Source of the DNA: Agrococcus pavilionensis RW1
Lineage (GTDB): Bacteria > Actinomycetota > Actinomycetes > Actinomycetales > Microbacteriaceae
Assembly (NCBI RefSeq): GCF_000400485.1
Contig: NZ_ASHR01000030.1
Location: 124,001 to 188,000, forward strand
Length of the DNA stretch: 64,000 nt
Direction of reading: 5' to 3'
Shown: positions 1 through 64,000 of the stretch, piece by piece
How positions within the stretch are numbered: the stretch's first letter is position 1
Layout: each line of letters starts with the position of its first letter
Translations under genes and position numbers: made by a program
Notes under the pieces: model-generated
What the model was told of the DNA's origin: nothing
The model's database searches: none
The model's input: the letters and a program-made list of their open reading frames with translations, nothing else

Positions 1-419
1 TCGCGGTCGACGGCGGCATGAGCGACAACGCCCGCCCGGCGCTCTACGACGCGCAGTACTCCGCGCGGCTCGCGAACCGCGCGTCCGACGCGGAGCCGAC
101 GCTCGTGCGCGTCGCGGGCCACCACTGCGAGTCGGGCGACATCGTCGTCGACGCCGAGTGGCTGCCCGCCGATGTCGAGCCCGGCGACCTGCTCGCGGTC
201 GCCGCGACCGGCGCCTACTGCCACTCGCTCGCCTCGAACTACAACGCGACGCCCCGCCCGCCGGTGCTCGCCGTCGCCGACGGTGCGGTGCGCGTCCTCG
301 TGCGCCGCGAGTCGATCGACGACGTGCTCTCGCGCGACGAGGGCCTCGCGGCCTCGCCGCCCGCCGGCACCGAAGCCCCGCGACCCGACGACGACACGAC
401 CGGAGCCGCAACCGCATGA
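1..419 (+). CDS. lysA: Diaminopimelate decarboxylase, C-terminal end (partial)
   Basis: The gene enters from before the window; the reading frame is set by codons starting at base 3, and about 138 residues remain. It decarboxylates meso-diaminopimelate to lysine, a PLP enzyme of the lysine pathway. The visible part opens with [14 protein letters not shown], a strongly conserved C-terminal motif of LysA, followed by the [10 protein letters not shown] segment containing the active-site cysteine region, and the SYN(A)xPRPPxVL motif near the end. The last ~30 residues are a Pro/Asp-rich tail. Its stop overlaps the hom start by four bases (ATGA at 416-419), so it is translationally coupled to the threonine genes, as in other actinobacteria. 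Confidence 0.93.
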
Positions 420-1723
420 ACCCCTACCCCACGGACCACTACCGATCGCTCCGCATCGCGCTGCTCGGCGCCGGGAGCGTCGGCTCCCAGGTCGCCCGGC
501 TGCTGCTCGAGCACCGCGACGAGCTCGCCGCGCGCGTCGGCGCGCCGCTCGAGCTCGTCGGCATCGGCGTGCGCGACGTCGCCGCGAAGCGCGACGTCGA
601 GCTGCCGGCCGAGCTGCTGACGGACGACCTCGGCACGCTCGTCGCGAGCGCCGACATCGTCGTCGAGCTGCTCGGCGGCATCGAGCCGGCGCGCTCGCTG
701 CTGCTCGACGCGCTCGCCGCGGGCGCCGACGTCGTCACCGCCAACAAGGCGCTCATCGCCGCGCACGGTCCCGAGCTCTTCCAGGCCGCCGAGACCGTCG
801 GCGCGCAGGTCAACTATGAGGCGGCGGTCGGCGGGGCGATCCCCATCATCCGCCCGCTCGAGCAGTCGCTCGCGGGCGACCGCGTCATGCGCGTCATGGG
901 CATCGTCAACGGCACGACGAACTTCATCCTCGACCGCATGCACACCGAGGGTTCGACCCTCGAGGAGGCGCTCGCCGTCGCGACCGAGCTCGGCTACGCC
1001 GAGGCCGACCCGACCGCCGACATCGAGGGCTTCGACGCCGCGAGCAAGGCGACGATCCTCGCCTCGCTCGCGTTCCACACGGTCGTCCCCGTCGAGGTCG
1101 TGCACCGGCAGGGCATCACGGGCGTGACGGATGCGATGGTCGAGCAGGCGGAGCGGAACGACCGGGTGCTCAAGCTCGTCGCGATCTGCGAGCGCCTCGA
1201 GGGCGAGGGCGGCGAGGCCGTCTCGGCCCGCGTGCATCCCGTCTCGCTGCCGGCGACGCATCCGCTCGCCGCCGTGCGCGAGGCGAAGAACGCCATCTTC
1301 GTCACCGCCGAGTCGGCGGGCGACCTCATGTTCTACGGCGCGGGCGCGGGTGGCCCAGAGACGGCCTCGGCCGTGCTGGGCGACCTCGTCTCGATCGCCC
1401 GCCGGCACGTGCTCGGCGGCCCCGGCGCGGCCGCGTCGACGCACGCCGACCTGCCGATCGCGCCGTTCGGCGACGTGCTCGCGCGGCACGAGCTCGCGCT
1501 CACCGTCGCCGACCGCTCCGGCGTGCTCGCGGGCGTGGCGGGGCTCTTCGCCGAGCACGGCGTCTCGGTCGAGTCGGTGCGGCAGGACCCGGCCGACGGC
1601 GAGGCATCGCTCGTGCTCGGCACCCACACCGCGAGCGAGGCCCGCATCGCGGCCGTGCTCGACGCGCTCGAGGCGCACCCCGACGTGGAGCGGATCGACA
1701 GCGTGATCCGGCTCATCGACTAG
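416..1723 (+). CDS. hom: Homoserine dehydrogenase
   Basis: 435 residues. Reduces aspartate semialdehyde to homoserine, the branch point to threonine and methionine. The N-terminal Rossmann fold shows [13 protein letters not shown]; the catalytic domain has the [10 protein letters not shown] and [10 protein letters not shown] motifs typical of the family, and a C-terminal ACT domain begins near residue 360 ([17 protein letters not shown]), expected to mediate feedback by threonine. ATG 416 is chosen because it overlaps the lysA stop and places the NAD-binding motif about 20 residues from the start. Followed 12 bases later by thrC in the same operon. Confidence 0.96.
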
Positions 1724-1735
1724 GAGGAATGACCC

Positions 1736-2806
1736 ATGGCGAACCAGTGGCGCGGCGTGCTGCGCGAATGGGCCGACGTGCTCGACGTGACGGATGCGTC
1801 GACGGTCGTGACGCTCGGCGAGGGCGGCACCCCGCTCATCGAGTCGCGCGCGCTCTCGGCCATGACCGACGCGCGCGTCTTCGTGAAGTTCGAGGGGCTC
1901 AACCCCACGGGCTCCTTCAAGGATCGCGGCATGACGGTCGCGATCTCGCGCGCGATCGAGCGCGGCGCGAAGGCGATCGCGTGCGCGTCGACGGGCAACA
2001 CCTCCGCCTCGGCCGCCGCCTACGCCGCCGCCGCGGGCATCCAGGCGATCGTGCTCGTGCCCGAGGGCCGCATCTCGATGGGCAAGCTCGCCCAGTCGGT
2101 CGTGCACGGCGCGCGCATCGTGCAGGTGCGGGGCAACTTCGACGACTGCCTCGAGATCTCGAAGGAGCTCGCCGAGCGCTACCCCGTGCACCTCGTCAAC
2201 TCCGTGAACGACGACCGCATCGAGGGCCAGAAGACCGCCGCGCTCGAGATCGTCGACGTGCTCGGCGACGCGCCCGACATCCACTGCATCCCGGTCGGCA
2301 ACGCCGGCAACATCTCGAGCTACTGGCGCGGCTACTCGCTCGCCGAGTCGAGCGGCATGGCCACGAAGCGGCCGCAGATGCTCGGCTTCCAGGCCGCCGG
2401 CGCCGCCCCGATCGTGCGCGGCGAGGTCGTGCGCGAGCCCGACACGGTCGCGACCGCGATCCGCATCGGCAACCCCGCCTCGTGGCAGCAAGCGTTGGAG
2501 GCGCGCGACGCCTCGGGCGGCCACATCGGCGCGATCGACGACGCCGCGATCCTCCGCGCGCAGCGGCTGCTCGCCTCCTCGACCGGCGTCTTCGTCGAGC
2601 CCGCCTCGGCGATCTCGGTCGCCGGCCTGCTCGAGCGCCACGCCGCTGGGCAGATCCCGGCCGGCTCGACGGTCGCGCTCACCGTCACGGGCCACGGCCT
2701 CAAGGACGCGCAGTGGGGCCTCAAGCTCGACGACGGCTCCGACGCCGCGCCCGAGTCGGCCGACGCCGACACCGCGCAGGTCGCGGCGCTCCTGGGGCTG
2801 TCGTGA
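1736..2806 (+). CDS. thrC: Threonine synthase
   Basis: 356 residues. PLP enzyme converting O-phosphohomoserine to threonine. The PLP lysine is K62 in NPTGSFKDRGM; the substrate/PLP-phosphate loop STGNTSASAAAYAA follows, and VGNAGNISSYW is the glycine-rich phosphate-binding segment. The short length and absence of the extra N-terminal domain place it in the actinobacterial/plant-like short class. A strong ribosome site (AGGAGG at 1724-1729) precedes ATG 1736. Its stop overlaps the GTG start of thrB (GTGA at 2803-2806). Confidence 0.96.
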   Translation: MANQWRGVLREWADVLDVTDASTVVTLGEGGTPLIESRALSAMTDARVFVKFEGLNPTGSFKDRGMTVAISRAIERGAKAIACASTGNTSASAAAYAAAAGIQAIVLVPEGRISMGKLAQSVVHGARIVQVRGNFDDCLEISKELAERYPVHLVNSVNDDRIEGQKTAALEIVDVLGDAPDIHCIPVGNAGNISSYWRGYSLAESSGMATKRPQMLGFQAAGAAPIVRGEVVREPDTVATAIRIGNPASWQQALEARDASGGHIGAIDDAAILRAQRLLASSTGVFVEPASAISVAGLLERHAAGQIPAGSTVALTVTGHGLKDAQWGLKLDDGSDAAPESADADTAQVAALLGLS

Positions 2807-3798
2807 GCGACGCCGTCTCCGGCATGGCGGATGCGTCGGGCCCGGTCGTCCCCGTCGGCCGGGCCGTGCGCGTGCGCGTCCCCGCCACGAGCGCGAACCT
2901 GGGCCCCGGCTTCGACACGCTCGGCCTCGCCCTCAACGTGCACGACGAGCTCGAGGTGACGGCGACCGAGTCCGGCGTGACCGTCGAGGTCTCGGGCGTC
3001 GGTGAGGGCTCGGGGGAGGGCGCCGTGCCGACCGACGAGTCGAACCTCGTCGCGCGCGCCGCGCTGCACGTCTTCGACCGCGTGGGCGTCCCCGCGCCTG
3101 GCCTCGCGCTCACGGCGACCAACAGCATCCCCCACGGCCGCGGCCTCGGGTCGTCGGGCGCCGCGATCGTCTCGGGCGTGCTCGCCGCGAAGGGGCTCCT
3201 CGAGGGCGTCGTCGACGTCTCGGACGACGACGTGCTGCGCTTCGCGACCGAGCTCGAGGGCCACCCCGACAACGTCGCGCCGGCGATCTTCGGCGGCCTC
3301 ACGATCGCGTGGGTCGACGAGACCGGCCCGCGCCACAAGCAGCTCGCCGTGCACCGCGGCGTCTCGCTGCTCGTCGCCGTGCCCGAGGCGACGATGTCGA
3401 CGAAGCTCGCGCGCAGCCTCCAGCCGGAGGCGGTGCCGCACGCCGACGCCGTCTTCAACCTCTCGCGCTCGGCGCTGCTCGTCGCGGCGCTCACGCAGAG
3501 CCCCGAGCTGCTCTTCGACGCGACCGAGGACCGGCTGCACCAGACCTACCGCGCGAGCGCGATGCCCGACACGAGCGCCCTCATCGGCGAGCTGCGGGCC
3601 GCGGGCCACGCGGCCGTCGTGTCGGGCGCGGGACCCTCGGTGCTCGTGCTCGCCTCCGACCCCGCGGCTCGGCTCGAGGCCGCGCGGATCGTCGAGGAGC
3701 GGTCGACCGCGCCGGGCGCCGGCTGGCACGCGCGCCTGCTGGCCGTCGACATCCGCGGTGGTACAGTGGAGCCCATCCCCAGCAGCGCCGCGGCCTAG
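2803..3798 (+). CDS. thrB: Homoserine kinase (GHMP family)
   Basis: 331 residues from GTG 2803, which overlaps the thrC stop; ATG 2824 is a possible later start. Phosphorylates homoserine. GHMP motif 1 is PATSANLGPGFDTLGLAL, motif 2 is the ATP loop PHGRGLGSSGAA, and motif 3 is near the C-terminus (VVSGAGPSVLVLA). Last gene of the hom-thrC-thrB set. The promoter for rho lies inside its last codons. Confidence 0.95.
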   Translation: MSDAVSGMADASGPVVPVGRAVRVRVPATSANLGPGFDTLGLALNVHDELEVTATESGVTVEVSGVGEGSGEGAVPTDESNLVARAALHVFDRVGVPAPGLALTATNSIPHGRGLGSSGAAIVSGVLAAKGLLEGVVDVSDDDVLRFATELEGHPDNVAPAIFGGLTIAWVDETGPRHKQLAVHRGVSLLVAVPEATMSTKLARSLQPEAVPHADAVFNLSRSALLVAALTQSPELLFDATEDRLHQTYRASAMPDTSALIGELRAAGHAAVVSGAGPSVLVLASDPAARLEAARIVEERSTAPGAGWHARLLAVDIRGGTVEPIPSSAAA

Positions 3799-3936
3799 CC
3801 GCGCCGGGGGACTTCCTGACTCCACTCTCCGCAATCTGAAGCGCCCGTCGACCGAACCGGCCGTGAGCGCAGCGCGAGACATGGTCCCACGCCCGCGAGC
3901 ATCGCGCGCGGGCCGACATCGAAGGAGCACTCGCAC
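3762..3936 (+). promoter_or_regulatory. Probable rho promoter and structured leader
   Basis: A good -10 hexamer TACAGT sits at 3762-3767 inside the end of thrB; I see no convincing -35. Transcription would start near 3774 and give a leader of about 160 bases. It contains a GC-rich hairpin around the thrB stop (CGCGGC...GCCGCG, about 3789-3803) and a second one with 7-bp arms at 3891-3897 and 3907-3913, directly before the ribosome site AAGGAG (3922-3927). A long structured leader fits the autoregulation known for rho in other bacteria, but that role is inference here. Confidence 0.5.
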
Positions 3937-5973
3937 ATGACGAGCGAGATCACCGACAGCATCTCCGCGGTCGAGGCCGCACCCGAGGCCCCCGCATCGC
4001 AGCAGCCCGAGGAGGCGCCCGCCGCCCCGAAGCGCCGCTCGCGTCGCGCGTCGACGGCGACCGTGACCGCAGAGCCGGCCAAGGCCGACGCCGCCCCTGC
4101 CGAGGCGCCCGCCGCCGACGCGCAGCCGGCGGCCGAGCCCGCTGCCGCCGAGGCAGCGGCGCCCGCCGCGACGAAGCGCCGCGCCCCCGCCCGCCGCAAG
4201 AAGGCCGCGCCCGCCGCCGAGGAGGCGACGGCCGAGTCCGCGCCCGCCGAGGCGCCGGCCGCCGAGGCGCCGGCCGCCGAGCAGCAGGCCGCTGAGGCAC
4301 CGGCCGCCGAGCAGCCGGCCGCCGAGGCCGCCGCCGAGCAGGGCTCGGAGCCGTCCGGCGAGCAGTCCGCCGACGAGCAGGCCGAGGCGCCCGCACGCGG
4401 CCGCCGCGCGCCGCGCGCGAGCCGCTCGCGCAAGGCCGCCGCCGAGCCGGCCGCCGAGCAGGGCGAGGCGCCCGCCGGCGACGCCGAGCCGGCCGCCGCC
4501 GCCGCCGAGGCCGAGAGCGGCGCGCGGGACGACGCATCCGACGCCGCGTCCGAGGGTGACGAGCAGCAGGGCGGTCGCGACGGCGAGCAGCGCGAGGGCA
4601 CGTCCCGCCGCCGCCGCTCGCGCGGCAAGGGCTCGCAGCAGCAGGACGAGCAGGACTCCGACGACGACGACGAGTCGTCGCGCCGGGGCCGCGGCCGTGG
4701 CCAGAAGGGCCAGAACGGCGATCGCGGCCAGCAGCAGGAGGAGGGCTCGCGCCGCGGCCGCGGCCGCGGGCGCGACCGCCAGCGCACGCAGGGCCAGGAC
4801 GCCGAGCCGGAGATCCGCGAGGACGACGTGCTCCTGCCCGTCGCCGGCATCCTCGACGTGCTCGACAACTACGCCTTCGTGCGCACCTCGGGCTACCTCC
4901 CGGGCCAGAACGACGTCTACGTCTCGCTCGCGCAGGTGAAGAAGCACGGCCTGCGCAAGGGCGACGCGATCGTCGGCGCCATCAAGCAGCCGCGCGAGGG
5001 CGAGCAGCACTCGAGCCGCCAGAAGTTCAACGCGCTCGTGCGCGTCGACTCGATCAACGGCATGTCGAGCGAGGATGCGCTGAACCGCGTCGAGTTCTCG
5101 AAGCTCACGCCGCTCTACCCGCAGGAGCGCCTGCGCCTCGAGACGACGCAGAACAAGCTCTCGACGCGCGTCATCGACCTCGTCTCGCCGATCGGCAAGG
5201 GCCAGCGCGGTCTCATCGTCTCGCCGCCCAAGGCCGGCAAGACCCTCGTGATGCAGGCCATCGCGAACGCGATCGCCGAGAACAACCCCGAGGTGCACCT
5301 CATGATCGTGCTCGTCGACGAGCGCCCCGAGGAGGTCACCGACTTCCAGCGCACCGTCAAGGGCGAGGTCATCGCGTCGACCTTCGACCGGCCCGCCGAG
5401 GACCACACGATCGTCGCGGAGCTCGCGATCGAGCGCGCGAAGCGGCTCGTCGAGCTCGGCCACGACGTCGTCGTGCTGCTCGACGGCATCACGCGCCTCG
5501 GCCGCGCCTACAACCTCTCCGCCCCGCCCTCGGGACGCATCCTCTCGGGCGGCGTCGACTCGAGCGCGCTCTACCCGCCGAAGAAGTTCTTCGGCGCCGC
5601 GCGCAACATCGAGCACGGCGGCTCGCTCACGATCCTCGCGACCGCGCTCGTCGAGACGGGCTCGAAGATGGACGAGGTGATCTTCGAGGAGTTCAAGGGC
5701 ACCGGCAACATGGAGCTGCGCCTCTCGCGCAACATGGCCGACAAGCGCATCTTCCCCGCCGTCGACGTCAACGCCTCCGGCACGCGCCGCGAGGAGATGC
5801 TCATGGGCGTCGAGGAGACGAAGGTCATGTGGAAGCTGCGCCGCGCGCTCGCGGGCCTCGAGACGCAGCAGGCGCTCGAGCTCGTGCTCAAGCAGCTCAA
5901 GGAGACGCAGTCGAACGTCGAGTTCCTCATGAAGGTCTCGAAGTCGGTGCCCGGCCAGCACGACAAGGACTGA
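3937..5973 (+). CDS. rho: Transcription termination factor Rho
   Basis: 678 residues. Hexameric RNA-dependent ATPase that ends transcription. The first ~290 residues are low complexity: Ala/Glu/Pro-rich repeats, then an acidic stretch (DSDDDDESS) and two Arg-Gly blocks ([19 protein letters not shown]). I see no copy of the usual N-terminal Rho_N helical (SAP-like) motif. The cold-shock-like RNA-binding domain begins near residue 291 ([19 protein letters not shown]). Walker A is SPPKAGKT near residue 430, Walker B is [15 protein letters not shown] near 510, and the C-terminal catalytic core is intact. ATG 3937 has AAGGAG nine bases upstream. prfA follows after one base; rpmE, which lies between them in M. 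tuberculosis, is absent. Confidence 0.97.
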
Positions 5974-5974
5974 G

Positions 5975-7054
5975 GTGTTCGAGTCGGTCTCCGGCCTCCT
6001 CGCCGAGCACGCCGACCTCGAGTCGCAGCTCGCCGACCCGGCGCTGCACGCCGATGCCGGTCGTGCGCGCCGGGTGAACCGGCGCTACGCCGAGCTCAGC
6101 CAGATCAAGGCGGCGCACGAGCGGTGGCGCGCGGGCGTCGACGACCTCGAGGCCGCGCGCGAGCTCGCTCGCGAGGACGAGGCGTTCGCCGAGGAGGTGC
6201 CGGCGCTCGAGGAGGCCGCGCACGAGGCGGAGGAGCGCTTGCGGCGCCTGCTCATCCCGCGCGACCCCGACGACGGTCGCGACGTGATCATGGAGGTCAA
6301 GGGCGGCGAGGGCGGCGAGGAGTCTGCGCTGTTCGCGGCCGATCTCGTGCGCATGTACTCGCACTACGCGACGAGCCGCGGCTGGAAGGTCGAGATGCTC
6401 GAGTCGACGCCCTCCGACATGGGCGGCTTCAAGGACGTGCAGATCGCGATCAAGGGCTCCTCGAACGACCCCGCCGAGGGCGTCTGGGCGTCGCTCAAGT
6501 ACGAGGGCGGCGTGCACCGCGTGCAGCGCGTGCCCGCGACCGAGACGCAGGGACGCATCCACACCTCCACGACCGGCGTGCTCGTCTTCCCCGAGGTCGA
6601 CGAGCCGGAGGAGGTGCAGATCGACCAGAACGACCTGAAGATCGACGTCTTCCGCTCGTCGGGTCCCGGTGGGCAGTCGGTCAACACGACCGACTCGGCG
6701 GTGCGCATCACGCACGTGCCGACCGGCATCGTCGTGTCGATGCAGAACGAGAAGAGCCAGCTGCAGAACCGCGAGGCGGCGATGCGCGTGCTGCGCGCGC
6801 GCCTGCTCGCGAAGCAGCAGGAGGAGCTCGACGCGGCCGCGTCCGACGCGCGCCGGTCGCAGATCCGCGGCATGGACCGCTCGGAGCGCATCCGCACCTA
6901 CAACTTCCCCGAGAACCGGATCGCCGACCACCGCACGGGCTTCAAGGCCTACAACCTCGACTCGGTCATGGACGGCGCGCTGCAGCCGGTCATCGACTCG
7001 TGCATCGCGGCCGACGAGGAGGCGCGGCTCGCGGCCCTCGGCGGCGACGACTGA
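5975..7054 (+). CDS. prfA: Peptide chain release factor 1
   Basis: 359 residues, normal length for RF1. Reads UAA/UAG stop codons and releases the finished peptide. The GGQ catalytic motif is in [15 protein letters not shown], and the usual RF1 signature [22 protein letters not shown] precedes it (shown here only in part: [10 protein letters not shown]). The start is GTG 5975, one base after the rho stop, so translation is coupled. Its glutamine methyltransferase prmC normally follows directly but is 5.7 kb away here. Confidence 0.96.
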
Positions 7055-7086
7055 CGCTGCCGCGCGAGCGAAACCGGGGGCTTGTC

Positions 7087-7140
7087 GGTGCGCCTCGCGA
7101 GGCGCACCCTGGTGCGCGGCGGCACTCCCGCCGCCGCACC
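7087..7140. terminator. Tandem hairpins downstream of prfA
   Basis: 7087-7108 is a perfect 22-bp palindrome (GGTGCGCCTCG and its complement). 7111-7140 is a second stem whose arms share GGTGCG/CGCACC and GGCGG/CCGCC. There is no U-run, as usual for high-GC actinobacterial terminators. The next gene starts 24 bases later, so the pair probably separates prfA transcription from the accessory island. Confidence 0.5.
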
Positions 7141-7163
7141 ACCGGTTAGGTGAGGAGCGTCCC

Positions 7164-8324
7164 ATGTCTCGAAAGCTCCGTTCGACCGCGGCAGCGGCAA
7201 TCGCCGCCGCGGCCCTCGGCCTCAGCTTGATCGCCGCGAGCGGTCCACCCGCGTTCGCCGGCGACGACCACCGCGGCGGCGGCCACGGCGGTGGTCAGCA
7301 CGGCGGCGTCGTGACCGTCGCCACCGGCCTCGACAATCCCCGGCAGCTCACAGTCGGGCACGGCAACCGCCTCTACGTCGCCGAGGCGGGCGTCGCCGAG
7401 GCGTGCGAGCCCATCCCCGGCGCCGACGCCGGCTTCCAGGTCTGCGGGCTCGAGGGCGCCGTGACCGAGGTGCGTCGGCACGGCCCGCGGCGGGTCGTGA
7501 CCGACCTGCCCACCATGACGTTCCAGGGCGAGGTGATCGGCGCATCCGACGTCGCCGTCCGCGGCGACCGCATCGACGTGCTCATCGGCGGACTCGCGGG
7601 CGCCGCGAGCTTCCGCGCCGACCTGCCGGAGCAGTACCAGGCCTTCGGCACGCTGCGCTCGGAGCGGATGCGGTGGGACTCGCTCGAGGGCGACGACCTC
7701 GACCTCGTGGCCGACATGAACGCGTTCGAGGTCGCGAACAACCCCGACGGCAACCAGCCGCCCGACAGCAACGCCGTCGGCCTCGCCGCGCTCGGGCACG
7801 GTCGCTGGGCCGTCGCCGACGCGGGCGGCAACGCGCTCCTGCGCGTCGGTCGCGGCGGCGAGCGCGTGCTCGCGGTCTTCCCGAACGGCGCACCGGTGCC
7901 GAACCCCTTCGGACCCGGCGAGATCGCGCCGCAAGCCGTGCCGACCGATGTCGCGATCGGGCCCGACGGCGCCTACTACGTGTCGCAGCTCACGGGCTTC
8001 CCGTTCCCCGACGGCGGCTCGACCATCTGGCGCGTGACGCGCGACGGCGAGGTCTCGGCCTACGCGACGGGCCTCACACTCGTCACGAGCCTCGCGTGGA
8101 AGGGCCGCACGCTCTACGCGGTGCAGCTCGACGACACGAACTACCTCGACGGCGTGCACCTCGGCTCGCTCCGCCGGATCACGCCCGGCGGCTCGGAGCA
8201 CGAAGCGGTCGTCGACGGGCTCTCGGCGCCCTACGGCGTCGCGGTGCAGGGGCGCTCGGCGTACGTGACGGTCGACTCCATCTCGGCCGGCGGCGGCTCG
8301 GTCATCAGGGTCGACCTGCGCTGA
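7164..8324 (+). CDS. Secreted ScyD/ScyE-family beta-propeller protein
   Basis: 386 residues. A Sec signal peptide is clear: basic MSRKLR, a hydrophobic run, and a cleavage site after AFA at residue 32. A Gly/His-rich stretch follows (HRGGGHGGGQHGG). The rest has NHL/propeller-like repeats: TGLDNPRQLTVG, VAIGPDGAYYVSQLTGFP, GLSAPYGVAVQG. This matches the ScyD/ScyE family, named after cyanobacterial scytonemin genes, but widespread as secreted proteins of unknown job in actinobacteria. GAGGAG at 7152-7157 supports ATG 7164. First gene of the island inserted between prfA and prmC. No scytonemin pathway genes are nearby, so no such function is implied. Confidence 0.8.
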   Translation: MSRKLRSTAAAAIAAAALGLSLIAASGPPAFAGDDHRGGGHGGGQHGGVVTVATGLDNPRQLTVGHGNRLYVAEAGVAEACEPIPGADAGFQVCGLEGAVTEVRRHGPRRVVTDLPTMTFQGEVIGASDVAVRGDRIDVLIGGLAGAASFRADLPEQYQAFGTLRSERMRWDSLEGDDLDLVADMNAFEVANNPDGNQPPDSNAVGLAALGHGRWAVADAGGNALLRVGRGGERVLAVFPNGAPVPNPFGPGEIAPQAVPTDVAIGPDGAYYVSQLTGFPFPDGGSTIWRVTRDGEVSAYATGLTLVTSLAWKGRTLYAVQLDDTNYLDGVHLGSLRRITPGGSEHEAVVDGLSAPYGVAVQGRSAYVTVDSISAGGGSVIRVDLR

Positions 8325-8368
8325 CAGGCGCAGGCCCGTCGACCGGGTCGGCGGGGGAGAGCGGCTGA

Positions 8369-8374
8369 TAGCGT
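8369..8374 (+). promoter_or_regulatory. Leaderless -10 box for the 80-residue membrane protein
   Basis: TAGCGT followed by six bases and ATG 8381, with no ribosome site; transcription should start at or next to the start codon. Confidence 0.55.
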
Positions 8375-8380
8375 CGCGGC

Positions 8381-8623
8381 ATGATCATCGCCGCCGCGAA
8401 CCCGCTCCTCCCCGCCGGCTACGACGTGATCTGGACGATCGCGATCGTCCTCGTCGCGAGCCTCGCGGTCGTCGCGATGGCGCAGCTCGTGCGGGCGAAG
8501 CACGTGCGCGGCACCGAGGCCGCGATCTGGATGCTCGTCATGCTGGCGCTGCCCGTCGTCGGACCCGCCGCATGGTTCGCGGTGCGGCCCGACCGGCGCG
8601 CCGAGCGCGCGCTGCGCGCCTGA
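8381..8623 (+). CDS. Small membrane protein, phospholipase D nuclease N-terminal (PLDc_N) type
   Basis: 80 residues. Two membrane helices: roughly residues 11-32 (YDVIWTIAIVLVASLAVV) and 46-66, the second ending in the family signature WMLVMLALPVVGPAAWF, with a conserved proline-glycine turn. This is the PLDc_N or cardiolipin-synthase N-terminal module standing alone; no HKD nuclease domain is present. Many actinobacteria encode such stand-alone proteins and their role is not known. The start is fixed by a leaderless promoter at 8369. Confidence 0.75.
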   Translation: MIIAAANPLLPAGYDVIWTIAIVLVASLAVVAMAQLVRAKHVRGTEAAIWMLVMLALPVVGPAAWFAVRPDRRAERALRA

Positions 8624-8649
8624 GCCGCTCCCGCCGGCGAGCGCGCGGC

Positions 8650-8655
8650 TAGGCT
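8650..8655 (+). promoter_or_regulatory. Leaderless -10 box for the P-loop kinase
   Basis: TAGGCT, seven bases, then ATG 8663. No ribosome site is present. Confidence 0.55.
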
Positions 8656-8662
8656 CGCGCGC

Positions 8663-9124
8663 ATGGCGCTCGTCACGCTGCTGTGCGGCCCGGTCTGCGC
8701 GGGCAAGACGACGATCGCGCGCGGGCTCGAGGCCGCCGGCGCCCTCGTGCTCTCCTACGACCGCGAGGCGTGGGCGCGCGGGGTGCGCGACGGCCGGCCG
8801 CCGCGCGAGCTCGTCGAGCAGATCGACGCCGACTTCCTGCGGCGCCTCGAGGGCGCGGTGCTCGGCGACCGCGACGTCGTGCTCGACGCGTCGCTCTCGA
8901 CGCGCGCGGTGCGGGATCGGTGGCGGATGCGCTGCGGCGCGATGGGCGTGACGGTCGAGCTCGTGGTCGTGCGGGCGCCGCTCGCGACGCTGCTCGAGCG
9001 CCTGCACGAGCGAGAGCCGGGCCCCGAGTCCGTCGTGCTCGACGACGAGGCGCTGCGCGCGTACGTCGAGGCCTTCGAGTGGCCGGGGGCGGGCGAGCCG
9101 CACCGCGTGGTCGAGACCGGCTGA
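8663..9124 (+). CDS. AAA-type P-loop kinase (zeta toxin/phosphotransferase-like)
   Basis: 153 residues. Walker A is GPVCAGKTT at residues 9-17, close to the N-terminus as in small-molecule kinases. DRDVVLDAS near residue 72 is a plausible Walker B with acidic ends, and RAVRDRWR supplies the basic lid residues. The overall pattern fits the broad family that includes zeta toxins, chloramphenicol phosphotransferase and polynucleotide kinases. The substrate cannot be told. No antitoxin-sized gene lies next to it, so a toxin role is not supported. Confidence 0.7.
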   Translation: MALVTLLCGPVCAGKTTIARGLEAAGALVLSYDREAWARGVRDGRPPRELVEQIDADFLRRLEGAVLGDRDVVLDASLSTRAVRDRWRMRCGAMGVTVELVVVRAPLATLLERLHEREPGPESVVLDDEALRAYVEAFEWPGAGEPHRVVETG

Positions 9125-9191
9125 ACGGGTCGCTCGGGGCATGGACGACGCATCCGCCGCGTCCTACGCTGGCGCCGAGCGAGGAGGCGGC

Positions 9192-9784
9192 ATGGCGGCA
9201 TTCGTGGGGGAGCCGTCGTGGTGAGCGCGCTCGCGGGAGCGCTGCGCGACTCCTACTGCTCGTTCGCGTGGGGCGGCAGGCTCCGCGCGCGGCGCGCCGA
9301 TCCCGACACGGCCGCGGCGGTGCTGCGCGGCGAGGAGGCGGCCGGCGGCACCGCGCTCGACGTGTCGGAGCGCACGATCGCCGTGGTGAGCGCGCTCGCG
9401 GGAGCGCTGCGCGACTCCTACTGCTCGTTCGCGTGGGGCGGCAGGCTCGCGCGCGCGACCGATCCCGACACGGCCGCGGCGGTGCTGCGCGGCGAGGAGG
9501 CGGCCGGCGGCACCGCGCTCGACGTGTCGGAGCGCACGATCGCCGCGTGGGCGCGCCGGCTCGCGCGCGACCCGAACAGCACGACCGCGGCCGACGTCGC
9601 CGCGCTGCGCGACGTGGGCCTCGACGACCGCACGATCGTGGCGCTCACCGCCTACATCGCCGCGCGCATCGCCTTCTCGACCGTCAACGACGCGCTCGGC
9701 GCCCTCCCGGATGCCGAGCTGCACGCATCCGCTCCCGACGCCGTGCGCGACGCGATCTCGTGGGGGAGGGCGCCCGCGCGCTGA
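9192..9784 (+). pseudogene. Carboxymuconolactone decarboxylase/AhpD-like gene, rearranged
   Basis: A promoter-like TACGCT (9165-9170) and a strong ribosome site GAGGAGG (9181-9187) lead to ATG 9192, but that frame stops after ten codons (MAAFVGEPSW). The rest of the gene lies in another frame from GTG 9218 to 9784 (188 residues). It contains two copies of a ~55-residue block with DSYCSFAWGGRL and DPDTAAAVLRGEEA, then an intact C-terminal half (AWARRLARDPNSTTAAD, IAFSTVNDALGA). The second half matches CMD/alkylhydroperoxidase-like proteins. In the family as I recall it, a further ~50 residues come before the DSYC block and are missing here. Either a decayed gene, an assembly error, or a shortened protein starting at GTG 9218. 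Confidence 0.55.
9218..9544 (+). repeat. Near-identical direct tandem duplication inside the CMD-like gene
   Basis: Unit 1 is 9218-9382 (165 bases) and unit 2 is 9383-9544 (162 bases). They are identical except for a short patch after GGCAGGCTC (near 9281 and 9446), which differs by one codon. Both begin GTGGTGAGCGCGCTCGCGGG. High identity means the duplication is recent or an assembly effect. Confidence 0.9.
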
Positions 9785-9789
9785 CGTGC

Positions 9790-9795
9790 CAGGAT
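9790..9795 (+). promoter_or_regulatory. Leaderless -10 box for the SdpI-like gene
   Basis: CAGGAT, six bases, ATG 9802. The first base departs from TANNNT but the spacing is exact. Confidence 0.45.
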
Positions 9796-9801
9796 CGGGG
9801 C

Positions 9802-10167
9802 ATGGAAGTCGCGCTCATGGCCGCAGGCTCGGTGCTGCTCGCGCTCGGCGCGATCGCCATCGCGATCGTCGTGCACGCGATCGGCCTCGGCCGCGTGCCG
9901 CGCACGGGTGCGCTCGGCCTGCCGGGCAAGCGGCTGCGGGCGGATGCGTTCACCTACCGGAGCGCGCACCGCGCCGCGACGCCGCTCACGTGGCTCGCCG
10001 GCTCGGTCTCGGCGGTCGCGGCCCTCGGCGCGCTCGTCGCAGCCTTCGCCGCGGGCGTCGAGGAGTGGGCGGTGCTCGCCGTGCTCGCCGCGCTCGTGCT
10101 CGTCGTCGGGCTCGTGCTCGCGACCTGGCGGGCGCACGCGTCGCTCGCCGCTGACCAGCCGGGCTGA
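9802..10167 (+). CDS. SdpI-like small integral membrane protein
   Basis: 121 residues with three predicted membrane helices (about 5-26, 57-78 and 84-105). Between the first and second lies the cytosolic motif LPGKRLRADAFTYRSAHRAATP, here cited by its ends LPGKRL and YRSAHRAATP; this resembles the R-T-xxxAWxxGHR signature of the SdpI family, whose founding member gives Bacillus immunity to the SdpC toxin. Actinobacterial relatives are common and mostly uncharacterised. No toxin gene is adjacent, so immunity is not inferred. Confidence 0.6.
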   Translation: MEVALMAAGSVLLALGAIAIAIVVHAIGLGRVPRTGALGLPGKRLRADAFTYRSAHRAATPLTWLAGSVSAVAALGALVAAFAAGVEEWAVLAVLAALVLVVGLVLATWRAHASLAADQPG

Positions 10168-10178
10168 GGCCCGCTTGC

Positions 10179-10184
10179 TACCCT
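10179..10184 (+). promoter_or_regulatory. -10 box for the guanidine-exporter transcript
   Basis: TACCCT. A start of transcription about seven bases later (10191-10192) would coincide with the first base of a small hairpin, GGATCC at 10192-10197 and 10204-10209, which precedes the riboswitch. Confidence 0.5.
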
Positions 10185-10209
10185 GGGGACTGGATCCGAC
10201 GCCGGATCC

Positions 10210-10248
10210 GCGGACGAGGGAGCCGTACCCGCAGGGCGACAAGACGGC
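10210..10248 (+). ncRNA. Guanidine-III riboswitch (ykkC-III)
   Basis: The conserved ykkC-III elements are all present in order: CGGACGAGG, GCCGTACCCG and GACAAGACGGC. Two crossing helices can be drawn: GCGG 10210-10213 with CCGC 10229-10232, and GCCGT 10222-10226 with ACGGC 10244-10248. These give the H-type pseudoknot known for this class. It binds guanidinium. The start codon of the first SMR gene is only 15 bases after the aptamer, with a weak ribosome site (AGGGA, 10253-10257), so control is probably at translation initiation. The downstream SMR pair is the expected target for this riboswitch. Confidence 0.9.
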
Positions 10249-10263
10249 CAGTAGGGACTCGTC

Positions 10264-10578
10264 ATGTCTTGGGTGATCCTGATCGCCTCCGGCCTCCTCG
10301 AGGCCGTCTGGGCGGCTGCCATGCAGTCGTCGAAGGGCTTCCGCAAGTGGCGGCCGACGGTGCTGTTCGTCGTCGCGATGGCGGCGTCGATGGGCGGGCT
10401 CGCGTGGGCGATGCTCGAGATCCCGACCGGCACGGCGTATGCCGTGTGGGTCGGCGTGGGAGCGGTCGCGACCGTGGTCCTGCAGGTCGCGCGCGGCAAG
10501 GAGCGGCTCACGCTCGTGCGCTCGCTCCTGCTCGTGCTGCTCGTCGGCTGCCTCGTCGGTCTGAAGCTGGTGAGCTGA
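10264..10578 (+). CDS. SMR-family guanidinium exporter subunit 1 (Gdx/SugE-like)
   Basis: 104 residues, four membrane helices, the standard small multidrug resistance size. The essential membrane glutamate is in GLLEAVWAAAM (residue 13 region), and GTAYAVWVGVGAV is the SMR signature in helix 3. The W-rich helix 1 and the G-x-x-x-x-A-V-W pattern are typical of the Gdx (SugE) branch, which exports guanidinium in exchange for protons. Located directly behind a guanidine-III riboswitch and one base before a second SMR gene, so the product is probably one half of a heterodimer. Confidence 0.88.
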   Translation: MSWVILIASGLLEAVWAAAMQSSKGFRKWRPTVLFVVAMAASMGGLAWAMLEIPTGTAYAVWVGVGAVATVVLQVARGKERLTLVRSLLLVLLVGCLVGLKLVS

Positions 10579-10579
10579 G

Positions 10580-10972
10580 ATGCGCCGAGGAACCGCGTGG
10601 GCCGTGCTGCTCGCGAGCGCCGTGCTCGAGGCCGTCTGGGCGACGGCGCTCGGGCAATCGGAGGGCTTCTCGCAGCCCGTGCCGACGGTCGTGTTCGCGA
10701 TCGCGGCCGTGCTGAGCTTCATCGGGCTCGAGCGGGCGGTGCAGTCGATCCCGCTCGCGACCGGCTACGCGGTCTGGACGGGCGTGGGCGGCGCGCTCAC
10801 GGTGATCTGGGCGCTCACGACGGGTGCGCAGCCGTGGAACCCGCTCATGCTGCTCTTCCTCGCCGGCATCCTCGTCGCGGTCGCGGGCCTCGCGCTCACC
10901 GAGCGTCCGGAGCCAGGCGAGCCCACCTCATCCGCCCCGACCGACCCGCCGACCGGCGCCGCTCGCTCGTGA
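10580..10972 (+). CDS. SMR-family guanidinium exporter subunit 2
   Basis: 130 residues; four membrane helices plus a ~25-residue Pro/Thr-rich tail (ERPEPGEPTSSAPTDPP). The conserved glutamate is in VLEAVWATALGQ and helix 3 carries ATGYAVWTGVGGAL. It starts one base after the first SMR gene. Paired SMR genes usually form obligate heterodimers with opposite topologies, as in YkkCD. The stop codon overlaps the first unit of a 20-bp repeat array, and an 11-bp hairpin follows at once. Confidence 0.87.
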   Translation: MRRGTAWAVLLASAVLEAVWATALGQSEGFSQPVPTVVFAIAAVLSFIGLERAVQSIPLATGYAVWTGVGGALTVIWALTTGAQPWNPLMLLFLAGILVAVAGLALTERPEPGEPTSSAPTDPPTGAARS

Positions 10973-11180
10973 GTGGCGCCTGCCGGAGGTCAGTGGCGCC
11001 TCCGGCAGGTGAGTGGCGCCTTGCGCAGGTGAGTGGCGCGTCTGGCAGGTGAGTGGCGCTTCCTGCACGTGAGTGGCGGACAATCTGGGGCGTCGCCACT
11101 CAGGCACCGGAGCCGCCACTCAGGCACCGGAGGCGCCACTCAGGCACCGGAGGCGCCACTCAGGCACCGGAGGCGCCAGT
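10971..11180. repeat. Two inverted arms of a 20-bp tandem repeat
   Basis: Left arm: GAGTGGCG-type octamers start every 20 bases at 10971, 10991, 11011, 11031, 11051 and 11071, each followed by a 12-base variable part, usually ending in GGCAGGT-like sequence. Right arm: the reverse complement CGCCACTC at 11094, 11114, 11134 and 11154, and a degenerate copy at 11174, each followed by AGGCACCGGAG(G/C). The right-arm unit read on the minus strand begins GAGTGGCGCCTCCGG, the same as left-arm unit 2. The whole could fold as one long cruciform. It fills the gap between the convergent SMR pair and cysE. Confidence 0.9.
10979..11009 (+). terminator. Hairpin after the SMR pair
   Basis: CCTGCCGGAGG at 10979-10989 and its exact complement CCTCCGGCAGG at 10999-11009 form an 11-bp stem with a 9-base loop, starting seven bases after the stop codon at 10972. 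It is built from the variable parts of repeat units 1 and 2. Confidence 0.55.
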
Positions 11181-11196
11181 CGCCAGCAGGCGGCCG

Positions 11197-11751
11197 CTAG
11201 ATCGAGTACTCGATGTGCGGCAGCTCGGCGGGCGACGTGCCGCCGACCGGCTTCGCGGGCACGCCGACGAGCGTGACGCCCGAGGGCGCATCCTTCAGCA
11301 CGACGGCGTTCGCGCCCACCTTGACGTCGTCGCCGAGCGCGATCGGCCCGAGGATCTTCGCGCCCGCCCCGACGAGCACGCGGTGCCCGAGCGTCGGGTG
11401 GCGCTTGACGGCGGCGTTCGCCGTGCCGCCGAGCGTCACGCCGTGGTAGAGCATGACGTCGTCGCCGGTCTCGGCCGTCTCGCCGATCACGACGCCCATG
11501 CCGTGGTCGATGAAGAAGCGCCGCCCGAGCCGCGCGCCCGGGTGGATCTCGACGCCCGTCATGAAGCGCGCGAGCTGGCTGCCGGCGCGCGCGAGCGAGC
11601 GCGCACCGGCGTGCCAGAGGCGGTGGTGGATGCGGTGGGCCCACACCGCGTGCAGGGTCGAGTAGGTGAGCGCGATCGTCAGCGCGCCGCGCGCGGCGGG
11701 GTCGTGTCGCTTCGCGTTCTCGATGTCCTCGCGGATGTTGAGCAGGCCCAC
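11197..11751 (-). CDS. cysE: Serine O-acetyltransferase
   Basis: 184 residues from GTG at 11751, the start that gives the family-typical N-terminus ([22 protein letters not shown], cited by its ends). Acetylates serine for cysteine synthesis. The left-handed beta-helix hexapeptide region runs from [12 protein letters not shown] through [14 protein letters not shown] and [16 protein letters not shown]. The C-terminal tail ends in HIEYSI; the terminal isoleucine is what docks into the active site of CysK in the cysteine synthase complex. It lies eight bases downstream of cysK, so the two form an operon. Confidence 0.92.
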
Positions 11752-11759
11752 CGTGCTCC

Positions 11760-12689
11760 TCAGGCCAGGTCGGCGAAGATCGGCATCGAGAGGTAGCGCT
11801 CGCCGGTGTCGCACACGACCGCGACGATCGTCTTGCCGGCCGACTCCGGGCGGCGCGCGATCTCGAGCGCGGCCCACACGATCGCGCCCGACGAGATGCC
11901 GGCGAAGATGCCGTCCTTCGCGGCAAGCTCGCGGCCGACGCGCACGGCGTCGTCGAGCTCGACGTCGATCACCTCGTCGTAGACGTCGGTGTCGAGCAGC
12001 GCGGGCACGAAGTTCGCGCCGAGGCCCTGGATCTTGTGCGGGCCCGCCTGGCCCTTCGTCAGCAGCGGGGAGTCGGCGGGCTCGACCGCGACGAGGTGGA
12101 GCTCGGGCTTGAGCTCCTTGAGCCGGCCGCCCGCGCCCGTGACGGTGCCGCCCGTGCCGACGCCCGAGACGAACACGTCGACGTCGCCGTCGGTGTCGGC
12201 CCAGATCTCCTCGGCGGTCGTCTCGCGGTGCACCTTGACGTTCGCCTCGTTCTCGAACTGTCGGGCGAGGATCGCGCCGGGCGTCTCGGCGACGATCTGC
12301 TGCGCGCGCTCGACGGCGCCGCGCATGCCGTCGGGGCCCGGCGTGAGCACGAGCTCGGCGCCGTAGGCCTTCAGGATGTTGCGCCGCTCGACCGACATCG
12401 TCTCGGGCATCGAGAGGATCACGCGGTAGCCCCGGGCCGCGCCGACGAACGCGAGCGCGATGCCCGTGTTGCCACTCGTGCCCTCGACGATCGTGCCGCC
12501 CGGCTGCAGCTCGCCCGACGCCTCGGCGGCGTCGATGATCGCGCGGCCGATGCGGTCCTTGACCGAGCCGGCGGGGTTGAAGGACTCCATCTTGACGAGC
12601 ACGGTCGCGTGCGTGTCGTTCGTGCGGCCGAGCCGCACGAGGGGAGTGCCGCCGATCGTTGCCGTGATGTCGTCGAAGATGCGCGCCAT
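11760..12689 (-). CDS. cysK: Cysteine synthase A (O-acetylserine sulfhydrylase)
   Basis: 309 residues. PLP enzyme joining sulfide to O-acetylserine. The PLP lysine is in [12 protein letters not shown]; the asparagine loop [10 protein letters not shown] and the phosphate loop [10 protein letters not shown] are intact. ATG 12689 is preferred over an upstream in-frame ATG at 12704 because GAAAGGA lies six bases before it and the protein begins [18 protein letters not shown] as relatives do. Upstream is a -10 box at 12726-12731 and the divergent prmC. Confidence 0.95.
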
Positions 12690-12725
12690 TCGCGTTCCTT
12701 TCACCGGATGGAAGCCAGGGTTCTC

Positions 12726-12731
12726 ACTGTA
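12726..12731 (-). promoter_or_regulatory. -10 box for cysK-cysE
   Basis: TACAGT on the minus strand, giving a leader of about 30 bases with a ribosome site. No clear -35 is seen. Confidence 0.45.
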
Positions 12732-12801
12732 ACGGCCTCACGCTGAGCAACCGCTCGCACCGCCCTGCGCATTCCCGCACGTCGTCGACGGCTGCTCGGG
12801 C

Positions 12802-12807
12802 TACCGT
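12802..12807 (+). promoter_or_regulatory. Leaderless -10 box for prmC
   Basis: TACCGT, six bases, then GTG 12814. This supports GTG 12814 as the start and shows that prmC now has its own promoter, away from prfA. Confidence 0.55.
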
Positions 12808-12813
12808 GATGGC

Positions 12814-13674
12814 GTGCAGCCCTCCTCCGTCTCCGACGCCGTGCGCGACGCCCGCGCGCGGCTCTCCGCCGTCGGCATCGAGGGTCCCGACGCCGAGCTG
12901 CTGGCCGCGTGGGCGTCCGGCTCCTCATTCGGGGAGCTGCGCGTCGAGATGGCGATGGGGCGTGCCTTCGAGGCGGATGCGCTGGCGCGGTTCGCGCGCG
13001 CGGTCGCGCGTCGCGAGTCCCGCGAGCCGCTGCAGCACATCACCGGCACCGCGCCGTTCCGCCACGTCGACCTGCGCGTCGGCCCCGGCGTCTTCACGCC
13101 GCGGCCCGAGACCGAGCTGCTCGTCGACGTCGCGCTGCGGCACCTCCGCCGCGCCGAGTCGCCGCTCGTGCTCGACGTCGGCACCGGCAGCGGCGCCGTC
13201 GCGATCGCGATCGCGCGCGAGTCGGGCGCTCGCGTGGTCGCGGTCGAGCGGAGCCCCGCCGCCTACGTGTGGGCGCGCCGCAACTTCGACGAGCTCGCGC
13301 CGGACGCGACGCTGCTGCACGCCGACGCGCGCGACCTCCAGGCGCTCGCCTCGGCCGGCGTCTCGCCCGGCTCGCTCGCCGCCTTCGTGAGCAACCCGCC
13401 CTACGTGCCCGACGCATCCGTGCCCCTCGACCACGAGGTGCGGCACTTCGACCCGCACGCGGCGCTCTACTCGGGCGCCGACGGGCTCGACCTCATCCGC
13501 AGCCTCGCGCCGCTCGCCGCCGACCTCCTCGCGCCCGGCGGGCTCGTCGCGTTCGAACACGCCGAGCACCAGGGGGAGGCGATCCGCGAGATGCTCGCCG
13601 ACGCGGGCTTCACGCGCGCGCACACGCACGCGGACCTCGCCGGTCGCGATCGGGTGACGGCCGCCATCCGGTAG
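12814..13674 (+). CDS. prmC: Release factor glutamine methyltransferase
   Basis: 286 residues. Methylates the glutamine of the GGQ motif in release factors using S-adenosylmethionine. The SAM-binding loop is VLDVGTGSGAVAIAIA near residues 120-135, and the catalytic NPPY is in FVSNPPYVPDA. The N-terminal helical domain is normal length. In M. tuberculosis the gene directly follows prfA; here the island at 7055-12800 lies between. The start is GTG 12814, leaderless. Confidence 0.94.
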   Translation: MQPSSVSDAVRDARARLSAVGIEGPDAELLAAWASGSSFGELRVEMAMGRAFEADALARFARAVARRESREPLQHITGTAPFRHVDLRVGPGVFTPRPETELLVDVALRHLRRAESPLVLDVGTGSGAVAIAIARESGARVVAVERSPAAYVWARRNFDELAPDATLLHADARDLQALASAGVSPGSLAAFVSNPPYVPDASVPLDHEVRHFDPHAALYSGADGLDLIRSLAPLAADLLAPGGLVAFEHAEHQGEAIREMLADAGFTRAHTHADLAGRDRVTAAIR

Positions 13675-13713
13675 CGGCGGCGGCCGACGCCGCCGAACCG
13701 CGATGGGCCGAAC

Positions 13714-13719
13714 TACCAT
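13714..13719 (+). promoter_or_regulatory. Leaderless -10 box for sua5
   Basis: TACCAT, six bases, GTG 13726. It selects GTG 13726 over the TTG one codon upstream. Confidence 0.55.
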
Positions 13720-13725
13720 GGCTTG

Positions 13726-14394
13726 GTGCCCGCGCTCTACGACTGCTCCGACCCCGCCTCCCTGCTCGACGGCATCCGCGCGGCTCGCACGGCCATCGCG
13801 GCGGGGCGCAGCATCGTCATCCCGACCGACACGGTGTACGGCATCGCGGCCGATGCCTTCTCGCACGAGGCCGTCGCCGGGCTGCTCGCCGCGAAGGGCC
13901 GCGACCGCGGCTTCCCGCCGCCCGTGCTCGTCGCCGACCGCCACATGGCGGCCGCCCTCGCCGAGCGCGTGCCGGCGGAGCTCGAGCCGCTGCTCGACGC
14001 GCACTGGCCCGGCCCGCTCACGGTGATCCTGCGCGCCCAGCCGTCGCTCACGTGGGACCTCGGCGACACGGGCGGCACGGTCGCGATCCGCGTGCCCGAC
14101 CACCCGATCGCGATCGGCCTGCTGCGCGAGACCGGCCCGCTCGCCGTCTCGAGCGCGAACCTGCACGGCATGCCCGCGCCGACCGAGGCAGCGGCCGCTG
14201 CCGAGATGCTGGGCGACCGCGTCGCGCTCGTGCTCGACGCCGGGACCGTCGGCGGCTCGGCCGCGCCGGGGGAGCAGAACGGCTCGACGATCCTCGACTG
14301 CTCGACCGACGGAGTGGCCCGCATCGTCCGCCAGGGGGTGCTGCCGCGCGCGACGATCGCCGCCGCGATCGGCGAGCTGCTCGCCTCGGGGTGA
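13726..14394 (+). CDS. L-threonylcarbamoyladenylate synthase (Sua5/YrdC/TsaC)
   Basis: 222 residues. Makes threonylcarbamoyl-AMP from threonine, bicarbonate and ATP for the t6A modification of tRNA. Family motifs are VIPTDTVYGIAADA, the K-x-R loop KGRDRGFPPPVLV, PGPLTVIL, and SSANLHGMPAPT. This is the short form without the extra Sua5 C-terminal domain. It lies between prmC and wecA as in other actinobacteria and ends four bases before wecA. Confidence 0.92.
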   Translation: MPALYDCSDPASLLDGIRAARTAIAAGRSIVIPTDTVYGIAADAFSHEAVAGLLAAKGRDRGFPPPVLVADRHMAAALAERVPAELEPLLDAHWPGPLTVILRAQPSLTWDLGDTGGTVAIRVPDHPIAIGLLRETGPLAVSSANLHGMPAPTEAAAAAEMLGDRVALVLDAGTVGGSAAPGEQNGSTILDCSTDGVARIVRQGVLPRATIAAAIGELLASG

Positions 14395-14398
14395 CGCC

Positions 14399-15586
14399 GT
14401 GATCTTCCTGCTCATCGCCGCCGTCGCGGCCGTCGTGACGTTCGTCGCGAGCCGCATCGTGCTGCGGCTCGCGCTCAAGCACGGCATCCACCCGCCGGTG
14501 CGCGAGCGCGACGTGCACTCGCGGCCTACGCCGAGGCTCGGCGGCGCGGCGATGTGCATCGGCGTGATCGCCGCGCTCGCGGTCGCCTCGCTCGTGCCGG
14601 AGTTCGCGGGGGTGTTCGCCGAACCCGTGCGGGTGTGGACGCTCCTCGGCGGCGCGATCGCCATCTGCGCGATCGGCGTGCTCGACGACCTCGTCGACCT
14701 CGACTGGATGCTCAAGCTCGGCGCGCAGATCCTCGTCGCGACGAGCGTCGCGCTCTTCGGCGTGCAGATCGTGAGCCTGCCGATCGCGGGCATCGTCGTG
14801 CCCTCGGCGACGATGGCGATCTCGCTCACCGTGCTCATCATCGTGCTCGTCATGAACGCCGTGAACTTCATCGACGGCCTCGACGGGCTCGTCGCCGGCA
14901 CGACGATCATCGGCTCGACCGCCTTCTTCGGCTACATCTGGATGATCAGCCAGAACTTCGCGCAGCAGAACGCGTACTTCTCGCTCGCGAGCCTCATCAC
15001 CTCGATCATCGTCGGCGTGTGCGTCGGGTTCCTGCCCGTCAACTGGCACCCGGCGCGGATGTTCATGGGGGACGGCGGCGCGCTCATGCTGGGCCTGCTG
15101 ACCGCGGCGAGCGCGATCGCCGTCACGGGCCAGATCGACGTCGGCACGATGGGCGGCCGGAGCCAGATCCTGCCCGCCTTCATCCCCGTGCTGCTGCCGC
15201 TCGCGATCCTGCTCCTGCCGCTGACCGACTTCGCCCTCGCGGTCATCCGCCGGGTCGCGAACGGCAACAGCCCGTTCGCCGCCGACCGGCGCCACCTGCA
15301 CCACCGCCTGCTCGACATGGGCCACTCGCACCTCGGCGCGGTGCTCATCTTCTACTCGTGGACCGCCGTCGTCTCGATCGGCTGCCTGCTCTTCCTCATC
15401 GTCCAGTGGTGGGTGGCGGTCGGTATCATGGTGCTCGGGTTCATCGTGTGCGCCCTGCTCACGGCCGCGCCCGTCGGTCGCAGGGTCTGGCGCACGTTCC
15501 TGCGAGTGATGCGCGAGCGTCGCGCTCGCCGCACCGGACTCCAGCCGACCAGCGCCAGCATCGACTCCCAGGGGGACTCCCGGTGA
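14399..15586 (+). CDS. wecA: MraY-family glycosyltransferase (WecA/Rfe type)
   Basis: 395 residues and about eleven membrane helices. Transfers a sugar-1-phosphate (GlcNAc-1-P in known actinobacterial homologues) to decaprenyl phosphate, the first step of linker or wall polysaccharide synthesis. Conserved loops: PTPRLGG, the Mg-binding NFIDGLDGL, HPARMFMGDGGAL, and the histidine motif RRHLHHRLLDMGHSH. GTG 14399 follows the sua5 stop by four bases. Its stop overlaps the next start (GTGA at 15583-15586). Confidence 0.9.
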   Translation: MIFLLIAAVAAVVTFVASRIVLRLALKHGIHPPVRERDVHSRPTPRLGGAAMCIGVIAALAVASLVPEFAGVFAEPVRVWTLLGGAIAICAIGVLDDLVDLDWMLKLGAQILVATSVALFGVQIVSLPIAGIVVPSATMAISLTVLIIVLVMNAVNFIDGLDGLVAGTTIIGSTAFFGYIWMISQNFAQQNAYFSLASLITSIIVGVCVGFLPVNWHPARMFMGDGGALMLGLLTAASAIAVTGQIDVGTMGGRSQILPAFIPVLLPLAILLLPLTDFALAVIRRVANGNSPFAADRRHLHHRLLDMGHSHLGAVLIFYSWTAVVSIGCLLFLIVQWWVAVGIMVLGFIVCALLTAAPVGRRVWRTFLRVMRERRARRTGLQPTSASIDSQGDSR

Positions 15587-16044
15587 CCACCACCCAGATC
15601 ATGCAGCGCATCCTCGTGTGGGGCGCGATCCTCGCCGCCGCGGTCGCCGTCGTCGGCGGCGTCATCGGCTGGATGCTCGCCGAGGGCGCGGGCCTCGCCT
15701 CTGCGCTCGTCGGCACCGCGCTCGCGATCGTCTTCTGCATGCTCACCGCCGGCAGCATCCTGCTCGCGCTCAAGGCGTCGAGGGGCCAGATGGTCTCCGG
15801 GGCCTTCTTCGGGATCGTGCTCGGCGGCTGGCTGCTGAAGTTCGTGCTGTTCATCGTGCTCGTCTTCGTGCTCGGCGACCAGGACTGGCTGCACCGCGGC
15901 GTCGCCTTCGGCGCGCTCGTCGCCGCCGTCATCGGATCGCTCGTCATCGACTGCGTCGTGATCGCGACGAGCCGGCAGCCCGTGATCGACAGCGCTGCGG
16001 ACGACGAGACGCAGGGCCGACCGGCCTCCGGCGCGCGCGCGTGA
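15583..16044 (+). CDS. AtpI-like membrane protein before the ATP synthase genes
   Basis: 153 residues with four membrane helices (about 9-29, 36-58, 75-97, 107-127) and a hydrophilic tail. Its place between wecA and atpB and its topology match actinobacterial AtpI, which helps assemble the c-ring. Sequence similarity within AtpI is always weak, so the call rests on context. GTG 15583 overlaps the wecA stop. Confidence 0.7.
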   Translation: MTTTQIMQRILVWGAILAAAVAVVGGVIGWMLAEGAGLASALVGTALAIVFCMLTAGSILLALKASRGQMVSGAFFGIVLGGWLLKFVLFIVLVFVLGDQDWLHRGVAFGALVAAVIGSLVIDCVVIATSRQPVIDSAADDETQGRPASGARA

Positions 16045-16201
16045 GCGCCGCAGGACGTCGAGCCATCACGATCCCCTCTGATAGAGTCGTTGACGTTCCC
16101 CCAACTGCGCCGCTCGTCATCGAGCGCGTCTGCGCGAGGGGGCGCACCGACGTCAAGAAGGCGCCAGGCGCCACGAGCTTGAGGAAGAGACGCTGAACGC
16201 C
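16045..16201 (+). promoter_or_regulatory. Intergenic region with probable atp operon promoter
   Basis: 157 bases between the AtpI-like gene and atpB. TAGAGT at 16082-16087 is a fair -10 box; TTGACG at 16090-16095 looks like a -35 but has no good partner. The ribosome site GAGGAAGAGA (16181-16190) lies 11 bases before the atpB GTG. Confidence 0.4.
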
Positions 16202-17303
<1,102 letters not shown>

Positions 17304-17310
17304 CGCCCTG

Positions 17311-17862
17311 ATGCTCACCACTCCTCTCTTCCTCGCGGAAGAAGCGGGGGAGACCACTCAGAACCCGCTGCTTCCGGCCCCGTACGACATCATCTGGTCG
17401 TCGGTCATCTTCGTCGTCCTCCTGCTGGTCTTCTGGAAGGTCGTCCTGCCTCGCGTGCAGGCGCTGCTCGACGAGCGCGCCGCGGCGATCGAGGGCGGCA
17501 TCAAGAAGGCCGAGGAGGCGCAGGCCGAGGCGGCTGCGGCGCTCGAGTCGTACAACACCCAGCTCGCCGAGGCTCGTGCCGAGGCCGCTCGCATCAAGGA
17601 CCAGGCTCGCGCCGACGCCGCGCGCATCGAGGCCGACCTCAAGGCTCGCGCCAACGAGGAGGCCGAGCGCATCACCGCCCAGGCGCACCAGCGCATCGAG
17701 GCGGAGCGCCAGGCCGCGTTCTCGTCGCTCAAGACCGAGGTCGGCTCGCTCGCCCTCGACCTGTCCGAGAAGGTCGTCGGCGAGTCGATGGACGACGCGC
17801 GCTCCGCGGCGATCGTCGAGCGCTTCCTGGCCGACCTCGAGCGCGAGGGAGCGAACCGCTAG
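17311..17862 (+). CDS. atpF: ATP synthase F0 subunit b
   Basis: 183 residues. One N-terminal membrane helix (about 27-46, IIWSSVIFVVLLLVFWKVVL) and then a long charged Ala/Glu/Arg coiled coil forming the peripheral stalk. Overlaps atpH by one base (TAGTG). Confidence 0.94.
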   Translation: MLTTPLFLAEEAGETTQNPLLPAPYDIIWSSVIFVVLLLVFWKVVLPRVQALLDERAAAIEGGIKKAEEAQAEAAAALESYNTQLAEARAEAARIKDQARADAARIEADLKARANEEAERITAQAHQRIEAERQAAFSSLKTEVGSLALDLSEKVVGESMDDARSAAIVERFLADLEREGANR

Positions 17863-18644
17863 TGGGCAGCGCGACCAGCCAGGCGCGAGCCGGCATCGAC
17901 GAGGCCGTCCAGGCTCAGCCGCAGGCGGGGCTCGAGGACGCGCGGGACCTCTTCCGGGCATCGCGCGCGCTCGAGCGCAGCCCGCAGGTGCTCTCCTCGC
18001 TCGGCGACGCGGTCTCGTCGCCCGACTCGCGCGCCGCTCTCGCGCAGCGCGTGCTCGGGCAGCTGGGTGGAGCGGCGGTCTCGATCGTCGCGCACCTCGC
18101 TCGCCAGCGCTGGTCCGAGACGGACGACCTGCTCGCCGCGATCGACGAGGCGGCCGTGCGGATCGCCGTGCGGTCGACCGGCGACGACGTCGTCGGCGAG
18201 ATCGCGTCCTTCGAGCGCATCGTCGCCTCCGACGCGCAGCTCGAGCTCGCGCTCGGCGGCCTGCAGGGCTCCGCCGACGAGAAGTCGGCGCTCGTGCACC
18301 GGCTGCTGTCGGGCCGCGCGAGCGAGACGACGCTCGCGATCCTCGACCACCTCGTGCGCGCTCCGCGCGGCCGCCGCATCGGCCAGCGCCTGCGCTCGGC
18401 CGCCAAGCAGGTCGCCGCCGCGGCCGGCCGCTCGCTCGCGACGGTCACCACGGCTCGCGAGATCAACCCCGCCCAGCTCGACCGGCTCCGCGCCGGCCTC
18501 GAGCGCCAGTACGGCCGCACGCTGCAGCTGCAGCAAGTGGTCGACCCGGCCGTGCTCGGCGGCCTGCGCGTCTCGATCGGCGACGACGTCATCGACGGCA
18601 CCGTCCGTTCCAAGCTCACCGACCTGCGCCTGTCGCTCGGCTAG
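17862..18644 (+). CDS. atpH: ATP synthase F1 subunit delta
   Basis: 260 residues. Links the peripheral stalk to the top of F1. Unlike mycobacteria, b and delta are separate genes here; the protein is nonetheless longer than the ~180 residues of E. coli delta, as usual in actinobacteria. The C-terminal signature VDPAVLGGLRVSIGDDVIDG is clear. GTG 17862. Confidence 0.93.
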   Translation: MGSATSQARAGIDEAVQAQPQAGLEDARDLFRASRALERSPQVLSSLGDAVSSPDSRAALAQRVLGQLGGAAVSIVAHLARQRWSETDDLLAAIDEAAVRIAVRSTGDDVVGEIASFERIVASDAQLELALGGLQGSADEKSALVHRLLSGRASETTLAILDHLVRAPRGRRIGQRLRSAAKQVAAAAGRSLATVTTAREINPAQLDRLRAGLERQYGRTLQLQQVVDPAVLGGLRVSIGDDVIDGTVRSKLTDLRLSLG

Positions 18645-18671
18645 GTCGAAGAAACCCGAACAGGAAGACAC

Positions 18672-20306
18672 ATGTCAGAGCTCACCATCAGCCCCGACGA
18701 GATCAAGGGCGCCCTCGCCGACTTCGTCTCGTCCTACGAGGCGTCGACCTCGACGACCGCCGAGGTCGGGCACGTCGTCGACGCGGCCGACGGCATCGCG
18801 CACGTCGAGGGCCTCCCCGGCGTCATGGCGAACGAGCTCGTCCGCTTCGCGGACGGCACGCTCGGCCTCGCCCAGAACCTCGACGAGACCGAGATCGGCG
18901 TCGTCGTCCTCGGTGAGTTCGACGGCATCGAGGAGGGCATGGAGGTCACCCGCACGGGTGAGGTCCTCTCCGTCCCCGTCGGCGAGGGCTACCTCGGCCG
19001 CGTCGTCGACCCGCTCGGCAACCCGATCGACGGCCTCGGCGAGATCGCCTCGAGCGGCCGCCGCGCCCTCGAGCTGCAGGCGCCCGGCGTCATGCAGCGC
19101 AAGTCGGTGCACGAGCCGCTCCAGACGGGCATCAAGGCGATCGACGCCATGATCCCGATCGGCCGCGGCCAGCGCCAGCTCATCATCGGCGACCGCCAGA
19201 CCGGCAAGACGGCCCTCGCGATCGACGCGATCATCAACCAGAAGGCCAACTGGGACTCGGGCGACGTCAACAAGCAGGTCCGCTGCATCTACGTCGCGAT
19301 CGGCCAGAAGGGCTCGACCATCGCATCCGTGCGCGGCGCTCTCGAGGACGCCGGCGCGATGGAGTACACGACGATCGTCGCCTCGCCGGCCTCCGACCCG
19401 GCCGGCTTCAAGTACCTCGCGCCGTACTCGGGCTCGGCCATCGGCCAGCACTGGATGTACGAGGGCAAGCACGTCCTGATCGTCTTCGACGACCTGTCGA
19501 AGCAGGCAGAGGCCTACCGCGCCGTGTCGCTGCTCCTGCGCCGCCCGCCGGGCCGCGAGGCGTACCCCGGTGACGTCTTCTACCTGCACTCGCGCCTCCT
19601 CGAGCGCTGCGCGAAGCTCTCGGACGAGCTGGGTGCCGGCTCGATGACGGGCCTCCCGATCATCGAGACGAAGGCCAACGACGTCTCGGCGTACATCCCG
19701 ACCAACGTGATCTCGATCACCGACGGCCAGATCTTCCTGCAGTCCGACCTGTTCAACGCCAACCAGCGCCCCGCGGTCGACGTCGGCATCTCGGTCTCGC
19801 GAGTCGGCGGTGACGCGCAGGTCAAGTCGATCAAGAAGGTCTCCGGCACGCTCAAGCTCGAGCTCGCCCAGTACCGCTCGCTCGAGGCGTTCGCGATGTT
19901 CGCCTCCGACCTCGACGCGGCCTCGCGCCGTCAGCTCGAGCGCGGCGCGCGCCTGACCGAGCTGCTCAAGCAGCCGCAGTACTCGCCGTACCCCGTCGAG
20001 GAGCAGGTCGTCTCGATCTGGGCCGGCACGAACGGCAAGTTCGACGCGGTGCCCGTCAACCAGGTGCTGCAGTTCGAGGCGGAGCTCCTCGAGCACCTGC
20101 GCGGCACGAGCACGGCGCTCACGACCCTGCGCGAGACGAACGTGCTCGACGACGCCACGCTGGCGACGCTCGAGTCCGAGGTCGACGAGTTCGCGCGCAA
20201 CTGGCAGGGCAAGGATGCCGCGAGCATCACCGACCCCGGCACCGAGGCGAACAACCCGATGGTCGAGGACGTCAACCAGGAGCAGATCGTCAAGGGCCGT
20301 CGCTGA
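18672..20306 (+). CDS. atpA: ATP synthase F1 subunit alpha
   Basis: 544 residues. Non-catalytic nucleotide-binding subunit. The P-loop is [13 protein letters not shown], and the family signature [20 protein letters not shown] follows. AGGAAG lies before ATG 18672. Confidence 0.97.
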
Positions 20307-20329
20307 CGCGAGCTCGCTGAGGAGGCGGA

Positions 20330-21214
20330 ATGGGAGCCCAGCTCCGGGTCTACACGCAGAAGATCAAGTCTGCGCAGTCGACCAAGAAGATCACGAAGGC
20401 GATGGAGCTCATCGCTGCATCGCGGATCCAGAAGGCGCTCGCCCGCGTGCAGGCGTCGAACCCGTACGCACGGGCGCTGACGCGCGCCGTGAGCGCGGTG
20501 GCCACGTTCTCGAACGAGCCGCACCCGCTCACGGTGGAGCGCGCGCAGCTCAAGCGCGCGGCGATCGTCGTCGTCACGTCGGACCGCGGCCTCGCCGGCG
20601 CGTTCAACTCGCAGATCCTCAAGGAGGCGGGTGAGCTGCGGGCGAAGCTCGAGGCGGAGGGCAAGGAGGTCGACCACTACCTGGTCGGCAGCAAGGCCGT
20701 CGGCTACTTCAAGTTCCGCCAGCGCCCGTACATCCGGGAGTGGACGGGGGAGTCGGACGTGCCCACGCCCGAGCTCGCGCAGGAGATCGCCGAGGCGGTG
20801 CTCGAGGCGTACGTCTCCGAGCAGGTCGACGAGATCCACGTCGTCTACAACCGCTTCGTCAGCATGATGACGCAGGACCCGACGACGGTGCGGCTGCTGC
20901 CGCTCGAGATCGTCGAGGCCGAGAGCGCCGACAAGGCCGAGCACTTCCCGCTCTACCAGTTCGAGCCCGAGCCCGCGCTCGTGCTCGACGCGCTCCTGCC
21001 CGTCTACGTCGAGAGCCGCATCTTCAACGCGCTGCTCCAGTCGGCCGCCGCCAAGCAGGCCGCGACGCAGAAGGCGATGAAGTCGGCATCCGACAACGCC
21101 GACAAGCTCATCATCGACTACACCCGCCTGCGCAACAACGCGCGCCAGGCCGAGATCACGACGCAGATCTCCGAGATCGTGGGCGGCGCGGACGCCCTCG
21201 CCTCGGCGAAGTAG
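20330..21214 (+). CDS. atpG: ATP synthase F1 subunit gamma
   Basis: 294 residues. Rotating central stalk. The N-terminal helix has [20 protein letters not shown], the Rossmann-like middle has [10 protein letters not shown], and the C-terminal helix [22 protein letters not shown] ends the protein (quoted in part: [16 protein letters not shown]). Strong GAGGAGG site before ATG 20330. Confidence 0.97.
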
Positions 21215-22692
<1,478 letters not shown>

Positions 22693-22693
<1 letters not shown>

Positions 22694-22950
22694 TGGCTCT
22701 GACCGTCAGCATCGTGTCGGCCGCGGCCGAGGTGTGGACGGGCGAGGCCACGCAGGTCATCGCCCGCACCACCGAGGGCGAGATCGGCATCCTGCGGGGT
22801 CACGAGCCGGTGCTCGCCGTGCTCGCCGAGGGCCAGGTGCGCGTCACCGACGCCTCCGGCACGGTGCACGCGGTCGACGCTGAGGACGGCTTCCTCTCGG
22901 TCGACCACGACCGAGTCGAGATCGTCGCTCGGAACGCCAAGCTCGCGTGA
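22693..22950 (+). CDS. atpC: ATP synthase F1 subunit epsilon (short form)
   Basis: 85 residues from ATG 22693, overlapping the atpD stop. Only the N-terminal beta-sandwich is present (GEIGILRGHEPVLAVLAEGQV); the two C-terminal helices that brake rotation in other bacteria are missing. Short epsilon subunits are common in this group. It overlaps the next gene by four bases. Confidence 0.93.
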
Positions 22951-23666
22951 TCGTCCTGCTGCCGCCCAGCGAGACGAAGGCGGCAGGCGGGACGGGAGCG
23001 CCGCTCTCGACGGCCAGTCTGGGATTCCCCGGGCTGGCCGTCGGCCGTTCCCGGGCGCTCGCCGCGCTCGACCGCCTCGTCGCCGAGGGCCAGGACACCT
23101 CGACGCCGGCGAAGGCCCGCGCCGCCGCCGACAACGCCGCCGTCCGCAGCGCGCCGACGATGCCCGCGATCGAGCGGTACACGGGCGTGCTCTACGACGC
23201 GCTCGGCGCCGCCGAGCTGCCCGCCGCCGCCCGCGCGTGGGTCGACGACCACGTCGTCATCCAGTCGGCCCTGCTCGGCTTCGTGCGCGCATCCGACCCC
23301 ATCCCCGCCTACAAGGTCTCGGAGCACTCGAAGCTGCCCGGCGAGCGGATGCGCGACCTGTGGTCGGGCGCGGGAGACGCGATCGAGGGCTTCGCGCTCG
23401 ACCTGCGCTCGAAGGCGTACGCCGCGCTCGCGCCGGTGCCGGGCGCCGAGCCCGTCGAGATCGTCTCGCCCGAGGGCAAGGCGCTCAACCACTGGAACAA
23501 GGCGGGCAAGGGCGCGCTCGTGCGCTGGCTCGCGCTCGCCGGCGTGCAGGCGGAGACGGCGGATGCGCTGCTCGAGTGGGCGGCGTCGGCCTCCGTGCCG
23601 CTCACGCGCGCCGAGCGCGGGCTGCGGCTCGTCGTGCAGGATCCGCGGCTCGTCGGGGCTGGCTGA
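22947..23666 (+). CDS. yaaA: YaaA-family (UPF0246) protein
   Basis: 239 residues. Begins MIVLLPPSETK, and contains the family motifs RYTGVLYDAL and SPEGKALNHWNKAGKG. E. coli YaaA lowers intracellular iron and oxidative damage and binds DNA; the biochemical role in actinobacteria is not known. GTG 22947 overlaps the atpC stop, so it rides on the atp transcript. Confidence 0.88.
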   Translation: MIVLLPPSETKAAGGTGAPLSTASLGFPGLAVGRSRALAALDRLVAEGQDTSTPAKARAAADNAAVRSAPTMPAIERYTGVLYDALGAAELPAAARAWVDDHVVIQSALLGFVRASDPIPAYKVSEHSKLPGERMRDLWSGAGDAIEGFALDLRSKAYAALAPVPGAEPVEIVSPEGKALNHWNKAGKGALVRWLALAGVQAETADALLEWAASASVPLTRAERGLRLVVQDPRLVGAG

Positions 23667-23697
23667 ACCGGAGGAGTTCTCCACAGGCGCGCGGCGA

Positions 23698-23719
23698 TGT
23701 CAGTGGCCCGTGATGGGAT
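23698..23719 (+). promoter_or_regulatory. PafBC-type (RecA-NDp) DNA-damage promoter
   Basis: TGTCAGTG at 23698-23705, exactly eight bases, then TGGGAT at 23714-23719. This matches the TTGTCRGTG-N8-TANNNT mycobacterial DNA-damage promoter with one change in the -10 box. Transcription would start near 23726. Confidence 0.6.
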
Positions 23720-23762
23720 GCGCGCATGCACGGGGGCAGGGAGCACGAGGAGGGCGTCTTCG

Positions 23763-25343
23763 ATGCCGCCGCGCTCGCCGCCGCCGGCGTCGATGCGCGC
23801 GGTGATCGCTCTCATCCGGGCCGGTGTCGTGCTCGATCCGCTCGGGCGCTCGGCCGAGGAGCTCGCGCTCGAGCTGAGGGACCGCGACGCGGAGGCCCGC
23901 GGCTTCCGCGTGATGCGCGCCTCGTTCGGGCTCGTGCGCAGCGGCAAGCTCGTCGCGATGCTCGCGTGGGAGCTGTCGCACATCGACGAGCCGCTGCCGC
24001 CGGAGCTCGCGCGCCTCGCCGACGACGACGAGTTCGCGCACCACATGCGCACGATCGAGCTGCGCTCGGCTCGCATCGAGGGCGAGCGGCGAGCGCTCAT
24101 GGCGCGGCACGTCCAACGGGCCCTCGACGGCCCGGGCGACACCGCGATGGCCGTGCGCGAGCTCGCGTCGATCGCCGCTGTCGCCCTGCACCTCTCGCGG
24201 CGGAGCGTCGAGACCCGGATGCAGGCCGCGTGGCACACCGTCACCGAGCTGCCCGTCGCCCACGAGTCCGCGGCCGCCGGCCGCATGTCGCTCGCGCACC
24301 TGCGCGTGATCGAGGACGAGACGCGCGGCCTCCGCGCGAGCGGCGACACCCCTGAGGACGACCGGCGTCGGGTCGAGCGGGAGCTCGTCGCGCTCGCCGA
24401 GACCACCTCGCCCGGCCGGCTGCGCGATCGCTCGAAGCGCATCGTCGACTCGGCGCTCACCGAGCCGCTGCAGCAGCGCCACGACGAGGCGAGGGAGCAG
24501 CGCGGCGTCCGGTTCGTCGACGTCGGCGACGGCATGGGCGACCTCATCGCGCGCGTGCCGGCAGTGCGCGGCATGGCGATGCTCGACCGGCTCTCGCAGG
24601 CCGCCCGGAGCAAGCCGAAGGACGATCCGCGCACGTTCGACCAGTTCCGCGCCGACGCGCTGTGCGAGGTGGTCATGGGCGGCGTCGTGCCCGACGGCGT
24701 GCACGGGCTCGACAACCTCACGGCGCACGTCTCGGTGCTCATCCCGGCGACGACGCTCGTCGCCGCCGGCGGCCCCGACGACAACCCGGCACTCGACCCG
24801 ACCGCGTTGCGGTTCCCCGCGGCGCTCGACGGCCGGGTGCTCGTCGATCCCGAGACCGCGCGGCGGCTCGCGCTCGGCGCCGCGGTGTGGGAGCGGCTCT
24901 TCACCGACCCGGTCTCGGGCGTCGCGGTCACGGTCGACTCGCGGCGGCCGAGCGCCGAGCAGGTCCGCTGGCTCCGCGCTCGCGACGGCGGGTGCCGCGC
25001 GCCGGGCTGCGCGTGCAGCGGGCGTCGCGCCGACCTCGACCACACGATCGCGTGGGCGCAGGGCGGCCCGACCTCGATCGACAACCTCGCGACGCTGTGC
25101 CGCAGCGACCACATGCTCAAGCACGCCTCGCGCTGGAGCATGCGGCAGCTCGACCACGGCGTCGTCGAGTGGACGAGCCCGCTCGGCGAGGTGATCGTCG
25201 ACGAGCCGCGACCGGTCGGGCCGACGTTCGCCGAGCTCGAGCCCGCGCTGCCGCCGCCGCGAGCGCGATGGGGCGAGCCGCTGCCGCGGCGCGGTCCGCC
25301 GGGGCCGTCGCCCGCGCCCGACGCCGAGCCGCCGCCGTTCTGA
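23763..25343 (+). CDS. DUF222 / HNH endonuclease-domain protein (13E12-like)
   Basis: 526 residues from ATG 23763, which has GAGGAGGG eight bases upstream and lies 37 bases after the predicted transcription start. In-frame ATGs at 23697 and 23718 fall before that start. The N-terminal ~320 residues form the DUF222 region (HLSRRSVETRMQAAWH, SLAHLRVIEDETRGL). The HNH domain near 415-470 has CRAPGCACSGRRADLDHTIA, then NLATLCRSDHMLKH. A Pro-rich tail ends it. These genes are multicopy in actinobacteria, are often DNA-damage induced, and have no settled function. Confidence 0.88.
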   Translation: MPPRSPPPASMRAVIALIRAGVVLDPLGRSAEELALELRDRDAEARGFRVMRASFGLVRSGKLVAMLAWELSHIDEPLPPELARLADDDEFAHHMRTIELRSARIEGERRALMARHVQRALDGPGDTAMAVRELASIAAVALHLSRRSVETRMQAAWHTVTELPVAHESAAAGRMSLAHLRVIEDETRGLRASGDTPEDDRRRVERELVALAETTSPGRLRDRSKRIVDSALTEPLQQRHDEAREQRGVRFVDVGDGMGDLIARVPAVRGMAMLDRLSQAARSKPKDDPRTFDQFRADALCEVVMGGVVPDGVHGLDNLTAHVSVLIPATTLVAAGGPDDNPALDPTALRFPAALDGRVLVDPETARRLALGAAVWERLFTDPVSGVAVTVDSRRPSAEQVRWLRARDGGCRAPGCACSGRRADLDHTIAWAQGGPTSIDNLATLCRSDHMLKHASRWSMRQLDHGVVEWTSPLGEVIVDEPRPVGPTFAELEPALPPPRARWGEPLPRRGPPGPSPAPDAEPPPF

Positions 25344-25372
25344 CGCTGAGGAGCGCGGTCAGCCGCGCGATC

Positions 25373-25378
25373 TAGCAT
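25373..25378 (+). promoter_or_regulatory. Leaderless -10 box for recQ
   Basis: TAGCAT, six bases, ATG 25385. Eight bases upstream of the box is GGTCAGCC (25357-25364), sharing the GTCAG core of the PafBC promoter; damage control is only a suggestion. Confidence 0.55.
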
Positions 25379-25384
25379 CACCGC

Positions 25385-27076
25385 ATGCCTCCCCGCTCCT
25401 CGCGCGCCGATCAAGCCGCCGGTACCGACCGGGGGAGCGTGGGCGACCGCATCCTCGCCGCCGCCCGAGAGTACGGCTGGGAGGAGCTCCGTCCCGGGCA
25501 GCGCGAAGCGGTCGAAGCGGCGGTCGAGGGGCACGACGTGCTCGCCGTGATGCCGACGGGGCACGGGAAGTCGGCGATCTACCAGCTCGCCGCGAAGCTC
25601 CTCGACGGGCTCACGGTCGTCGTCTCGCCGCTCATCGCGCTGCAGCGCGACCAGGTCGAGCAGCTCGAGGAGCTGGGCGCCGATCCGGCGGTCGCGGTCA
25701 ACTCCTCGCAGCGCGTCGGCGAGAATCGCGAGGCGTGGGAGGAGCTCGAGGCGGGCGACGCCGAGTTCGTCTTCCTCGCCCCCGAGCAGCTCGCGCGCGA
25801 CGAGGTGCTCGAGCGGCTGCGCGAACTGCGGCCGTCACTGCTCGTCGTCGACGAGGCGCACTGCGTCTCGGCGTGGGGCCATGACTTCCGGCCCGAGTAC
25901 CTCCGGCTCGGCCACGTCGTCGAGGCGCTCGGGCACCCGACGACCGTCGCGCTCACCGCGACCGCCGCGCCGCCCGTGCGCGAGGAGATCGTCGAGCGGC
26001 TGCGCATGCGCGACCCGCGCGAGGTCGTGCGCGGCTTCGACCGCCCGAACATCTTCCTCGAGGTGCAGCGGCACAGCGACGACGACGCCAAGCGCGACGC
26101 GATCGTCGAGCGAGCGATCGCCGAGGCGAAGCCAGGGCTCATCTACGTCGCGACGCGCAAGGACGCCGAGCGCTACGCGGAGGCGCTCGCCGAGGCCGGC
26201 GTGCGCGCCGAGGCGTACCACGCCGGGATGTCGCGCGCCGAGCGCGAGCGCGTGCACGACGCCTTCAGCGACGGCAGCGCCGAGGTCGTGGCGGCGACGT
26301 CGGCCTTCGGCATGGGCATCGACAAGGCCGACGTGCGCTTCGTGCTGCACGCCGCGCCGCCCGACTCGCTCGACTCGTACTACCAGGAGATCGGCCGCGG
26401 CGGCCGCGACGGCGAGCCCGCGCTCGCGGCGCTCTTCCACCGGCAGGAGGACTTCGGAGTCCACCGCTTCCGCACCGGCGGCGGCGCCGACGTCGACATG
26501 CTCTCGGCGGTCGCCTCGCGCGTCCGGCGCGCGAAGCAGCCCGTCCCGCCCGAGCGGCTGCGCGAGCGGCTCGACGTGGGCGCGAGCCGGCTCACCTCGG
26601 CCGTCAACCTGCTCGAGCAGGCCGGCGCGGTCGAGACGACCGACGACGGCGACCTCGTCTGGCGCGAGGGCACGGTCAAGCCCGCCGTCGAGGAGGCGGC
26701 CCGCATCGCCGAGGCGCGCCGCCGCGTCGACCGCTCGCGCGTCGAGATGATGCGCGGCTACGCCGAGACGGGCGGCTGCCGCCGCCGCTTCCTGCTCGGC
26801 TACTTCGGCGAGGAGCTGCCCGAGCTGTGCGGCGCGTGCGACACGTGCCGCTCGGGCTCGGCCGAGCGCGTCGAGGATGCGCGCGAGTCGGCGGATGCGT
26901 CGACCGAGGCCGCGGGGGACTGGGCCGTCGGGCAGCGCGTGCGGCACGAGTCGTGGGGCGAGGGCGGCGTCGTGAGCGACGACGGCGACCGCATCACCGT
27001 GCTCTTCGACGAGGAGGGCTACAAGACGCTCGCCCTCGAGGTCATCGAGCGCTCCGGAGTGCTGCAGCCGCTCTGA
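25385..27076 (+). CDS. recQ: ATP-dependent DNA helicase RecQ
   Basis: 563 residues. 3'-5' helicase of recombination and fork repair. Walker A is PTGHGKS (residues 57-63; histidine replaces the usual serine or glycine), DEAH box VVDEAHCVSAWGHDFRPEY, motif III TATA, motif V TSAFGMGIDKADVR, motif VI QEIGRGGRDG. The zinc module has the four cysteines in CRRRFLLGYFGEELPELCGA and CDTC. There is no HRDC domain. Instead the last ~50 residues form a small beta domain (VRHESWGEGGVVSDDGD...VLFDEEGYKTL) like the DUF3553/SH3-like end of actinobacterial RecQ. Leaderless ATG. Confidence 0.92.
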   Translation: MPPRSSRADQAAGTDRGSVGDRILAAAREYGWEELRPGQREAVEAAVEGHDVLAVMPTGHGKSAIYQLAAKLLDGLTVVVSPLIALQRDQVEQLEELGADPAVAVNSSQRVGENREAWEELEAGDAEFVFLAPEQLARDEVLERLRELRPSLLVVDEAHCVSAWGHDFRPEYLRLGHVVEALGHPTTVALTATAAPPVREEIVERLRMRDPREVVRGFDRPNIFLEVQRHSDDDAKRDAIVERAIAEAKPGLIYVATRKDAERYAEALAEAGVRAEAYHAGMSRAERERVHDAFSDGSAEVVAATSAFGMGIDKADVRFVLHAAPPDSLDSYYQEIGRGGRDGEPALAALFHRQEDFGVHRFRTGGGADVDMLSAVASRVRRAKQPVPPERLRERLDVGASRLTSAVNLLEQAGAVETTDDGDLVWREGTVKPAVEEAARIAEARRRVDRSRVEMMRGYAETGGCRRRFLLGYFGEELPELCGACDTCRSGSAERVEDARESADASTEAAGDWAVGQRVRHESWGEGGVVSDDGDRITVLFDEEGYKTLALEVIERSGVLQPL

Positions 27077-27096
27077 CGCGACGGCCGTGCCGGTGC

Positions 27097-27102
27097 CATG
27101 AT
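27097..27102 (+). promoter_or_regulatory. Leaderless -10 box for the TfoX-like gene
   Basis: CATGAT, six bases, ATG 27109. Confidence 0.45.
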
Positions 27103-27108
27103 CGACGC

Positions 27109-27456
27109 ATGCCGAACCGGCCAGAGACGCTCGAGCGCATCCTCGCCGCCCTCGACCCGCTGCCGATCCGCCTGCAGTCGATGTTCGGCGAGCATGCCCT
27201 CTACTGCGACGACCGCATCTTCGCCTTCGTGTGCGACGACACGCTGCTGCTCAAGCTCGTGCCCGAGGCGGCCGAGCTCACCGAGCCGCTCGCGCGCGGC
27301 GAGGCGTACCCGGGCTCGAAGCCCTACGGGATCGTCGAGGTCGATCGGCTCGGCGACGTCGACTGGCTGCACGAGACCGTGCAGACGATCGCGGCGACGC
27401 AGGTGCCGAAGCCGCGCAAGCCGTCGGCAGCGCGGAGCGCGAAGCCCGGCCGGTAG
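27109..27456 (+). CDS. TfoX N-terminal-domain protein
   Basis: 115 residues. The SMFGEHALYCDDRIFAFVCDD motif (21 residues, cited as SMFGEHALY plus DDRIFAFVCDD) and the LLLKL and YPGSKPYGIVEVD segments are typical of the TfoX_N fold. The protein ends in a Lys/Arg/Pro tail. In gammaproteobacteria TfoX regulates competence; stand-alone TfoX_N proteins in actinobacteria have no known role. Confidence 0.75.
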   Translation: MPNRPETLERILAALDPLPIRLQSMFGEHALYCDDRIFAFVCDDTLLLKLVPEAAELTEPLARGEAYPGSKPYGIVEVDRLGDVDWLHETVQTIAATQVPKPRKPSAARSAKPGR

Positions 27457-27485
27457 CCGTGCAGGATCGCCGCCCGCGCGCGATC

Positions 27486-27491
27486 TAGGCT
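27486..27491 (+). promoter_or_regulatory. Leaderless -10 box for the aldo/keto reductase
   Basis: TAGGCT, seven bases, ATG 27499. Confidence 0.55.
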
Positions 27492-27498
27492 TGAGCGC

Positions 27499-28452
27499 AT
27501 GACGCGCACTCTCGGCAACTCCGGCATCGAGGTCTCGCCCATCGGGCTCGGCTGCAACAACTTCGGCCGCAAGGGCACGGTCACCGAGGACCAAGCGGGC
27601 ACCGACGCCGTCATCCACGCCGCGATCGACCACGGCATCACGCTCTTCGACACCGCCGACATCTACGGCAACCCCGCGACGACCTCCGAGTCGCTCATGG
27701 GCGTCGCCCTCTCGAAGGCCGGGAGCGCCGCGCGCGACAGGATCGTGCTCGCGACGAAGTGGGGCCACCAGGACTTCGCGATCGAGGGCACCGAGGAGTG
27801 GGGCGCGAAGGGCTCGCGCGGCTACATCCGCAAGGCCGTCGAGGCATCGCTGCGCCGCCTGCAGGTCGAGCACATCGACCTCTACCAGCTGCACACGCCC
27901 GACCCGGTGACGCCGATCGAGCAGACGGTCGAGGCGCTCGACGAGCTCGTCGCCGAGGGCAAGATCCGCGCCTACGGCCACTCCAACCTCTCGGCCGAGC
28001 AGATCCGCGAGGCGGCCGCGGTCGAGACCCCCAACGGCTTCTCGACGGCGCAGGACGAGTACTCGCTCGTCGAGCGCGGTGTCGAGCGCGACGTGCTGCC
28101 CGCGGTGCTCGAGGCCGGCCTCGGCTTCCTGCCCTACTTCCCGCTCGCCAACGGGCTCCTGACGGGCAAGTACTCGCAGGAGTCGTCGCCCGCCGACGCG
28201 CGCCTGACGCGCCTCAAGCCCCAGCTGCTCGAACAGGCCGACTGGGCGCGGCTCGAGCGCTACGAGGAGGTCGTGCGTGGCACCGGTCGCTCGATGCTCG
28301 AGGTGACCTTCCAGTGGCTGCTCGCGCAGCAGGCGGTCACGAGCGTCATCGCCGGCGCCACGAAGCCCGAGCAGGTCGCGCAGAACGCGGCGGCCGGCGA
28401 GGGCCGGCTCGACGCCGCGACGGTCGAGGCGATCTCCGAGATCTTCGCCTAG
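27499..28452 (+). CDS. Aldo/keto reductase
   Basis: 317 residues, one TIM barrel. NADPH-dependent carbonyl reductase of unknown substrate. The catalytic set is visible: Asp and Tyr in LFDTADIYG, Lys in LATKWGHQ, His in YQLHTPDP. The C-terminal cofactor loop has SVIAGATKPEQVAQNAAAGE. It most resembles the YghZ/tas-like branch. It ends three bases from the end of the convergent ggt gene. Confidence 0.9.
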   Translation: MTRTLGNSGIEVSPIGLGCNNFGRKGTVTEDQAGTDAVIHAAIDHGITLFDTADIYGNPATTSESLMGVALSKAGSAARDRIVLATKWGHQDFAIEGTEEWGAKGSRGYIRKAVEASLRRLQVEHIDLYQLHTPDPVTPIEQTVEALDELVAEGKIRAYGHSNLSAEQIREAAAVETPNGFSTAQDEYSLVERGVERDVLPAVLEAGLGFLPYFPLANGLLTGKYSQESSPADARLTRLKPQLLEQADWARLERYEEVVRGTGRSMLEVTFQWLLAQQAVTSVIAGATKPEQVAQNAAAGEGRLDAATVEAISEIFA

Positions 28453-28455
28453 CGC

Positions 28456-30201
28456 TCAGCGCAGCGCGGCGTAGCCCTGCTCGTCGCGCGCGTTCGAGGC
28501 GGCGCGGATCGTGCCGCCCTCGCCCGGTCCGCCCGGCTCGTGCGACGCGAACGAGAGGCGACCGAGCGACCAGGGCCCCGCATCCGTCACCGCGTGCCCG
28601 CGCGAGCGCAGGTCGTCGATGACCGCCTCGCCGAGCCGCGACTCGACGTGCAGGCCGCCCGGCTCCCACACGCGCGGCTCGAACGACGACACGAGGTGCG
28701 TCAAGTGCCACGAGGGCGCGTCGATCGCTGCTTGCGGGTCGAGGCCGAGCACGCGCATGCCGAGCAGCATCGCGAACTGCCACTGGTCCTGCTGGTCGCC
28801 GCCGGGCGTGCCGAGCGCGGCGACCGCACCGTCGTCGTCGACGAGCATCGTCGGCGAGAGGGTCGTGCGGGGGCGGATGCGCGGGGCGAGGCTCGTGGGC
28901 AGGCCCTCCTCGAGCCAGAGCATCTGGGCGCGCGTGCCGAGGCAGAAGCCGAGCTCTCCGATCGTGGGGCTCGACTGCAGCCAGCCGCCCGACGGGGTCG
29001 CCGAGACGACCATGCCGTCCTTGTCGACGACGTCGATGTGGCACGTGTCGCCGCGCGTGGGCTCGCCCGTGCCGGAGCGGGGCGTGCGGGGCGCCTCCTC
29101 GGCGACGCGCACGGCCGCGAGGCGCGGCTCGCCCCGCAGCGCGCCGGGCCGCAGCTCGAGCGAGGCGCGGTCGCCGATGAGCGCGCGGCGCTCGGCGAGG
29201 TAGGCGGGGTCGAGGAGGCGCTCGAGGTCGGCGCCGTCGCCGAACCACGCGTCGCGATCGGCGAGTGCGAGCTTCATCGCCTCGGCCGCGACGTGCACGA
29301 TGTCGGCCGTGAACGCATCCGCCCGCTCGGGCAGGAGCGGCTCGACGATGCCGAGCGCCTCGAGCATCGCGGGGCCCTGCGACCACGCGCCCGCCTTGTG
29401 CACGGTGGTGCCGCGCCACGGCATCGACGTCGTCGGCTCCCACGAGGGGCGCCACGCGGCGAGGTCGTCGCCCGTCAGGAGCCCCGCGTGGGCCGCGCCC
29501 GAGGAGTCCATCGCCGCGTGCCGCGAGTGCCGGTCGATCGCCTCCGCGACGAAGCCCTCGCTCCAGGCGGCGATCGCCGCGTCGCACGCGGCCTCGCGCG
29601 AGAGGCCGCTGCCCGCGTCGGCGAGCCGGCGGTACGTGCCGGCGAGCACGGGATTGCGGATGACGTCCCACGGCTCGGGCGCCGGGTCGGCCCAGAGGTC
29701 GGCGGACGCGGGCCAGTGCTCGCGGAAGAACTCGGCCCGGCCCGCGATCGTGCGGGCGACGCGCGGCAGCACCCGGTGGCCGCGCTCGGCGAGCTCGATC
29801 GCGTAGGCGAGCACGTCGCCGGGCGTCCACGTGCCGTGGTCGCGCAGCAGCGTGAGCCACGCGGGCACCGCGCCGGGCACGACGGCCGCGAGGAGGCCGG
29901 TGCCGGGGATGTGCTCGATGCCCTCGGCGCGCATCCGCTCGATCGTCGCGGCCGCGGGCGTCGGGCCCTGCCCGGCGAGCACGCGCGGCTCCCGGCCGGG
30001 CACGCGCACGATCGCGGGCAGGTCGCCGCCGGGGCCGTTGAGGTGCGGCTCGACGACGTGGAGCACGAAGCCGGCCGTCGCGGCCGCGTCGGCCGCGTTG
30101 CCGCCGCGCTCGAGCACCGACATGCCGCTCGACGATGCGAGCCAGTGCGTCGAGGCGACGGCTCCGAACGATCCCTGCAGCGGCGGTCGGGTGCGCATCA
30201 T
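28456..30201 (-). CDS. Gamma-glutamyltransferase family protein
   Basis: 581 residues. Ntn-hydrolase that splits itself and then cleaves or transfers gamma-glutamyl groups. The catalytic threonine, at about residue 385, is in GDTCHIDVVDKDG; GGNAADAA and LNGPGGD mark the N-terminal part, and TLSPTMLVDDDG and GTPGGDQQDQWQF the small subunit. No signal peptide, so probably cytoplasmic. ATG 30201 is chosen: it overlaps the copper-ATPase stop (ATGA) and sits six bases after a TACCGT box. Some relatives act on other gamma-glutamyl or cephalosporin-like substrates. Confidence 0.88.
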   Translation of the reverse strand: MMRTRPPLQGSFGAVASTHWLASSSGMSVLERGGNAADAAATAGFVLHVVEPHLNGPGGDLPAIVRVPGREPRVLAGQGPTPAAATIERMRAEGIEHIPGTGLLAAVVPGAVPAWLTLLRDHGTWTPGDVLAYAIELAERGHRVLPRVARTIAGRAEFFREHWPASADLWADPAPEPWDVIRNPVLAGTYRRLADAGSGLSREAACDAAIAAWSEGFVAEAIDRHSRHAAMDSSGAAHAGLLTGDDLAAWRPSWEPTTSMPWRGTTVHKAGAWSQGPAMLEALGIVEPLLPERADAFTADIVHVAAEAMKLALADRDAWFGDGADLERLLDPAYLAERRALIGDRASLELRPGALRGEPRLAAVRVAEEAPRTPRSGTGEPTRGDTCHIDVVDKDGMVVSATPSGGWLQSSPTIGELGFCLGTRAQMLWLEEGLPTSLAPRIRPRTTLSPTMLVDDDGAVAALGTPGGDQQDQWQFAMLLGMRVLGLDPQAAIDAPSWHLTHLVSSFEPRVWEPGGLHVESRLGEAVIDDLRSRGHAVTDAGPWSLGRLSFASHEPGGPGEGGTIRAASNARDEQGYAALR

Positions 30202-32457
30202 GCCGACACGGTAGCCGCCTCCTGCCGAGCGGCGGCCGAGGGCGCTGCGTCGAGCACGCGGGCGGCGCTCGCCGCCGGGTCGAGGTCGAGGCGGCGGAGC
30301 AGCTGCGCGTTGAGGGCGACGACGATCGTGGAGAGCGACATGAGGAGCGCTCCGACCGACATCGGCAGCACGAAGCCGAAGGGGGCGAGCACGCCGGCCG
30401 CGAGCGGCACGGCGAGCAGGTTGTAGCCCGCGGCCCACCACAGGTTCTGCACCATCTTGCGGGCGCTCGCGCGCGAGAGCTCGACGACCGAGAGCACGCT
30501 CCGCGGGTCCGAGCTCGCGAGGATCACGTCGGCAGAGGCGATCGCGACGTCGGTGCCGGCGCCGATCGCGAGGCCCACGTCGGCGCGCGCGAGGGCTGGC
30601 GCGTCGTTCACGCCGTCGCCGACGAAGGCGACGGCGCGCCCCTCGTCCTGCAGCCGCGCGACCTCGCGCTCCTTGTGCTCGGGGCGCACATTCGCGGCGA
30701 CGCGGTCGATGCCGAGCTCGCGCGCGACCGAGTGGGCGACCGCGTCGGCGTCGCCCGTGACCATTGCGACCTCGACGCCCAGCCGGTGGAGCGCATCCAC
30801 CGCTTCCCTCGACTCGGGCCGGATCGCGTCGGCGAGCCGAAGCGCGCCGACGACCTCCCCGTCGACGACGACGTGCAGGATGATCGCGCCCTCCGCGCGC
30901 CACGCCTCGACGGCGGGCAGCTCGGCGACCCCTTCCTCCTCGAGCAGATGCGGGCCACCCACGCGCACGCGCGCTCCCTCGACGACGGCCGTGACGCCCA
31001 CCGCGGGGGAGGAGGAGAAGTCGGATGCGTCGGGCACGTCGAGCGCGGCTCGCTCGGCCGCGCGCACGATCGCGCGGGCGAGCGGGTGCTCGCTCGGCCG
31101 CTCCGCCGCCGCGGCAAGCGCGAGCACCCGGTCGGCGTCGCCGTCGACGGCGAGCACGTCGAGCACCGTGGGCTCGCCGGCCGTGAGCGTGCCGGTCTTG
31201 TCGAACAGCACGACGTCCACGCGGCGCATGGTCTCGAGCGCGAGCCGATCGGCGACGAGGACGCCGCCGCGCGCGGCGCGCTCGGTCGCGATCGAGACGA
31301 CGAGCGGGATCGCGAGGCCGAGCGCGTGCGGGCACGCGATCACGAGCACCGTCACCGTGCGCACGATCGCGTCGTCCGGGGCGCCGAGCGCGCTCCACGC
31401 GATGGCGGTGATCGCGGCGGCGCCGAGCGCGAACCAGAAGAGCCAGCCCGCAGCCCGGTCGGCGAGCCGCTGCGCCCTCGAGGTCGACGCCTGCGCGTCG
31501 GCGACGAGGCGTCGGATGCCCGCGAGCGCCGTGCCCTCGCCGACCGCGTCGACCCGCACGCGCACGCCCGAGTCGGTCGCGACGGTGCCCGCGACGACGC
31601 GGTCGCCCGCACCGCGCGCGACCGCGCGCGACTCGCCCGTGATCATCGACTCGTCGAAGCTCGCGCCGCCCTCGACGATCGCGCCGTCGGCCGGCACGCG
31701 AGCGCCGGGGCGGACGATCACGACGTCGCGGATGCGGAGCTCGGCCGGGGAGACGCGCTCGATGCCGGTCGGCGTCTCGCGCTCCGCCTCGTCCGGCAGG
31801 AGCGCCGCGAGCGAGTCGAGCGCCGACGAGGTCTGCGCGAGCGAGCGCATCTCGAGCCAGTGGCCGAGCAGCATGATGACGACGAGGAGGGCGAGCTCCC
31901 ACCAGAAGTCGAGGTGGTGGTCGGCGAAGCCGAGCGACGCCGCCCACGAGGCGATGAACGCGGTCGTGAGCGCGAGCGCGATCAGCAGCATCATCCCCGG
32001 TCGGCGCGAGCGCAGCTCGTCGACCGCGCCGGTCAGGAAGGGCCGGCTGCCCACGACGAACATGGCGGTGCCGAGCGCGGGGGAGACCCAGCGCAGCCCG
32101 GGCGCGTCCGGGAGGGCGTACCCGACGATCGACGCGAACATGCCACTCAGCAGCACCGTCGGGATCGCGAGCGCGAGCATCCACCAGAACAGGCGCCGGT
32201 AGAGGGCGACGTGGTCGCCGTGGCCGGCATGGCTGCCGTGACCGGCGTGACCGGCGTGACCGGCGTGTCCGGTGTGGTCGCCGTGATCGCGGTGCTCGGC
32301 GTGCTGCGGGTGCTGGGCGTGCGCCGCGTGCTCGTGCTGGGCATGCGCCGCGTGCTCGTGCTGGTGGTGCGCGGCGTGCTGATGCTGGTGGCGCTCGTGC
32401 GGCTGCGGCGCGCCCCCGTGCTCGTGCCTCGTGCTCGTCTCGTCGAGTCCAGCTCAT
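30198..32457 (-). CDS. CopB-type copper P1B-ATPase with His-rich N-terminus (apparent 5' frameshift)
   Basis: Pumps copper or silver out of the cell. The open part from 32180 to 30198 holds CPH in VIACPHALGLAIP (the P1B-3/CopB ion site), DKTGTLTAGEP, TGES, the SEHPLARAI histidine-proline motif and GDGVNDAPAL. Read upward, the same frame continues with no ATG, GTG or TTG through about 25 histidines (HHQHEHAAHAQHEHAAHAQH) to a TGA. The only good start is ATG 32457 in the other frame, placed right after a CsoR operator. One base too many in the run of five at 32413-32417 would explain this. Either a sequence error, a real mutation, or slippage. Starting at 32180 would cut helix 1. Confidence 0.75.
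30208..30213 (-). promoter_or_regulatory. Leaderless -10 box for the gamma-glutamyltransferase
   Basis: TACCGT on the minus strand, six bases before ATG 30201, inside the last codons of the copper ATPase gene. The gene may therefore be transcribed both alone and with the ATPase. Confidence 0.5.
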
Positions 32458-32468
32458 GCTGCGAACCC

Positions 32469-32485
32469 ATACCCCCTGGGGGTAT
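32469..32485 (-). promoter_or_regulatory. CsoR-type copper operator
   Basis: ATACCCCCTGGGGGTAT, a 17-base perfect palindrome around one central base, matching the known CsoR operator (TACCCCC...GGGGGTA). It ends 11 bases before ATG 32457 of the copper ATPase, overlapping the probable -10 region, so apo-CsoR binding would block transcription and copper would release it. No csoR gene is in the window. Confidence 0.85.
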
Positions 32486-32510
32486 GTGGCAAGGTGCGCT
32501 CGCCGCGGCT

Positions 32511-32563
32511 CTCCACAGGTCCGCGGGGAACGCTCTCGGCCCGACGGCGCGATGCCGCACCCT
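32511..32563 (+). promoter_or_regulatory. CTCCACAG box and leaderless -10 box for the DUF4192 gene
   Basis: CTCCACAGG at 32511-32519 and CACCCT at 32558-32563, the latter six bases before ATG 32570. The same two elements occur with the same spacing before the FtsK-like gene at 47229. Confidence 0.45.
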
Positions 32564-32569
32564 GCGCGC

Positions 32570-33640
32570 ATGGAGACCGTCAAGATCCGCACCCCGCAGT
32601 CGCTGCTGCGCATGCTGCCCCGACTCGTCGGGCACACGGAGGCGCCGTCGCTCGTCGCCCTGCCCTTCTCGCGCGGCCGCTCGGGCATGCCCATGGCGCT
32701 CGACCTGCCCGACCGCCGCTCGGCCGCGCCGATCGCCCACGCGGTGCGCCGAGGCGCGCGCGGGGCCGACGCGGTCGTGCTCGTCGCGTGCCTCGCGCAG
32801 CCGCTCGGTGCCGGCCGGCTGCCGCTCGCCGACGAGCTCGGGCACGTCGCCCGACGGCTCGAGCGGGCGGGCATGCGCGTGCTCGAGGTGCTCGCGCTCG
32901 CGCCCGACGCGTGGGGCGACTACTCGGCGCCCGCGGGCGCGCGCGGCCCGCTCGCGGAGCTCGAGCTGCTCGACGATCCCGCGCCGGGCGTGCCCGAGCC
33001 GCCGCCCATCCCTGCCGTGCCGGAGGGCCGGGGGAGCGCCGCGGCGCTCGAGGTCGCCGCGTGGCTCGGCGAGCTGCAGGGCGGCGACGTCGCCGCGGCG
33101 CGCGACGACCCGATCGCGGCGCTCGAGCTCGCCGTCTCGCTCGCCGATCGGCTCGACGATGGGCCGGGCGTGCTCGGCGTCGACCCGGCGAAGGCGGCGG
33201 CGCTCGCGATCGCGCTCGTGGCGAGCCCCGCGCAGCGCGACCTCGCGATCGAGCTCGCGATCGACGGCAGGGCCGCCGCCGAGCGCACGCTCGACGCCAT
33301 CGAGGGCGACGCCGCGACCGAGGCGGCCGCCAATCGCTTCCTCGGCGTGGGGCCGGCGCCCGACGCCGAGCGGCTCCGCGACCGGCTGCGCCGATGGACG
33401 GCGATCGCCGAGGCGACCCCGCTCGAGCTGCGCGCACCGCTGCTCGTCATCGTCGGCTTCCTGCACTTCTTCCTCGGCCGTGGCCGATCCGCGGGGCGGT
33501 GCGCGGAGCTCGCGATGGCGATCGACCCCGCGCTCACCATGGCCCCGCTGCTGCGCGACATCGTCGACGCGAAGGGGGCGCCGGACTGGGTGCTCGGAAC
33601 CGGCATCGAGGTCGGCGCACGCCCAGCGACCGAGGAGTAG
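32570..33640 (+). CDS. DUF4192 family protein
   Basis: 356 residues. Begins METVKIRTPQSLLRMLPRLVGH, cited as IRTPQSLLRMLPRLVGH; this and the following SLVALPF match the N-terminal signature of DUF4192, an actinobacterial cytoplasmic family of unknown function. The C-terminal part (VGFLHFFLGRGRSAGRCAELA) resembles a tetratricopeptide-like helix pair. Upstream in-frame ATG 32456 would add 38 residues across the copper operator and is rejected in favour of the leaderless ATG 32570. Confidence 0.78.
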   Translation: METVKIRTPQSLLRMLPRLVGHTEAPSLVALPFSRGRSGMPMALDLPDRRSAAPIAHAVRRGARGADAVVLVACLAQPLGAGRLPLADELGHVARRLERAGMRVLEVLALAPDAWGDYSAPAGARGPLAELELLDDPAPGVPEPPPIPAVPEGRGSAAALEVAAWLGELQGGDVAAARDDPIAALELAVSLADRLDDGPGVLGVDPAKAAALAIALVASPAQRDLAIELAIDGRAAAERTLDAIEGDAATEAAANRFLGVGPAPDAERLRDRLRRWTAIAEATPLELRAPLLVIVGFLHFFLGRGRSAGRCAELAMAIDPALTMAPLLRDIVDAKGAPDWVLGTGIEVGARPATEE

Positions 33641-33643
33641 CGT
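33638..33643 (+). promoter_or_regulatory. Leaderless -10 box for the SQR-like gene
   Basis: TAGCGT, six bases, ATG 33650; the box overlaps the stop codon of the DUF4192 gene. Confidence 0.55.
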
Positions 33644-33649
33644 CTGGCC

Positions 33650-34840
33650 ATGGCGGCAGAGCGAGTGCACGACGTGCTGGTGGTCGGCGGGGGCAACGGC
33701 GGCCTCTCGGCCGCGGCCCACCTGCGTCGCCGGGGATGCCCCGACGTCGGGCTCATCGAGCCCTCTGAGCGCCACGTCTACAAGCCGCTGCAGAACTACG
33801 TCGGCACGGGCCTCGCGAGCGACGACGAGCTGTCGAGGCCCCAGGCGTCGCTCATCCCCGAGGGCGTCGAGTGGCATCGCACCGCGGCCGTCGCGATCGA
33901 CCCCAAGCGTCGCGAGGTGCGCTGCGCCGACGGCTCCGTCGTCCGCGGCCGCGACCTCATCGTCGCGACCGGCGCGGTCATCGACTGGAGTCTGCTGCCC
34001 GGCGCGACGGAGGCGCTCGCGAGCGGCCTCGCCGTCACGACCTACGTCGACACCGAGCTCGCCCGCACTCGCGAGCGCATCGCGGGCTTCACCTCGGGCC
34101 GCGCGATCTTCGAGCTGCGCGGGCAGCCGGTCTCGGGGCGTGAGACCGCCCTCAAGCCGCTCTTCATCGCGTGCGACGCGTGGCGCGCGAACGGCGCGCT
34201 CGACGCGATCGAGGTCATCCTCGTGCACGACGGCGACCGCCTGCACCCCGTCGACGCGATCGCGGCCGAGATCCGCCGCCACCTCGACCGCTACGGCATC
34301 GAGGCGCGGCCCTCCACCCACGTCGTCACGCTGCGCGGTGACGAGGTCGACCTCGCGGGGCCGCGCGGCACGATCCCCGAGCGGGCCGACCTCGTCCACC
34401 TCCACCCGCCCTACCGCGCGCCGGAGGTCATCCGGGAGTCGGGCCTCGACGCCGACGGCACCGGAGGGTTCGCCGCCGTCGACCCCGAGACGCTCCGCCA
34501 CCCGACGCATCCGCGCGTGTGGGTCGTCGGCGACGCGGGCGACCTCGGCGACGCCCGCACGGGCGGCGCCCTCCGCGAGCAGGTGAAGATCGCGGTCGAG
34601 AACATCCGCCGCTCGCGAGCCGGCGAGCCGCTCGAGCGCTACGACGGCTACACCGTCGCGCCGATCGCCACGTCGCGGCGGAGCCTCTCGTTCGGGGAGT
34701 ACGACCGCGAGCTGCGCCCGCGCCACTCGCTGCCCCTGCCGGCGCGCGGCCAGATCCGCTCGAGCCCGCTCTGGTACGCGCTCGACCGGCACGCGCTCCC
34801 GCAGATCTACTGGAACCGCATCCTCAAGGGCCGCTTGTGA
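33650..34840 (+). CDS. Sulfide:quinone-oxidoreductase-like flavoprotein
   Basis: 396 residues. N-terminal FAD fold VLVVGGGNGGLSAAAHLRR, the SQR-like ERHVYKPLQNYVGTG, a second ATG motif (DLIVATGAVIDW), and the FAD-closing VWVVGDAGDLGDA. The layout matches type II SQR (SQOR-like). However, the redox cysteine expected near LRGQPVSGRETALKP (about residues 158-172) is absent, and none is seen in the DARTGGALREQVK stretch. Only three cysteines exist in the whole protein. It may use another chemistry than sulfide oxidation. The last 20 residues (PQIYWNRILKGRL) resemble the membrane-binding end of SQR. Confidence 0.78.
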   Translation: MAAERVHDVLVVGGGNGGLSAAAHLRRRGCPDVGLIEPSERHVYKPLQNYVGTGLASDDELSRPQASLIPEGVEWHRTAAVAIDPKRREVRCADGSVVRGRDLIVATGAVIDWSLLPGATEALASGLAVTTYVDTELARTRERIAGFTSGRAIFELRGQPVSGRETALKPLFIACDAWRANGALDAIEVILVHDGDRLHPVDAIAAEIRRHLDRYGIEARPSTHVVTLRGDEVDLAGPRGTIPERADLVHLHPPYRAPEVIRESGLDADGTGGFAAVDPETLRHPTHPRVWVVGDAGDLGDARTGGALREQVKIAVENIRRSRAGEPLERYDGYTVAPIATSRRSLSFGEYDRELRPRHSLPLPARGQIRSSPLWYALDRHALPQIYWNRILKGRL

Positions 34841-34910
34841 CGGCACCGGGCCCCGAGCCGCTGAGCGCCGGGTGCGAGGAGCGGGCGCGCGGCGTGGGAG
34901 ACTGGAGGAC

Positions 34911-35753
34911 GTGACCCACATCGGAGCGGCGAGCGGCGAGCACGCGACACAGGGCCCGGAGGCCCAGCAGTTCGCGGTGCGCTGGGCAGGCATGACCGAC
35001 ACCGGCTTCCGCCGCCAGCACAACGAGGACTCGCTCATCACGCAGCCGCCGGTCTTCGCGGTCGCCGACGGGATGGGCGGCCACTCGCACGGCGACCTCG
35101 CGAGCAAGGCGGTCGTCGAGCGGCTCGCCGACCTGCACGAGCTCGCGGCCGTCGAGCCGATCGATGTCGTCGACGCGCTCCGCCGCGCGACCGACGAGAT
35201 CGAGCTCCTCGGCGTCGGCGAGGGCTCCGCGGGCACGACCGTCACCGGCTGCGCGTTCGCGCTGCACGAGGGCGCGCCGCACTTCGCGGTCTTCAACGTC
35301 GGCGACTCGCGCACCTACGCGATGCTCGGCGAGCGCCTCACGCGCATCACGGTCGACCACTCCGTCGTGCAGGAGCTCATCGACGCGGGCCTGCTCACCG
35401 AGGAGGAGGCCGAGACGCACCCCGAGGCGAACGTCGTCACTCGCGGCGTCGGCGCCGGCATCGACCCCGTGCCCGACTACTTCCTGCTGCCGATCATGCC
35501 GCAGCTCCGCCTCCTGGTGTGCTCCGACGGCCTCACGAAGGAAGTGCACGACGTCGACATCGAGCGCTTGCTGTGGGAGCACGACGACCCGGCGGCCGCC
35601 GCCCAGGCCCTCGTCGCCGCCGCCCTCGACTCGGGCGGGCGCGACAACGTCTCGGTGATCGTCATCGACGTGACGCGCGCGCCGAGCGTCGACGACGTCG
35701 ACCGGACCGTGCCGCGCACGACGCTCCGCGACGAGGAGCCGCGGCGGTCCTGA
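34911..35753 (+). CDS. PP2C-family Ser/Thr protein phosphatase
   Basis: 280 residues from GTG 34911. Metal-dependent phosphatase, probably the partner of the kinase that follows with a one-base overlap (TGATG). PP2C motifs: RQHNEDS, VFAVADGMGGH, GSAGTTVTGC, NVGDSRTY, LLVCSDGLTKEV and GRDNVSVIVIDV, with the metal-binding aspartates intact. There is no membrane helix, unlike mycobacterial PstP. A GAGACT seven bases before the GTG suggests a leaderless start; ATG 34872 and ATG 34993 are alternatives. Confidence 0.9.
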   Translation: MTHIGAASGEHATQGPEAQQFAVRWAGMTDTGFRRQHNEDSLITQPPVFAVADGMGGHSHGDLASKAVVERLADLHELAAVEPIDVVDALRRATDEIELLGVGEGSAGTTVTGCAFALHEGAPHFAVFNVGDSRTYAMLGERLTRITVDHSVVQELIDAGLLTEEEAETHPEANVVTRGVGAGIDPVPDYFLLPIMPQLRLLVCSDGLTKEVHDVDIERLLWEHDDPAAAAQALVAAALDSGGRDNVSVIVIDVTRAPSVDDVDRTVPRTTLRDEEPRRS

Positions 35754-37111
35754 TGGCCAGGCGGCTCCCCTCCGCGCCGCCGGTGCTGCCCGGCTACTCG
35801 CACCTCCACGTGCTCGGCACGGGCGGGTACGCCGACGTCTTCCTCTACGAGCAATCGCTGCCTCGGCGACCCGTCGCGGTCAAGGTGCTCCTCGCGGAGC
35901 TCGTCGACGAGGACGTGCGCCGTTCCTTCCGCACCGAGGTCAACCTCATGGGGCGACTCTCGTCGCACCCGAGCATCCTCACCGTCTACGGCGCCTCGGT
36001 CGCGAGCGACGGCCGCCCCTACCTCGTGATGGAGCTCGCGAACCCCGAGCTCGGCGAGCGATTCCGCACCGAGCCGCTCGCGCCCGAGGCCGCGCTGCGG
36101 GTCGCGATCCGCATCGGCGCCGCGGTCGAGACCGCGCATCGCGCGGGGGTGCTGCACCGCGACATCAAGCCGGCGAACATCCTCACGACCTCGTTCGGGC
36201 ACCCCGTGCTGAGCGACTTCGGCATCGCCGGCCTCCAGCACGACGCGAGCGAGGCCGCGGGTGTCTCGGTGCCGTGGGCGGCGCCCGAGGTGCTGCGCGG
36301 CGAGACGGGCGGCACGATCGCGACCGAGGTGTGGTCGCTCGCCGCGACCCTCTTCTCGCTCATCGCGGGCCGCACCCCCGCCGAGCAGCCCGGCCGCGCC
36401 AACGACCACGCCGCGCTCTCGGAGCGCATCATCGCCCACGACCTGCTGCCCTCGCGCGCGATCCCCGCGGCGCTCCGACCCGTGCTCGACAAGGCGCTCG
36501 CCGCCCGGCCGGGCGACCGCCACGCGAGCGTCGAGGAGCTGCTGGGCGAGCTGCAGCGCGTGCAGCGCGAGCTCGGCTTCGAGGTGACGCCGATCGAGGT
36601 CGAGGTCGACGCGTGGGCCGCCGAGCCGATCGTCGACGATGACGTCGAGGAGGACTCGGATGCGCTGCGGCTGCGGCAGCGACGCTCTCGTCGCGCTCCC
36701 GGCATCACGGGCAGCCGCGTCGACATCTCGCAGTCGACCGGCCGACGCCAGCCGCCGAAGCCCAAGCGCTTCGTGATCGGGCTCGGCATCGCCGCCGCGA
36801 GCGCCGTCGTGCTCGGCATCATCACCGTCGCGGCATTCGCGCTCTCGAGCGTCTCGTCGCAGATCCCGATCGTGCAGGACATCGCGGTGAGCCCCGAGCA
36901 GGGCCGGGTCGCGTTCGCGTGGGAGGACCCCGGCCTCGTCGACACCGACACGTACCACGTGCGCACCTCGACGGGCGATGCCGTCATCCAGGGCGGCCGC
37001 GAGTTCACGCTCACGGGCGCCGCGGGCGAGCGGCTCTGCATCTGGGTCGCCGTGAACCGCGACGGGTCGACGGGCGAGCCGAGCGAGGCGTGCGGGGAGC
37101 CGCTGCCGTGA
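35753..37111 (+). CDS. Membrane Ser/Thr protein kinase with FN3-like extracellular domain
   Basis: 452 residues. The kinase domain (about 15-285) has GTGGYADVF, K44 in VAVKVLL, HRDIKPANIL, DFG in LSDFGIAG, and WAAPEV. A basic/acidic linker follows (RLRQRRSRRA), then one membrane helix near 342-365. The ~80-residue outside part (IAVSPEQGRVAFAWEDPG...TYHVRTSTG...GERLCIWVAVNRDGS) looks like a fibronectin type III fold, not the PASTA repeats of PknB. The next gene encodes a giant protein also containing FN3 domains, suggesting a direct contact. Confidence 0.9.
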   Translation: MARRLPSAPPVLPGYSHLHVLGTGGYADVFLYEQSLPRRPVAVKVLLAELVDEDVRRSFRTEVNLMGRLSSHPSILTVYGASVASDGRPYLVMELANPELGERFRTEPLAPEAALRVAIRIGAAVETAHRAGVLHRDIKPANILTTSFGHPVLSDFGIAGLQHDASEAAGVSVPWAAPEVLRGETGGTIATEVWSLAATLFSLIAGRTPAEQPGRANDHAALSERIIAHDLLPSRAIPAALRPVLDKALAARPGDRHASVEELLGELQRVQRELGFEVTPIEVEVDAWAAEPIVDDDVEEDSDALRLRQRRSRRAPGITGSRVDISQSTGRRQPPKPKRFVIGLGIAAASAVVLGIITVAAFALSSVSSQIPIVQDIAVSPEQGRVAFAWEDPGLVDTDTYHVRTSTGDAVIQGGREFTLTGAAGERLCIWVAVNRDGSTGEPSEACGEPLP

Positions 37112-37135
37112 GGGCGCGGCGATGACGGAGCCGGC

Positions 37136-40100
37136 GTGAAGGCGCGGGCCGGCCTCGTCCTCGGCGGGCTGCTCACCGCCGGGATCGTCGCGGGCGCCGT
37201 GCTCGCGCCGGGCTACCAGGCGCTCGAGCCCGAGCTCGACGGCTCGAGCGTGTGGATCGCGAACGCTAGCGCCGGCGCGATCGGCCTCGCGAACACCGCC
37301 AACAGCACGATCGAGCGCACGGTGCAGGTCGGCGGGGTCGACGAGGTGCTGCAGACGCCGTCGGGCACCGTCGTCGTCGACCGCAGCGCGTCGACCGTGC
37401 GCGTCGTGCGCGAGGGCGCGGCGCAGGCCGGCCCCGCCGTGCCGATCGTCGCGGGCGCGGTCGTCGCCGCGCGCGACGACCGCGTCGTCATCACCTCGCC
37501 CGCGACGGGCGACGTGTGGCGCACGACCACGGGTGCGATCGCCGAGGGCACGCCCCTCGACGAGCCGGTCGTCGCGCTCGGCCGCGGCGGCGTCGCCGTG
37601 CTCGGCGAGGAGAGCCTGCTCGCCGCCTCCCCGGGCCTCGGCCGCGTGCTGCGCGTCGACGACGAGGGCGAGACGGTCGCGAGCGAGCGCGCCCCCGTCT
37701 CGCCCGCCGCGCCCGACCTGCAGCTCACCGCGCTCGGCGACGAGTGGGTGCTCTACGACGCGGGCTCCGGCGTGCTCTCGACGAGCTCGTGGCAGCGCTC
37801 CGTCGACGAGACGGGCGTGCGGCTCCAGGAACCGGGGCCAGCCGCATCCGCCGTGCTCTACGCGACCGACTCCGCGCTCGTGCGCCAGCAGCTCGGCGTG
37901 CCCGCCGCGACGACGCTCGCCTCGGGCGCGAGCGGCGAGCCCGCGAGGCCGGTCGTGGGCGACGGATGCGCCTTCGCGGCGTGGCAGGGCGGCACCGGCT
38001 GGCGATCGTGCGAGGGCGAGGAGCCCGTCGTCCTCGCGCTGCAGGGCGTGCCGCTCGACGCGAGCCTGCGGATCCTGCAGCGCGGGAGCGCGACCGCGGT
38101 GACGGACGTCGGTTCGGGCGACGCGTGGGCGATCGACCGCGACGGGCGCCGCATCACGGGCTGGCAGCTCGAGGACGACGAGCCCGCACCCGAGGCGCCG
38201 GTCGACGGTGAGGCCGTCGAGGAGACCGTCGAGGCCGCGCCCGAGCCGCCCGTCGCGGTGGACGACGAGCTCGGGGCGCGCGCCGGCGCGGTGACGGTGC
38301 TCCCGGTGCTGCTCAACGACAGCGATGCGAACGGTGACCCCATCCTCATCACCGACGTCGCGCTCGACCGGGACGACGCATCCGCCACCATCACCCCCGA
38401 CGGGCGCGGCATCCGCTTCGAGGCGCCCGCGGCGGGCGTGACGCGCGTCGACTACCGCATCTCGGACGGCGCCGAGAGCGATCGCGCGGTCGCGACGGTG
38501 ACGCTGCGGGAGGGCAACGAGCCGCCCGTGCTCGAGCGACCCGTGCGCGCGACGCTCGAGGCGGGCTCGACGATCGCCCTCGACGCGCTCGACGGCTGGG
38601 TCGATCCCGAGGGCGACGCGCTCGCGGTCGTCCGCGCCGAGGCAGCCGCCCCCGACCGCGTGAGCGTGCGCTCCGACGGTCGGCTCGAGTTCACCGACGG
38701 CGGCTCGGGCACCGAGCGGCGGGTGCTCGTGACGGTCACCGACGGCCAGGCGGAGGCGACCGAGGAGATCGTGCTGACCGTGCACGCCGGCGCCGTGCCG
38801 ATCTCGGCGCAGCCCGTCACGGCCGTGACGCGCGTCGGCCAGCAGCTCGTGCTCGAGCCGCTGCTCGCCGCCCAGGGCGGCGCGGGTGAGCTGAGCCTCC
38901 ACAACGTCGTCGCGCCGAACTACCCGGTCGACCCGAGCTTCGCCGACGGCACGATCCTCGTGCGCCCGACCGACGCGGGCCTCATGCGCTTCTCCTACGT
39001 CGTCACGGACGGCACCGCGACGCAGGAGGGGCGCGTCGTCGTCCGGGTGCTCGATGCCGCGGACGCGTCGAGCCCGCCCACGACGATGCCGGTGCGCGCG
39101 GCGCTCCCGGCGGCCGGCACGGTCGAGCTCGACATCGACGAGCTCGCCCTCGACCCTTCGGGCGGCGTCGTCGCGCTCACCGCGGTCGCGAGCGACGACA
39201 CCGCTGTGCGCGCGGAGGTCGTCGACGCCGAGCAGCTGCGGCTCACGCTCACCGACGAGCTCGCGCAGCAGACGACCGTGCGATACACCGTCACGAACGG
39301 CGTGCAGAGCGCCGAGGGCGAGCTGCGCGTGTCCGCGAGCGGCTCGGCCGCGCTGCAGGCGCCCATCGCTCGCGACGACGAGGTGACCGTGCGCCCCGGC
39401 GGGCTCGTCGAGATCCCGGTGCTCGTCAACGACGAGCAGCCCGACCGGCTCCCGCTCGAGCTCGATCCCGCGATCGTCGCGCCGCCCGAGGCCGGCCTGC
39501 TGTTCGTCGACGGCGACCGGATGCGGTTCGTCGCCCCCGACGAGCCCGGCACCTTCACGGCCGACTACGCCGTGCGCGGACCGGACGGCCAGTCGTCGAC
39601 GGCCGGCATCACGATGCAGGTCGCCGAGGCGGCGCGCACGACGAACGCGGCGCCCGCCGCGCCGCCGATCGAGGCGCGGGTCGTCGCCGGCGCGACCGTC
39701 GACCTCGCGCTGCCGCTCTCGAACGCCGACCCGAACGGCGATCCCGTGCAGCTGCTCGGCCCCTCGACCGCGCCGACGCTCGGCTTCGTCACGCAGCTCG
39801 GGCGCTCGACCCTGCGCTACCAGGCGGGGGACTACTCGCGCGGCACCGACGAGTTCCGCTACCGCGTCACCGACGACCTCGGCGCGACCGGGGAGGGCGT
39901 CGTGCGGGTCATCGTCGTCGAGCCGGGGCCCGCGTTGCCGCCCGTCCTCGGCGCCGACTCGGCCGCGATGCGCCCCGACTCCACGCTCGTCGTGCCCGTG
40001 CTCGACAACGACCGCGACCCCGCGGGGCTCCCGCTCGAGATCGTCGACGTCGAGACCGCCTCGCCGGGCGCGACCGCGTCGATCCGCGACGGCGCCGTGC

Positions 40101-42820
40101 TCGTCTCGGCCGCGCCCGACGCATCCGACATCGGCATCGTCGTCACGGTCGAGAACTCCGCCGGCACCGCCGCGGCGAGCTGGCTGCGCATCGACGTCGA
40201 CCCGGACGCGCCGCCGCCCGCGCCCGACGTCACCGACGTGCAGGTGCCCATCCAATCGATCGCCTCGGCGGAGGCGGTGCGCATCGACCCGCTCGCGCAG
40301 GCCACTGTGCGCGACGGCCGCGCCGACGCGCTGCGCGCGAGCCTCCCGCTGCCCGCCGAGGGCGTGGCGCTGCGCGACGACGGCTCGATCGAGATCGCGA
40401 TCGCCGACCGCACGCGCTTCGTGCCGTTCACGGTCGAGCGCGACGACGCCGAGGGCGCGAGCGCGACGGCCGTCATCGCGGTGCCCGGGCGGGACGACGC
40501 GCTCCCGCAGCTCAAGCCCGGCGTCGCGCCGCTCGAGGCGCGCGCGGGGGAGACGCTCGAGATCGCGATCGACGACGTCGTCGACACGGTGGACGGCGAC
40601 GGCGCGATGCTCACCGACGCGAGCGCCGTGCGCGCCGCGCCGACCGACGGCTCGAACCCCGTGATCGACGAGAAGACGCTGCGGTTCGTGCCCCAGCCTG
40701 GCTACTTCGGCCCGGCGAGCATCACGTTCGAGGTCACCGACGGTGAGAGCCCCACCGACCCCGACGGCAGGGTCGGCACGATCGTGCTGCCGATCGAGGT
40801 GCTGCCGGGCGATCGCGTGCCGCTCACGGTGCTCGGCTCCTTCGTGCAGCTCGAGCCCGGCACCGAGCGCTCGATCGACCTCGCCCGCATCACGCGCGCG
40901 CCCGATCCCGCCCGGATCGCGAGCGCCTCGTGGTCGATCCTCGACGACGTGCCCGCGGGCTTCCAAGCCGTGATCGACGGCTCGACCCTCACGGTGCGAG
41001 CGCTCGACCGCACCGACCGCGGCACGCGCGCCGACCTCCGCATCGGCGTGCGCGACGCCGCGGGCGAGGGCGTGCCCGGCACCGTCTCGCTCGCCGTCAT
41101 CTCCACGACCGCGCCGCTCGTCGCACCCGAGCCCGATGCCGTGACCGTGCAGCGCGGCTCGAGCGCCGAGGTGCAGCCGCTCGTCAACGACGAGGCGTCG
41201 AACCCGTTCCCCTCGACGCCGCTGCGGATCGGCGGCCTGCGCGTCACGGGCGCCGAGGAGCGCGGCATCACCGCGGTCGTCGACGGCTCGACGGTGCGCG
41301 TCTCGGCCTCGGCGACCGCGGCGATCGGCACGACGATCGTGCAGGTGCTCGTGCTCGACGCGGCGGGCGTGCCGGAGCGCGGCGTGTGGAGCCCCATCGC
41401 GGTGACGGTGCAGGACGTGCCGGATGCGCCCGCGCCCCCCGTGCAGGCGTTCGACGAGCACGTCGACGGGGTCGTGACGATGGCGATCGACCCGCCCGCG
41501 AGCAACGGCAGCCCCATCACGGGCTACCGCATCGTCGGCAGCGGCGTCGACGTCGCGTGCGGACCGACGCCCCGCTGCCGCCTCGAGGGCCTCCCGGCGG
41601 GCGTCGACCTGCGGCTGCAGGCGATCGCGACGAACGCGCTCGGCGACAGCCTCCCCTCCGACCCGTCGGAGCCCGTGCACGCCGATCGGCTGCCCGCGGT
41701 CGTGCCGGGCGTCCAGGCGACGCCCGCGAGCGCACCGGGCTCCGTGCGCGTCGTCTGGCAGGGCGTGCCGCAGCCGCCGGGCGGCACCCCCATCGAGGCC
41801 TACCTCGTGCGCGTCTCGGGATCGGGGCTCGACCAGCTCGTGCGCGTCGGCCCCGCCGAGCGGCAGAGCGTCATCTCGGGGCTCACGCCCGGCCGCGCGT
41901 ACTCGATCGAGGTGGCGGCCGCGAACCGCGCGGGCGTGCCCGACACCGCGTGGCGCTGGCCCGCAGCGCCGGTGCCGTTCACGGCCGTCGGCCTGCCGGG
42001 CACGACGCCCGTGCTCGTGACGGGCCACGACGGCGGGAGCGTCACCGTGCGGTGGGCGGCGGTCGACCCCGCGGGCGCGGCCGCCGTGCGCTACGCCGCT
42101 CGCGTCGTGCCCGTCGGGGAGCGGCCCTCGTGCTCGAGCGCGGGCGGCGGCAGCCCCGCCGGCTCCTCGGCCCTCTCGGCGACGCTCCCGGTCGCGGCCG
42201 GGTCCCGCTCGGTCGTCGCCGTCACCGCCGACAACGGCTGGCACTGCTCGGTCTCCGTCTCGGATCCCGTCTTCGGCACGCCCGCGCCCGTCGACGCATC
42301 CGCCGTCGCCGTCGCCACCGAGGTGCGCGAGGACGCCCTCGACGCGAGGCTCGAGCGGGCACCGACGCTCGCGAGCGGCACGTGGCTCGAGGCGCGCGTC
42401 GCGGGCGGCCCGTGGCAGCGGGCGCAAGCGGGCACGTGGCTCACGCCCTCGAGCGCCGCGTTCCAGTACGGCGAGCAGGTCGGCGTCGACGTGCGCGCGT
42501 GCGCGCCGGGCGCGACCCAGGGCGTGTGCTCGGCGGCGACGACCGTCGGCCAGGTCGTGCCGCTGCGGCTGCGCGCGACGATCGAGGCCTGCCGGCCGCT
42601 CGTGCCGCTCGAGGCGAGCGTCGAGGGCAACGCGTCGCCGCTCGCGCAGGACGAGGTCTTCGCGAGCTACCTCGTCGGCGGCTCGTGGACGAGCGAGCGG
42701 CCCGCGACCCAAGCGGTGCCCGCGGGGGCGACGCGAGTGCGCGCGTGGGGCCAAGTAACCTATCCGGAGTCCGGGCCCCACAGGGATCCGTCGCCGACCG
42801 AGGCGGGATGCGGGCTGTGA
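37136..42820 (+). CDS. Giant Ig-like/FN3 repeat surface protein
   Basis: 1894 residues from GTG 37136. An N-terminal hydrophobic segment (residues 5-25, LVLGGLLTAGIVAGAVLAPG) is a signal anchor. Residues ~30-340 form a propeller-like region; 345-372 is an acidic Pro/Glu linker. From ~373 to ~1430 run about eleven Ig/cadherin-like repeats, each with a VAVDDE or V(P)VLxNDxDxxGDPL-type motif (PVLLNDSDANGDP, PVLVNDEQPDRLP, PVLDNDRDPAGLP, PLVNDEASNPFPS). From ~1431 to ~1715 there are three FN3 domains (PPASNGSPITGYRIVGSG, PQPPGGTPIEAYLVRVSG). No LPxTG, no C-terminal helix; it ends in EAGCGL. It may be a wall-spanning stalk or adhesin. Confidence 0.85.
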   Translation: MKARAGLVLGGLLTAGIVAGAVLAPGYQALEPELDGSSVWIANASAGAIGLANTANSTIERTVQVGGVDEVLQTPSGTVVVDRSASTVRVVREGAAQAGPAVPIVAGAVVAARDDRVVITSPATGDVWRTTTGAIAEGTPLDEPVVALGRGGVAVLGEESLLAASPGLGRVLRVDDEGETVASERAPVSPAAPDLQLTALGDEWVLYDAGSGVLSTSSWQRSVDETGVRLQEPGPAASAVLYATDSALVRQQLGVPAATTLASGASGEPARPVVGDGCAFAAWQGGTGWRSCEGEEPVVLALQGVPLDASLRILQRGSATAVTDVGSGDAWAIDRDGRRITGWQLEDDEPAPEAPVDGEAVEETVEAAPEPPVAVDDELGARAGAVTVLPVLLNDSDANGDPILITDVALDRDDASATITPDGRGIRFEAPAAGVTRVDYRISDGAESDRAVATVTLREGNEPPVLERPVRATLEAGSTIALDALDGWVDPEGDALAVVRAEAAAPDRVSVRSDGRLEFTDGGSGTERRVLVTVTDGQAEATEEIVLTVHAGAVPISAQPVTAVTRVGQQLVLEPLLAAQGGAGELSLHNVVAPNYPVDPSFADGTILVRPTDAGLMRFSYVVTDGTATQEGRVVVRVLDAADASSPPTTMPVRAALPAAGTVELDIDELALDPSGGVVALTAVASDDTAVRAEVVDAEQLRLTLTDELAQQTTVRYTVTNGVQSAEGELRVSASGSAALQAPIARDDEVTVRPGGLVEIPVLVNDEQPDRLPLELDPAIVAPPEAGLLFVDGDRMRFVAPDEPGTFTADYAVRGPDGQSSTAGITMQVAEAARTTNAAPAAPPIEARVVAGATVDLALPLSNADPNGDPVQLLGPSTAPTLGFVTQLGRSTLRYQAGDYSRGTDEFRYRVTDDLGATGEGVVRVIVVEPGPALPPVLGADSAAMRPDSTLVVPVLDNDRDPAGLPLEIVDVETASPGATASIRDGAVLVSAAPDASDIGIVVTVENSAGTAAASWLRIDVDPDAPPPAPDVTDVQVPIQSIASAEAVRIDPLAQATVRDGRADALRASLPLPAEGVALRDDGSIEIAIADRTRFVPFTVERDDAEGASATAVIAVPGRDDALPQLKPGVAPLEARAGETLEIAIDDVVDTVDGDGAMLTDASAVRAAPTDGSNPVIDEKTLRFVPQPGYFGPASITFEVTDGESPTDPDGRVGTIVLPIEVLPGDRVPLTVLGSFVQLEPGTERSIDLARITRAPDPARIASASWSILDDVPAGFQAVIDGSTLTVRALDRTDRGTRADLRIGVRDAAGEGVPGTVSLAVISTTAPLVAPEPDAVTVQRGSSAEVQPLVNDEASNPFPSTPLRIGGLRVTGAEERGITAVVDGSTVRVSASATAAIGTTIVQVLVLDAAGVPERGVWSPIAVTVQDVPDAPAPPVQAFDEHVDGVVTMAIDPPASNGSPITGYRIVGSGVDVACGPTPRCRLEGLPAGVDLRLQAIATNALGDSLPSDPSEPVHADRLPAVVPGVQATPASAPGSVRVVWQGVPQPPGGTPIEAYLVRVSGSGLDQLVRVGPAERQSVISGLTPGRAYSIEVAAANRAGVPDTAWRWPAAPVPFTAVGLPGTTPVLVTGHDGGSVTVRWAAVDPAGAAAVRYAARVVPVGERPSCSSAGGGSPAGSSALSATLPVAAGSRSVVAVTADNGWHCSVSVSDPVFGTPAPVDASAVAVATEVREDALDARLERAPTLASGTWLEARVAGGPWQRAQAGTWLTPSSAAFQYGEQVGVDVRACAPGATQGVCSAATTVGQVVPLRLRATIEACRPLVPLEASVEGNASPLAQDEVFASYLVGGSWTSERPATQAVPAGATRVRAWGQVTYPESGPHRDPSPTEAGCGL

Positions 42821-42840
42821 CCGACAGGGAGGAGCCCACG

Positions 42841-43827
42841 GTGTTGGACGCGAGGACGGACGCGAGCGCGGTCGACGCGGGCGTCGACGTCTCGACCATC
42901 CAGGAGCTCGCCGAGCGGGTCGTCGAGCAGGTCGAGCGCGTGCTCGTCGGCAAGCCGCACGTCGTGCAGCTCTCGCTCACCGCGATGCTGAGCCACGGGC
43001 ACCTGCTGATCGAGGACAACCCCGGCACCGGCAAGACGTCGCTCGCCCGCGCGCTCGCGACGGCGATCTCGGGGACGTCGAACCGCATCCAGTTCACCCC
43101 CGACCTGCTGCCGGGCGACATCACGGGCGTGAGCGTGTGGAGCCAGCGCTCGGGGGAGTTCGAGTACCGGCGCGGCCCCGTGTTCGCCAACGTCGTGCTC
43201 GCCGACGAGATCAACCGCGCGAGCCCGAAGACGCAGTCGGCGCTGCTCGAGGTGATGCAGGAGGGGCAGGTCACGGTCGACGGGATCGCGCACGCGGTGC
43301 CGCAGCCGTTCATGGTCATCGCGACGCAGAACCCGGTCGAGCACGCCGGCACCTACCAGCTGCCGGAGGCGCAGCTCGACCGCTTCGCGCTCAAGGCGTC
43401 GATCGGCTACCCCGACCACGCGTCGACCCTGCGGATCCTCGCCGACTCGGGCGACGAGCTCTCGCCCGAGGAGATCGAGCCCGTCGCCGACGTGCACCTC
43501 GTGCAGGCGCTCGCGCGCCAGGTGCGCGGCGTCCACGTCGAGGCGTCGATCGTCGACTACGTCGCGCGGCTCGTCGACGCGACGCGCGAGGCCGACGAGG
43601 TGCGCCTGGGCGTCTCGGTGCGCGGCGCGCTCGCGCTCGTGCGGACGGCGCGCGCGTGGGCAGCGATCCACGGCCGCGACTACGTGACCCCCGACGACGT
43701 CAAGGCGCTCGCCGTGCCGGCGCTCGCGCACCGCCTCGTGCTGCAGCCGGAGGCGGAGTTCGACGACGTCCGGCCCGAGAGCATCGTGCAGCAGCTCATG
43801 CTCACCGTGGCGCCGCCCAGGCGCTGA
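42841..43827 (+). CDS. MoxR-family AAA+ ATPase (first copy)
   Basis: 328 residues from GTG 42841, which has GGGAGGAG six bases upstream; GTG 42817, overlapping the giant gene's stop, is the alternative. Walker A DNPGTGKTSLARAL, Walker B VLADEINRASPKTQSALLE, sensor 1 IATQNPVEHAGTYQLPEAQ. MoxR ATPases act as chaperones for VWA or DUF58 partners; the DUF58 gene follows three bases later. Confidence 0.93.
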   Translation: MLDARTDASAVDAGVDVSTIQELAERVVEQVERVLVGKPHVVQLSLTAMLSHGHLLIEDNPGTGKTSLARALATAISGTSNRIQFTPDLLPGDITGVSVWSQRSGEFEYRRGPVFANVVLADEINRASPKTQSALLEVMQEGQVTVDGIAHAVPQPFMVIATQNPVEHAGTYQLPEAQLDRFALKASIGYPDHASTLRILADSGDELSPEEIEPVADVHLVQALARQVRGVHVEASIVDYVARLVDATREADEVRLGVSVRGALALVRTARAWAAIHGRDYVTPDDVKALAVPALAHRLVLQPEAEFDDVRPESIVQQLMLTVAPPRR

Positions 43828-43829
43828 CG

Positions 43830-45008
43830 ATGCGCTGGCTCGACGCCGCCCTGCGCGCCATCACCCCGTGGGGCTGGGCGCTGCTCGCGGTCGTCGCGCT
43901 CGGCGTCTTCCTCGCGCGCTCGCTCGGCTGGGCGGAGGCGCTCGTCTCCGCCGTCGCGGCGGCGACGCTGCTCGTCGGCGCGATCCCGTGGATCGTCGGC
44001 GAGCGCTGGGCGCGCGCCCGCATCGGCTTGAGCGCCGAGCGCGTGCCTGTCGGCGCCGACGCGCTCGCGCTCGTCGAGGTGTCGCGCCCGACGCGCGCCG
44101 CGACGCCGCGCCAGATCGACCTCGACATCGGCGACGAGGAGGCCGTGCTCGAGATCCCCTCGCTCGGTGTCGGCGGCAAGGTGCTGCGCTCGGTGCCGCT
44201 CGACACGAGCCGCCGCGGGCTGCGCACGATCGGGCCCGCGACGATCATGCGCACCGACCCCTTCGGCGTGCTCGAGCGCCGCCACCGGCTCACCGAGACG
44301 CGCACGCTCGTCGTGCACCCGCGCGTCGTGCGGCTGCCGGGCGGCGCGGGCGGCATCGTGCGCGACCTCGAGGGCGAGGCCGCCGCCGAGCGCACCGCCG
44401 ACGACGTCTCGTTCCACAGCCTGCGCGAGTACGCGCCGGGCGACGACCGACGGCTCGTGCACTGGCGCTCGAGCGCGCGCCACGGCTCGCTGCTCGTGCG
44501 GCAGTTCGAGCCCTCGCGCCGCGCCGACACGCTCATCGTGCTCTCGACCGACCCGCGCGAGTACGACGGCGACGACTTCGAGCTCGCGCTCTCGATCGTC
44601 GGCACCCTCGGCCTCGCCGCGATCGCCGACCGCCGCTCGCTCCGCGTCGTCGAGAGCCCGCGCGCCGAGCGCAGCGCCGTGCGGCCGATCGACGCCGTGA
44701 CGCGCGACCGGCTGCTCGACGCGCTCGCGGTGCTCGAGCCGCGCGGCGGCGTCGGCATCGCCGCCGCCGCGCGCGCGTCGCGCAGCACCGCGCGCGGCAG
44801 CGTCGCGTGGCTCGTGACCGGGTCGACCGTGCCGCCGCGCGAGCTCCGCACCGCCGCGAACGGCATGCCCGAGGGCGTCGTCTCGGTCGTCGTGCGCGCG
44901 GCGGTCGGCGCGGTGCCGACGCGGGCGCGGCTCGGCGACGCCGACGTCGCGACCGTCGGCGCGATCGAGGACCTCTCGCGCGGCATCGGCGACGCGGGGC
45001 GAGCGTGA
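43830..45008 (+). CDS. DUF58 membrane protein (first copy)
   Basis: 392 residues. Two membrane helices at about 13-33 and 35-53. The DUF58 core has SLREYAPGDDRRLVHWRSSA near residues 195-215, followed by a degenerate VWA-like domain. Such proteins bind the MoxR ATPase next to them. Its stop overlaps the transglutaminase-like start (GTGA at 45005). Confidence 0.9.
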   Translation: MRWLDAALRAITPWGWALLAVVALGVFLARSLGWAEALVSAVAAATLLVGAIPWIVGERWARARIGLSAERVPVGADALALVEVSRPTRAATPRQIDLDIGDEEAVLEIPSLGVGGKVLRSVPLDTSRRGLRTIGPATIMRTDPFGVLERRHRLTETRTLVVHPRVVRLPGGAGGIVRDLEGEAAAERTADDVSFHSLREYAPGDDRRLVHWRSSARHGSLLVRQFEPSRRADTLIVLSTDPREYDGDDFELALSIVGTLGLAAIADRRSLRVVESPRAERSAVRPIDAVTRDRLLDALAVLEPRGGVGIAAAARASRSTARGSVAWLVTGSTVPPRELRTAANGMPEGVVSVVVRAAVGAVPTRARLGDADVATVGAIEDLSRGIGDAGRA

Positions 45009-47158
45009 TCCGCCGCGCGCCGAGCGTCGGCCTGCTCATGCTCGCGATCGCGGCAGCGTGCGTGCCGATGTGGTGGATCTTCGGCACCCTGCAGCTCGTC
45101 GTCGCGGTCTCGGTCGCGCTGCTCGTCGGCGCCGGCATCGGCGTCCTCGGCGCGGTGCGCCGCTGGGGATCGCTGTCGATGCTGCTCGTCGCGCTCGTCG
45201 CGCTCGCCGTGCTCGCCGTGCCGCTCACCGCCCCGCAGCGCATCGGGCGAGGCGAGTGGGGCGAGGGGCTCATCGACGCCGCGGCGGCGACGGTGCTCTC
45301 GTGGCGCCGCCTGCTGACGATCGGGCTCCCCGTCGGCACGAGCGACGCCCTCCTCATGGCGCCCGTGCTGCTCGTGCTCTTCGGCACCCTCATCGGCGTG
45401 TGGATCGCGCTGCGCTCGCGCTCGGCCGAGTCGGCCGCGCTCGTGCCCGCGGTGATCGGCGTGTGGGCGATCCTCTGGGGACCGCTCGCGATGCCCGCCC
45501 CGTGGCTGCTCGGCATGATCGCGCTCGTGCCGATCGGGGCGTACATCACCGTCGTGCGGCAAGCGCGGCGCCGCAGCCGCGCGCCGCGCGCGCTCTCGTC
45601 GCTCGCTCGGCGCGTCGGCGCGGGCGTCGCGGTCGCGCTCGTCGCCGCGCTCGCGGCGGGCACGGCGGGCGCGCTCGTCGAGCTGCCCGAGCGCGTCGTG
45701 CTGCGCGGCGGGAGCACGTGGTCCGTCGAGCTGCCCGGGGCATCGCCGATGGCCGCCTACCGCTCGTTCTGGGCCGAGGACCGGCGCGGTGCCCGCCAGC
45801 TCACCGCCACGGGCCTCGTGCCGGGGGACCGCATCCGCATCGCCGCCCTCGACGGCTACGACGGCGAGGTGCTCTCCGTCGAGCGCGCCGGCTTCGAGCG
45901 CGTCGCGAGCGCCGAGGAGGGCAGCGGCCGGCTCGTCGGCATCACGGTCGGCGAGCTCTCGACGCCCTGGCTGCCGACCGTCGGCGTGCCCACGGGCGTG
46001 CGCTTCGTCGGCGAGCGCGCCGAGCGGCTCGGCTCGACGCTCCACCGCGATCGCGACTTGCGCACGCTCATCGTCGAGGCCGGGCTGCGACCGGGCGACG
46101 GCTTCCAGATGCAGGTCGAGCAGGGTGCCCCGGTCGTGCCGCCCGAGCAGGTGGCCGAGCTCGTGCCCGCCGATCCCGCGCGCGCCGCGATCGAGCTGCC
46201 GGAGGAGATGCTCACCGCGCTCGCCGCGTGGACGGGCGACGCCGAGACCCCGGGAGAGCGCCTGCACGCGATGGTCGAGGGCATGCGCGCGAGCGGCTAC
46301 ATCAGCCACGGCGTGCTCGAGGACGAGGCGCCCTCGCGGCCGGGCCACTCCCTCGAGCGGCTCGCGGAGCTCTTCACCGAGCCGATGATCGGCGATGCCG
46401 AGCAGTACTCGACCGCGGCGATGCTGCTCGCGCGCCAGCTCGGCTTCGACGCGCGCGTCGTCGTGGGCTTCACGCCCGATGCCGTGCAGCCCGGGCAGCC
46501 GACGCCCGTCGTCGGCGCCGACGCGGATGCGTGGATGGAGGTGCGCACGCCGGCCGGCTGGGTCGCCATCGACGTCTCGCCCGCGCCGCGGCCGATCCCC
46601 GAGCAGGAGCAGGGCGCGCCGGCGATCGTCGAGCAGCCGCCCGCCCAGCAGGCGCCCGCGCCCGCGCCGGGCGGGCAGCGGCAGGGCGCCGACCCCGCCG
46701 CGCCGAACGCGCCCGAGCGGAGCGAGGACGGCGCCTCGCGGCTGCTCGCCGCGCTCGGCGCCGCGGCCGCCGTGCTCGGGCTCCTCGCGCTCGTCGCCGC
46801 GCTGCCCGTCGGGCTCGTGGTCGCGAAGGTCGTGCGCCGACGGCGCCGCCGCCGCGCCGACGAGCCGCGCGATCGCGCCGAGGGCGCGTGGGCGGAGGTC
46901 GTCGACGGACTCCGCGATCGCGGCGATGCGGCGCCCGAGGGCGGCACGCGGCTCGAGCAAGCGGGCGACGACGACCGGATGCGCGAGCTCGCGGACCGCG
47001 TGGACCGCGCGGTGTTCGCGCCGAGGCCGCCGAGCGAGCCAGAGGTCGACGCCGCGTGGGCGCTGAGCGATGCGGTGCTCGAGCGCCGCGACGAGGGGGA
47101 GGGGCGGCTGCGGCCGCTGCTCGCGCGGCTCAACCCGGCATCGCTCGTGCGGCGCTAG
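45005..47158 (+). CDS. Transglutaminase-fold membrane protein, catalytic residues lost
   Basis: 717 residues. About seven membrane helices in the first 210 residues (TgpA-like), an outside transglutaminase domain near 420-530, a Pro/Gln linker, one more helix near 585-605, and a cytoplasmic tail. In active enzymes the core reads GDCEQ...(H)AW...D. Here residue 465 is Ala (GDAEQYSTAAMLLARQLGF) and the histidine position 508 is Asp (ADADAWMEV); only D523 (WVAIDVSP) remains. It therefore cannot use the Cys-His-Asp mechanism and probably binds peptide or wall chains. Confidence 0.88.
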   Translation: MIRRAPSVGLLMLAIAAACVPMWWIFGTLQLVVAVSVALLVGAGIGVLGAVRRWGSLSMLLVALVALAVLAVPLTAPQRIGRGEWGEGLIDAAAATVLSWRRLLTIGLPVGTSDALLMAPVLLVLFGTLIGVWIALRSRSAESAALVPAVIGVWAILWGPLAMPAPWLLGMIALVPIGAYITVVRQARRRSRAPRALSSLARRVGAGVAVALVAALAAGTAGALVELPERVVLRGGSTWSVELPGASPMAAYRSFWAEDRRGARQLTATGLVPGDRIRIAALDGYDGEVLSVERAGFERVASAEEGSGRLVGITVGELSTPWLPTVGVPTGVRFVGERAERLGSTLHRDRDLRTLIVEAGLRPGDGFQMQVEQGAPVVPPEQVAELVPADPARAAIELPEEMLTALAAWTGDAETPGERLHAMVEGMRASGYISHGVLEDEAPSRPGHSLERLAELFTEPMIGDAEQYSTAAMLLARQLGFDARVVVGFTPDAVQPGQPTPVVGADADAWMEVRTPAGWVAIDVSPAPRPIPEQEQGAPAIVEQPPAQQAPAPAPGGQRQGADPAAPNAPERSEDGASRLLAALGAAAAVLGLLALVAALPVGLVVAKVVRRRRRRRADEPRDRAEGAWAEVVDGLRDRGDAAPEGGTRLEQAGDDDRMRELADRVDRAVFAPRPPSEPEVDAAWALSDAVLERRDEGEGRLRPLLARLNPASLVRR

Positions 47159-47169
47159 CGCGGAGCGGT

Positions 47170-47222
47170 CTCCACAGCCGCCCCGCGCGGCGGTGCGCGG
47201 TCGCGGCCCCGCGCGGCACCCT
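47170..47222 (+). promoter_or_regulatory. CTCCACAG box and leaderless -10 box for the FtsK-like gene
   Basis: CTCCACAG at 47170-47177 and CACCCT at 47217-47222, six bases before ATG 47229. The distance from the end of the box to the start codon is 52 bases, the same as before the DUF4192 gene. Confidence 0.45.
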
Positions 47223-47228
47223 GCCGCC

Positions 47229-49934
47229 ATGGAGTCGCGCATCGACCTCCCGCGCCCGCCCGCCGAGCCGGAGCCCGCGTCGTTCCCGCTGCTCGCGAGC
47301 CTCGCTCCGGTGCTCGGGGCCGTGGCCATGTGGCTGCTGCTGCAGACGCCCACCGTGCTCGTGCTCGCGCTGCTCGGCCCGGTGATCGCGCTCGCGAGCC
47401 TCGGCGACGGCAGGCGCGTGCGGCGCGCGCGGTCGCGCCGCGAGGAGGCGCGCTGGCGCGCGGAGATCGCGGATGCCGCGGAGCGCATCGACCGGGCGGT
47501 CGGGGAGCGGCGGCGCGAGCTCGAGGCCGCGCACCCCGACGCGCGACGGGTCGCGGCGCGGCCGCCGCACGACCCGCACCGCTGGCGCCGCTCGCGCGGG
47601 GCGCCGCTCGACGTCGTGCTCGGCATCGGTGCGCTGCCCTCGGGGATCGTCGTCGAGGGCGCCGTCCCCACGCGCGACCCCGCCGCGCTGCGGCTCGGCG
47701 CTGCCGAGGAGGTGACGCGGCTGCGCTCGGCCGCGGCGGTCGTCGAGGGGCCGGTGACGGTCGACGCGCGCGACGGGATCGGCTTCGTCGGCCCGCCCGC
47801 GATCGCGGTCGCGCTCGCGCGCGCCGCGCTCGTGCAGGTGCTCGACGTCGTCGCGCCCGACGAGGCGGAGGTCATCGCGCCCGACGGCGAGGCGTGGCAC
47901 TGGCTCGCGCCCCTCCCGCACCCCGTGCACCGGGAGCCGGGCGGGCACGTGCGGGTCGTCGGCGACGACGTCGACGTCACGATCGCGACCGCGCTCGCGC
48001 CTGCGCTCCTGCCGCGCGAGTGCCGCGTCGTGGTGCGGGCCGCGCTCGACGCCGCTCGGCTCGCGGGCCGCGAGCTCGCGCCCACGGCGCTCAGCGAGCG
48101 GGAGGCGGCGAGCGCCGCCCGCTCGCTCGCGCTCGCCGCCGAGCACGCGGGGTTCCTGCGCGCCGGCGGGCTCCCCGCCCGCGTCGACCTCGACGCGCTG
48201 CCGACGGGGGAGCGCGGCCTCGAGGCGGTCTTCCTCGTCGCCGACGCCCCGGTGGTGCTCGACCTCGTGCGCGACGGCCCGCACGCGGTCGTCGGCGGCA
48301 CGACCGGCGCAGGCAAGAGCGAGCTGCTCGTCGCGTGGGTCGCGGCGATGGCGGCAGGCCGCTCGACCGAGGAGGTGTCGTTCCTGCTCGTCGACTTCAA
48401 GGGCGGCGCGTCCTTCACGGCGCTGCAGGCGCTCGCGCACGTCGTCGGCGTCATGACCGATCTCGACGAGGCGGGCGCGCGACGGGCGATCGAGAGCCTC
48501 CGCGCCGAGCTGCGGCGGCGCGAGCGCGCGCTCGCTGAGCGGGGCGCGCGCTCGATCGAGGAGGCGACCGGGCTGCCGCGCCTCGTGATCGTCGTCGACG
48601 AGTTCGCCGCGATGCTCGACGAGCTGCCCGACCTGCACCGGCTCTTCGTCGACCTCGCGGCGCGGGGACGCTCGCTCGGCGTGCACCTCGTGCTGTGCAC
48701 GCAGCGACCGGCCGACGCGGTGCGCGACGCGCTGCTCGCGAACTGCGGCATCCGCATCTCGCTGCGCGTCACCTCCGAGGCCGACGCCGTCGCGGTGACC
48801 GGGAGTCCGGAGGCGGCGGCGATCCCGCTCGAGGCGCGCGGGCGATGCGTCGTGCGCGTGAGCGGCGGCGCCACCCGGCTCGCGCAAGCCGCGCTCGCGT
48901 CGCCCGCGCTCCTGCAGCGGCTCGTGTCGGCGGCCGCGGCGATGCCGAGGCCGCCGCGGCCGTGGCGCGAGCCGCTCCCGGCCCGCGTGCGGCTCACCGA
49001 CGTGCCGCTCGCGAGCGCGGCCGGCGGCGGCGAGGGCGCCGGCGATCGCACGGTGCGGCTCGGCCTCGTCGACCGGCCGGCGCGGCAGGCGGTCGAGCCC
49101 GTGCGGTGGCGGCCGGCCGTGGACGGTCCGCTGCTCGCGATCGGGGGTGCGGGCAGCGGCCGCTCGAGCCTCGCCGACCTCATCGCGGGCCAGCTCGGCG
49201 TCGCGGTCATCGATCGGGAGGACGCGCTGTGGGACGCGCTCGAGGAGGCCGGGGCACCCGGAGCGCACAGCGCGCTCGTCGTCGACGACCTCGACCTGCA
49301 GCTCGCTCGGCTCGGCGAGGCGCAGCAAGCGGTCGCGGTGCAGCTGCTGCTGCGCCGCATGCGCGAGGGCGCCGCCGTCGCGCTCACCGCGCGGCGCGTC
49401 TCGAGCGCGATGAGCCAGGTCGCCGCGCTCGCCGAGTGGCTGGTGCTGCTGCGGATCGCGAGCCGGCAGGAGCACGTCGTCGCGGGCGGCGCCGGCGCGC
49501 TGCACGACGCCGGGCTGCCGCCCGGCGCGGGCTGGCTCGCCGACGAGCGCATCCAGCTCGCGCTGCCCGACGCGCCGGCGCCGCGGCGAGCGCCCGCGAC
49601 CGTGCCGATGCCGCAGGGGCCGCTCGCCGTCGTGCTGGGAGCGGGAGCCGCGCTGCCGGCCTCGCTCGCGGGCGCCGCGCGACCTGCCGTCGGCGCGACC
49701 GCGACCGCGGTCGTCGGCTCGGTCACCGAGTGGGAGGCGGCGTGGGGCGAGCTCGACCGGCTCCGCGCCGAGCGTCCCGTGGTCGTGCTCGGCGTCGAGG
49801 AGCGGGCGCTCCGGCAGGTGCTGCGGCACGCGCCGCTCGCGCCGCCGATGCGCGAAGCGCCCGCCTGGCTGCTCCAGGGCGGGCGCTTCGCGAGGCTGCG
49901 CTATCCGAGCAGCGACGCCACCGATGCTGCCTGA
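47229..49934 (+). CDS. FtsK/SpoIIIE (EssC-like) ATPase
   Basis: 901 residues. Two membrane helices at about 17-35 and 37-55, a domain of unknown fold to ~330, then the main FtsK ATPase with Walker A GGTTGAGKSELL (near 355), LLVDFKGGASF, and Walker B IVVDEFAAMLDELP. A second ATPase domain near 630-760 is degenerate: GGAGSGRSSLAD has Arg in place of the Walker lysine, with ALVVDDLDLQ after it. This arrangement resembles EssC/EccC of type VII secretion more than DNA-pumping FtsK; no gamma DNA-binding domain is seen. No WXG100 gene is near. Its end overlaps the end of ald by 34 bases. Confidence 0.85.
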   Translation: MESRIDLPRPPAEPEPASFPLLASLAPVLGAVAMWLLLQTPTVLVLALLGPVIALASLGDGRRVRRARSRREEARWRAEIADAAERIDRAVGERRRELEAAHPDARRVAARPPHDPHRWRRSRGAPLDVVLGIGALPSGIVVEGAVPTRDPAALRLGAAEEVTRLRSAAAVVEGPVTVDARDGIGFVGPPAIAVALARAALVQVLDVVAPDEAEVIAPDGEAWHWLAPLPHPVHREPGGHVRVVGDDVDVTIATALAPALLPRECRVVVRAALDAARLAGRELAPTALSEREAASAARSLALAAEHAGFLRAGGLPARVDLDALPTGERGLEAVFLVADAPVVLDLVRDGPHAVVGGTTGAGKSELLVAWVAAMAAGRSTEEVSFLLVDFKGGASFTALQALAHVVGVMTDLDEAGARRAIESLRAELRRRERALAERGARSIEEATGLPRLVIVVDEFAAMLDELPDLHRLFVDLAARGRSLGVHLVLCTQRPADAVRDALLANCGIRISLRVTSEADAVAVTGSPEAAAIPLEARGRCVVRVSGGATRLAQAALASPALLQRLVSAAAAMPRPPRPWREPLPARVRLTDVPLASAAGGGEGAGDRTVRLGLVDRPARQAVEPVRWRPAVDGPLLAIGGAGSGRSSLADLIAGQLGVAVIDREDALWDALEEAGAPGAHSALVVDDLDLQLARLGEAQQAVAVQLLLRRMREGAAVALTARRVSSAMSQVAALAEWLVLLRIASRQEHVVAGGAGALHDAGLPPGAGWLADERIQLALPDAPAPRRAPATVPMPQGPLAVVLGAGAALPASLAGAARPAVGATATAVVGSVTEWEAAWGELDRLRAERPVVVLGVEERALRQVLRHAPLAPPMREAPAWLLQGGRFARLRYPSSDATDAA

Positions 49935-51013
49935 AGGCCGAGGGCCGAGGCGACGCCCTCGTGCGCCACCCGTCCGCCCGTGGTGTTGAGGCCCGCCGCG
50001 AGACCGGCGTCCGCCTGCAGGGCGTCGCGCCAGCCGAGGTCGGCGAGCCGCAGCGTCGCCGCGAGCGTCGCATTCGTGAGCGCCTCCGTCGACGTGCGCG
50101 GCACGGCACCGGGCAGGTTCGCGACGCACGCGAACACGGTGCCGTGCACGTCGAACGTCGGGTCGCCGTGCGTCGTCGGCCGGGAGTCGGCGAAGCACCC
50201 GCCCTGGTCGATCGCGATGTCGACGAGCACCGAGCCGGGACGCATCCGCTCGACGAGCTCGCTCGAGACGAGCTTCGGCGCCTTCGCGCCCGGGATGAGC
50301 ACCGAGCCGATCACGAGGTCGGCGTCGACGACGGCCTGCTCGACCGTCACGCGGTTGGAGTGCAGCGTCTGCACGCGCCCGCCGTAGATCGCGTCGAACT
50401 GGCGCAGTCGCGGGAGCGAGACGTCGAGCACCGTGACGCGCGAGCCGAGCCCGACGGCCATCTCGACCGCCGCGGTGCCGGCGACGCCGCCGCCGAGCAC
50501 GACCGTGTGCCCCGAGCGCGTGCCGGGCACGCCGCCGAGCAGCAGCCCGGCGCCGCCCTGCGGCGCGGTGAGCAGCGAGGCGCCCTGCACGACCGAGAGC
50601 CGGCCGGCGACCTCGCTCATCGGGGCGAGCATCGGCAGCGAGCCGTCGGGTCCGCGCACCGTCTCGTAGGCGATCGCGGTCGTGCCGCGATCGAGCAGCG
50701 CCTGCGCGAGCTCGGGCGCCGCCGCGAGGTGGAGGTAGGCGAAGAGCGTCAGGTCGTCGCGCAGGAGGTCGAGCTCCGGCCCGACGGGCTCCTTGACCTT
50801 GAGCACGAGCTGCGCGCTCCAGGCCTCCTCGGCCGTCGCGACGATGCGCGCGCCGGCCGCCTCGAACGCCTCGTCCGCGATGCCGCTGCCGACGCCCGCG
50901 CCCGACTCGACGAGCACCTCGTGGCCGCGCGCGACGAGCTCCGTCGCGCCGGTGGCGGTGAGCGCGACCCGCGCCTCGTCGGTCTTGATCTCGCGCGGGA
51001 CGCCGATGAGCAT
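49901..51013 (-). CDS. ald: Alanine dehydrogenase
   Basis: 370 residues. NAD-dependent conversion of alanine to pyruvate and ammonia. Begins [24 protein letters not shown] substrate motif ([11 protein letters not shown]); Rossmann loop [16 protein letters not shown]; and [21 protein letters not shown] 51013 overlaps the gabT stop, so the two are coupled. Confidence 0.95.
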
Positions 51014-52344
51014 CAGGCGGCCTTCGTGCTCGCGATCGCGCGATCGATGACGTCGACCGCCTCGCGCAGCTGGTCGTCGGTGATCGCGAGGCTCGGCAGG
51101 AACCGCAGCACGTTGTAGTCGGTGCCGGCGGTGAGCACGAGCACGCCGTCCTCGCCGCACGCCTTCGAGATGGGCGCGGCGGGCACGGGGGCGCCCGTCG
51201 CGGGGTCGACGAGCTCGATCGCGAGCATCGCGCCGCGGCCGCGCACCTCGATGATCTCCTCGTGGCGCTCGGCGAGCTCGTCGAGCAGCGGGCGCAGCAC
51301 GCGCTCGACCCGCTGGGCCTGCGCGTTGAGGTCGTGCTCCTCGATCTGCTCGAAGACGGCGACCGCCGCGGCGCACGAGACGGGATTGCCGCCGAAGGTG
51401 CCGCCGATGCCGCCGGTGTGCACGGAGTCCATGATCTCGGCACGGCCGGTGACGCCCGCGAGCGGCATGCCGCCCGCGATGCCCTTGGCGGAGAGCACCA
51501 TGTCGGGCTCCCAGCCGAACAGCGACGACGCGAAGGTCGCGCCGGTGCGCGAGATGCCCGACTGCACCTCGTCGGCGATCATGACGACGCCGTTCGCGGT
51601 GCACCACTCCTGCATCGCGGGCAGGTAGCCGTCGGCGGGCACGATGAAGCCGCCCTCGCCCTGGATGGGCTCGATCACGAGGCACGCGAGGTCGGAGACG
51701 CCGACGTGCTTCTCGAGGTAGTACTGCGTGCGCTCGGCCGCCTCGGCGCCGTCGAGCCCGTCGTGCAGCGGGTAGGAGCCCGGGGCGTGGAAGATGTCGG
51801 AGGCGAGCGGACCCATGCCCGTCGCGTACGGCGCGGGCTTGAAGTTCATCGTCATCGTGAGGTTCGTGCGGCCGTGATAGCCGTGCTCCACGACGGCGAC
51901 CGCGCGGCGGCCGGTGAACTTGCGCGCGATCTTCACGCCGTTCTCGACGGCCTCCGAGCCGGAGTTGACGAAGAAGGTCTTCTTCGCGAAGTCGCCGGGG
52001 GTGTGCTTCGCGAGGTACTCGGCGACGCGCACGTAGGGCTCGTAGGGCGTCGTGCCGAAGAGCGAGTGGGTGAGCTTGCCGACCTGCTCGCGCACCGCGG
52101 CGACGACCGCGTCGTTCGTGTGGCCGATCGTCGTCACGCCGATGCCGCAGCCGAGGTCGATGAAGCGGTTGCCGTCGACGTCGGTGATGATCGCGTCATG
52201 CGCCTCGGCGATGAACACGGGCAGCTGGTGGGGGATGCCCTGGGGGACGGCGGCCGCCTTCCGCTCGAGGAGCGCGCGGCTGTTCGGGCCGGGGATCTCC
52301 GTGACGATCGAGCGGGAGGGCGCGGTGGCGACGGTGTCAGTCAT
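51013..52344 (-). CDS. gabT: 4-aminobutyrate transaminase (class III)
   Basis: 443 residues. PLP aminotransferase moving the amino group of GABA (or a related omega-amino acid) to 2-oxoglutarate. Motifs: [43 protein letters not shown], and the PLP lysine in [15 protein letters not shown]. Coupled to ald, which could recycle amino groups through alanine. No gabD is in the window. A -10 box lies seven bases before ATG 52344. Confidence 0.92.
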
Positions 52345-52351
52345 GCCGCCG

Positions 52352-52405
52352 ATCCTACGCCTGAGCGCGCGCGAGCGGGCGCTCCCGACGGGCCGCGCCT
52401 ACGCT
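52352..52405. promoter_or_regulatory. Divergent leaderless promoters, gabT and OsmC
   Basis: The 67 bases between the two starts hold TAGGAT on the minus strand (52352-52357, seven bases before gabT ATG 52344) and TACGCT on the plus strand (52400-52405, six bases before ATG 52412). Confidence 0.55.
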
Positions 52406-52411
52406 GGAGCC

Positions 52412-52930
52412 ATGCCGATGCGCCACGCCTATGCCGTCGAGGTCGAGTGGACGGGAGCGGGCTCCGAGGGCACCGCGACCTACCGCTCCTACACGCGCGA
52501 GCACGTCGTGCGCATCGAGGGCCTCCCCGACATCCTCGGCTCCGCCGATCCGACGTTCCGCGGCGACCGCGGTCGCCACAACCCCGAGCAGCTGCTGCTC
52601 GCGGCGCTCGCGCAGTGCCACATGCTCAGCTACCTCCACCAGGCTGCGAGCCGCGGCATCGTCGTGACCGCCTACCGCGACGCGGCGACGGGCGAGATGG
52701 AGACGAGCGGCACCGGCGGCCGCTTCACGCGCGCGGTGCTGCACCCCGTCGTCACGATCGCCGACGCGACCCAGGCGGCGGATGCGCTCGACGCGCACGG
52801 GCAGGCCGGTCGCGACTGCTTCATCGCATCCTCCGTCGCGTTCCCGGTGCTGCACGAGCCGACGATCGTCGCGGACGGCGAGGTCGTCGCGCAGCACGAC
52901 CGGGCCGCCGAGGCCGAGGGAGCCCGCTGA
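52412..52930 (+). CDS. OsmC family peroxiredoxin-like protein
   Basis: 172 residues. Reduces organic hydroperoxides in known family members. The two active cysteines are in [10 protein letters not shown] and [19 protein letters not shown] is the family helix. ATG 52412 is fixed by the leaderless box. The stop overlaps the dxr start (TGATG). Confidence 0.88.
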
Positions 52931-54012
52931 TGCGCCGCCGCGTGATCGTGCTCGGCTCGACCGGCTCGATCGGCACGCAGACCCTCGACGTCATCCGCGC
53001 GAACCCCGACCGCTTCGAGGTCGCCGGGCTCGTCGCCGGCAGCGACCGCGCGGGCCTCGAGGCGCAGCAGGCCGAGTTCGGCGGCGAGGCCGCGCTCGGC
53101 GCCGACGCCGCCGTGACGATGATCGAGTCGGTCGAGAGCGACGTCGTCGTCAACGGCATCACGGGCTCCGTCGGCCTCGCGCCGACGCTCGCCGCGCTCG
53201 ACGCCGGCCGCGTGCTCGCGCTCGCCAACAAGGAGTCGCTCATCGCGGGCGGCGACCTCGTCATGCAGCGCGCGCGGCCCGGCCAGATCGTGCCGGTCGA
53301 CTCCGAGCACTCGGCGATCGCGCAGTGCCTGCTCGCGGGCGACGCGCGCGAGGTCCGCAGGCTCGTGCTCACGGCATCCGGGGGTCCGTTCCGAGGCTGG
53401 TCGCGCGAGCGGATGGCGGCCGTGAGCCCCGCGGATGCGCTCGCGCACCCCACGTGGGACATGGGCCCGATGGTGACGACGAACTCCGCGACGCTCGTGA
53501 ACAAGGGACTCGAGGTCATCGAGGCCCACTTGCTGTTCGACGTGCCCTTCGACCGCATCGACGTGACGGTGCACCCGCAGTCGATCGTGCACTCGATGGT
53601 CGAGTTCGTCGACGGCTCGACGATCGCGCAGGCCTCGCCGCCCGACATGCGGCTGCCGATCTCGCTCGGCCTCGACTGGCCGCACCGCGTCGCGGGCGTC
53701 GGCGTGCCGCTCGACTGGACGCGCGCGTCGACCTGGACGTTCGAGCCGCTCGACGAGGATGCGTTCCCGTCGGTCGCGCTCGCGAAGCGCGTCGGGCGGG
53801 CGGGCTCGACGTTCCCCGCGGTCTTCAACGCCGCGAACGAGCAAGCGGTGCAGGCCTTCCACCTCGGCGAGATCGGCTTCCTCGACATCCTGCCGGCGGT
53901 CGAGCGCGTGCTCGAGCAGCACGAGCCGGGCGAGCTCACGGTCGAGCACGTGCTGCAGGCCGAGCGCTGGGCGCGTCGCGCCGCCGACGAGATCTGCGGC
54001 GTCGGGCGGTGA
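52930..54012 (+). CDS. dxr: 1-deoxy-D-xylulose-5-phosphate reductoisomerase
   Basis: 360 residues. Second step of the MEP isoprenoid pathway. NADPH loop [27 protein letters not shown], metal and substrate motifs VDSEHSAI and [10 protein letters not shown], and the flexible loop HPTWDMG. ispG of the same pathway is at 57628. Confidence 0.95.
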
Positions 54013-54473
54013 CGGTCGAGGTCCGACGAGCGACGGCGGCGGATGCGTGGAGGCTCGCGGCGTCGGAGCCTCCCGGCGCCGCTGTGGCTGCGTCGCACCT
54101 GCGCCGGCAGGAGGCGGGCGAGGTGCTCTTCCTCGTCGCGCTCGAGGACGGCGAGCCGCTCGGCTCTGGCGTGCTCGTGCCGGGTGACGTGCCCGAGCTG
54201 CGCCACCTCTTCGTCGCCGAGGCCGCGCGCGGCCGTGGCATCGGCGCCTCGCTCATCGGCGCTGCCGAGCGGGAGGCGGCGGCGATGGGGGCGACGCTCG
54301 TCGAGCTCGGCGTGGGCGTCGACAACCCGAGAGCGGCGGCGCTCTACCGCCGCCTCGGCTACGCCGAGACGGGAGAGCGCTCGAAGACGACGTACGAGTA
54401 CGTCGACCGCGACGGCGTGCGCCGCACCGCGACGGAGACGGACGTGCACATGCGGAAGCGGCTGCGAGGCTGA
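54009..54473 (+). CDS. GNAT-family N-acetyltransferase
   Basis: 154 residues from GTG 54009, overlapping the dxr stop. Acetyl-CoA loop in [18 protein letters not shown]; beta-bulge segment ELRHLFV; C-terminal [10 protein letters not shown]. The substrate is unknown. Confidence 0.85.
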
Positions 54474-54499
54474 CGCGGCGCTGCCGCGCCGCGCGCAAC

Positions 54500-54557
54500 G
54501 GACCCCATCTCGGCATGCGGACCCGAGATCTCGGGTCCCGTTCGGGAGATGGGGTCC
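54500..54557. repeat. Nested palindromes between convergent genes
   Basis: Outer arms GGACCCCATCTC (54500-54511) and GAGATGGGGTCC (54546-54557) are exact complements. Inside is a perfect 20-bp palindrome, GGACCCGAGATCTCGGGTCC (54519-54538), which repeats the outer GGACCC/GGGTCC ends. It lies between the GNAT stop (54473) and the stop of the minus-strand gene (54627). Probably a two-way terminator or a dispersed palindromic element. Confidence 0.8.
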
Positions 54558-54626
54558 AGGTATGCGCCTGTGTCGAGTCAAGGAGGATCGAGCGGGAGGG
54601 GTTGCGCGCGGCGCACGAGGCGGGCG

Positions 54627-55232
54627 TCAGCCCGAGCGGTCGAGCTCGACGCGCACGTCGGCGGCGTCGATCGCCGCGACGACCTCGCCCGCGTCGTCCC
54701 ACCAGCGCGCGTAGTGGTCGGGATCGCGGTTGATCTGCACCGCGTGCGCGACGCGCGTCGGCGCCATCGCGTCGCGGCCCTCGACCCTCGCGAGCGCGCG
54801 GTAGAAGAGCACGGCCGAGCCGTACGCATCCATGCGCACCTCGTACGGGCCCCAGCCGTCGCGCTGCTGGAAGAGGCCGCGCGAGTCGGGCCCCGCCTCG
54901 TCGCCTCGATCGAGCACCCGCAGGCTCGACTCGCCCATCGCCGTCATGACCGCGAGCCGCACGTCGCGCTCCGAGAGGCCCAGGTCGCGGCCCGCGCGCA
55001 TGATGATCGCCGCGTGCTCGAGCTGCGCGTCGCGCCAGTCGCCGACCCGCGCGGGCAGCTCGCCCTCGACGCGCGCCGACTGCGGCACCGGCACGGGCTC
55101 GGCGGGAGGCCTCGACGCGACGAAGACGAGCAGCACGACGAGCGCGACGCCGACGAGCCCCGCGATGAGGCCGAGGGCGCTCCCGCCGGGCGCGACGCGC
55201 TCGGCGACGGCGCGGCGGGCGGGAGCGGGCAT
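54627..55232 (-). CDS. Membrane-anchored lysozyme-like/transglycosylase-like protein
   Basis: 201 residues. One N-terminal membrane helix (about residues 19-41). The outside domain has MTAMGESSLRVLDRGDEAG, DSRGLFQQRDGWG and YGSAVLFYRALARV, a pattern of actinobacterial lysozyme-fold proteins with a catalytic-type glutamate (GES). Enzyme activity is inferred. ATG 55232 is preferred over an upstream ATG at 55283 because TAGCGT lies seven bases before it. Confidence 0.72.
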   Translation of the reverse strand: MPAPARRAVAERVAPGGSALGLIAGLVGVALVVLLVFVASRPPAEPVPVPQSARVEGELPARVGDWRDAQLEHAAIIMRAGRDLGLSERDVRLAVMTAMGESSLRVLDRGDEAGPDSRGLFQQRDGWGPYEVRMDAYGSAVLFYRALARVEGRDAMAPTRVAHAVQINRDPDHYARWWDDAGEVVAAIDAADVRVELDRSG

Positions 55233-55239
55233 GCGAGTG

Positions 55240-55245
55240 ACGCTA
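55240..55245 (-). promoter_or_regulatory. Leaderless -10 box for the lysozyme-like gene
   Basis: TAGCGT on the minus strand, seven bases before ATG 55232. Confidence 0.55.
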
Positions 55246-55318
55246 GCCGCGCCGCCTATGGACGCCACCGCATCCGCGTGCACGGCTGATAGGTGCCGGC
55301 AGTAGCCTGACGGGCGAC

Positions 55319-56647
55319 ATGGAAGCCGTGCTGCTCTACGCCGTCGGCGTGCTCGTCGTCGTGATCGGCCTGGCCGTCTCGATCGGCCTGCACGAGATCG
55401 GCCACCTCGTGCCCGCGAAGCTCTTCGGCGTGCGCGTCGGGCAGTGGATGATCGGCTTCGGCCCGACGCTCTTCTCGCGGCGCTTCGGCGAGACCGAGTA
55501 CGGCGTGAAGGCGATCCCGCTCGGCGGCTACATCTCGATGTCGGGCATGTTCCCGCCGCTCAAGGTCGGCGGGGAGTCGAGGGATGCGTCGACGGGCTTC
55601 TTCGACACCCTCGTCCAGGACGCGCGCGACTCGAGCGCTGAGACGATCCACGAGGGCGAGGAGGAGCGGGCGTTCTGGCGCCTCGCGACGTGGAAGCGCA
55701 TCGCCATCATGCTCGGCGGGCCGCTCATGAACCTCGTGCTCGCGGTCGTGCTCTACGCGATCGTGCTGTGCGGCTTCGGCATCGCGGTGCCCTCGACGAC
55801 CGTCGCGAGCGTCTCGGAGTGCGTCATCGCGGCCTCGGAGCAGCGGGCGGAGTGCGAGCCCGGCGACCCGCTCGCGCCCGCCGCCGAGGCGGGCGTGCAG
55901 CCAGGCGACACGATCGTCTCGATCGACGGGCAGCCCGCGGGCAGCTGGGATGACGTGCAGGCCGCGATCCGCGACCTCGCGGGGCAGCGGGTCGAGCTCG
56001 TCGTCGAGCGCGACGGCGCCCGGCAGGCGCTGCAGCTCACGCCGCTCGCGACCGAGCGCTACGTCTTCGACGACCGCGGCGATCCCGTCGAGGTCGACGG
56101 TCGGCAGCTCACCGAGACGGTCGGCTTCGCGGGCGTCGGCCCGCAGTACGAGGTCGCGCAGCAGCCCGCATCGGCGGTGCTGCCCGCGGTCGGCGACAAC
56201 GTCTGGCGCGTCGGGCAGCTCATCGTCAACCTGCCGCAGCGGCTCGTCGACGTCGCCGCGGCGGCGTTCGGGCCGGGGGAGCGCGACCCGAACGGCCCGA
56301 TGTCGGTCGTCGGCGTCGGCCGCATGGCCGGCGAGATCGCGGCGCTCGACCAGGTGCCGGTGCTCGAGCGCATCAGCGCGATGGTGCAGCTGCTCGCGAG
56401 CCTCAACGTCGCGCTGTTCGTCTTCAACCTCATCCCGCTCATGCCGCTCGACGGCGGCCACATCCTCGGCGCGGTCGTCGACGCGGTGCGGCGCGGCTGG
56501 GCGAGGCTGCGCGGCACGGTCGCGACGCCGCTCGACACCGCGAAGTGGGTGCCGGTCACGCTCGTCGTCACGGGCCTGCTCGGCATCATGAGCGCGCTGC
56601 TCATCTACGCCGACATCGTCAAGCCGATCGCGCTGTTCGGGGGGTAG
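55319..56647 (+). CDS. rseP: Site-2 protease (RseP/Rip1 family)
   Basis: 442 residues, about four membrane helices. Intramembrane zinc protease that cuts anti-sigma factors and other membrane proteins. HEIGH in GLHEIGHLVPAKLFG gives the zinc ligands and catalytic Glu; the second metal motif is LMPLDGGHI. A PDZ domain lies in the middle (AAEAGVQPGDTIVSIDGQPA). A TAGCCT box ten bases before ATG 55319 implies a very short leader. Neighbour of dxr and ispG as in mycobacteria. Confidence 0.92.
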   Translation: MEAVLLYAVGVLVVVIGLAVSIGLHEIGHLVPAKLFGVRVGQWMIGFGPTLFSRRFGETEYGVKAIPLGGYISMSGMFPPLKVGGESRDASTGFFDTLVQDARDSSAETIHEGEEERAFWRLATWKRIAIMLGGPLMNLVLAVVLYAIVLCGFGIAVPSTTVASVSECVIAASEQRAECEPGDPLAPAAEAGVQPGDTIVSIDGQPAGSWDDVQAAIRDLAGQRVELVVERDGARQALQLTPLATERYVFDDRGDPVEVDGRQLTETVGFAGVGPQYEVAQQPASAVLPAVGDNVWRVGQLIVNLPQRLVDVAAAAFGPGERDPNGPMSVVGVGRMAGEIAALDQVPVLERISAMVQLLASLNVALFVFNLIPLMPLDGGHILGAVVDAVRRGWARLRGTVATPLDTAKWVPVTLVVTGLLGIMSALLIYADIVKPIALFGG

Positions 56648-56653
56648 CGGGGG

Positions 56654-57550
56654 TCAATCCTCCGGCGTGCCCTGGTGGAAGCGCTGCCGCCAGCGCCCGC
56701 CGACGCGTACCCACAGCGAGCTGCGCAGCGCGCTCCCGCGAGCGCCCACCGAGCGCCACACGAGCAGCAGCGCGTCGTCGCCGAGCTCGTGCGTCGCGAG
56801 CACCTCGAGCTCGGCGCGCTCCGGCAGCGGCGCGATCTCGGCGAGCAGCTCGTCGCGGCTCCAGCGGCGGCCCGAGGCGCCGATCGCTTCCCACTCGGGG
56901 TGCAGCAGCGCCGCGACGCTCGCGGCATCCGCGCGCACCTCGTCGCTCAGCAGCGAGCGCTCGAGCCGCACGACCTCGGCCTCGGCGGGCGTGTCGGTGA
57001 GGAAGTCGAAGCCGTCGAAGAGGTCGGGCGAGGCAGGGACCTCGGCGGCGCGGGCCGTGGGCGCCGCCGCCGGGGTCACGCCCCCGAACCCCGGTCCCGC
57101 ATCCGGCACCGCACCGCGCTGGTAGGCCGCCGCCGCGCCGTTCGCGAGCCGGTCGGCCGCCTCGTTGAGCGGGTGGCCCGCGTGGCCCTTGACCCACTCG
57201 AAGCGCACCGTGCCGCCCTCGGCCTTCCGCTCCGCCATGAGCCGGTCGAGCTCCTCGAGCAGCTCGCGGTTCATGACCGGCTTGCCGTCGGCCTTCCGCC
57301 AGCCCTTCCGCTTCCAGCCGGCCATCCACTTCGTCACCGAGTTGATGACGTACTGGCTGTCGCACAGGATGAGCAGCTCGTCGACGCCGCGCGTCTGCCG
57401 CAGCAGGTCGACGACCGCCGAGAGCTCGCCGATGTTGTTCGTGCCCGTGCGCTGGCCGCCCGCCGCCCATCGCGCGTCGTCGATGTACCAGCCCCAGCCG
57501 GTGGGGCCGGGGTTGCCGAGGGAGGAGCCGTCTGCCGCTGCCGTGATCAC
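56654..57550 (-). CDS. RNase HI fused to a SnoaL/DUF4440-like domain
   Basis: 298 residues. Residues 1-150 are RNase HI, which removes RNA from RNA-DNA hybrids: D7 ([12 protein letters not shown]), E42 (NNIGELSAV), D64 ([11 protein letters not shown]) and D133 (NEAADRLA) form the active site. Residues ~185-298 look like a SnoaL/DUF4440 fold ([40 protein letters not shown]), of unknown job. GTG 57550 is set by a CAGGAT box six bases upstream. Confidence 0.85.
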
Positions 57551-57556
57551 CCGACG

Positions 57557-57562
57557 ATCCTG
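57557..57562 (-). promoter_or_regulatory. Leaderless -10 box for the RNase H fusion
   Basis: CAGGAT on the minus strand, six bases before GTG 57550. Confidence 0.45.
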
Positions 57563-57614
57563 CCAGCCGGCCGGCCGGTCGCACGCCGCGGGGCTTCGTC
57601 ATAGCACCGCCGCG

Positions 57615-57620
57615 TAGGCT
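57615..57620 (+). promoter_or_regulatory. Leaderless -10 box for ispG
   Basis: TAGGCT, seven bases, ATG 57628. Confidence 0.55.
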
Positions 57621-57627
57621 GTCGCCC

Positions 57628-58770
57628 ATGGCAGCCATCAACCTCGGGAGCCCCGCGCCGCTCACGCTCGCGCCCCGACGCAAGACCCGGCAGATCAAGG
57701 TCGGCAAGGTGCTCGTCGGCGGCGACGCGCCCGTCTCGGTGCAGTCGATGACCACGACGAAGACGACCGACATCAACGCGACGCTCCAGCAGATCGCCGA
57801 GCTCACCGCGACCGGCTGCGACATCGTGCGCGTCGCCGTGCCGAGCCAGGACGACGCGGATGTGCTGCACATCATCGCGAAGAAGAGCCAGATCCCGGTC
57901 ATCGCCGACATCCACTTCCAGCCGAAGTACGTCTACCAGGCGATCGACGCCGGCTGCGCCGCCGTGCGCGTCAACCCGGGCAACATCCGCAAGTTCGACG
58001 ACCAGGTCGGCGAGATCGCCAAGCGCGCCAAGGCCGCGGGCGTCTCCCTCCGCATCGGCGTCAACGCCGGCTCGCTCGACCCGCGCCTGCTCGAGAAGTA
58101 CGGCAAGGCGACGCCCGAGGCGCTCGTCGAGTCGGCCGTGTGGGAGGCGAGCCTGTTCGAGGAGCACGACTTCCACGACTTCAAGATCTCGGTCAAGCAC
58201 AACGACCCGGTCGTGATGGTCAAGGCCTACCGCCTGCTCGCCGAGCGCGGCGACTGGCCGCTGCACCTCGGCGTCACCGAGGCCGGCCCCGCGTTCCAGG
58301 GCACGATCAAGTCGGCGACCGCGTTCGGCATCCTGCTCTCCGAGGGCATCGGCGACACGATCCGCGTCTCGCTCTCGGCGCCGCCGGTCGAGGAGATCAA
58401 GGTCGGCATGCAGATCCTGCAGTCGCTCAACCTCCGCGAGCGCAAGCTCGAGATCGTCTCGTGCCCCTCGTGCGGCCGCGCCCAGGTCGATGTCTACTCG
58501 CTCGCCGACTCGGTGACCGAGGGCCTCAAGGACGTGCAGGTGCCGCTGCGCGTCGCGGTCATGGGATGCGTCGTGAACGGCCCGGGCGAGGCGCGCGAGG
58601 CCGACCTCGGGGTCGCGTCGGGCAACGGCAAGGGGCAGATCTTCATCAAGGGCGAGGTCGTCAAGACCGTGCCCGAGGCGGAGATCGTGGCCACGCTCAT
58701 CGAGGAGGCTCGCCGCATCGCCGACGAGCAGGGCCTGCCCGCGGGCGAGGCCCAGGTCGTCACCGCCTGA
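57628..58770 (+). CDS. ispG: 4-hydroxy-3-methylbut-2-en-1-yl diphosphate synthase
   Basis: 380 residues. Sixth enzymatic step of the MEP pathway, a [4Fe-4S] enzyme. Cluster ligands are C279 and C282 ([10 protein letters not shown]) and C314 with E321 ([10 protein letters not shown]). The TIM-barrel part has [11 protein letters not shown] and VRVNPGNIR. One base separates it from the MFS gene. Confidence 0.96.
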
Positions 58771-58771
58771 G

Positions 58772-60016
58772 GTGAGCGCGACCCCAGCGGTCGACGAGCC
58801 GGGGCAGCCAGAGCGGCAGCACCCGGCGCAGCGCCGCACGCTCGCCGTCCTCTCGCTCGCGCAAGCGCTCGGCGGGCTCTCGAACGGCGTCGCGCTCGGC
58901 GTCGGCTCGCTGCTCGTCGCGCAGGTGACAGGCCGTGATGAGCTCGCGGGACTCGCCGCGACGCTCCTGACGCTCGGCGGCGCTGCGCTCGCGGTGCCGC
59001 TCGCGCGGCTCGCGCAGCGCCGCGGCCGCCGCGTGGCGCTCACGAGCGGCGCGCTCCTCGCCCTCGCGGGTGCTCTCACGCTCGCGATCGGCGGCACGAT
59101 CGGCGCCGCCGCGATCGTGCTGCCCGGCTTCCTCGTGCTCGGCGGCGCGATGGCGGTCAACCTCCAGTCGCGCTTCGCCGCGACCGACCTCTCGACCCCG
59201 AGGCATCGCGGCCGCGACCTCTCGCTCGTCGTCTGGATGACGACGATCGGCGTCGTCGTCGGCCCGAACCTCATCGGCCCCGGCGATGCGCTCGGCGTCG
59301 GGCTCGGCCTGCCGCCGCTCGTGGGCGCGTACCTCATCAGCGCCGTCGCGATGGCGGTCGTCGCGATCGTGCTGTGGACGCTGCTGCGGCCCGACCCGCT
59401 GCTCGAGAGCCGCATCGGGGCGCCCGCGCCGACGACGCCGCCGCGCTTGCGCCTCGCGGAGCACCCGCGGGCCCTCGCCGCCGTGATCGCGGTCGCGGCC
59501 GCGCACGCGACGATGGTCGGGGTCATGGCGCTCACCCCCGTGCACCTCGACCACGCGGGGCAGCACCTCGGCGTCATCGGCTTCACGATGAGCGCGCACA
59601 CGGCGGGGATGTATGCGCTCTCGCCCGTCTTCGGCTGGCTCACCGACCGCGTCGGCGCTCGCTCGACCGTGCTCGTCGGCGCCGCCATCCTGCTGCTCTC
59701 GATCGCCTCGAACCTCGTGCTGCCCGTCGACCTCGCCCCGGTCGGGCTCGCGCTGCTCGGCCTCGGCTGGAGCGCCGCGACCGTCGCCGGCTCGACGCTC
59801 GTCGCCGCCGCGGTCGAGCCGCCGCTGCGCCCCGCGCTCCAGGGCCGATCCGACCTCGTGATGGGGCTCGCGGGCGCCGCCGCCGGCGCCACGGCCGGCC
59901 CCATCCTCGGGCTCGTCGGCTACGCGGGGCTCAACGTCGCGATGCTGCCGCTCATCGCCGCGATCGCGATCGCGGCGATCGTCGCGACGCGACGGCGCGA
60001 GCCGCAGCCCGCGTGA
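58772..60016 (+). CDS. MFS transporter
   Basis: 414 residues from GTG 58772, twelve membrane helices. Motif A-like loop ARLAQRRGRRVALTSG after helix 2, and a second copy GWLTDRVGARSTVLVG after helix 8. Substrate unknown; drug-efflux-type family. It may be cotranscribed with ispG. Confidence 0.85.
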   Translation: MSATPAVDEPGQPERQHPAQRRTLAVLSLAQALGGLSNGVALGVGSLLVAQVTGRDELAGLAATLLTLGGAALAVPLARLAQRRGRRVALTSGALLALAGALTLAIGGTIGAAAIVLPGFLVLGGAMAVNLQSRFAATDLSTPRHRGRDLSLVVWMTTIGVVVGPNLIGPGDALGVGLGLPPLVGAYLISAVAMAVVAIVLWTLLRPDPLLESRIGAPAPTTPPRLRLAEHPRALAAVIAVAAAHATMVGVMALTPVHLDHAGQHLGVIGFTMSAHTAGMYALSPVFGWLTDRVGARSTVLVGAAILLLSIASNLVLPVDLAPVGLALLGLGWSAATVAGSTLVAAAVEPPLRPALQGRSDLVMGLAGAAAGATAGPILGLVGYAGLNVAMLPLIAAIAIAAIVATRRREPQPA

Positions 60017-60139
60017 GGCACGGCGGCGTCACCGGCCGTGCATGGCTCAAGCCGGTAGCGTGACCGAGGCGGTGCCGCCGACGACCGACGGCCCGCCCGA
60101 CGACGGCCCACCCACCGACCGCCACCGATAGGAGCGCGC

Positions 60140-61147
60140 GTGTCCGCAGCAGTCCCCGGACGGGACCCCATCACGCCTGAGGAGCTCGAGCGCGCGAAGG
60201 CGATCATCCGCTCGATCGAGCAGTCGTTCCAGTCGACGGTCGTCGGGCAGCACCAGCTGCTGCGCTCGCTCCTCGTCGCGCTCCTCACGGGCGGCCACGT
60301 GCTGATGGAGTCGGTGCCCGGGCTCGCGAAGACGACGGCGGCCGCGACCCTCGCGCGCTCGGTCTCGGCGTCGTTCCACCGCATCCAGTGCACTCCCGAC
60401 CTGCTGCCGAGCGACATCGTCGGCACCCAGATCTACGACCAGCACACGGGCGAGTTCCGCACCCAGCTCGGTCCGGTGCACGCGAACTTCGTGCTGCTCG
60501 ACGAGATCAACCGCTCGAGCGCGAAGACGCAGTCGGCGATGCTCGAGGCGATGCAGGAGCGGCAGACGTCGATCGGCGGCGAGACGCACCCGCTGCCGCA
60601 GCCGTTCCTCGTGCTCGCGACCCAGAACCCCATCGAGCAGGAGGGCACCTACACGCTGCCCGAGGCGCAGCTCGACCGCTTCCTGCTCAAGGAGGTGCTC
60701 ACCTACCCCTCGCCGACCGAGGAGGCGGAGATCGTGCGGCGCGCCGAGTCGGGCGTGTTCGAGCAGGGGCACGGCGAGCCGGTCGCGACGCTCGACGACG
60801 TGCGGTTCCTGCAGGGGCTCGCGAAGCGCGTCTACGTCGACCAGGCGATCACGAACTACGTCGTGCAGCTCATGTACGTGACGCGCCACGCGACCGACTA
60901 CATCGGCGCGCAGCTCGCCGGCTACATCGAGTACGGCGCGAGCCCGCGCGGCTCGCTGTCGTTCTCGCAAGCGGCGCGCGCGCTCGCGCTCGTGCAGGGT
61001 CGCGACTGGGTGATCCCGGAGGACGTCAAGGACCTGCGGCACGCCGTGCTGCGGCACCGCCTCATCCTCGGCTACGAGGCCGAGGCCGACGGCGTGACGA
61101 CCGAGCAGATCATCGACGCCATCTTCGGCGCCGTGCGGACGCCGTAG
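60140..61147 (+). CDS. MoxR-family AAA+ ATPase (second copy)
   Basis: 335 residues from GTG 60140 with GGAG at 60131-60134. Walker A is [16 protein letters not shown] (the GLAKT variant common in MoxR), Walker [21 protein letters not shown], sensor [19 protein letters not shown]. First gene of a MoxR-DUF58-membrane protein-VWA-VWA operon (BatA/aerotolerance type). A TAGCGT at 60056-60061 could start a ~75-base leader. Confidence 0.92.
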
Positions 61148-61155
61148 GACCGGTC

Positions 61156-62043
61156 ATGGAACGGCGGCTGCGCAAGGTGAAGACGACCATGTCGATCCAC
61201 GCGCACCGTCGTACCCTCGAGCTGCTCGAGGGCGAGTACCAGTCGATCCACCACGGCCGCAGCCACGACTTCGACGACCTGCGCGAGTACCAGCCGGGCG
61301 ATGACGTCAAGGACATCGACTGGAAGGCGACGGCGCGCAGCCACGTGCCGCTCATCAAGCGCTACATCGCCTCCCGCCAGCACAACGTGCTGCTCGTCGT
61401 CGACTCGGGCCGCAACATGGCGGCGATCGCGGAGTCGGGGGAGTCGAAGCGCGAGCTCGCGATCCTCGTCGCAGGGCTCCTCGGCTACCTCGCGACGCGC
61501 CACGGCGATCGCGTCGCGCTGCTCATGGGCGACGAGGAGCGCACCGAGAGCATGCCGGAGGGCGGCTCGGAGGCGCACCTCGAGCGCATGCTGCGGCGCA
61601 TCGACGACGCGGTCTCGATCGACGGGCCGCTCTCGAGGCTCGAAGGGGTGCTCGAGCACGCGGTGCGGCGCATGCGCCGCCGCTCGCTCATCGTCGTGAT
61701 CGCCGACGACCTCGCCTACACGCACGACCTCGACGTGCACCTCGGGCGCCTCCACACGCGCCACGAGGTGCTGTGGGTCTCGATCGGCGACGCCGACCTC
61801 ATGGCGCGCGCGGGCGACCACCGCGAGCTCGTCGGCGTCGACACCGGCCTCGGGCTGCCGTCGTTCCTGCGCCGCGACAAGGGGCTCCGCCGGGCGTTCG
61901 ACGAGCAGTCGGCGCTGCGGCGCGAGCGGCTCGAGGCGGGGCTGCGTTCGCTCGGCATCGCCTCGGTGCGCATCGGCTCGAGCGCGACCGCGATCGGCGG
62001 GCTCTTCCGCCTGCTCGAGAGGCACCGGCGTGCGCGTCGCTGA
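61156..62043 (+). CDS. DUF58 protein (second copy)
   Basis: 295 residues, no membrane helix, unlike the copy at 43830. Core motif DDLREYQPGDDVKDIDWKA near residues 38-56; a VWA-like domain follows with VVDSGRNMAA, a degenerate MIDAS. Predicted substrate or adaptor of the upstream MoxR. It overlaps the next gene by 14 bases. Confidence 0.9.
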   Translation: MERRLRKVKTTMSIHAHRRTLELLEGEYQSIHHGRSHDFDDLREYQPGDDVKDIDWKATARSHVPLIKRYIASRQHNVLLVVDSGRNMAAIAESGESKRELAILVAGLLGYLATRHGDRVALLMGDEERTESMPEGGSEAHLERMLRRIDDAVSIDGPLSRLEGVLEHAVRRMRRRSLIVVIADDLAYTHDLDVHLGRLHTRHEVLWVSIGDADLMARAGDHRELVGVDTGLGLPSFLRRDKGLRRAFDEQSALRRERLEAGLRSLGIASVRIGSSATAIGGLFRLLERHRRARR

Positions 62044-62518
62044 GCTCGGCGGGCTGCCCGCGCCCGACACCTACGGCCCGTTCGGCTACGGGCCGTGGTG
62101 GCTGCTCGGCGCGCTCGCGCTCGCCGCGGTCGTCGCCGCCTACGCGTTCGCGTGGCTCTGGACCCGCCCGCGCGGCATCCTCGAGCCCCCGCCGCCGCCC
62201 GCCGTGCCGATCGACGTGCGCAGCGTCAAGGAGAAGTACTTGCGGATGATCGACGAGGTCGCCGCGGAGCACGAGGCGGGCGAGATCGGGCCCAGGGAGC
62301 TCGCGCAGCGGCTGAGCCTCGTGCTGCGCTTCTTCGCGCACGAGTCGACGGGCGTCGTCGCCGAGGTGATGACGCTCCGCGACCTGCGGGACGCCGACCT
62401 GCCGGCGGTCGAGGGCGCGGTCGCGCAGTACTACCCGTCGTCGTTCAGGCGGGCGGCGAAGCACGACCCGGATGCGGCGATCGGCGCCGCGCGGCAGGTG
62501 GTGGCGACGTGGATGTGA
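62030..62518 (+). CDS. DUF4381-like single-helix membrane protein
   Basis: 162 residues from GTG 62030. One membrane helix near 22-44 (GPWWLLGALALAAVVAAYAFAWLW, cited as WWLLGALALAAVVAAYAF), a Pro-rich stretch, then a cytoplasmic helical domain (ELAQRLSLVLRFFAHESTG, VEGAVAQYYPSSF). Position and topology match the DUF4381-type component of MoxR-VWA operons. Confidence 0.7.
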   Translation: MRVAELGGLPAPDTYGPFGYGPWWLLGALALAAVVAAYAFAWLWTRPRGILEPPPPPAVPIDVRSVKEKYLRMIDEVAAEHEAGEIGPRELAQRLSLVLRFFAHESTGVVAEVMTLRDLRDADLPAVEGAVAQYYPSSFRRAAKHDPDAAIGAARQVVATWM

Positions 62519-63498
62519 GCCTGCTCTGGCCGTGGCTGCTGCCGATCGTCGTGGTCGCGGGGCTCGCGCTCGCGATCGTGGGGCTGCTGCTGCCGAAGCG
62601 CCGCCGCGACCGCGGCCTGCCGGTCGCGCACGTCGACCGGATGACGGCGCTGCCCGCCTTCCGCGGCGCGCTCGCCCGCTACCGGCTCTGGATCGGTGCG
62701 GCGCTCGTCGCGGCGCTCGCGGGAGTCGCGGTCGCGGGCGCCGTCGCAGCCCGGCCCTCCGGCGTGCACGCCAACCAGGAGGACGACTACAAGCGCGACA
62801 TCGTGCTGTGCCTCGACGTCTCCGGCTCGATGGTCGACGTCGACGCCGAGATCCTCGGCGTCTACCAGGACATCGCCGCATCGCTCGACGGCGAGCGCAT
62901 CGGCATGCGCATCTTCGACGCCTCGAGCGTCATGGCGTTCCCGCTCACGAGCGACTACGACTACATCCAGGAGCAGCTCGGCCGCTACGTGCGCGCGCTC
63001 ACCGGCACCCTCGGCCCCGACGAGCAGTTCAACTACCTCGCCGGCACCGCGAGCGGCCTCGGCGCCTCGCTCGTCGGCGACGGGCTCGCCTCGTGCGTGC
63101 TCGACTTCGCCGACCTCGAGGCGAGCGAGCGGCCGCGCTCGATCATCCTCGCGACCGACAACGTCGTGAACGGGCAGCAGATCTTCACGCTGCCGCAAGC
63201 GGGCCAGCTCGCGGTCGACAACGAGGTGCGCGTGTACGCGATCAACCCCTTCGACTGGGGCCGCGACATGGCCTCGCAAGAGCTGCGCGAGATCGCCGAG
63301 GGCACCGGCGGCGCCTACTTCTCGCTCGACTTCGCGCAGACGGTGCCGCAGATCGTCGACCGCGTGAACGCGATCGAGGCCGGCTACATCGAGACGCCGC
63401 CGCAGATCCAGGTCGTCGACCGACCTGGCGCGCTCCCGCTCGTCGTGCTGCTGCTCGTCGCGGGGGTCGTGGCGATGGCGTGGAGGGCGAGGCTGTGA
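62509..63498 (+). CDS. VWA-domain membrane protein (first of pair)
   Basis: 329 residues from GTG 62509, with AGGTGG seven bases upstream; GTG 62515 is an alternative. Membrane helices near 6-25, 61-80 and at the C-terminus (LVVLLLVAGVVAMAW). Between them is a VWA domain with a good MIDAS, LCLDVSGSMVDVD. BatA-like. Its stop overlaps the next start. Confidence 0.88.
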   Translation: MDVSLLWPWLLPIVVVAGLALAIVGLLLPKRRRDRGLPVAHVDRMTALPAFRGALARYRLWIGAALVAALAGVAVAGAVAARPSGVHANQEDDYKRDIVLCLDVSGSMVDVDAEILGVYQDIAASLDGERIGMRIFDASSVMAFPLTSDYDYIQEQLGRYVRALTGTLGPDEQFNYLAGTASGLGASLVGDGLASCVLDFADLEASERPRSIILATDNVVNGQQIFTLPQAGQLAVDNEVRVYAINPFDWGRDMASQELREIAEGTGGAYFSLDFAQTVPQIVDRVNAIEAGYIETPPQIQVVDRPGALPLVVLLLVAGVVAMAWRARL

Positions 63499-64000
63499 TC
63501 ACGTTCCACCCCACGCTGCCCGTCGTCGTCGCGATCGTCGGCGCGCTCGCGCTCGCGCTGTGCGTGTGGCAGCTCATCGCGGTGCGCGGCCGGAGGATCG
63601 CGTGGCTGCGCCGCTCCCTGCTCGTCGCGCTCGCGGTCGCCATGGCCTTCCGCCCGGCGCTGCCCGGCGGCGAGGTGCCCACGGCATCCATCTCCGCCCG
63701 CGTCTTCGTCGTCGTCGACACCTCGCAATCCGTCGCGGCCGAGGACTGGGGGAGCGAGCCGCGGCTCGCCGGCATGCAGGAGGACGTCGTCGAGATCGCG
63801 CGATCGTTCGCCGGTGCCGACATCTCGGTCATCTCGTTCGACTCCCAAGCGCTGCTGCGCGTGCCCCTCACGGACGACGGCTCCGCCGTGATCGAGATGG
63901 TGCGCGCGCTGCGGCCCGAGATCGCGCAGCAGTCCCGGGGCACGTCGGTCGCGGCCGGGCGCGACCTGCTGCGCACCGAGCTCGAGCGCTCGGCCGCGGC
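63495..64000 (+). CDS. VWA-domain membrane protein (second of pair, partial)
   Basis: Starts at GTG 63495, overlapping the preceding stop (GTGA), and runs off the window with at least 168 residues. Two N-terminal helices (VVVAIVGALALALCVWQLIA, then a second after RRIAWLRR), then a VWA domain with FVVVDTSQSVAAEDW, a DxSxS MIDAS, and DISVISFDSQALLRVPL. BatB-like partner of the preceding gene. Confidence 0.85.
   Translation, partial: MITFHPTLPVVVAIVGALALALCVWQLIAVRGRRIAWLRRSLLVALAVAMAFRPALPGGEVPTASISARVFVVVDTSQSVAAEDWGSEPRLAGMQEDVVEIARSFAGADISVISFDSQALLRVPLTDDGSAVIEMVRALRPEIAQQSRGTSVAAGRDLLRTELERSAA

Follow-up and report, generated by a model that had tools for sequence, protein, structure and literature searches.

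Why would Agrococcus pavilionensis RW1 keep a Ser/Thr kinase and phosphatase, a giant immunoglobulin-like protein and a secretion-type ATPase in one tight gene block? The window, by which we mean the whole stretch of 64,000 nucleotides that was analyzed, carries seven plus-strand genes at the coordinates collected in Table 1, supported by their codon-position G+C pattern or by clear domain matches. An earlier note, made from the DNA alone, had described these genes as lying almost without gaps, and the coordinates bear this out. The overlaps of one to four bases that it reported at two junctions were found to be 1 base for PP2C/kinase and 4 bases for DUF58/transglutaminase-fold protein (TG), and giant and MoxR also overlap by 4 bases if MoxR starts at GTG 42817. 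Gaps of 24, 2 and 70 bases separate kinase from giant, MoxR from DUF58 and TG from ATPase, respectively; the open frame of the ATPase already begins at 47070. The ATPase gene is followed by one for alanine dehydrogenase that converges on it and overlaps its end.

Table 1. Features of the block, in window coordinates
Feature	Position	Strand	Basis or remark
PP2C-type Ser/Thr phosphatase, 280 aa	34911..35753	+	domain/motif match
Membrane Ser/Thr kinase, 452 aa	35753..37111	+	domain/motif match
Giant Ig/FN3 protein, 1894 aa	37136..42820	+	domain match
MoxR AAA+ ATPase, 336 aa	42817..43827 (start possibly 42841)	+	domain match
DUF58 protein, 392 aa	43830..45008	+	domain match; N-terminal hydrophobic segments
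Polytopic transglutaminase-fold protein (TG), 717 aa	45005..47158	+	domain match; hydropathy
Site of the missing catalytic Cys in TG, GDAEQYS, aa 463-469	46391..46411	+	Ala in place of Cys
70-base gap between TG and ATPase	47159..47228	+	zinc-ribbon/FHA gene (fhaZ) here in most family relatives; absent in the window
EccC/EssC-type ATPase (FtsK-like), 901 aa from ATG 47229	47229..49934	+	domain match
Walker A, first ATPase module	48294..48326	+	motif

To trace the block, relatives of the giant were found with its N-terminal 460 aa and with a 23-row profile, and matches confined to the Ig repeat (about positions 370-479 of the profile) were rejected. Sampling one locus in each of 57 Microbacteriaceae genera showed a conserved, operon-like block whose usual form has nine genes in a nearly fixed order. 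A match to the giant was seen in 73 genera in all, and most of the 16 not sampled had weaker matches; three strong-match genera (g44, g64 and g75) were left out, partly for nearness to contig ends, and g104 is represented by its second-best genome, the locus of the best one lying near a contig end. The core five genes (kinase, giant, MoxR, DUF58 and TG) occur together in 56/57 genera, PP2C at 50/57 loci and an FHA gene at 54/57; in most relatives there are two FHA genes, the first ahead of PP2C and the second at the position of the window's 70-base gap. An EccC/EssC-type ATPase was found at no fewer than 36 of the 57 loci (34 if two short frames, 148 and 205 codons long, are not counted) versus 1.9 expected by chance; this expectation is based on two copies per 3 Mb and on a zone of 50 kb, which exceeds most of the stretches examined. 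Presence of all seven genes, order ignored, was scored in 35/57 genera and of nine genes in 34/57. The giant's homologues are therefore not mostly found without MoxR, kinase and FtsK-like genes, and the earlier view that the genes belong together holds, with both MoxR and kinase beside the giant in 56/57 genera.

Outside the family, the core five were present in 23/29 loci, and 13/29 showed no EssC-type gene on either strand; these are 29 of 30 loci, G315 having been dropped unscored since giant and MoxR lie in a single open frame there. Among the matches listed, four genomes outside the order (G538, G604, G503 and G514) gave long matches past the repeat with E < 1e-50. Profile A2 matched the giants of a group presumed to be Bifidobacteriaceae (f4) over nearly the full length of the profile, with E < 1e-70 for those f4 rows that were placed.

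The Agrococcus genome of the window also contains a second block (C28:132776-154549) that encodes a giant of 2037 aa, MoxR, DUF58, TG, fhaZ, PP2C, fhaN, kinase, fha252, a 1532-aa EssC with an FHA domain, and WXG100. With an EssC-type ATPase and a WXG100 gene beside it, this second block lies inside a type VII secretion system (T7SS) locus, and by sequence the window's block is paralogous to it. We call the window form type A and the C28 form type B; type B was found again in other families, and 15/25 loci of this type carry a full same-strand EssC. Of eight small open reading frames near EssC, preselected by the WXG model or by composition, seven match WXG100, three above the Pfam cut-off. In midpoint-rooted kinase and MoxR trees, type A loci grouped apart from type B loci, which do not make one clade; the genome's own C28 copy is visible in the kinase tree only. 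A WXG100 gene lay near 1/50 family type A loci, as counted with a narrow model built from two family sequences that under-counts in other groups. The window locus has no room for one (the largest same-strand gap in 34840-49934 is about 70 bases), and the three WXG100 matches of the genome fall on C24, C26 and C28. No match was found for EccB, a component of T7SSa/ESX, but the same search matched none of its control genomes either.

The earlier label 'EssC-like' fits the window ATPase. In NCBIfam it scored best against EssC, EccCa and EccCb, in each case below the equivalog cut-off, and 14 solved chains matched at E <= 1e-5, led by 4nh0 (database title, Cell division FtsK/SpoIIIE; we take it to be an EccC) and followed by EccC5 and YukB. 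The protein has two N-terminal hydrophobic segments. Its first ATPase module is intact (GGTTGAGKS and LVIVVDEF); in the second, Arg replaces the Walker A Lys (GSGRS), a Lys also missing in 18/30 short family ATPases covering the site. No FHA domain was matched in it, in contrast to the C28 EssC. The window thus has an EccC/EssC-type membrane ATPase at below-cut-off match levels, and we do not file its locus as a T7SS because it has no WXG100 gene and its ATPase is shortened.

Of all parts of the block, the motor varies most in its presence. The stretches seen at 21/57 family loci show no same-strand EssC-type gene; five of these (L050, L069, L075, L078 and L079) were seen for less than 12 kb downstream of the giant, and most of the 21 were covered for only 3-5 kb upstream of it. 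At locus L067, an EssC-type frame lies on the opposite strand, some 8 kb upstream (G095:C4:137464). Subtracting the orphan giant of L029 leaves 20/57 family loci with the core five and no nearby same-strand EssC. All five presumed Bifidobacteriaceae genomes likewise show no EssC-type ATPase in the giant's 35-kb stretch and have an EssC-like gene of 590-700 codons elsewhere; because of these and the other loci, the core can evidently stand without an adjacent motor. Two relocated copies were also seen: the one in G079 keeps PP2C beside it, the giant locus there showing no PP2C, and the one in G184 keeps fhaZ, PP2C and fhaN. The earlier proposal of one machine therefore stands in part: the gene set is kept together, but the 21 loci leave a machine that needs its motor at the locus unestablished.

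By hydropathy, the giant is N-terminally anchored through a transmembrane segment or signal at aa 5-23. A conserved region to about aa 360 is followed by Big_9/cadherin-like Ig repeats and FN3; hydropathy gave a weaker segment at 1389-1412 and no transmembrane segment near the C-terminus. No credible solved-structure match assigned a fold to the N-terminal region (4 chains from the profile): the best match of the N-terminal profile falls on the Ig repeat, and a designed barrel matched before the repeat (E 0.0012) was set aside as chance.

MoxR, DUF58 and TG stand in the same order as in the MoxR-DUF58-transglutaminase sets of the MoxR Proper subfamily (PMC6803598). Unlike those sets, the window's trio is joined by giant, kinase and PP2C, and its TG has no catalytic Cys. 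The Cys is absent from 87/87 aligned relatives and from 5/5 TGs of the presumed Bifidobacteriaceae, which agrees with the 'dead transglutaminase' of the earlier note and speaks against an active transglutaminase or cysteine protease. Because Ala replaces the Cys, TG is predicted to be a pseudoenzyme. Searches of solved structures returned nothing for TG at E <= 0.01 and nothing for the kinase at E <= 1e-25.

The catalytic motifs of both kinase and phosphatase are intact, the former with AVK, HRDIKPAN and DFG and the latter with DGMGG, GDSR, SDGL and DNV. Hydropathy gives the kinase one transmembrane segment near aa 346-364 and a short outside domain. In an alignment, a juxtamembrane Thr is present in 42/49 non-Agrococcus type A kinases and 0/9 Agrococcus kinases, the window's included; this alignment superseded unaligned regular-expression counts (60 with and 34 without Thr over types A, B and Agrococcus loci; 27 and 23 in another count). 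The Agrococcus locus also lacks both FHA genes, the five FHA domains of the genome being on C25, C28 and C37, and this co-loss amounts to at most a single event. The acidic motif [DE][DEN]T[VIL] occurs 55 times before the FHA domain of fhaN versus a shuffle mean of 2.6, and 15 times in PP2C tails versus 2.0, an enrichment at these two places that the shuffles overstate because the sequences are related; the motif was also defined only after inspection. The same comparison showed no enrichment in fhaZ, kinase, MoxR, DUF58 or the ATPases. In the window, the strict motif occurs once, in the giant; the PP2C C-tail, DVDRTVPR, is a possible phospho-Thr site.

The earlier statement that this combination has no functional description does not hold on two counts. 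The core five with PP2C and FHA correspond to the published PFNA operon of Bifidobacterium (pkb2, fn3, aaa-atp, duf58, tgm, prpC, a hypothetical gene and fha), which in B. longum is co-transcribed and has its MoxR phosphorylated by Pkb2, its TGM being called presumably a cysteine protease (PMC8430577). The window shares with it the five core genes, identically ordered, and a giant with signal or transmembrane segment and FN3; its relatives carry the extra PP2C and FHA genes, and the f4 loci, presumed bifidobacterial, match its giant's profile. The arrangements differ in that PP2C comes first in the window and sixth in PFNA, that prpC and fha follow tgm (in some species only) whereas the window locus has no FHA gene, and that the EssC-type ATPase is attached in the window and elsewhere in the five f4 genomes. 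According to one account, PFNA orthologues were not found in other organisms (PMC6803598), and another states that PFNA occurs only in bifidobacteria (PMC10688814).

The second count is T7SSd, described as kinase, Ig giant, FHA-EssC and WXG100 with the parts TsdA, TsdC, TsdD, TsdH and TsdI (PMC11217815), which is the closest published secretion system. Membrane Ser/Thr kinase, giant Ig-like envelope protein and EssC-type ATPase are common to both; FHA/phospho-Thr control is proposed for T7SSd, which belongs to Actinomycetota, Bifidobacterium being included in the abstract (PMC11217815). The window locus differs in having no WXG100 and no FHA domain in its ATPase, and its giant has no C-terminal transmembrane segment by hydropathy, the only measure applied, whereas that of T7SSd has one besides an N-terminal signal peptide. 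T7SSb (EssB pseudokinase, EssC and EsaA) is alike by analogy in its kinase-fold membrane protein, EssC-type ATPase and large envelope-spanning protein (PMC11217815), but the catalytic motifs are retained in the window kinase, and its giant belongs to a different kind. The main text of PMC11217815 does not contain MoxR, DUF58, transglutaminase, fibronectin, FN3, PFNA or Pkb2, and 'type VII' and 'FtsK' are absent from two PFNA papers.

We propose, at about even confidence, that the block encodes an envelope machine under kinase/phosphatase control, with a membrane-anchored giant, and that it is a paralog of the accessory part found in an actinobacterial type VII secretion locus. The membrane kinase and PP2C would determine how far Thr residues in short acidic tails are phosphorylated, and FHA adaptors, neither of which is encoded at the Agrococcus locus, would read this state. 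MoxR would remodel a DUF58/pseudo-transglutaminase membrane complex, which would in turn license the EssC-type ATPase and the giant, the latter extending through the wall as a stalk, sensor or conduit. The ATPase would act with the giant, and any export, like the fibre and the sensing suggested in the earlier note, is conjectural. A wider proposal, which we hold tentatively, is that the block of giant, MoxR, DUF58, pseudotransglutaminase and kinase/FHA forms the envelope part of a T7SS subtype (type B) that is undescribed and spans the Actinomycetales. The window's type A would be a WXG100-less derivative with a shortened ATPase, the direction of descent being presumed, and PFNA the same machine parted from its motor, with TG a structural pseudoenzyme and not a protease.

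The block could instead be a PFNA-type surface sensing and adhesion module without secretion, in which the kinase senses outside cues, MoxR assists in folding or positioning the giant, and the ATPase, a neighbor inherited along with them, has a task of its own. The 20 family loci and the presumed bifidobacterial loci that have no nearby same-strand EssC favor it, as do published PFNA roles in adhesion and cytokine binding and with MoxR as kinase substrate (PMC8430577, PMC6803598, PMC10688814). We nevertheless find it less likely, given an EssC-type ATPase at 36/57 loci versus 1.9 expected, the PP2C/FHA neighbors kept by the two relocated copies, and the paralogous block inside a T7SS locus. 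Agrococcus and Salinibacterium are environmental genera, and the occurrence of the block in both disfavors a host-specific original role.

A MoxR/kinase system directed against phages or competing bacteria was rejected as very improbable. Conflict-related MoxR systems are known (PMC7159879), and matches were found to the defense kinases mad6 and PD-T4-6 for the kinase and to SspH and mad8 for the ATPase; but these matches cover the kinase and P-loop domains only, giant, DUF58, TG and PP2C have no PADLOC match at E <= 1e-5, and content kept in 56/57 genera is unlike a patchy defense island. Chance adjacency of separate envelope genes might be entertained where gene density is high and the neighbors look ordinary by eye, but the same content in nearly fixed order in 56/57 genera, with the core five in 23/29 outside loci, already contradicts it and leaves it scarcely credible.

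The envelope-machine reading ties a conserved block of Microbacteriaceae to type VII secretion loci and also to a gene cluster whose only descriptions come from bifidobacteria, joining two subjects, PFNA and T7SS variants, that do not meet in the literature searched. It also supplies a T7SS layout in which the proposed phospho-FHA switch is explicit and can be tested. If it is true, the first function of PFNA would not be host immunity, TGM would not be an enzyme, and environmental actinobacteria would become a testing ground for the function of the MoxR-DUF58-transglutaminase set.

The seven genes reported for this block in an earlier note proved real when their starts and junctions were checked. 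Their domain matches were to PP2C, protein kinase, Big_9/cadherin-like/FN3 (the giant protein), MoxR, DUF58, a transglutaminase core (TG, with a sub-threshold TgpA_N match) and FtsK/SpoIIIE, and hydropathy gave the kinase one transmembrane segment. The naming of the last gene as EssC-like was borne out by NCBIfam, which places it closest to EssC and EccC at scores under the equivalog cut-offs; its relatives of solved structure include EccC5 and YukB. A search suited to close relatives recovered ten related loci in named genomes, nine of Agrococcus and one of Salinibacterium, and found the closest giant in A. lahaulensis, with a best segment 94% identical. Further along the window, MoxR is encoded once more (match at 60296); the ORFs after it resemble the common MoxR-DUF58-VWA (Bat-like) set, of which MoxR alone was matched.

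Locations of the blocks and of further features
Feature	Location	Strand	Content
Block in the window	34911..49934	plus	PP2C, kinase, giant, MoxR, DUF58, TG, ATPase
Second MoxR region of the window	60140-63500		MoxR, further ORFs
Paralogous block, same genome	C28:132776-154549	minus	giant (2037 aa), MoxR, DUF58, TG, fhaZ, PP2C, fhaN, kinase, fha252, EssC, WXG100
Remote gene, same genome (L167)	C24:58491-58745		WXG100
Clustered giants	G136:C1:2278364-2290552		two or three giant genes
Clustered giants	G207:C1:649873-657543		two or three giant genes
Clustered giants	G408:C1:1904351-1924350		two or three giant genes
Joined frame (L088/L089)	G315, 518732-553731		giant and MoxR

The N-terminal 460 residues of the giant matched in 123 of 150 Microbacteriaceae genomes and in 73 of 85 genera. 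Conservation was counted at one locus per genus in 57 of the 73 matching genera, the window among them, by scoring six-frame ORFs with profiles built in the present analysis. The proposal that the seven genes form one machine held in part: the core five (kinase, giant, MoxR, DUF58 and TG) occur together in 56/57 genera and all seven in 35/57, while 21 loci, five of them viewed only in part, showed no motor on the same strand. PP2C was present in 50 genera, any FHA gene in 54 and the nine-gene form in 34. The same-strand EssC-type ATPase, found at 36 of the 57 loci (34 without two short frames), would be expected at about 1.9 by chance. The most frequent order was fhaN-PP2C-kinase-giant-MoxR-DUF58-TG-fhaZ-ATPase, fhaN and fhaZ being the two FHA genes of most relatives; no FHA gene was seen in the window or in six Agrococcus relatives whose block could be read complete (L006-L010, L012). 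At L043, in a genome (G032) 86% complete, the giant and the DUF58, TG and ATPase genes are broken over several frames, through either frameshifts or sequence errors. Three loci with clustered giants suggest that the giant alone was duplicated there.

The whole genomes of 15 of the 21 motor-less loci were searched. A type A-like ATPase copy (type A being the window's kind of block) lay elsewhere in five (G079, G184, G095, G193 and G105), that of G105 inside a full block on another contig (C4, L169), and the remaining ten gave full-length-EssC-like or weaker matches only. The best-scoring giant of G105 (L029, on C2) is an orphan, with MoxR, DUF58 and TG not nearby. In the first module, Walker A and B are retained by all 31 short ATPases of the family; the second module is covered by 30, and 18 of these, the window ATPase included, have no Walker A lysine there. 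The window ATPase also has no FHA domain and no WXG100 neighbour. It may thus work like a T7SS ATPase, and we do not file its locus as a T7SS.

The description of the transglutaminase as dead was likewise confirmed, as none of 87 sequences has C at the cysteine position, the residues found there being A, D, E, Q, G and S. The surrounding GDxEQY-like motif is largely retained in this set; the histidine is lost in most type A sequences and kept in several of type B, the blocks with fha252. A fold that persists with its nucleophile gone points to a role in binding or in structure.

The paralogous block on contig C28 has the two shared components, an EssC-type ATPase and WXG100, and by these it is a type VII secretion locus. 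Its EssC (1532 aa) carries an FHA domain, its WXG100 gene scores above the Pfam cut-off, and fha252, a 252-aa gene, is FHA-like by eye with no match in Pfam. At E <= 1e-20 the window ATPase matched only itself and this EssC in its own genome. Type B accounts for 25 of the loci read, with a same-strand full EssC in 15. Among eight preselected small ORFs near EssC, seven matched WXG100, three above the cut-off, and the G047 ORF gave no match. Downstream of EssC in out_G047f12 and out_G044f9 (L110/L111, L100/L101), a WXG100-like ORF stands in identical copies 650-1000 bases apart, reflecting recent tandem duplication or an assembly effect. The WXG100 gene on C24, similar in sequence to that of C28 and remote from both ATPase loci, is a possible site of a secreted partner or substrate. 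Trees of MoxR and of the kinase set type A apart from type B, so type A is an old paralogue and not a recent copy; the outside locus G347 goes with type A, the family locus L078 falls outside it in the kinase tree, and type B is not one clade.

Outside this family, a 23-row giant profile (E <= 1e-6) matched 157 of 248 genomes from the order, including 20 from within the family, and 44 of 246 of a phylum sample, some of these matches, most in the phylum sample, covering the Ig repeat alone. Of 29 outside loci read, 23 had the core five, and an EssC-type ATPase lay on the same strand in 13 and on either strand in 16. One outside family, f4, with genomes of 1.7-3.1 Mb among those matching the profile, is presumed to be Bifidobacteriaceae because its gene order is that of the Bifidobacterium PFNA operon in the available text of PMC8430577. 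The order kinase-giant-MoxR-DUF58-TG was seen in all five f4 loci read, counting G315; PP2C follows TG in two, with fhaZ next in line in one of these. In G315, giant and MoxR form a single 2194-codon open frame with no stop between them, by fusion or sequence error. MoxR in f4 (L086-L091) can be greatly extended at its N-terminus, the added stretch having DDATR-like or ETVLA-like repeats that are possible phospho-Thr sites. All five f4 genomes have, apart from the giant's stretch, an EssC-like frame of 591-696 codons that the type A ATPase profile matches; the one run against NCBIfam had EssC as its best match. In G288 a further EssC-like frame, of 1329 codons, shares a contig with the giant at a distance of about 40 kb. 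Five f4 TG sequences have serine at the cysteine position, so the presumption in the same part of PMC8430577 that TGM is a cysteine protease does not fit f4.

PFNA has been described in PMC8430577, PMC6803598 and PMC10688814. The latter two, in their accessible portions, report that it was not found beyond bifidobacteria, which is contradicted by the present loci; PMC12067865, likewise in its accessible portion, compares the mycobacterial moxR operon with PFNA. For the secretion type T7SSd, the main text of PMC11217815, as available, proposes that TsdI spans the envelope in an EsaA-like manner and that control by FHA/phospho-Thr is possible; this main text does not mention transglutaminase, DUF58, fibronectin, MoxR or PFNA. 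Among the matches listed, no title or abstract opening joined T7SS to MoxR, DUF58 or FN3. The link that the block draws between PFNA and type VII secretion was not found in print in the literature searched.

Side-by-side reading of protein tails drew attention to an acidic-Thr motif, [DE][DEN]T[VIL], which was counted post hoc against 200 shuffles. Within the 150 or fewer residues before the fhaN FHA domain, 34 of 73 sequences hold it, 55 times in all (shuffle mean 2.6, maximum 7); in PP2C tails it was counted 15 times, in 15 of 72 sequences (mean 2.0, maximum 6). Counts were not above shuffles in fhaZ (2; mean 3.5), MoxR (2; 8.8), DUF58 (2; 7.5), short ATPases (3; 4.1), kinase (8; 4.8, maximum 12), full EssC (9; 6.0, maximum 16), TG (18; 11.0, maximum 21) or giant (78; 65.2, maximum 85); the window has a single instance of the strict motif, in the giant. 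By alignment, a juxtamembrane threonine (EDRTR type) is present in 42 of 49 type A kinases from outside Agrococcus and in none of nine Agrococcus kinases, seven of which come from blocks seen whole and devoid of FHA genes. Acidic-Thr motifs, kinase threonine and FHA proteins could thus form a phospho-switch, a possibility drawn from a correlation in one lineage and a post-hoc motif. This correlation yields a testable prediction.
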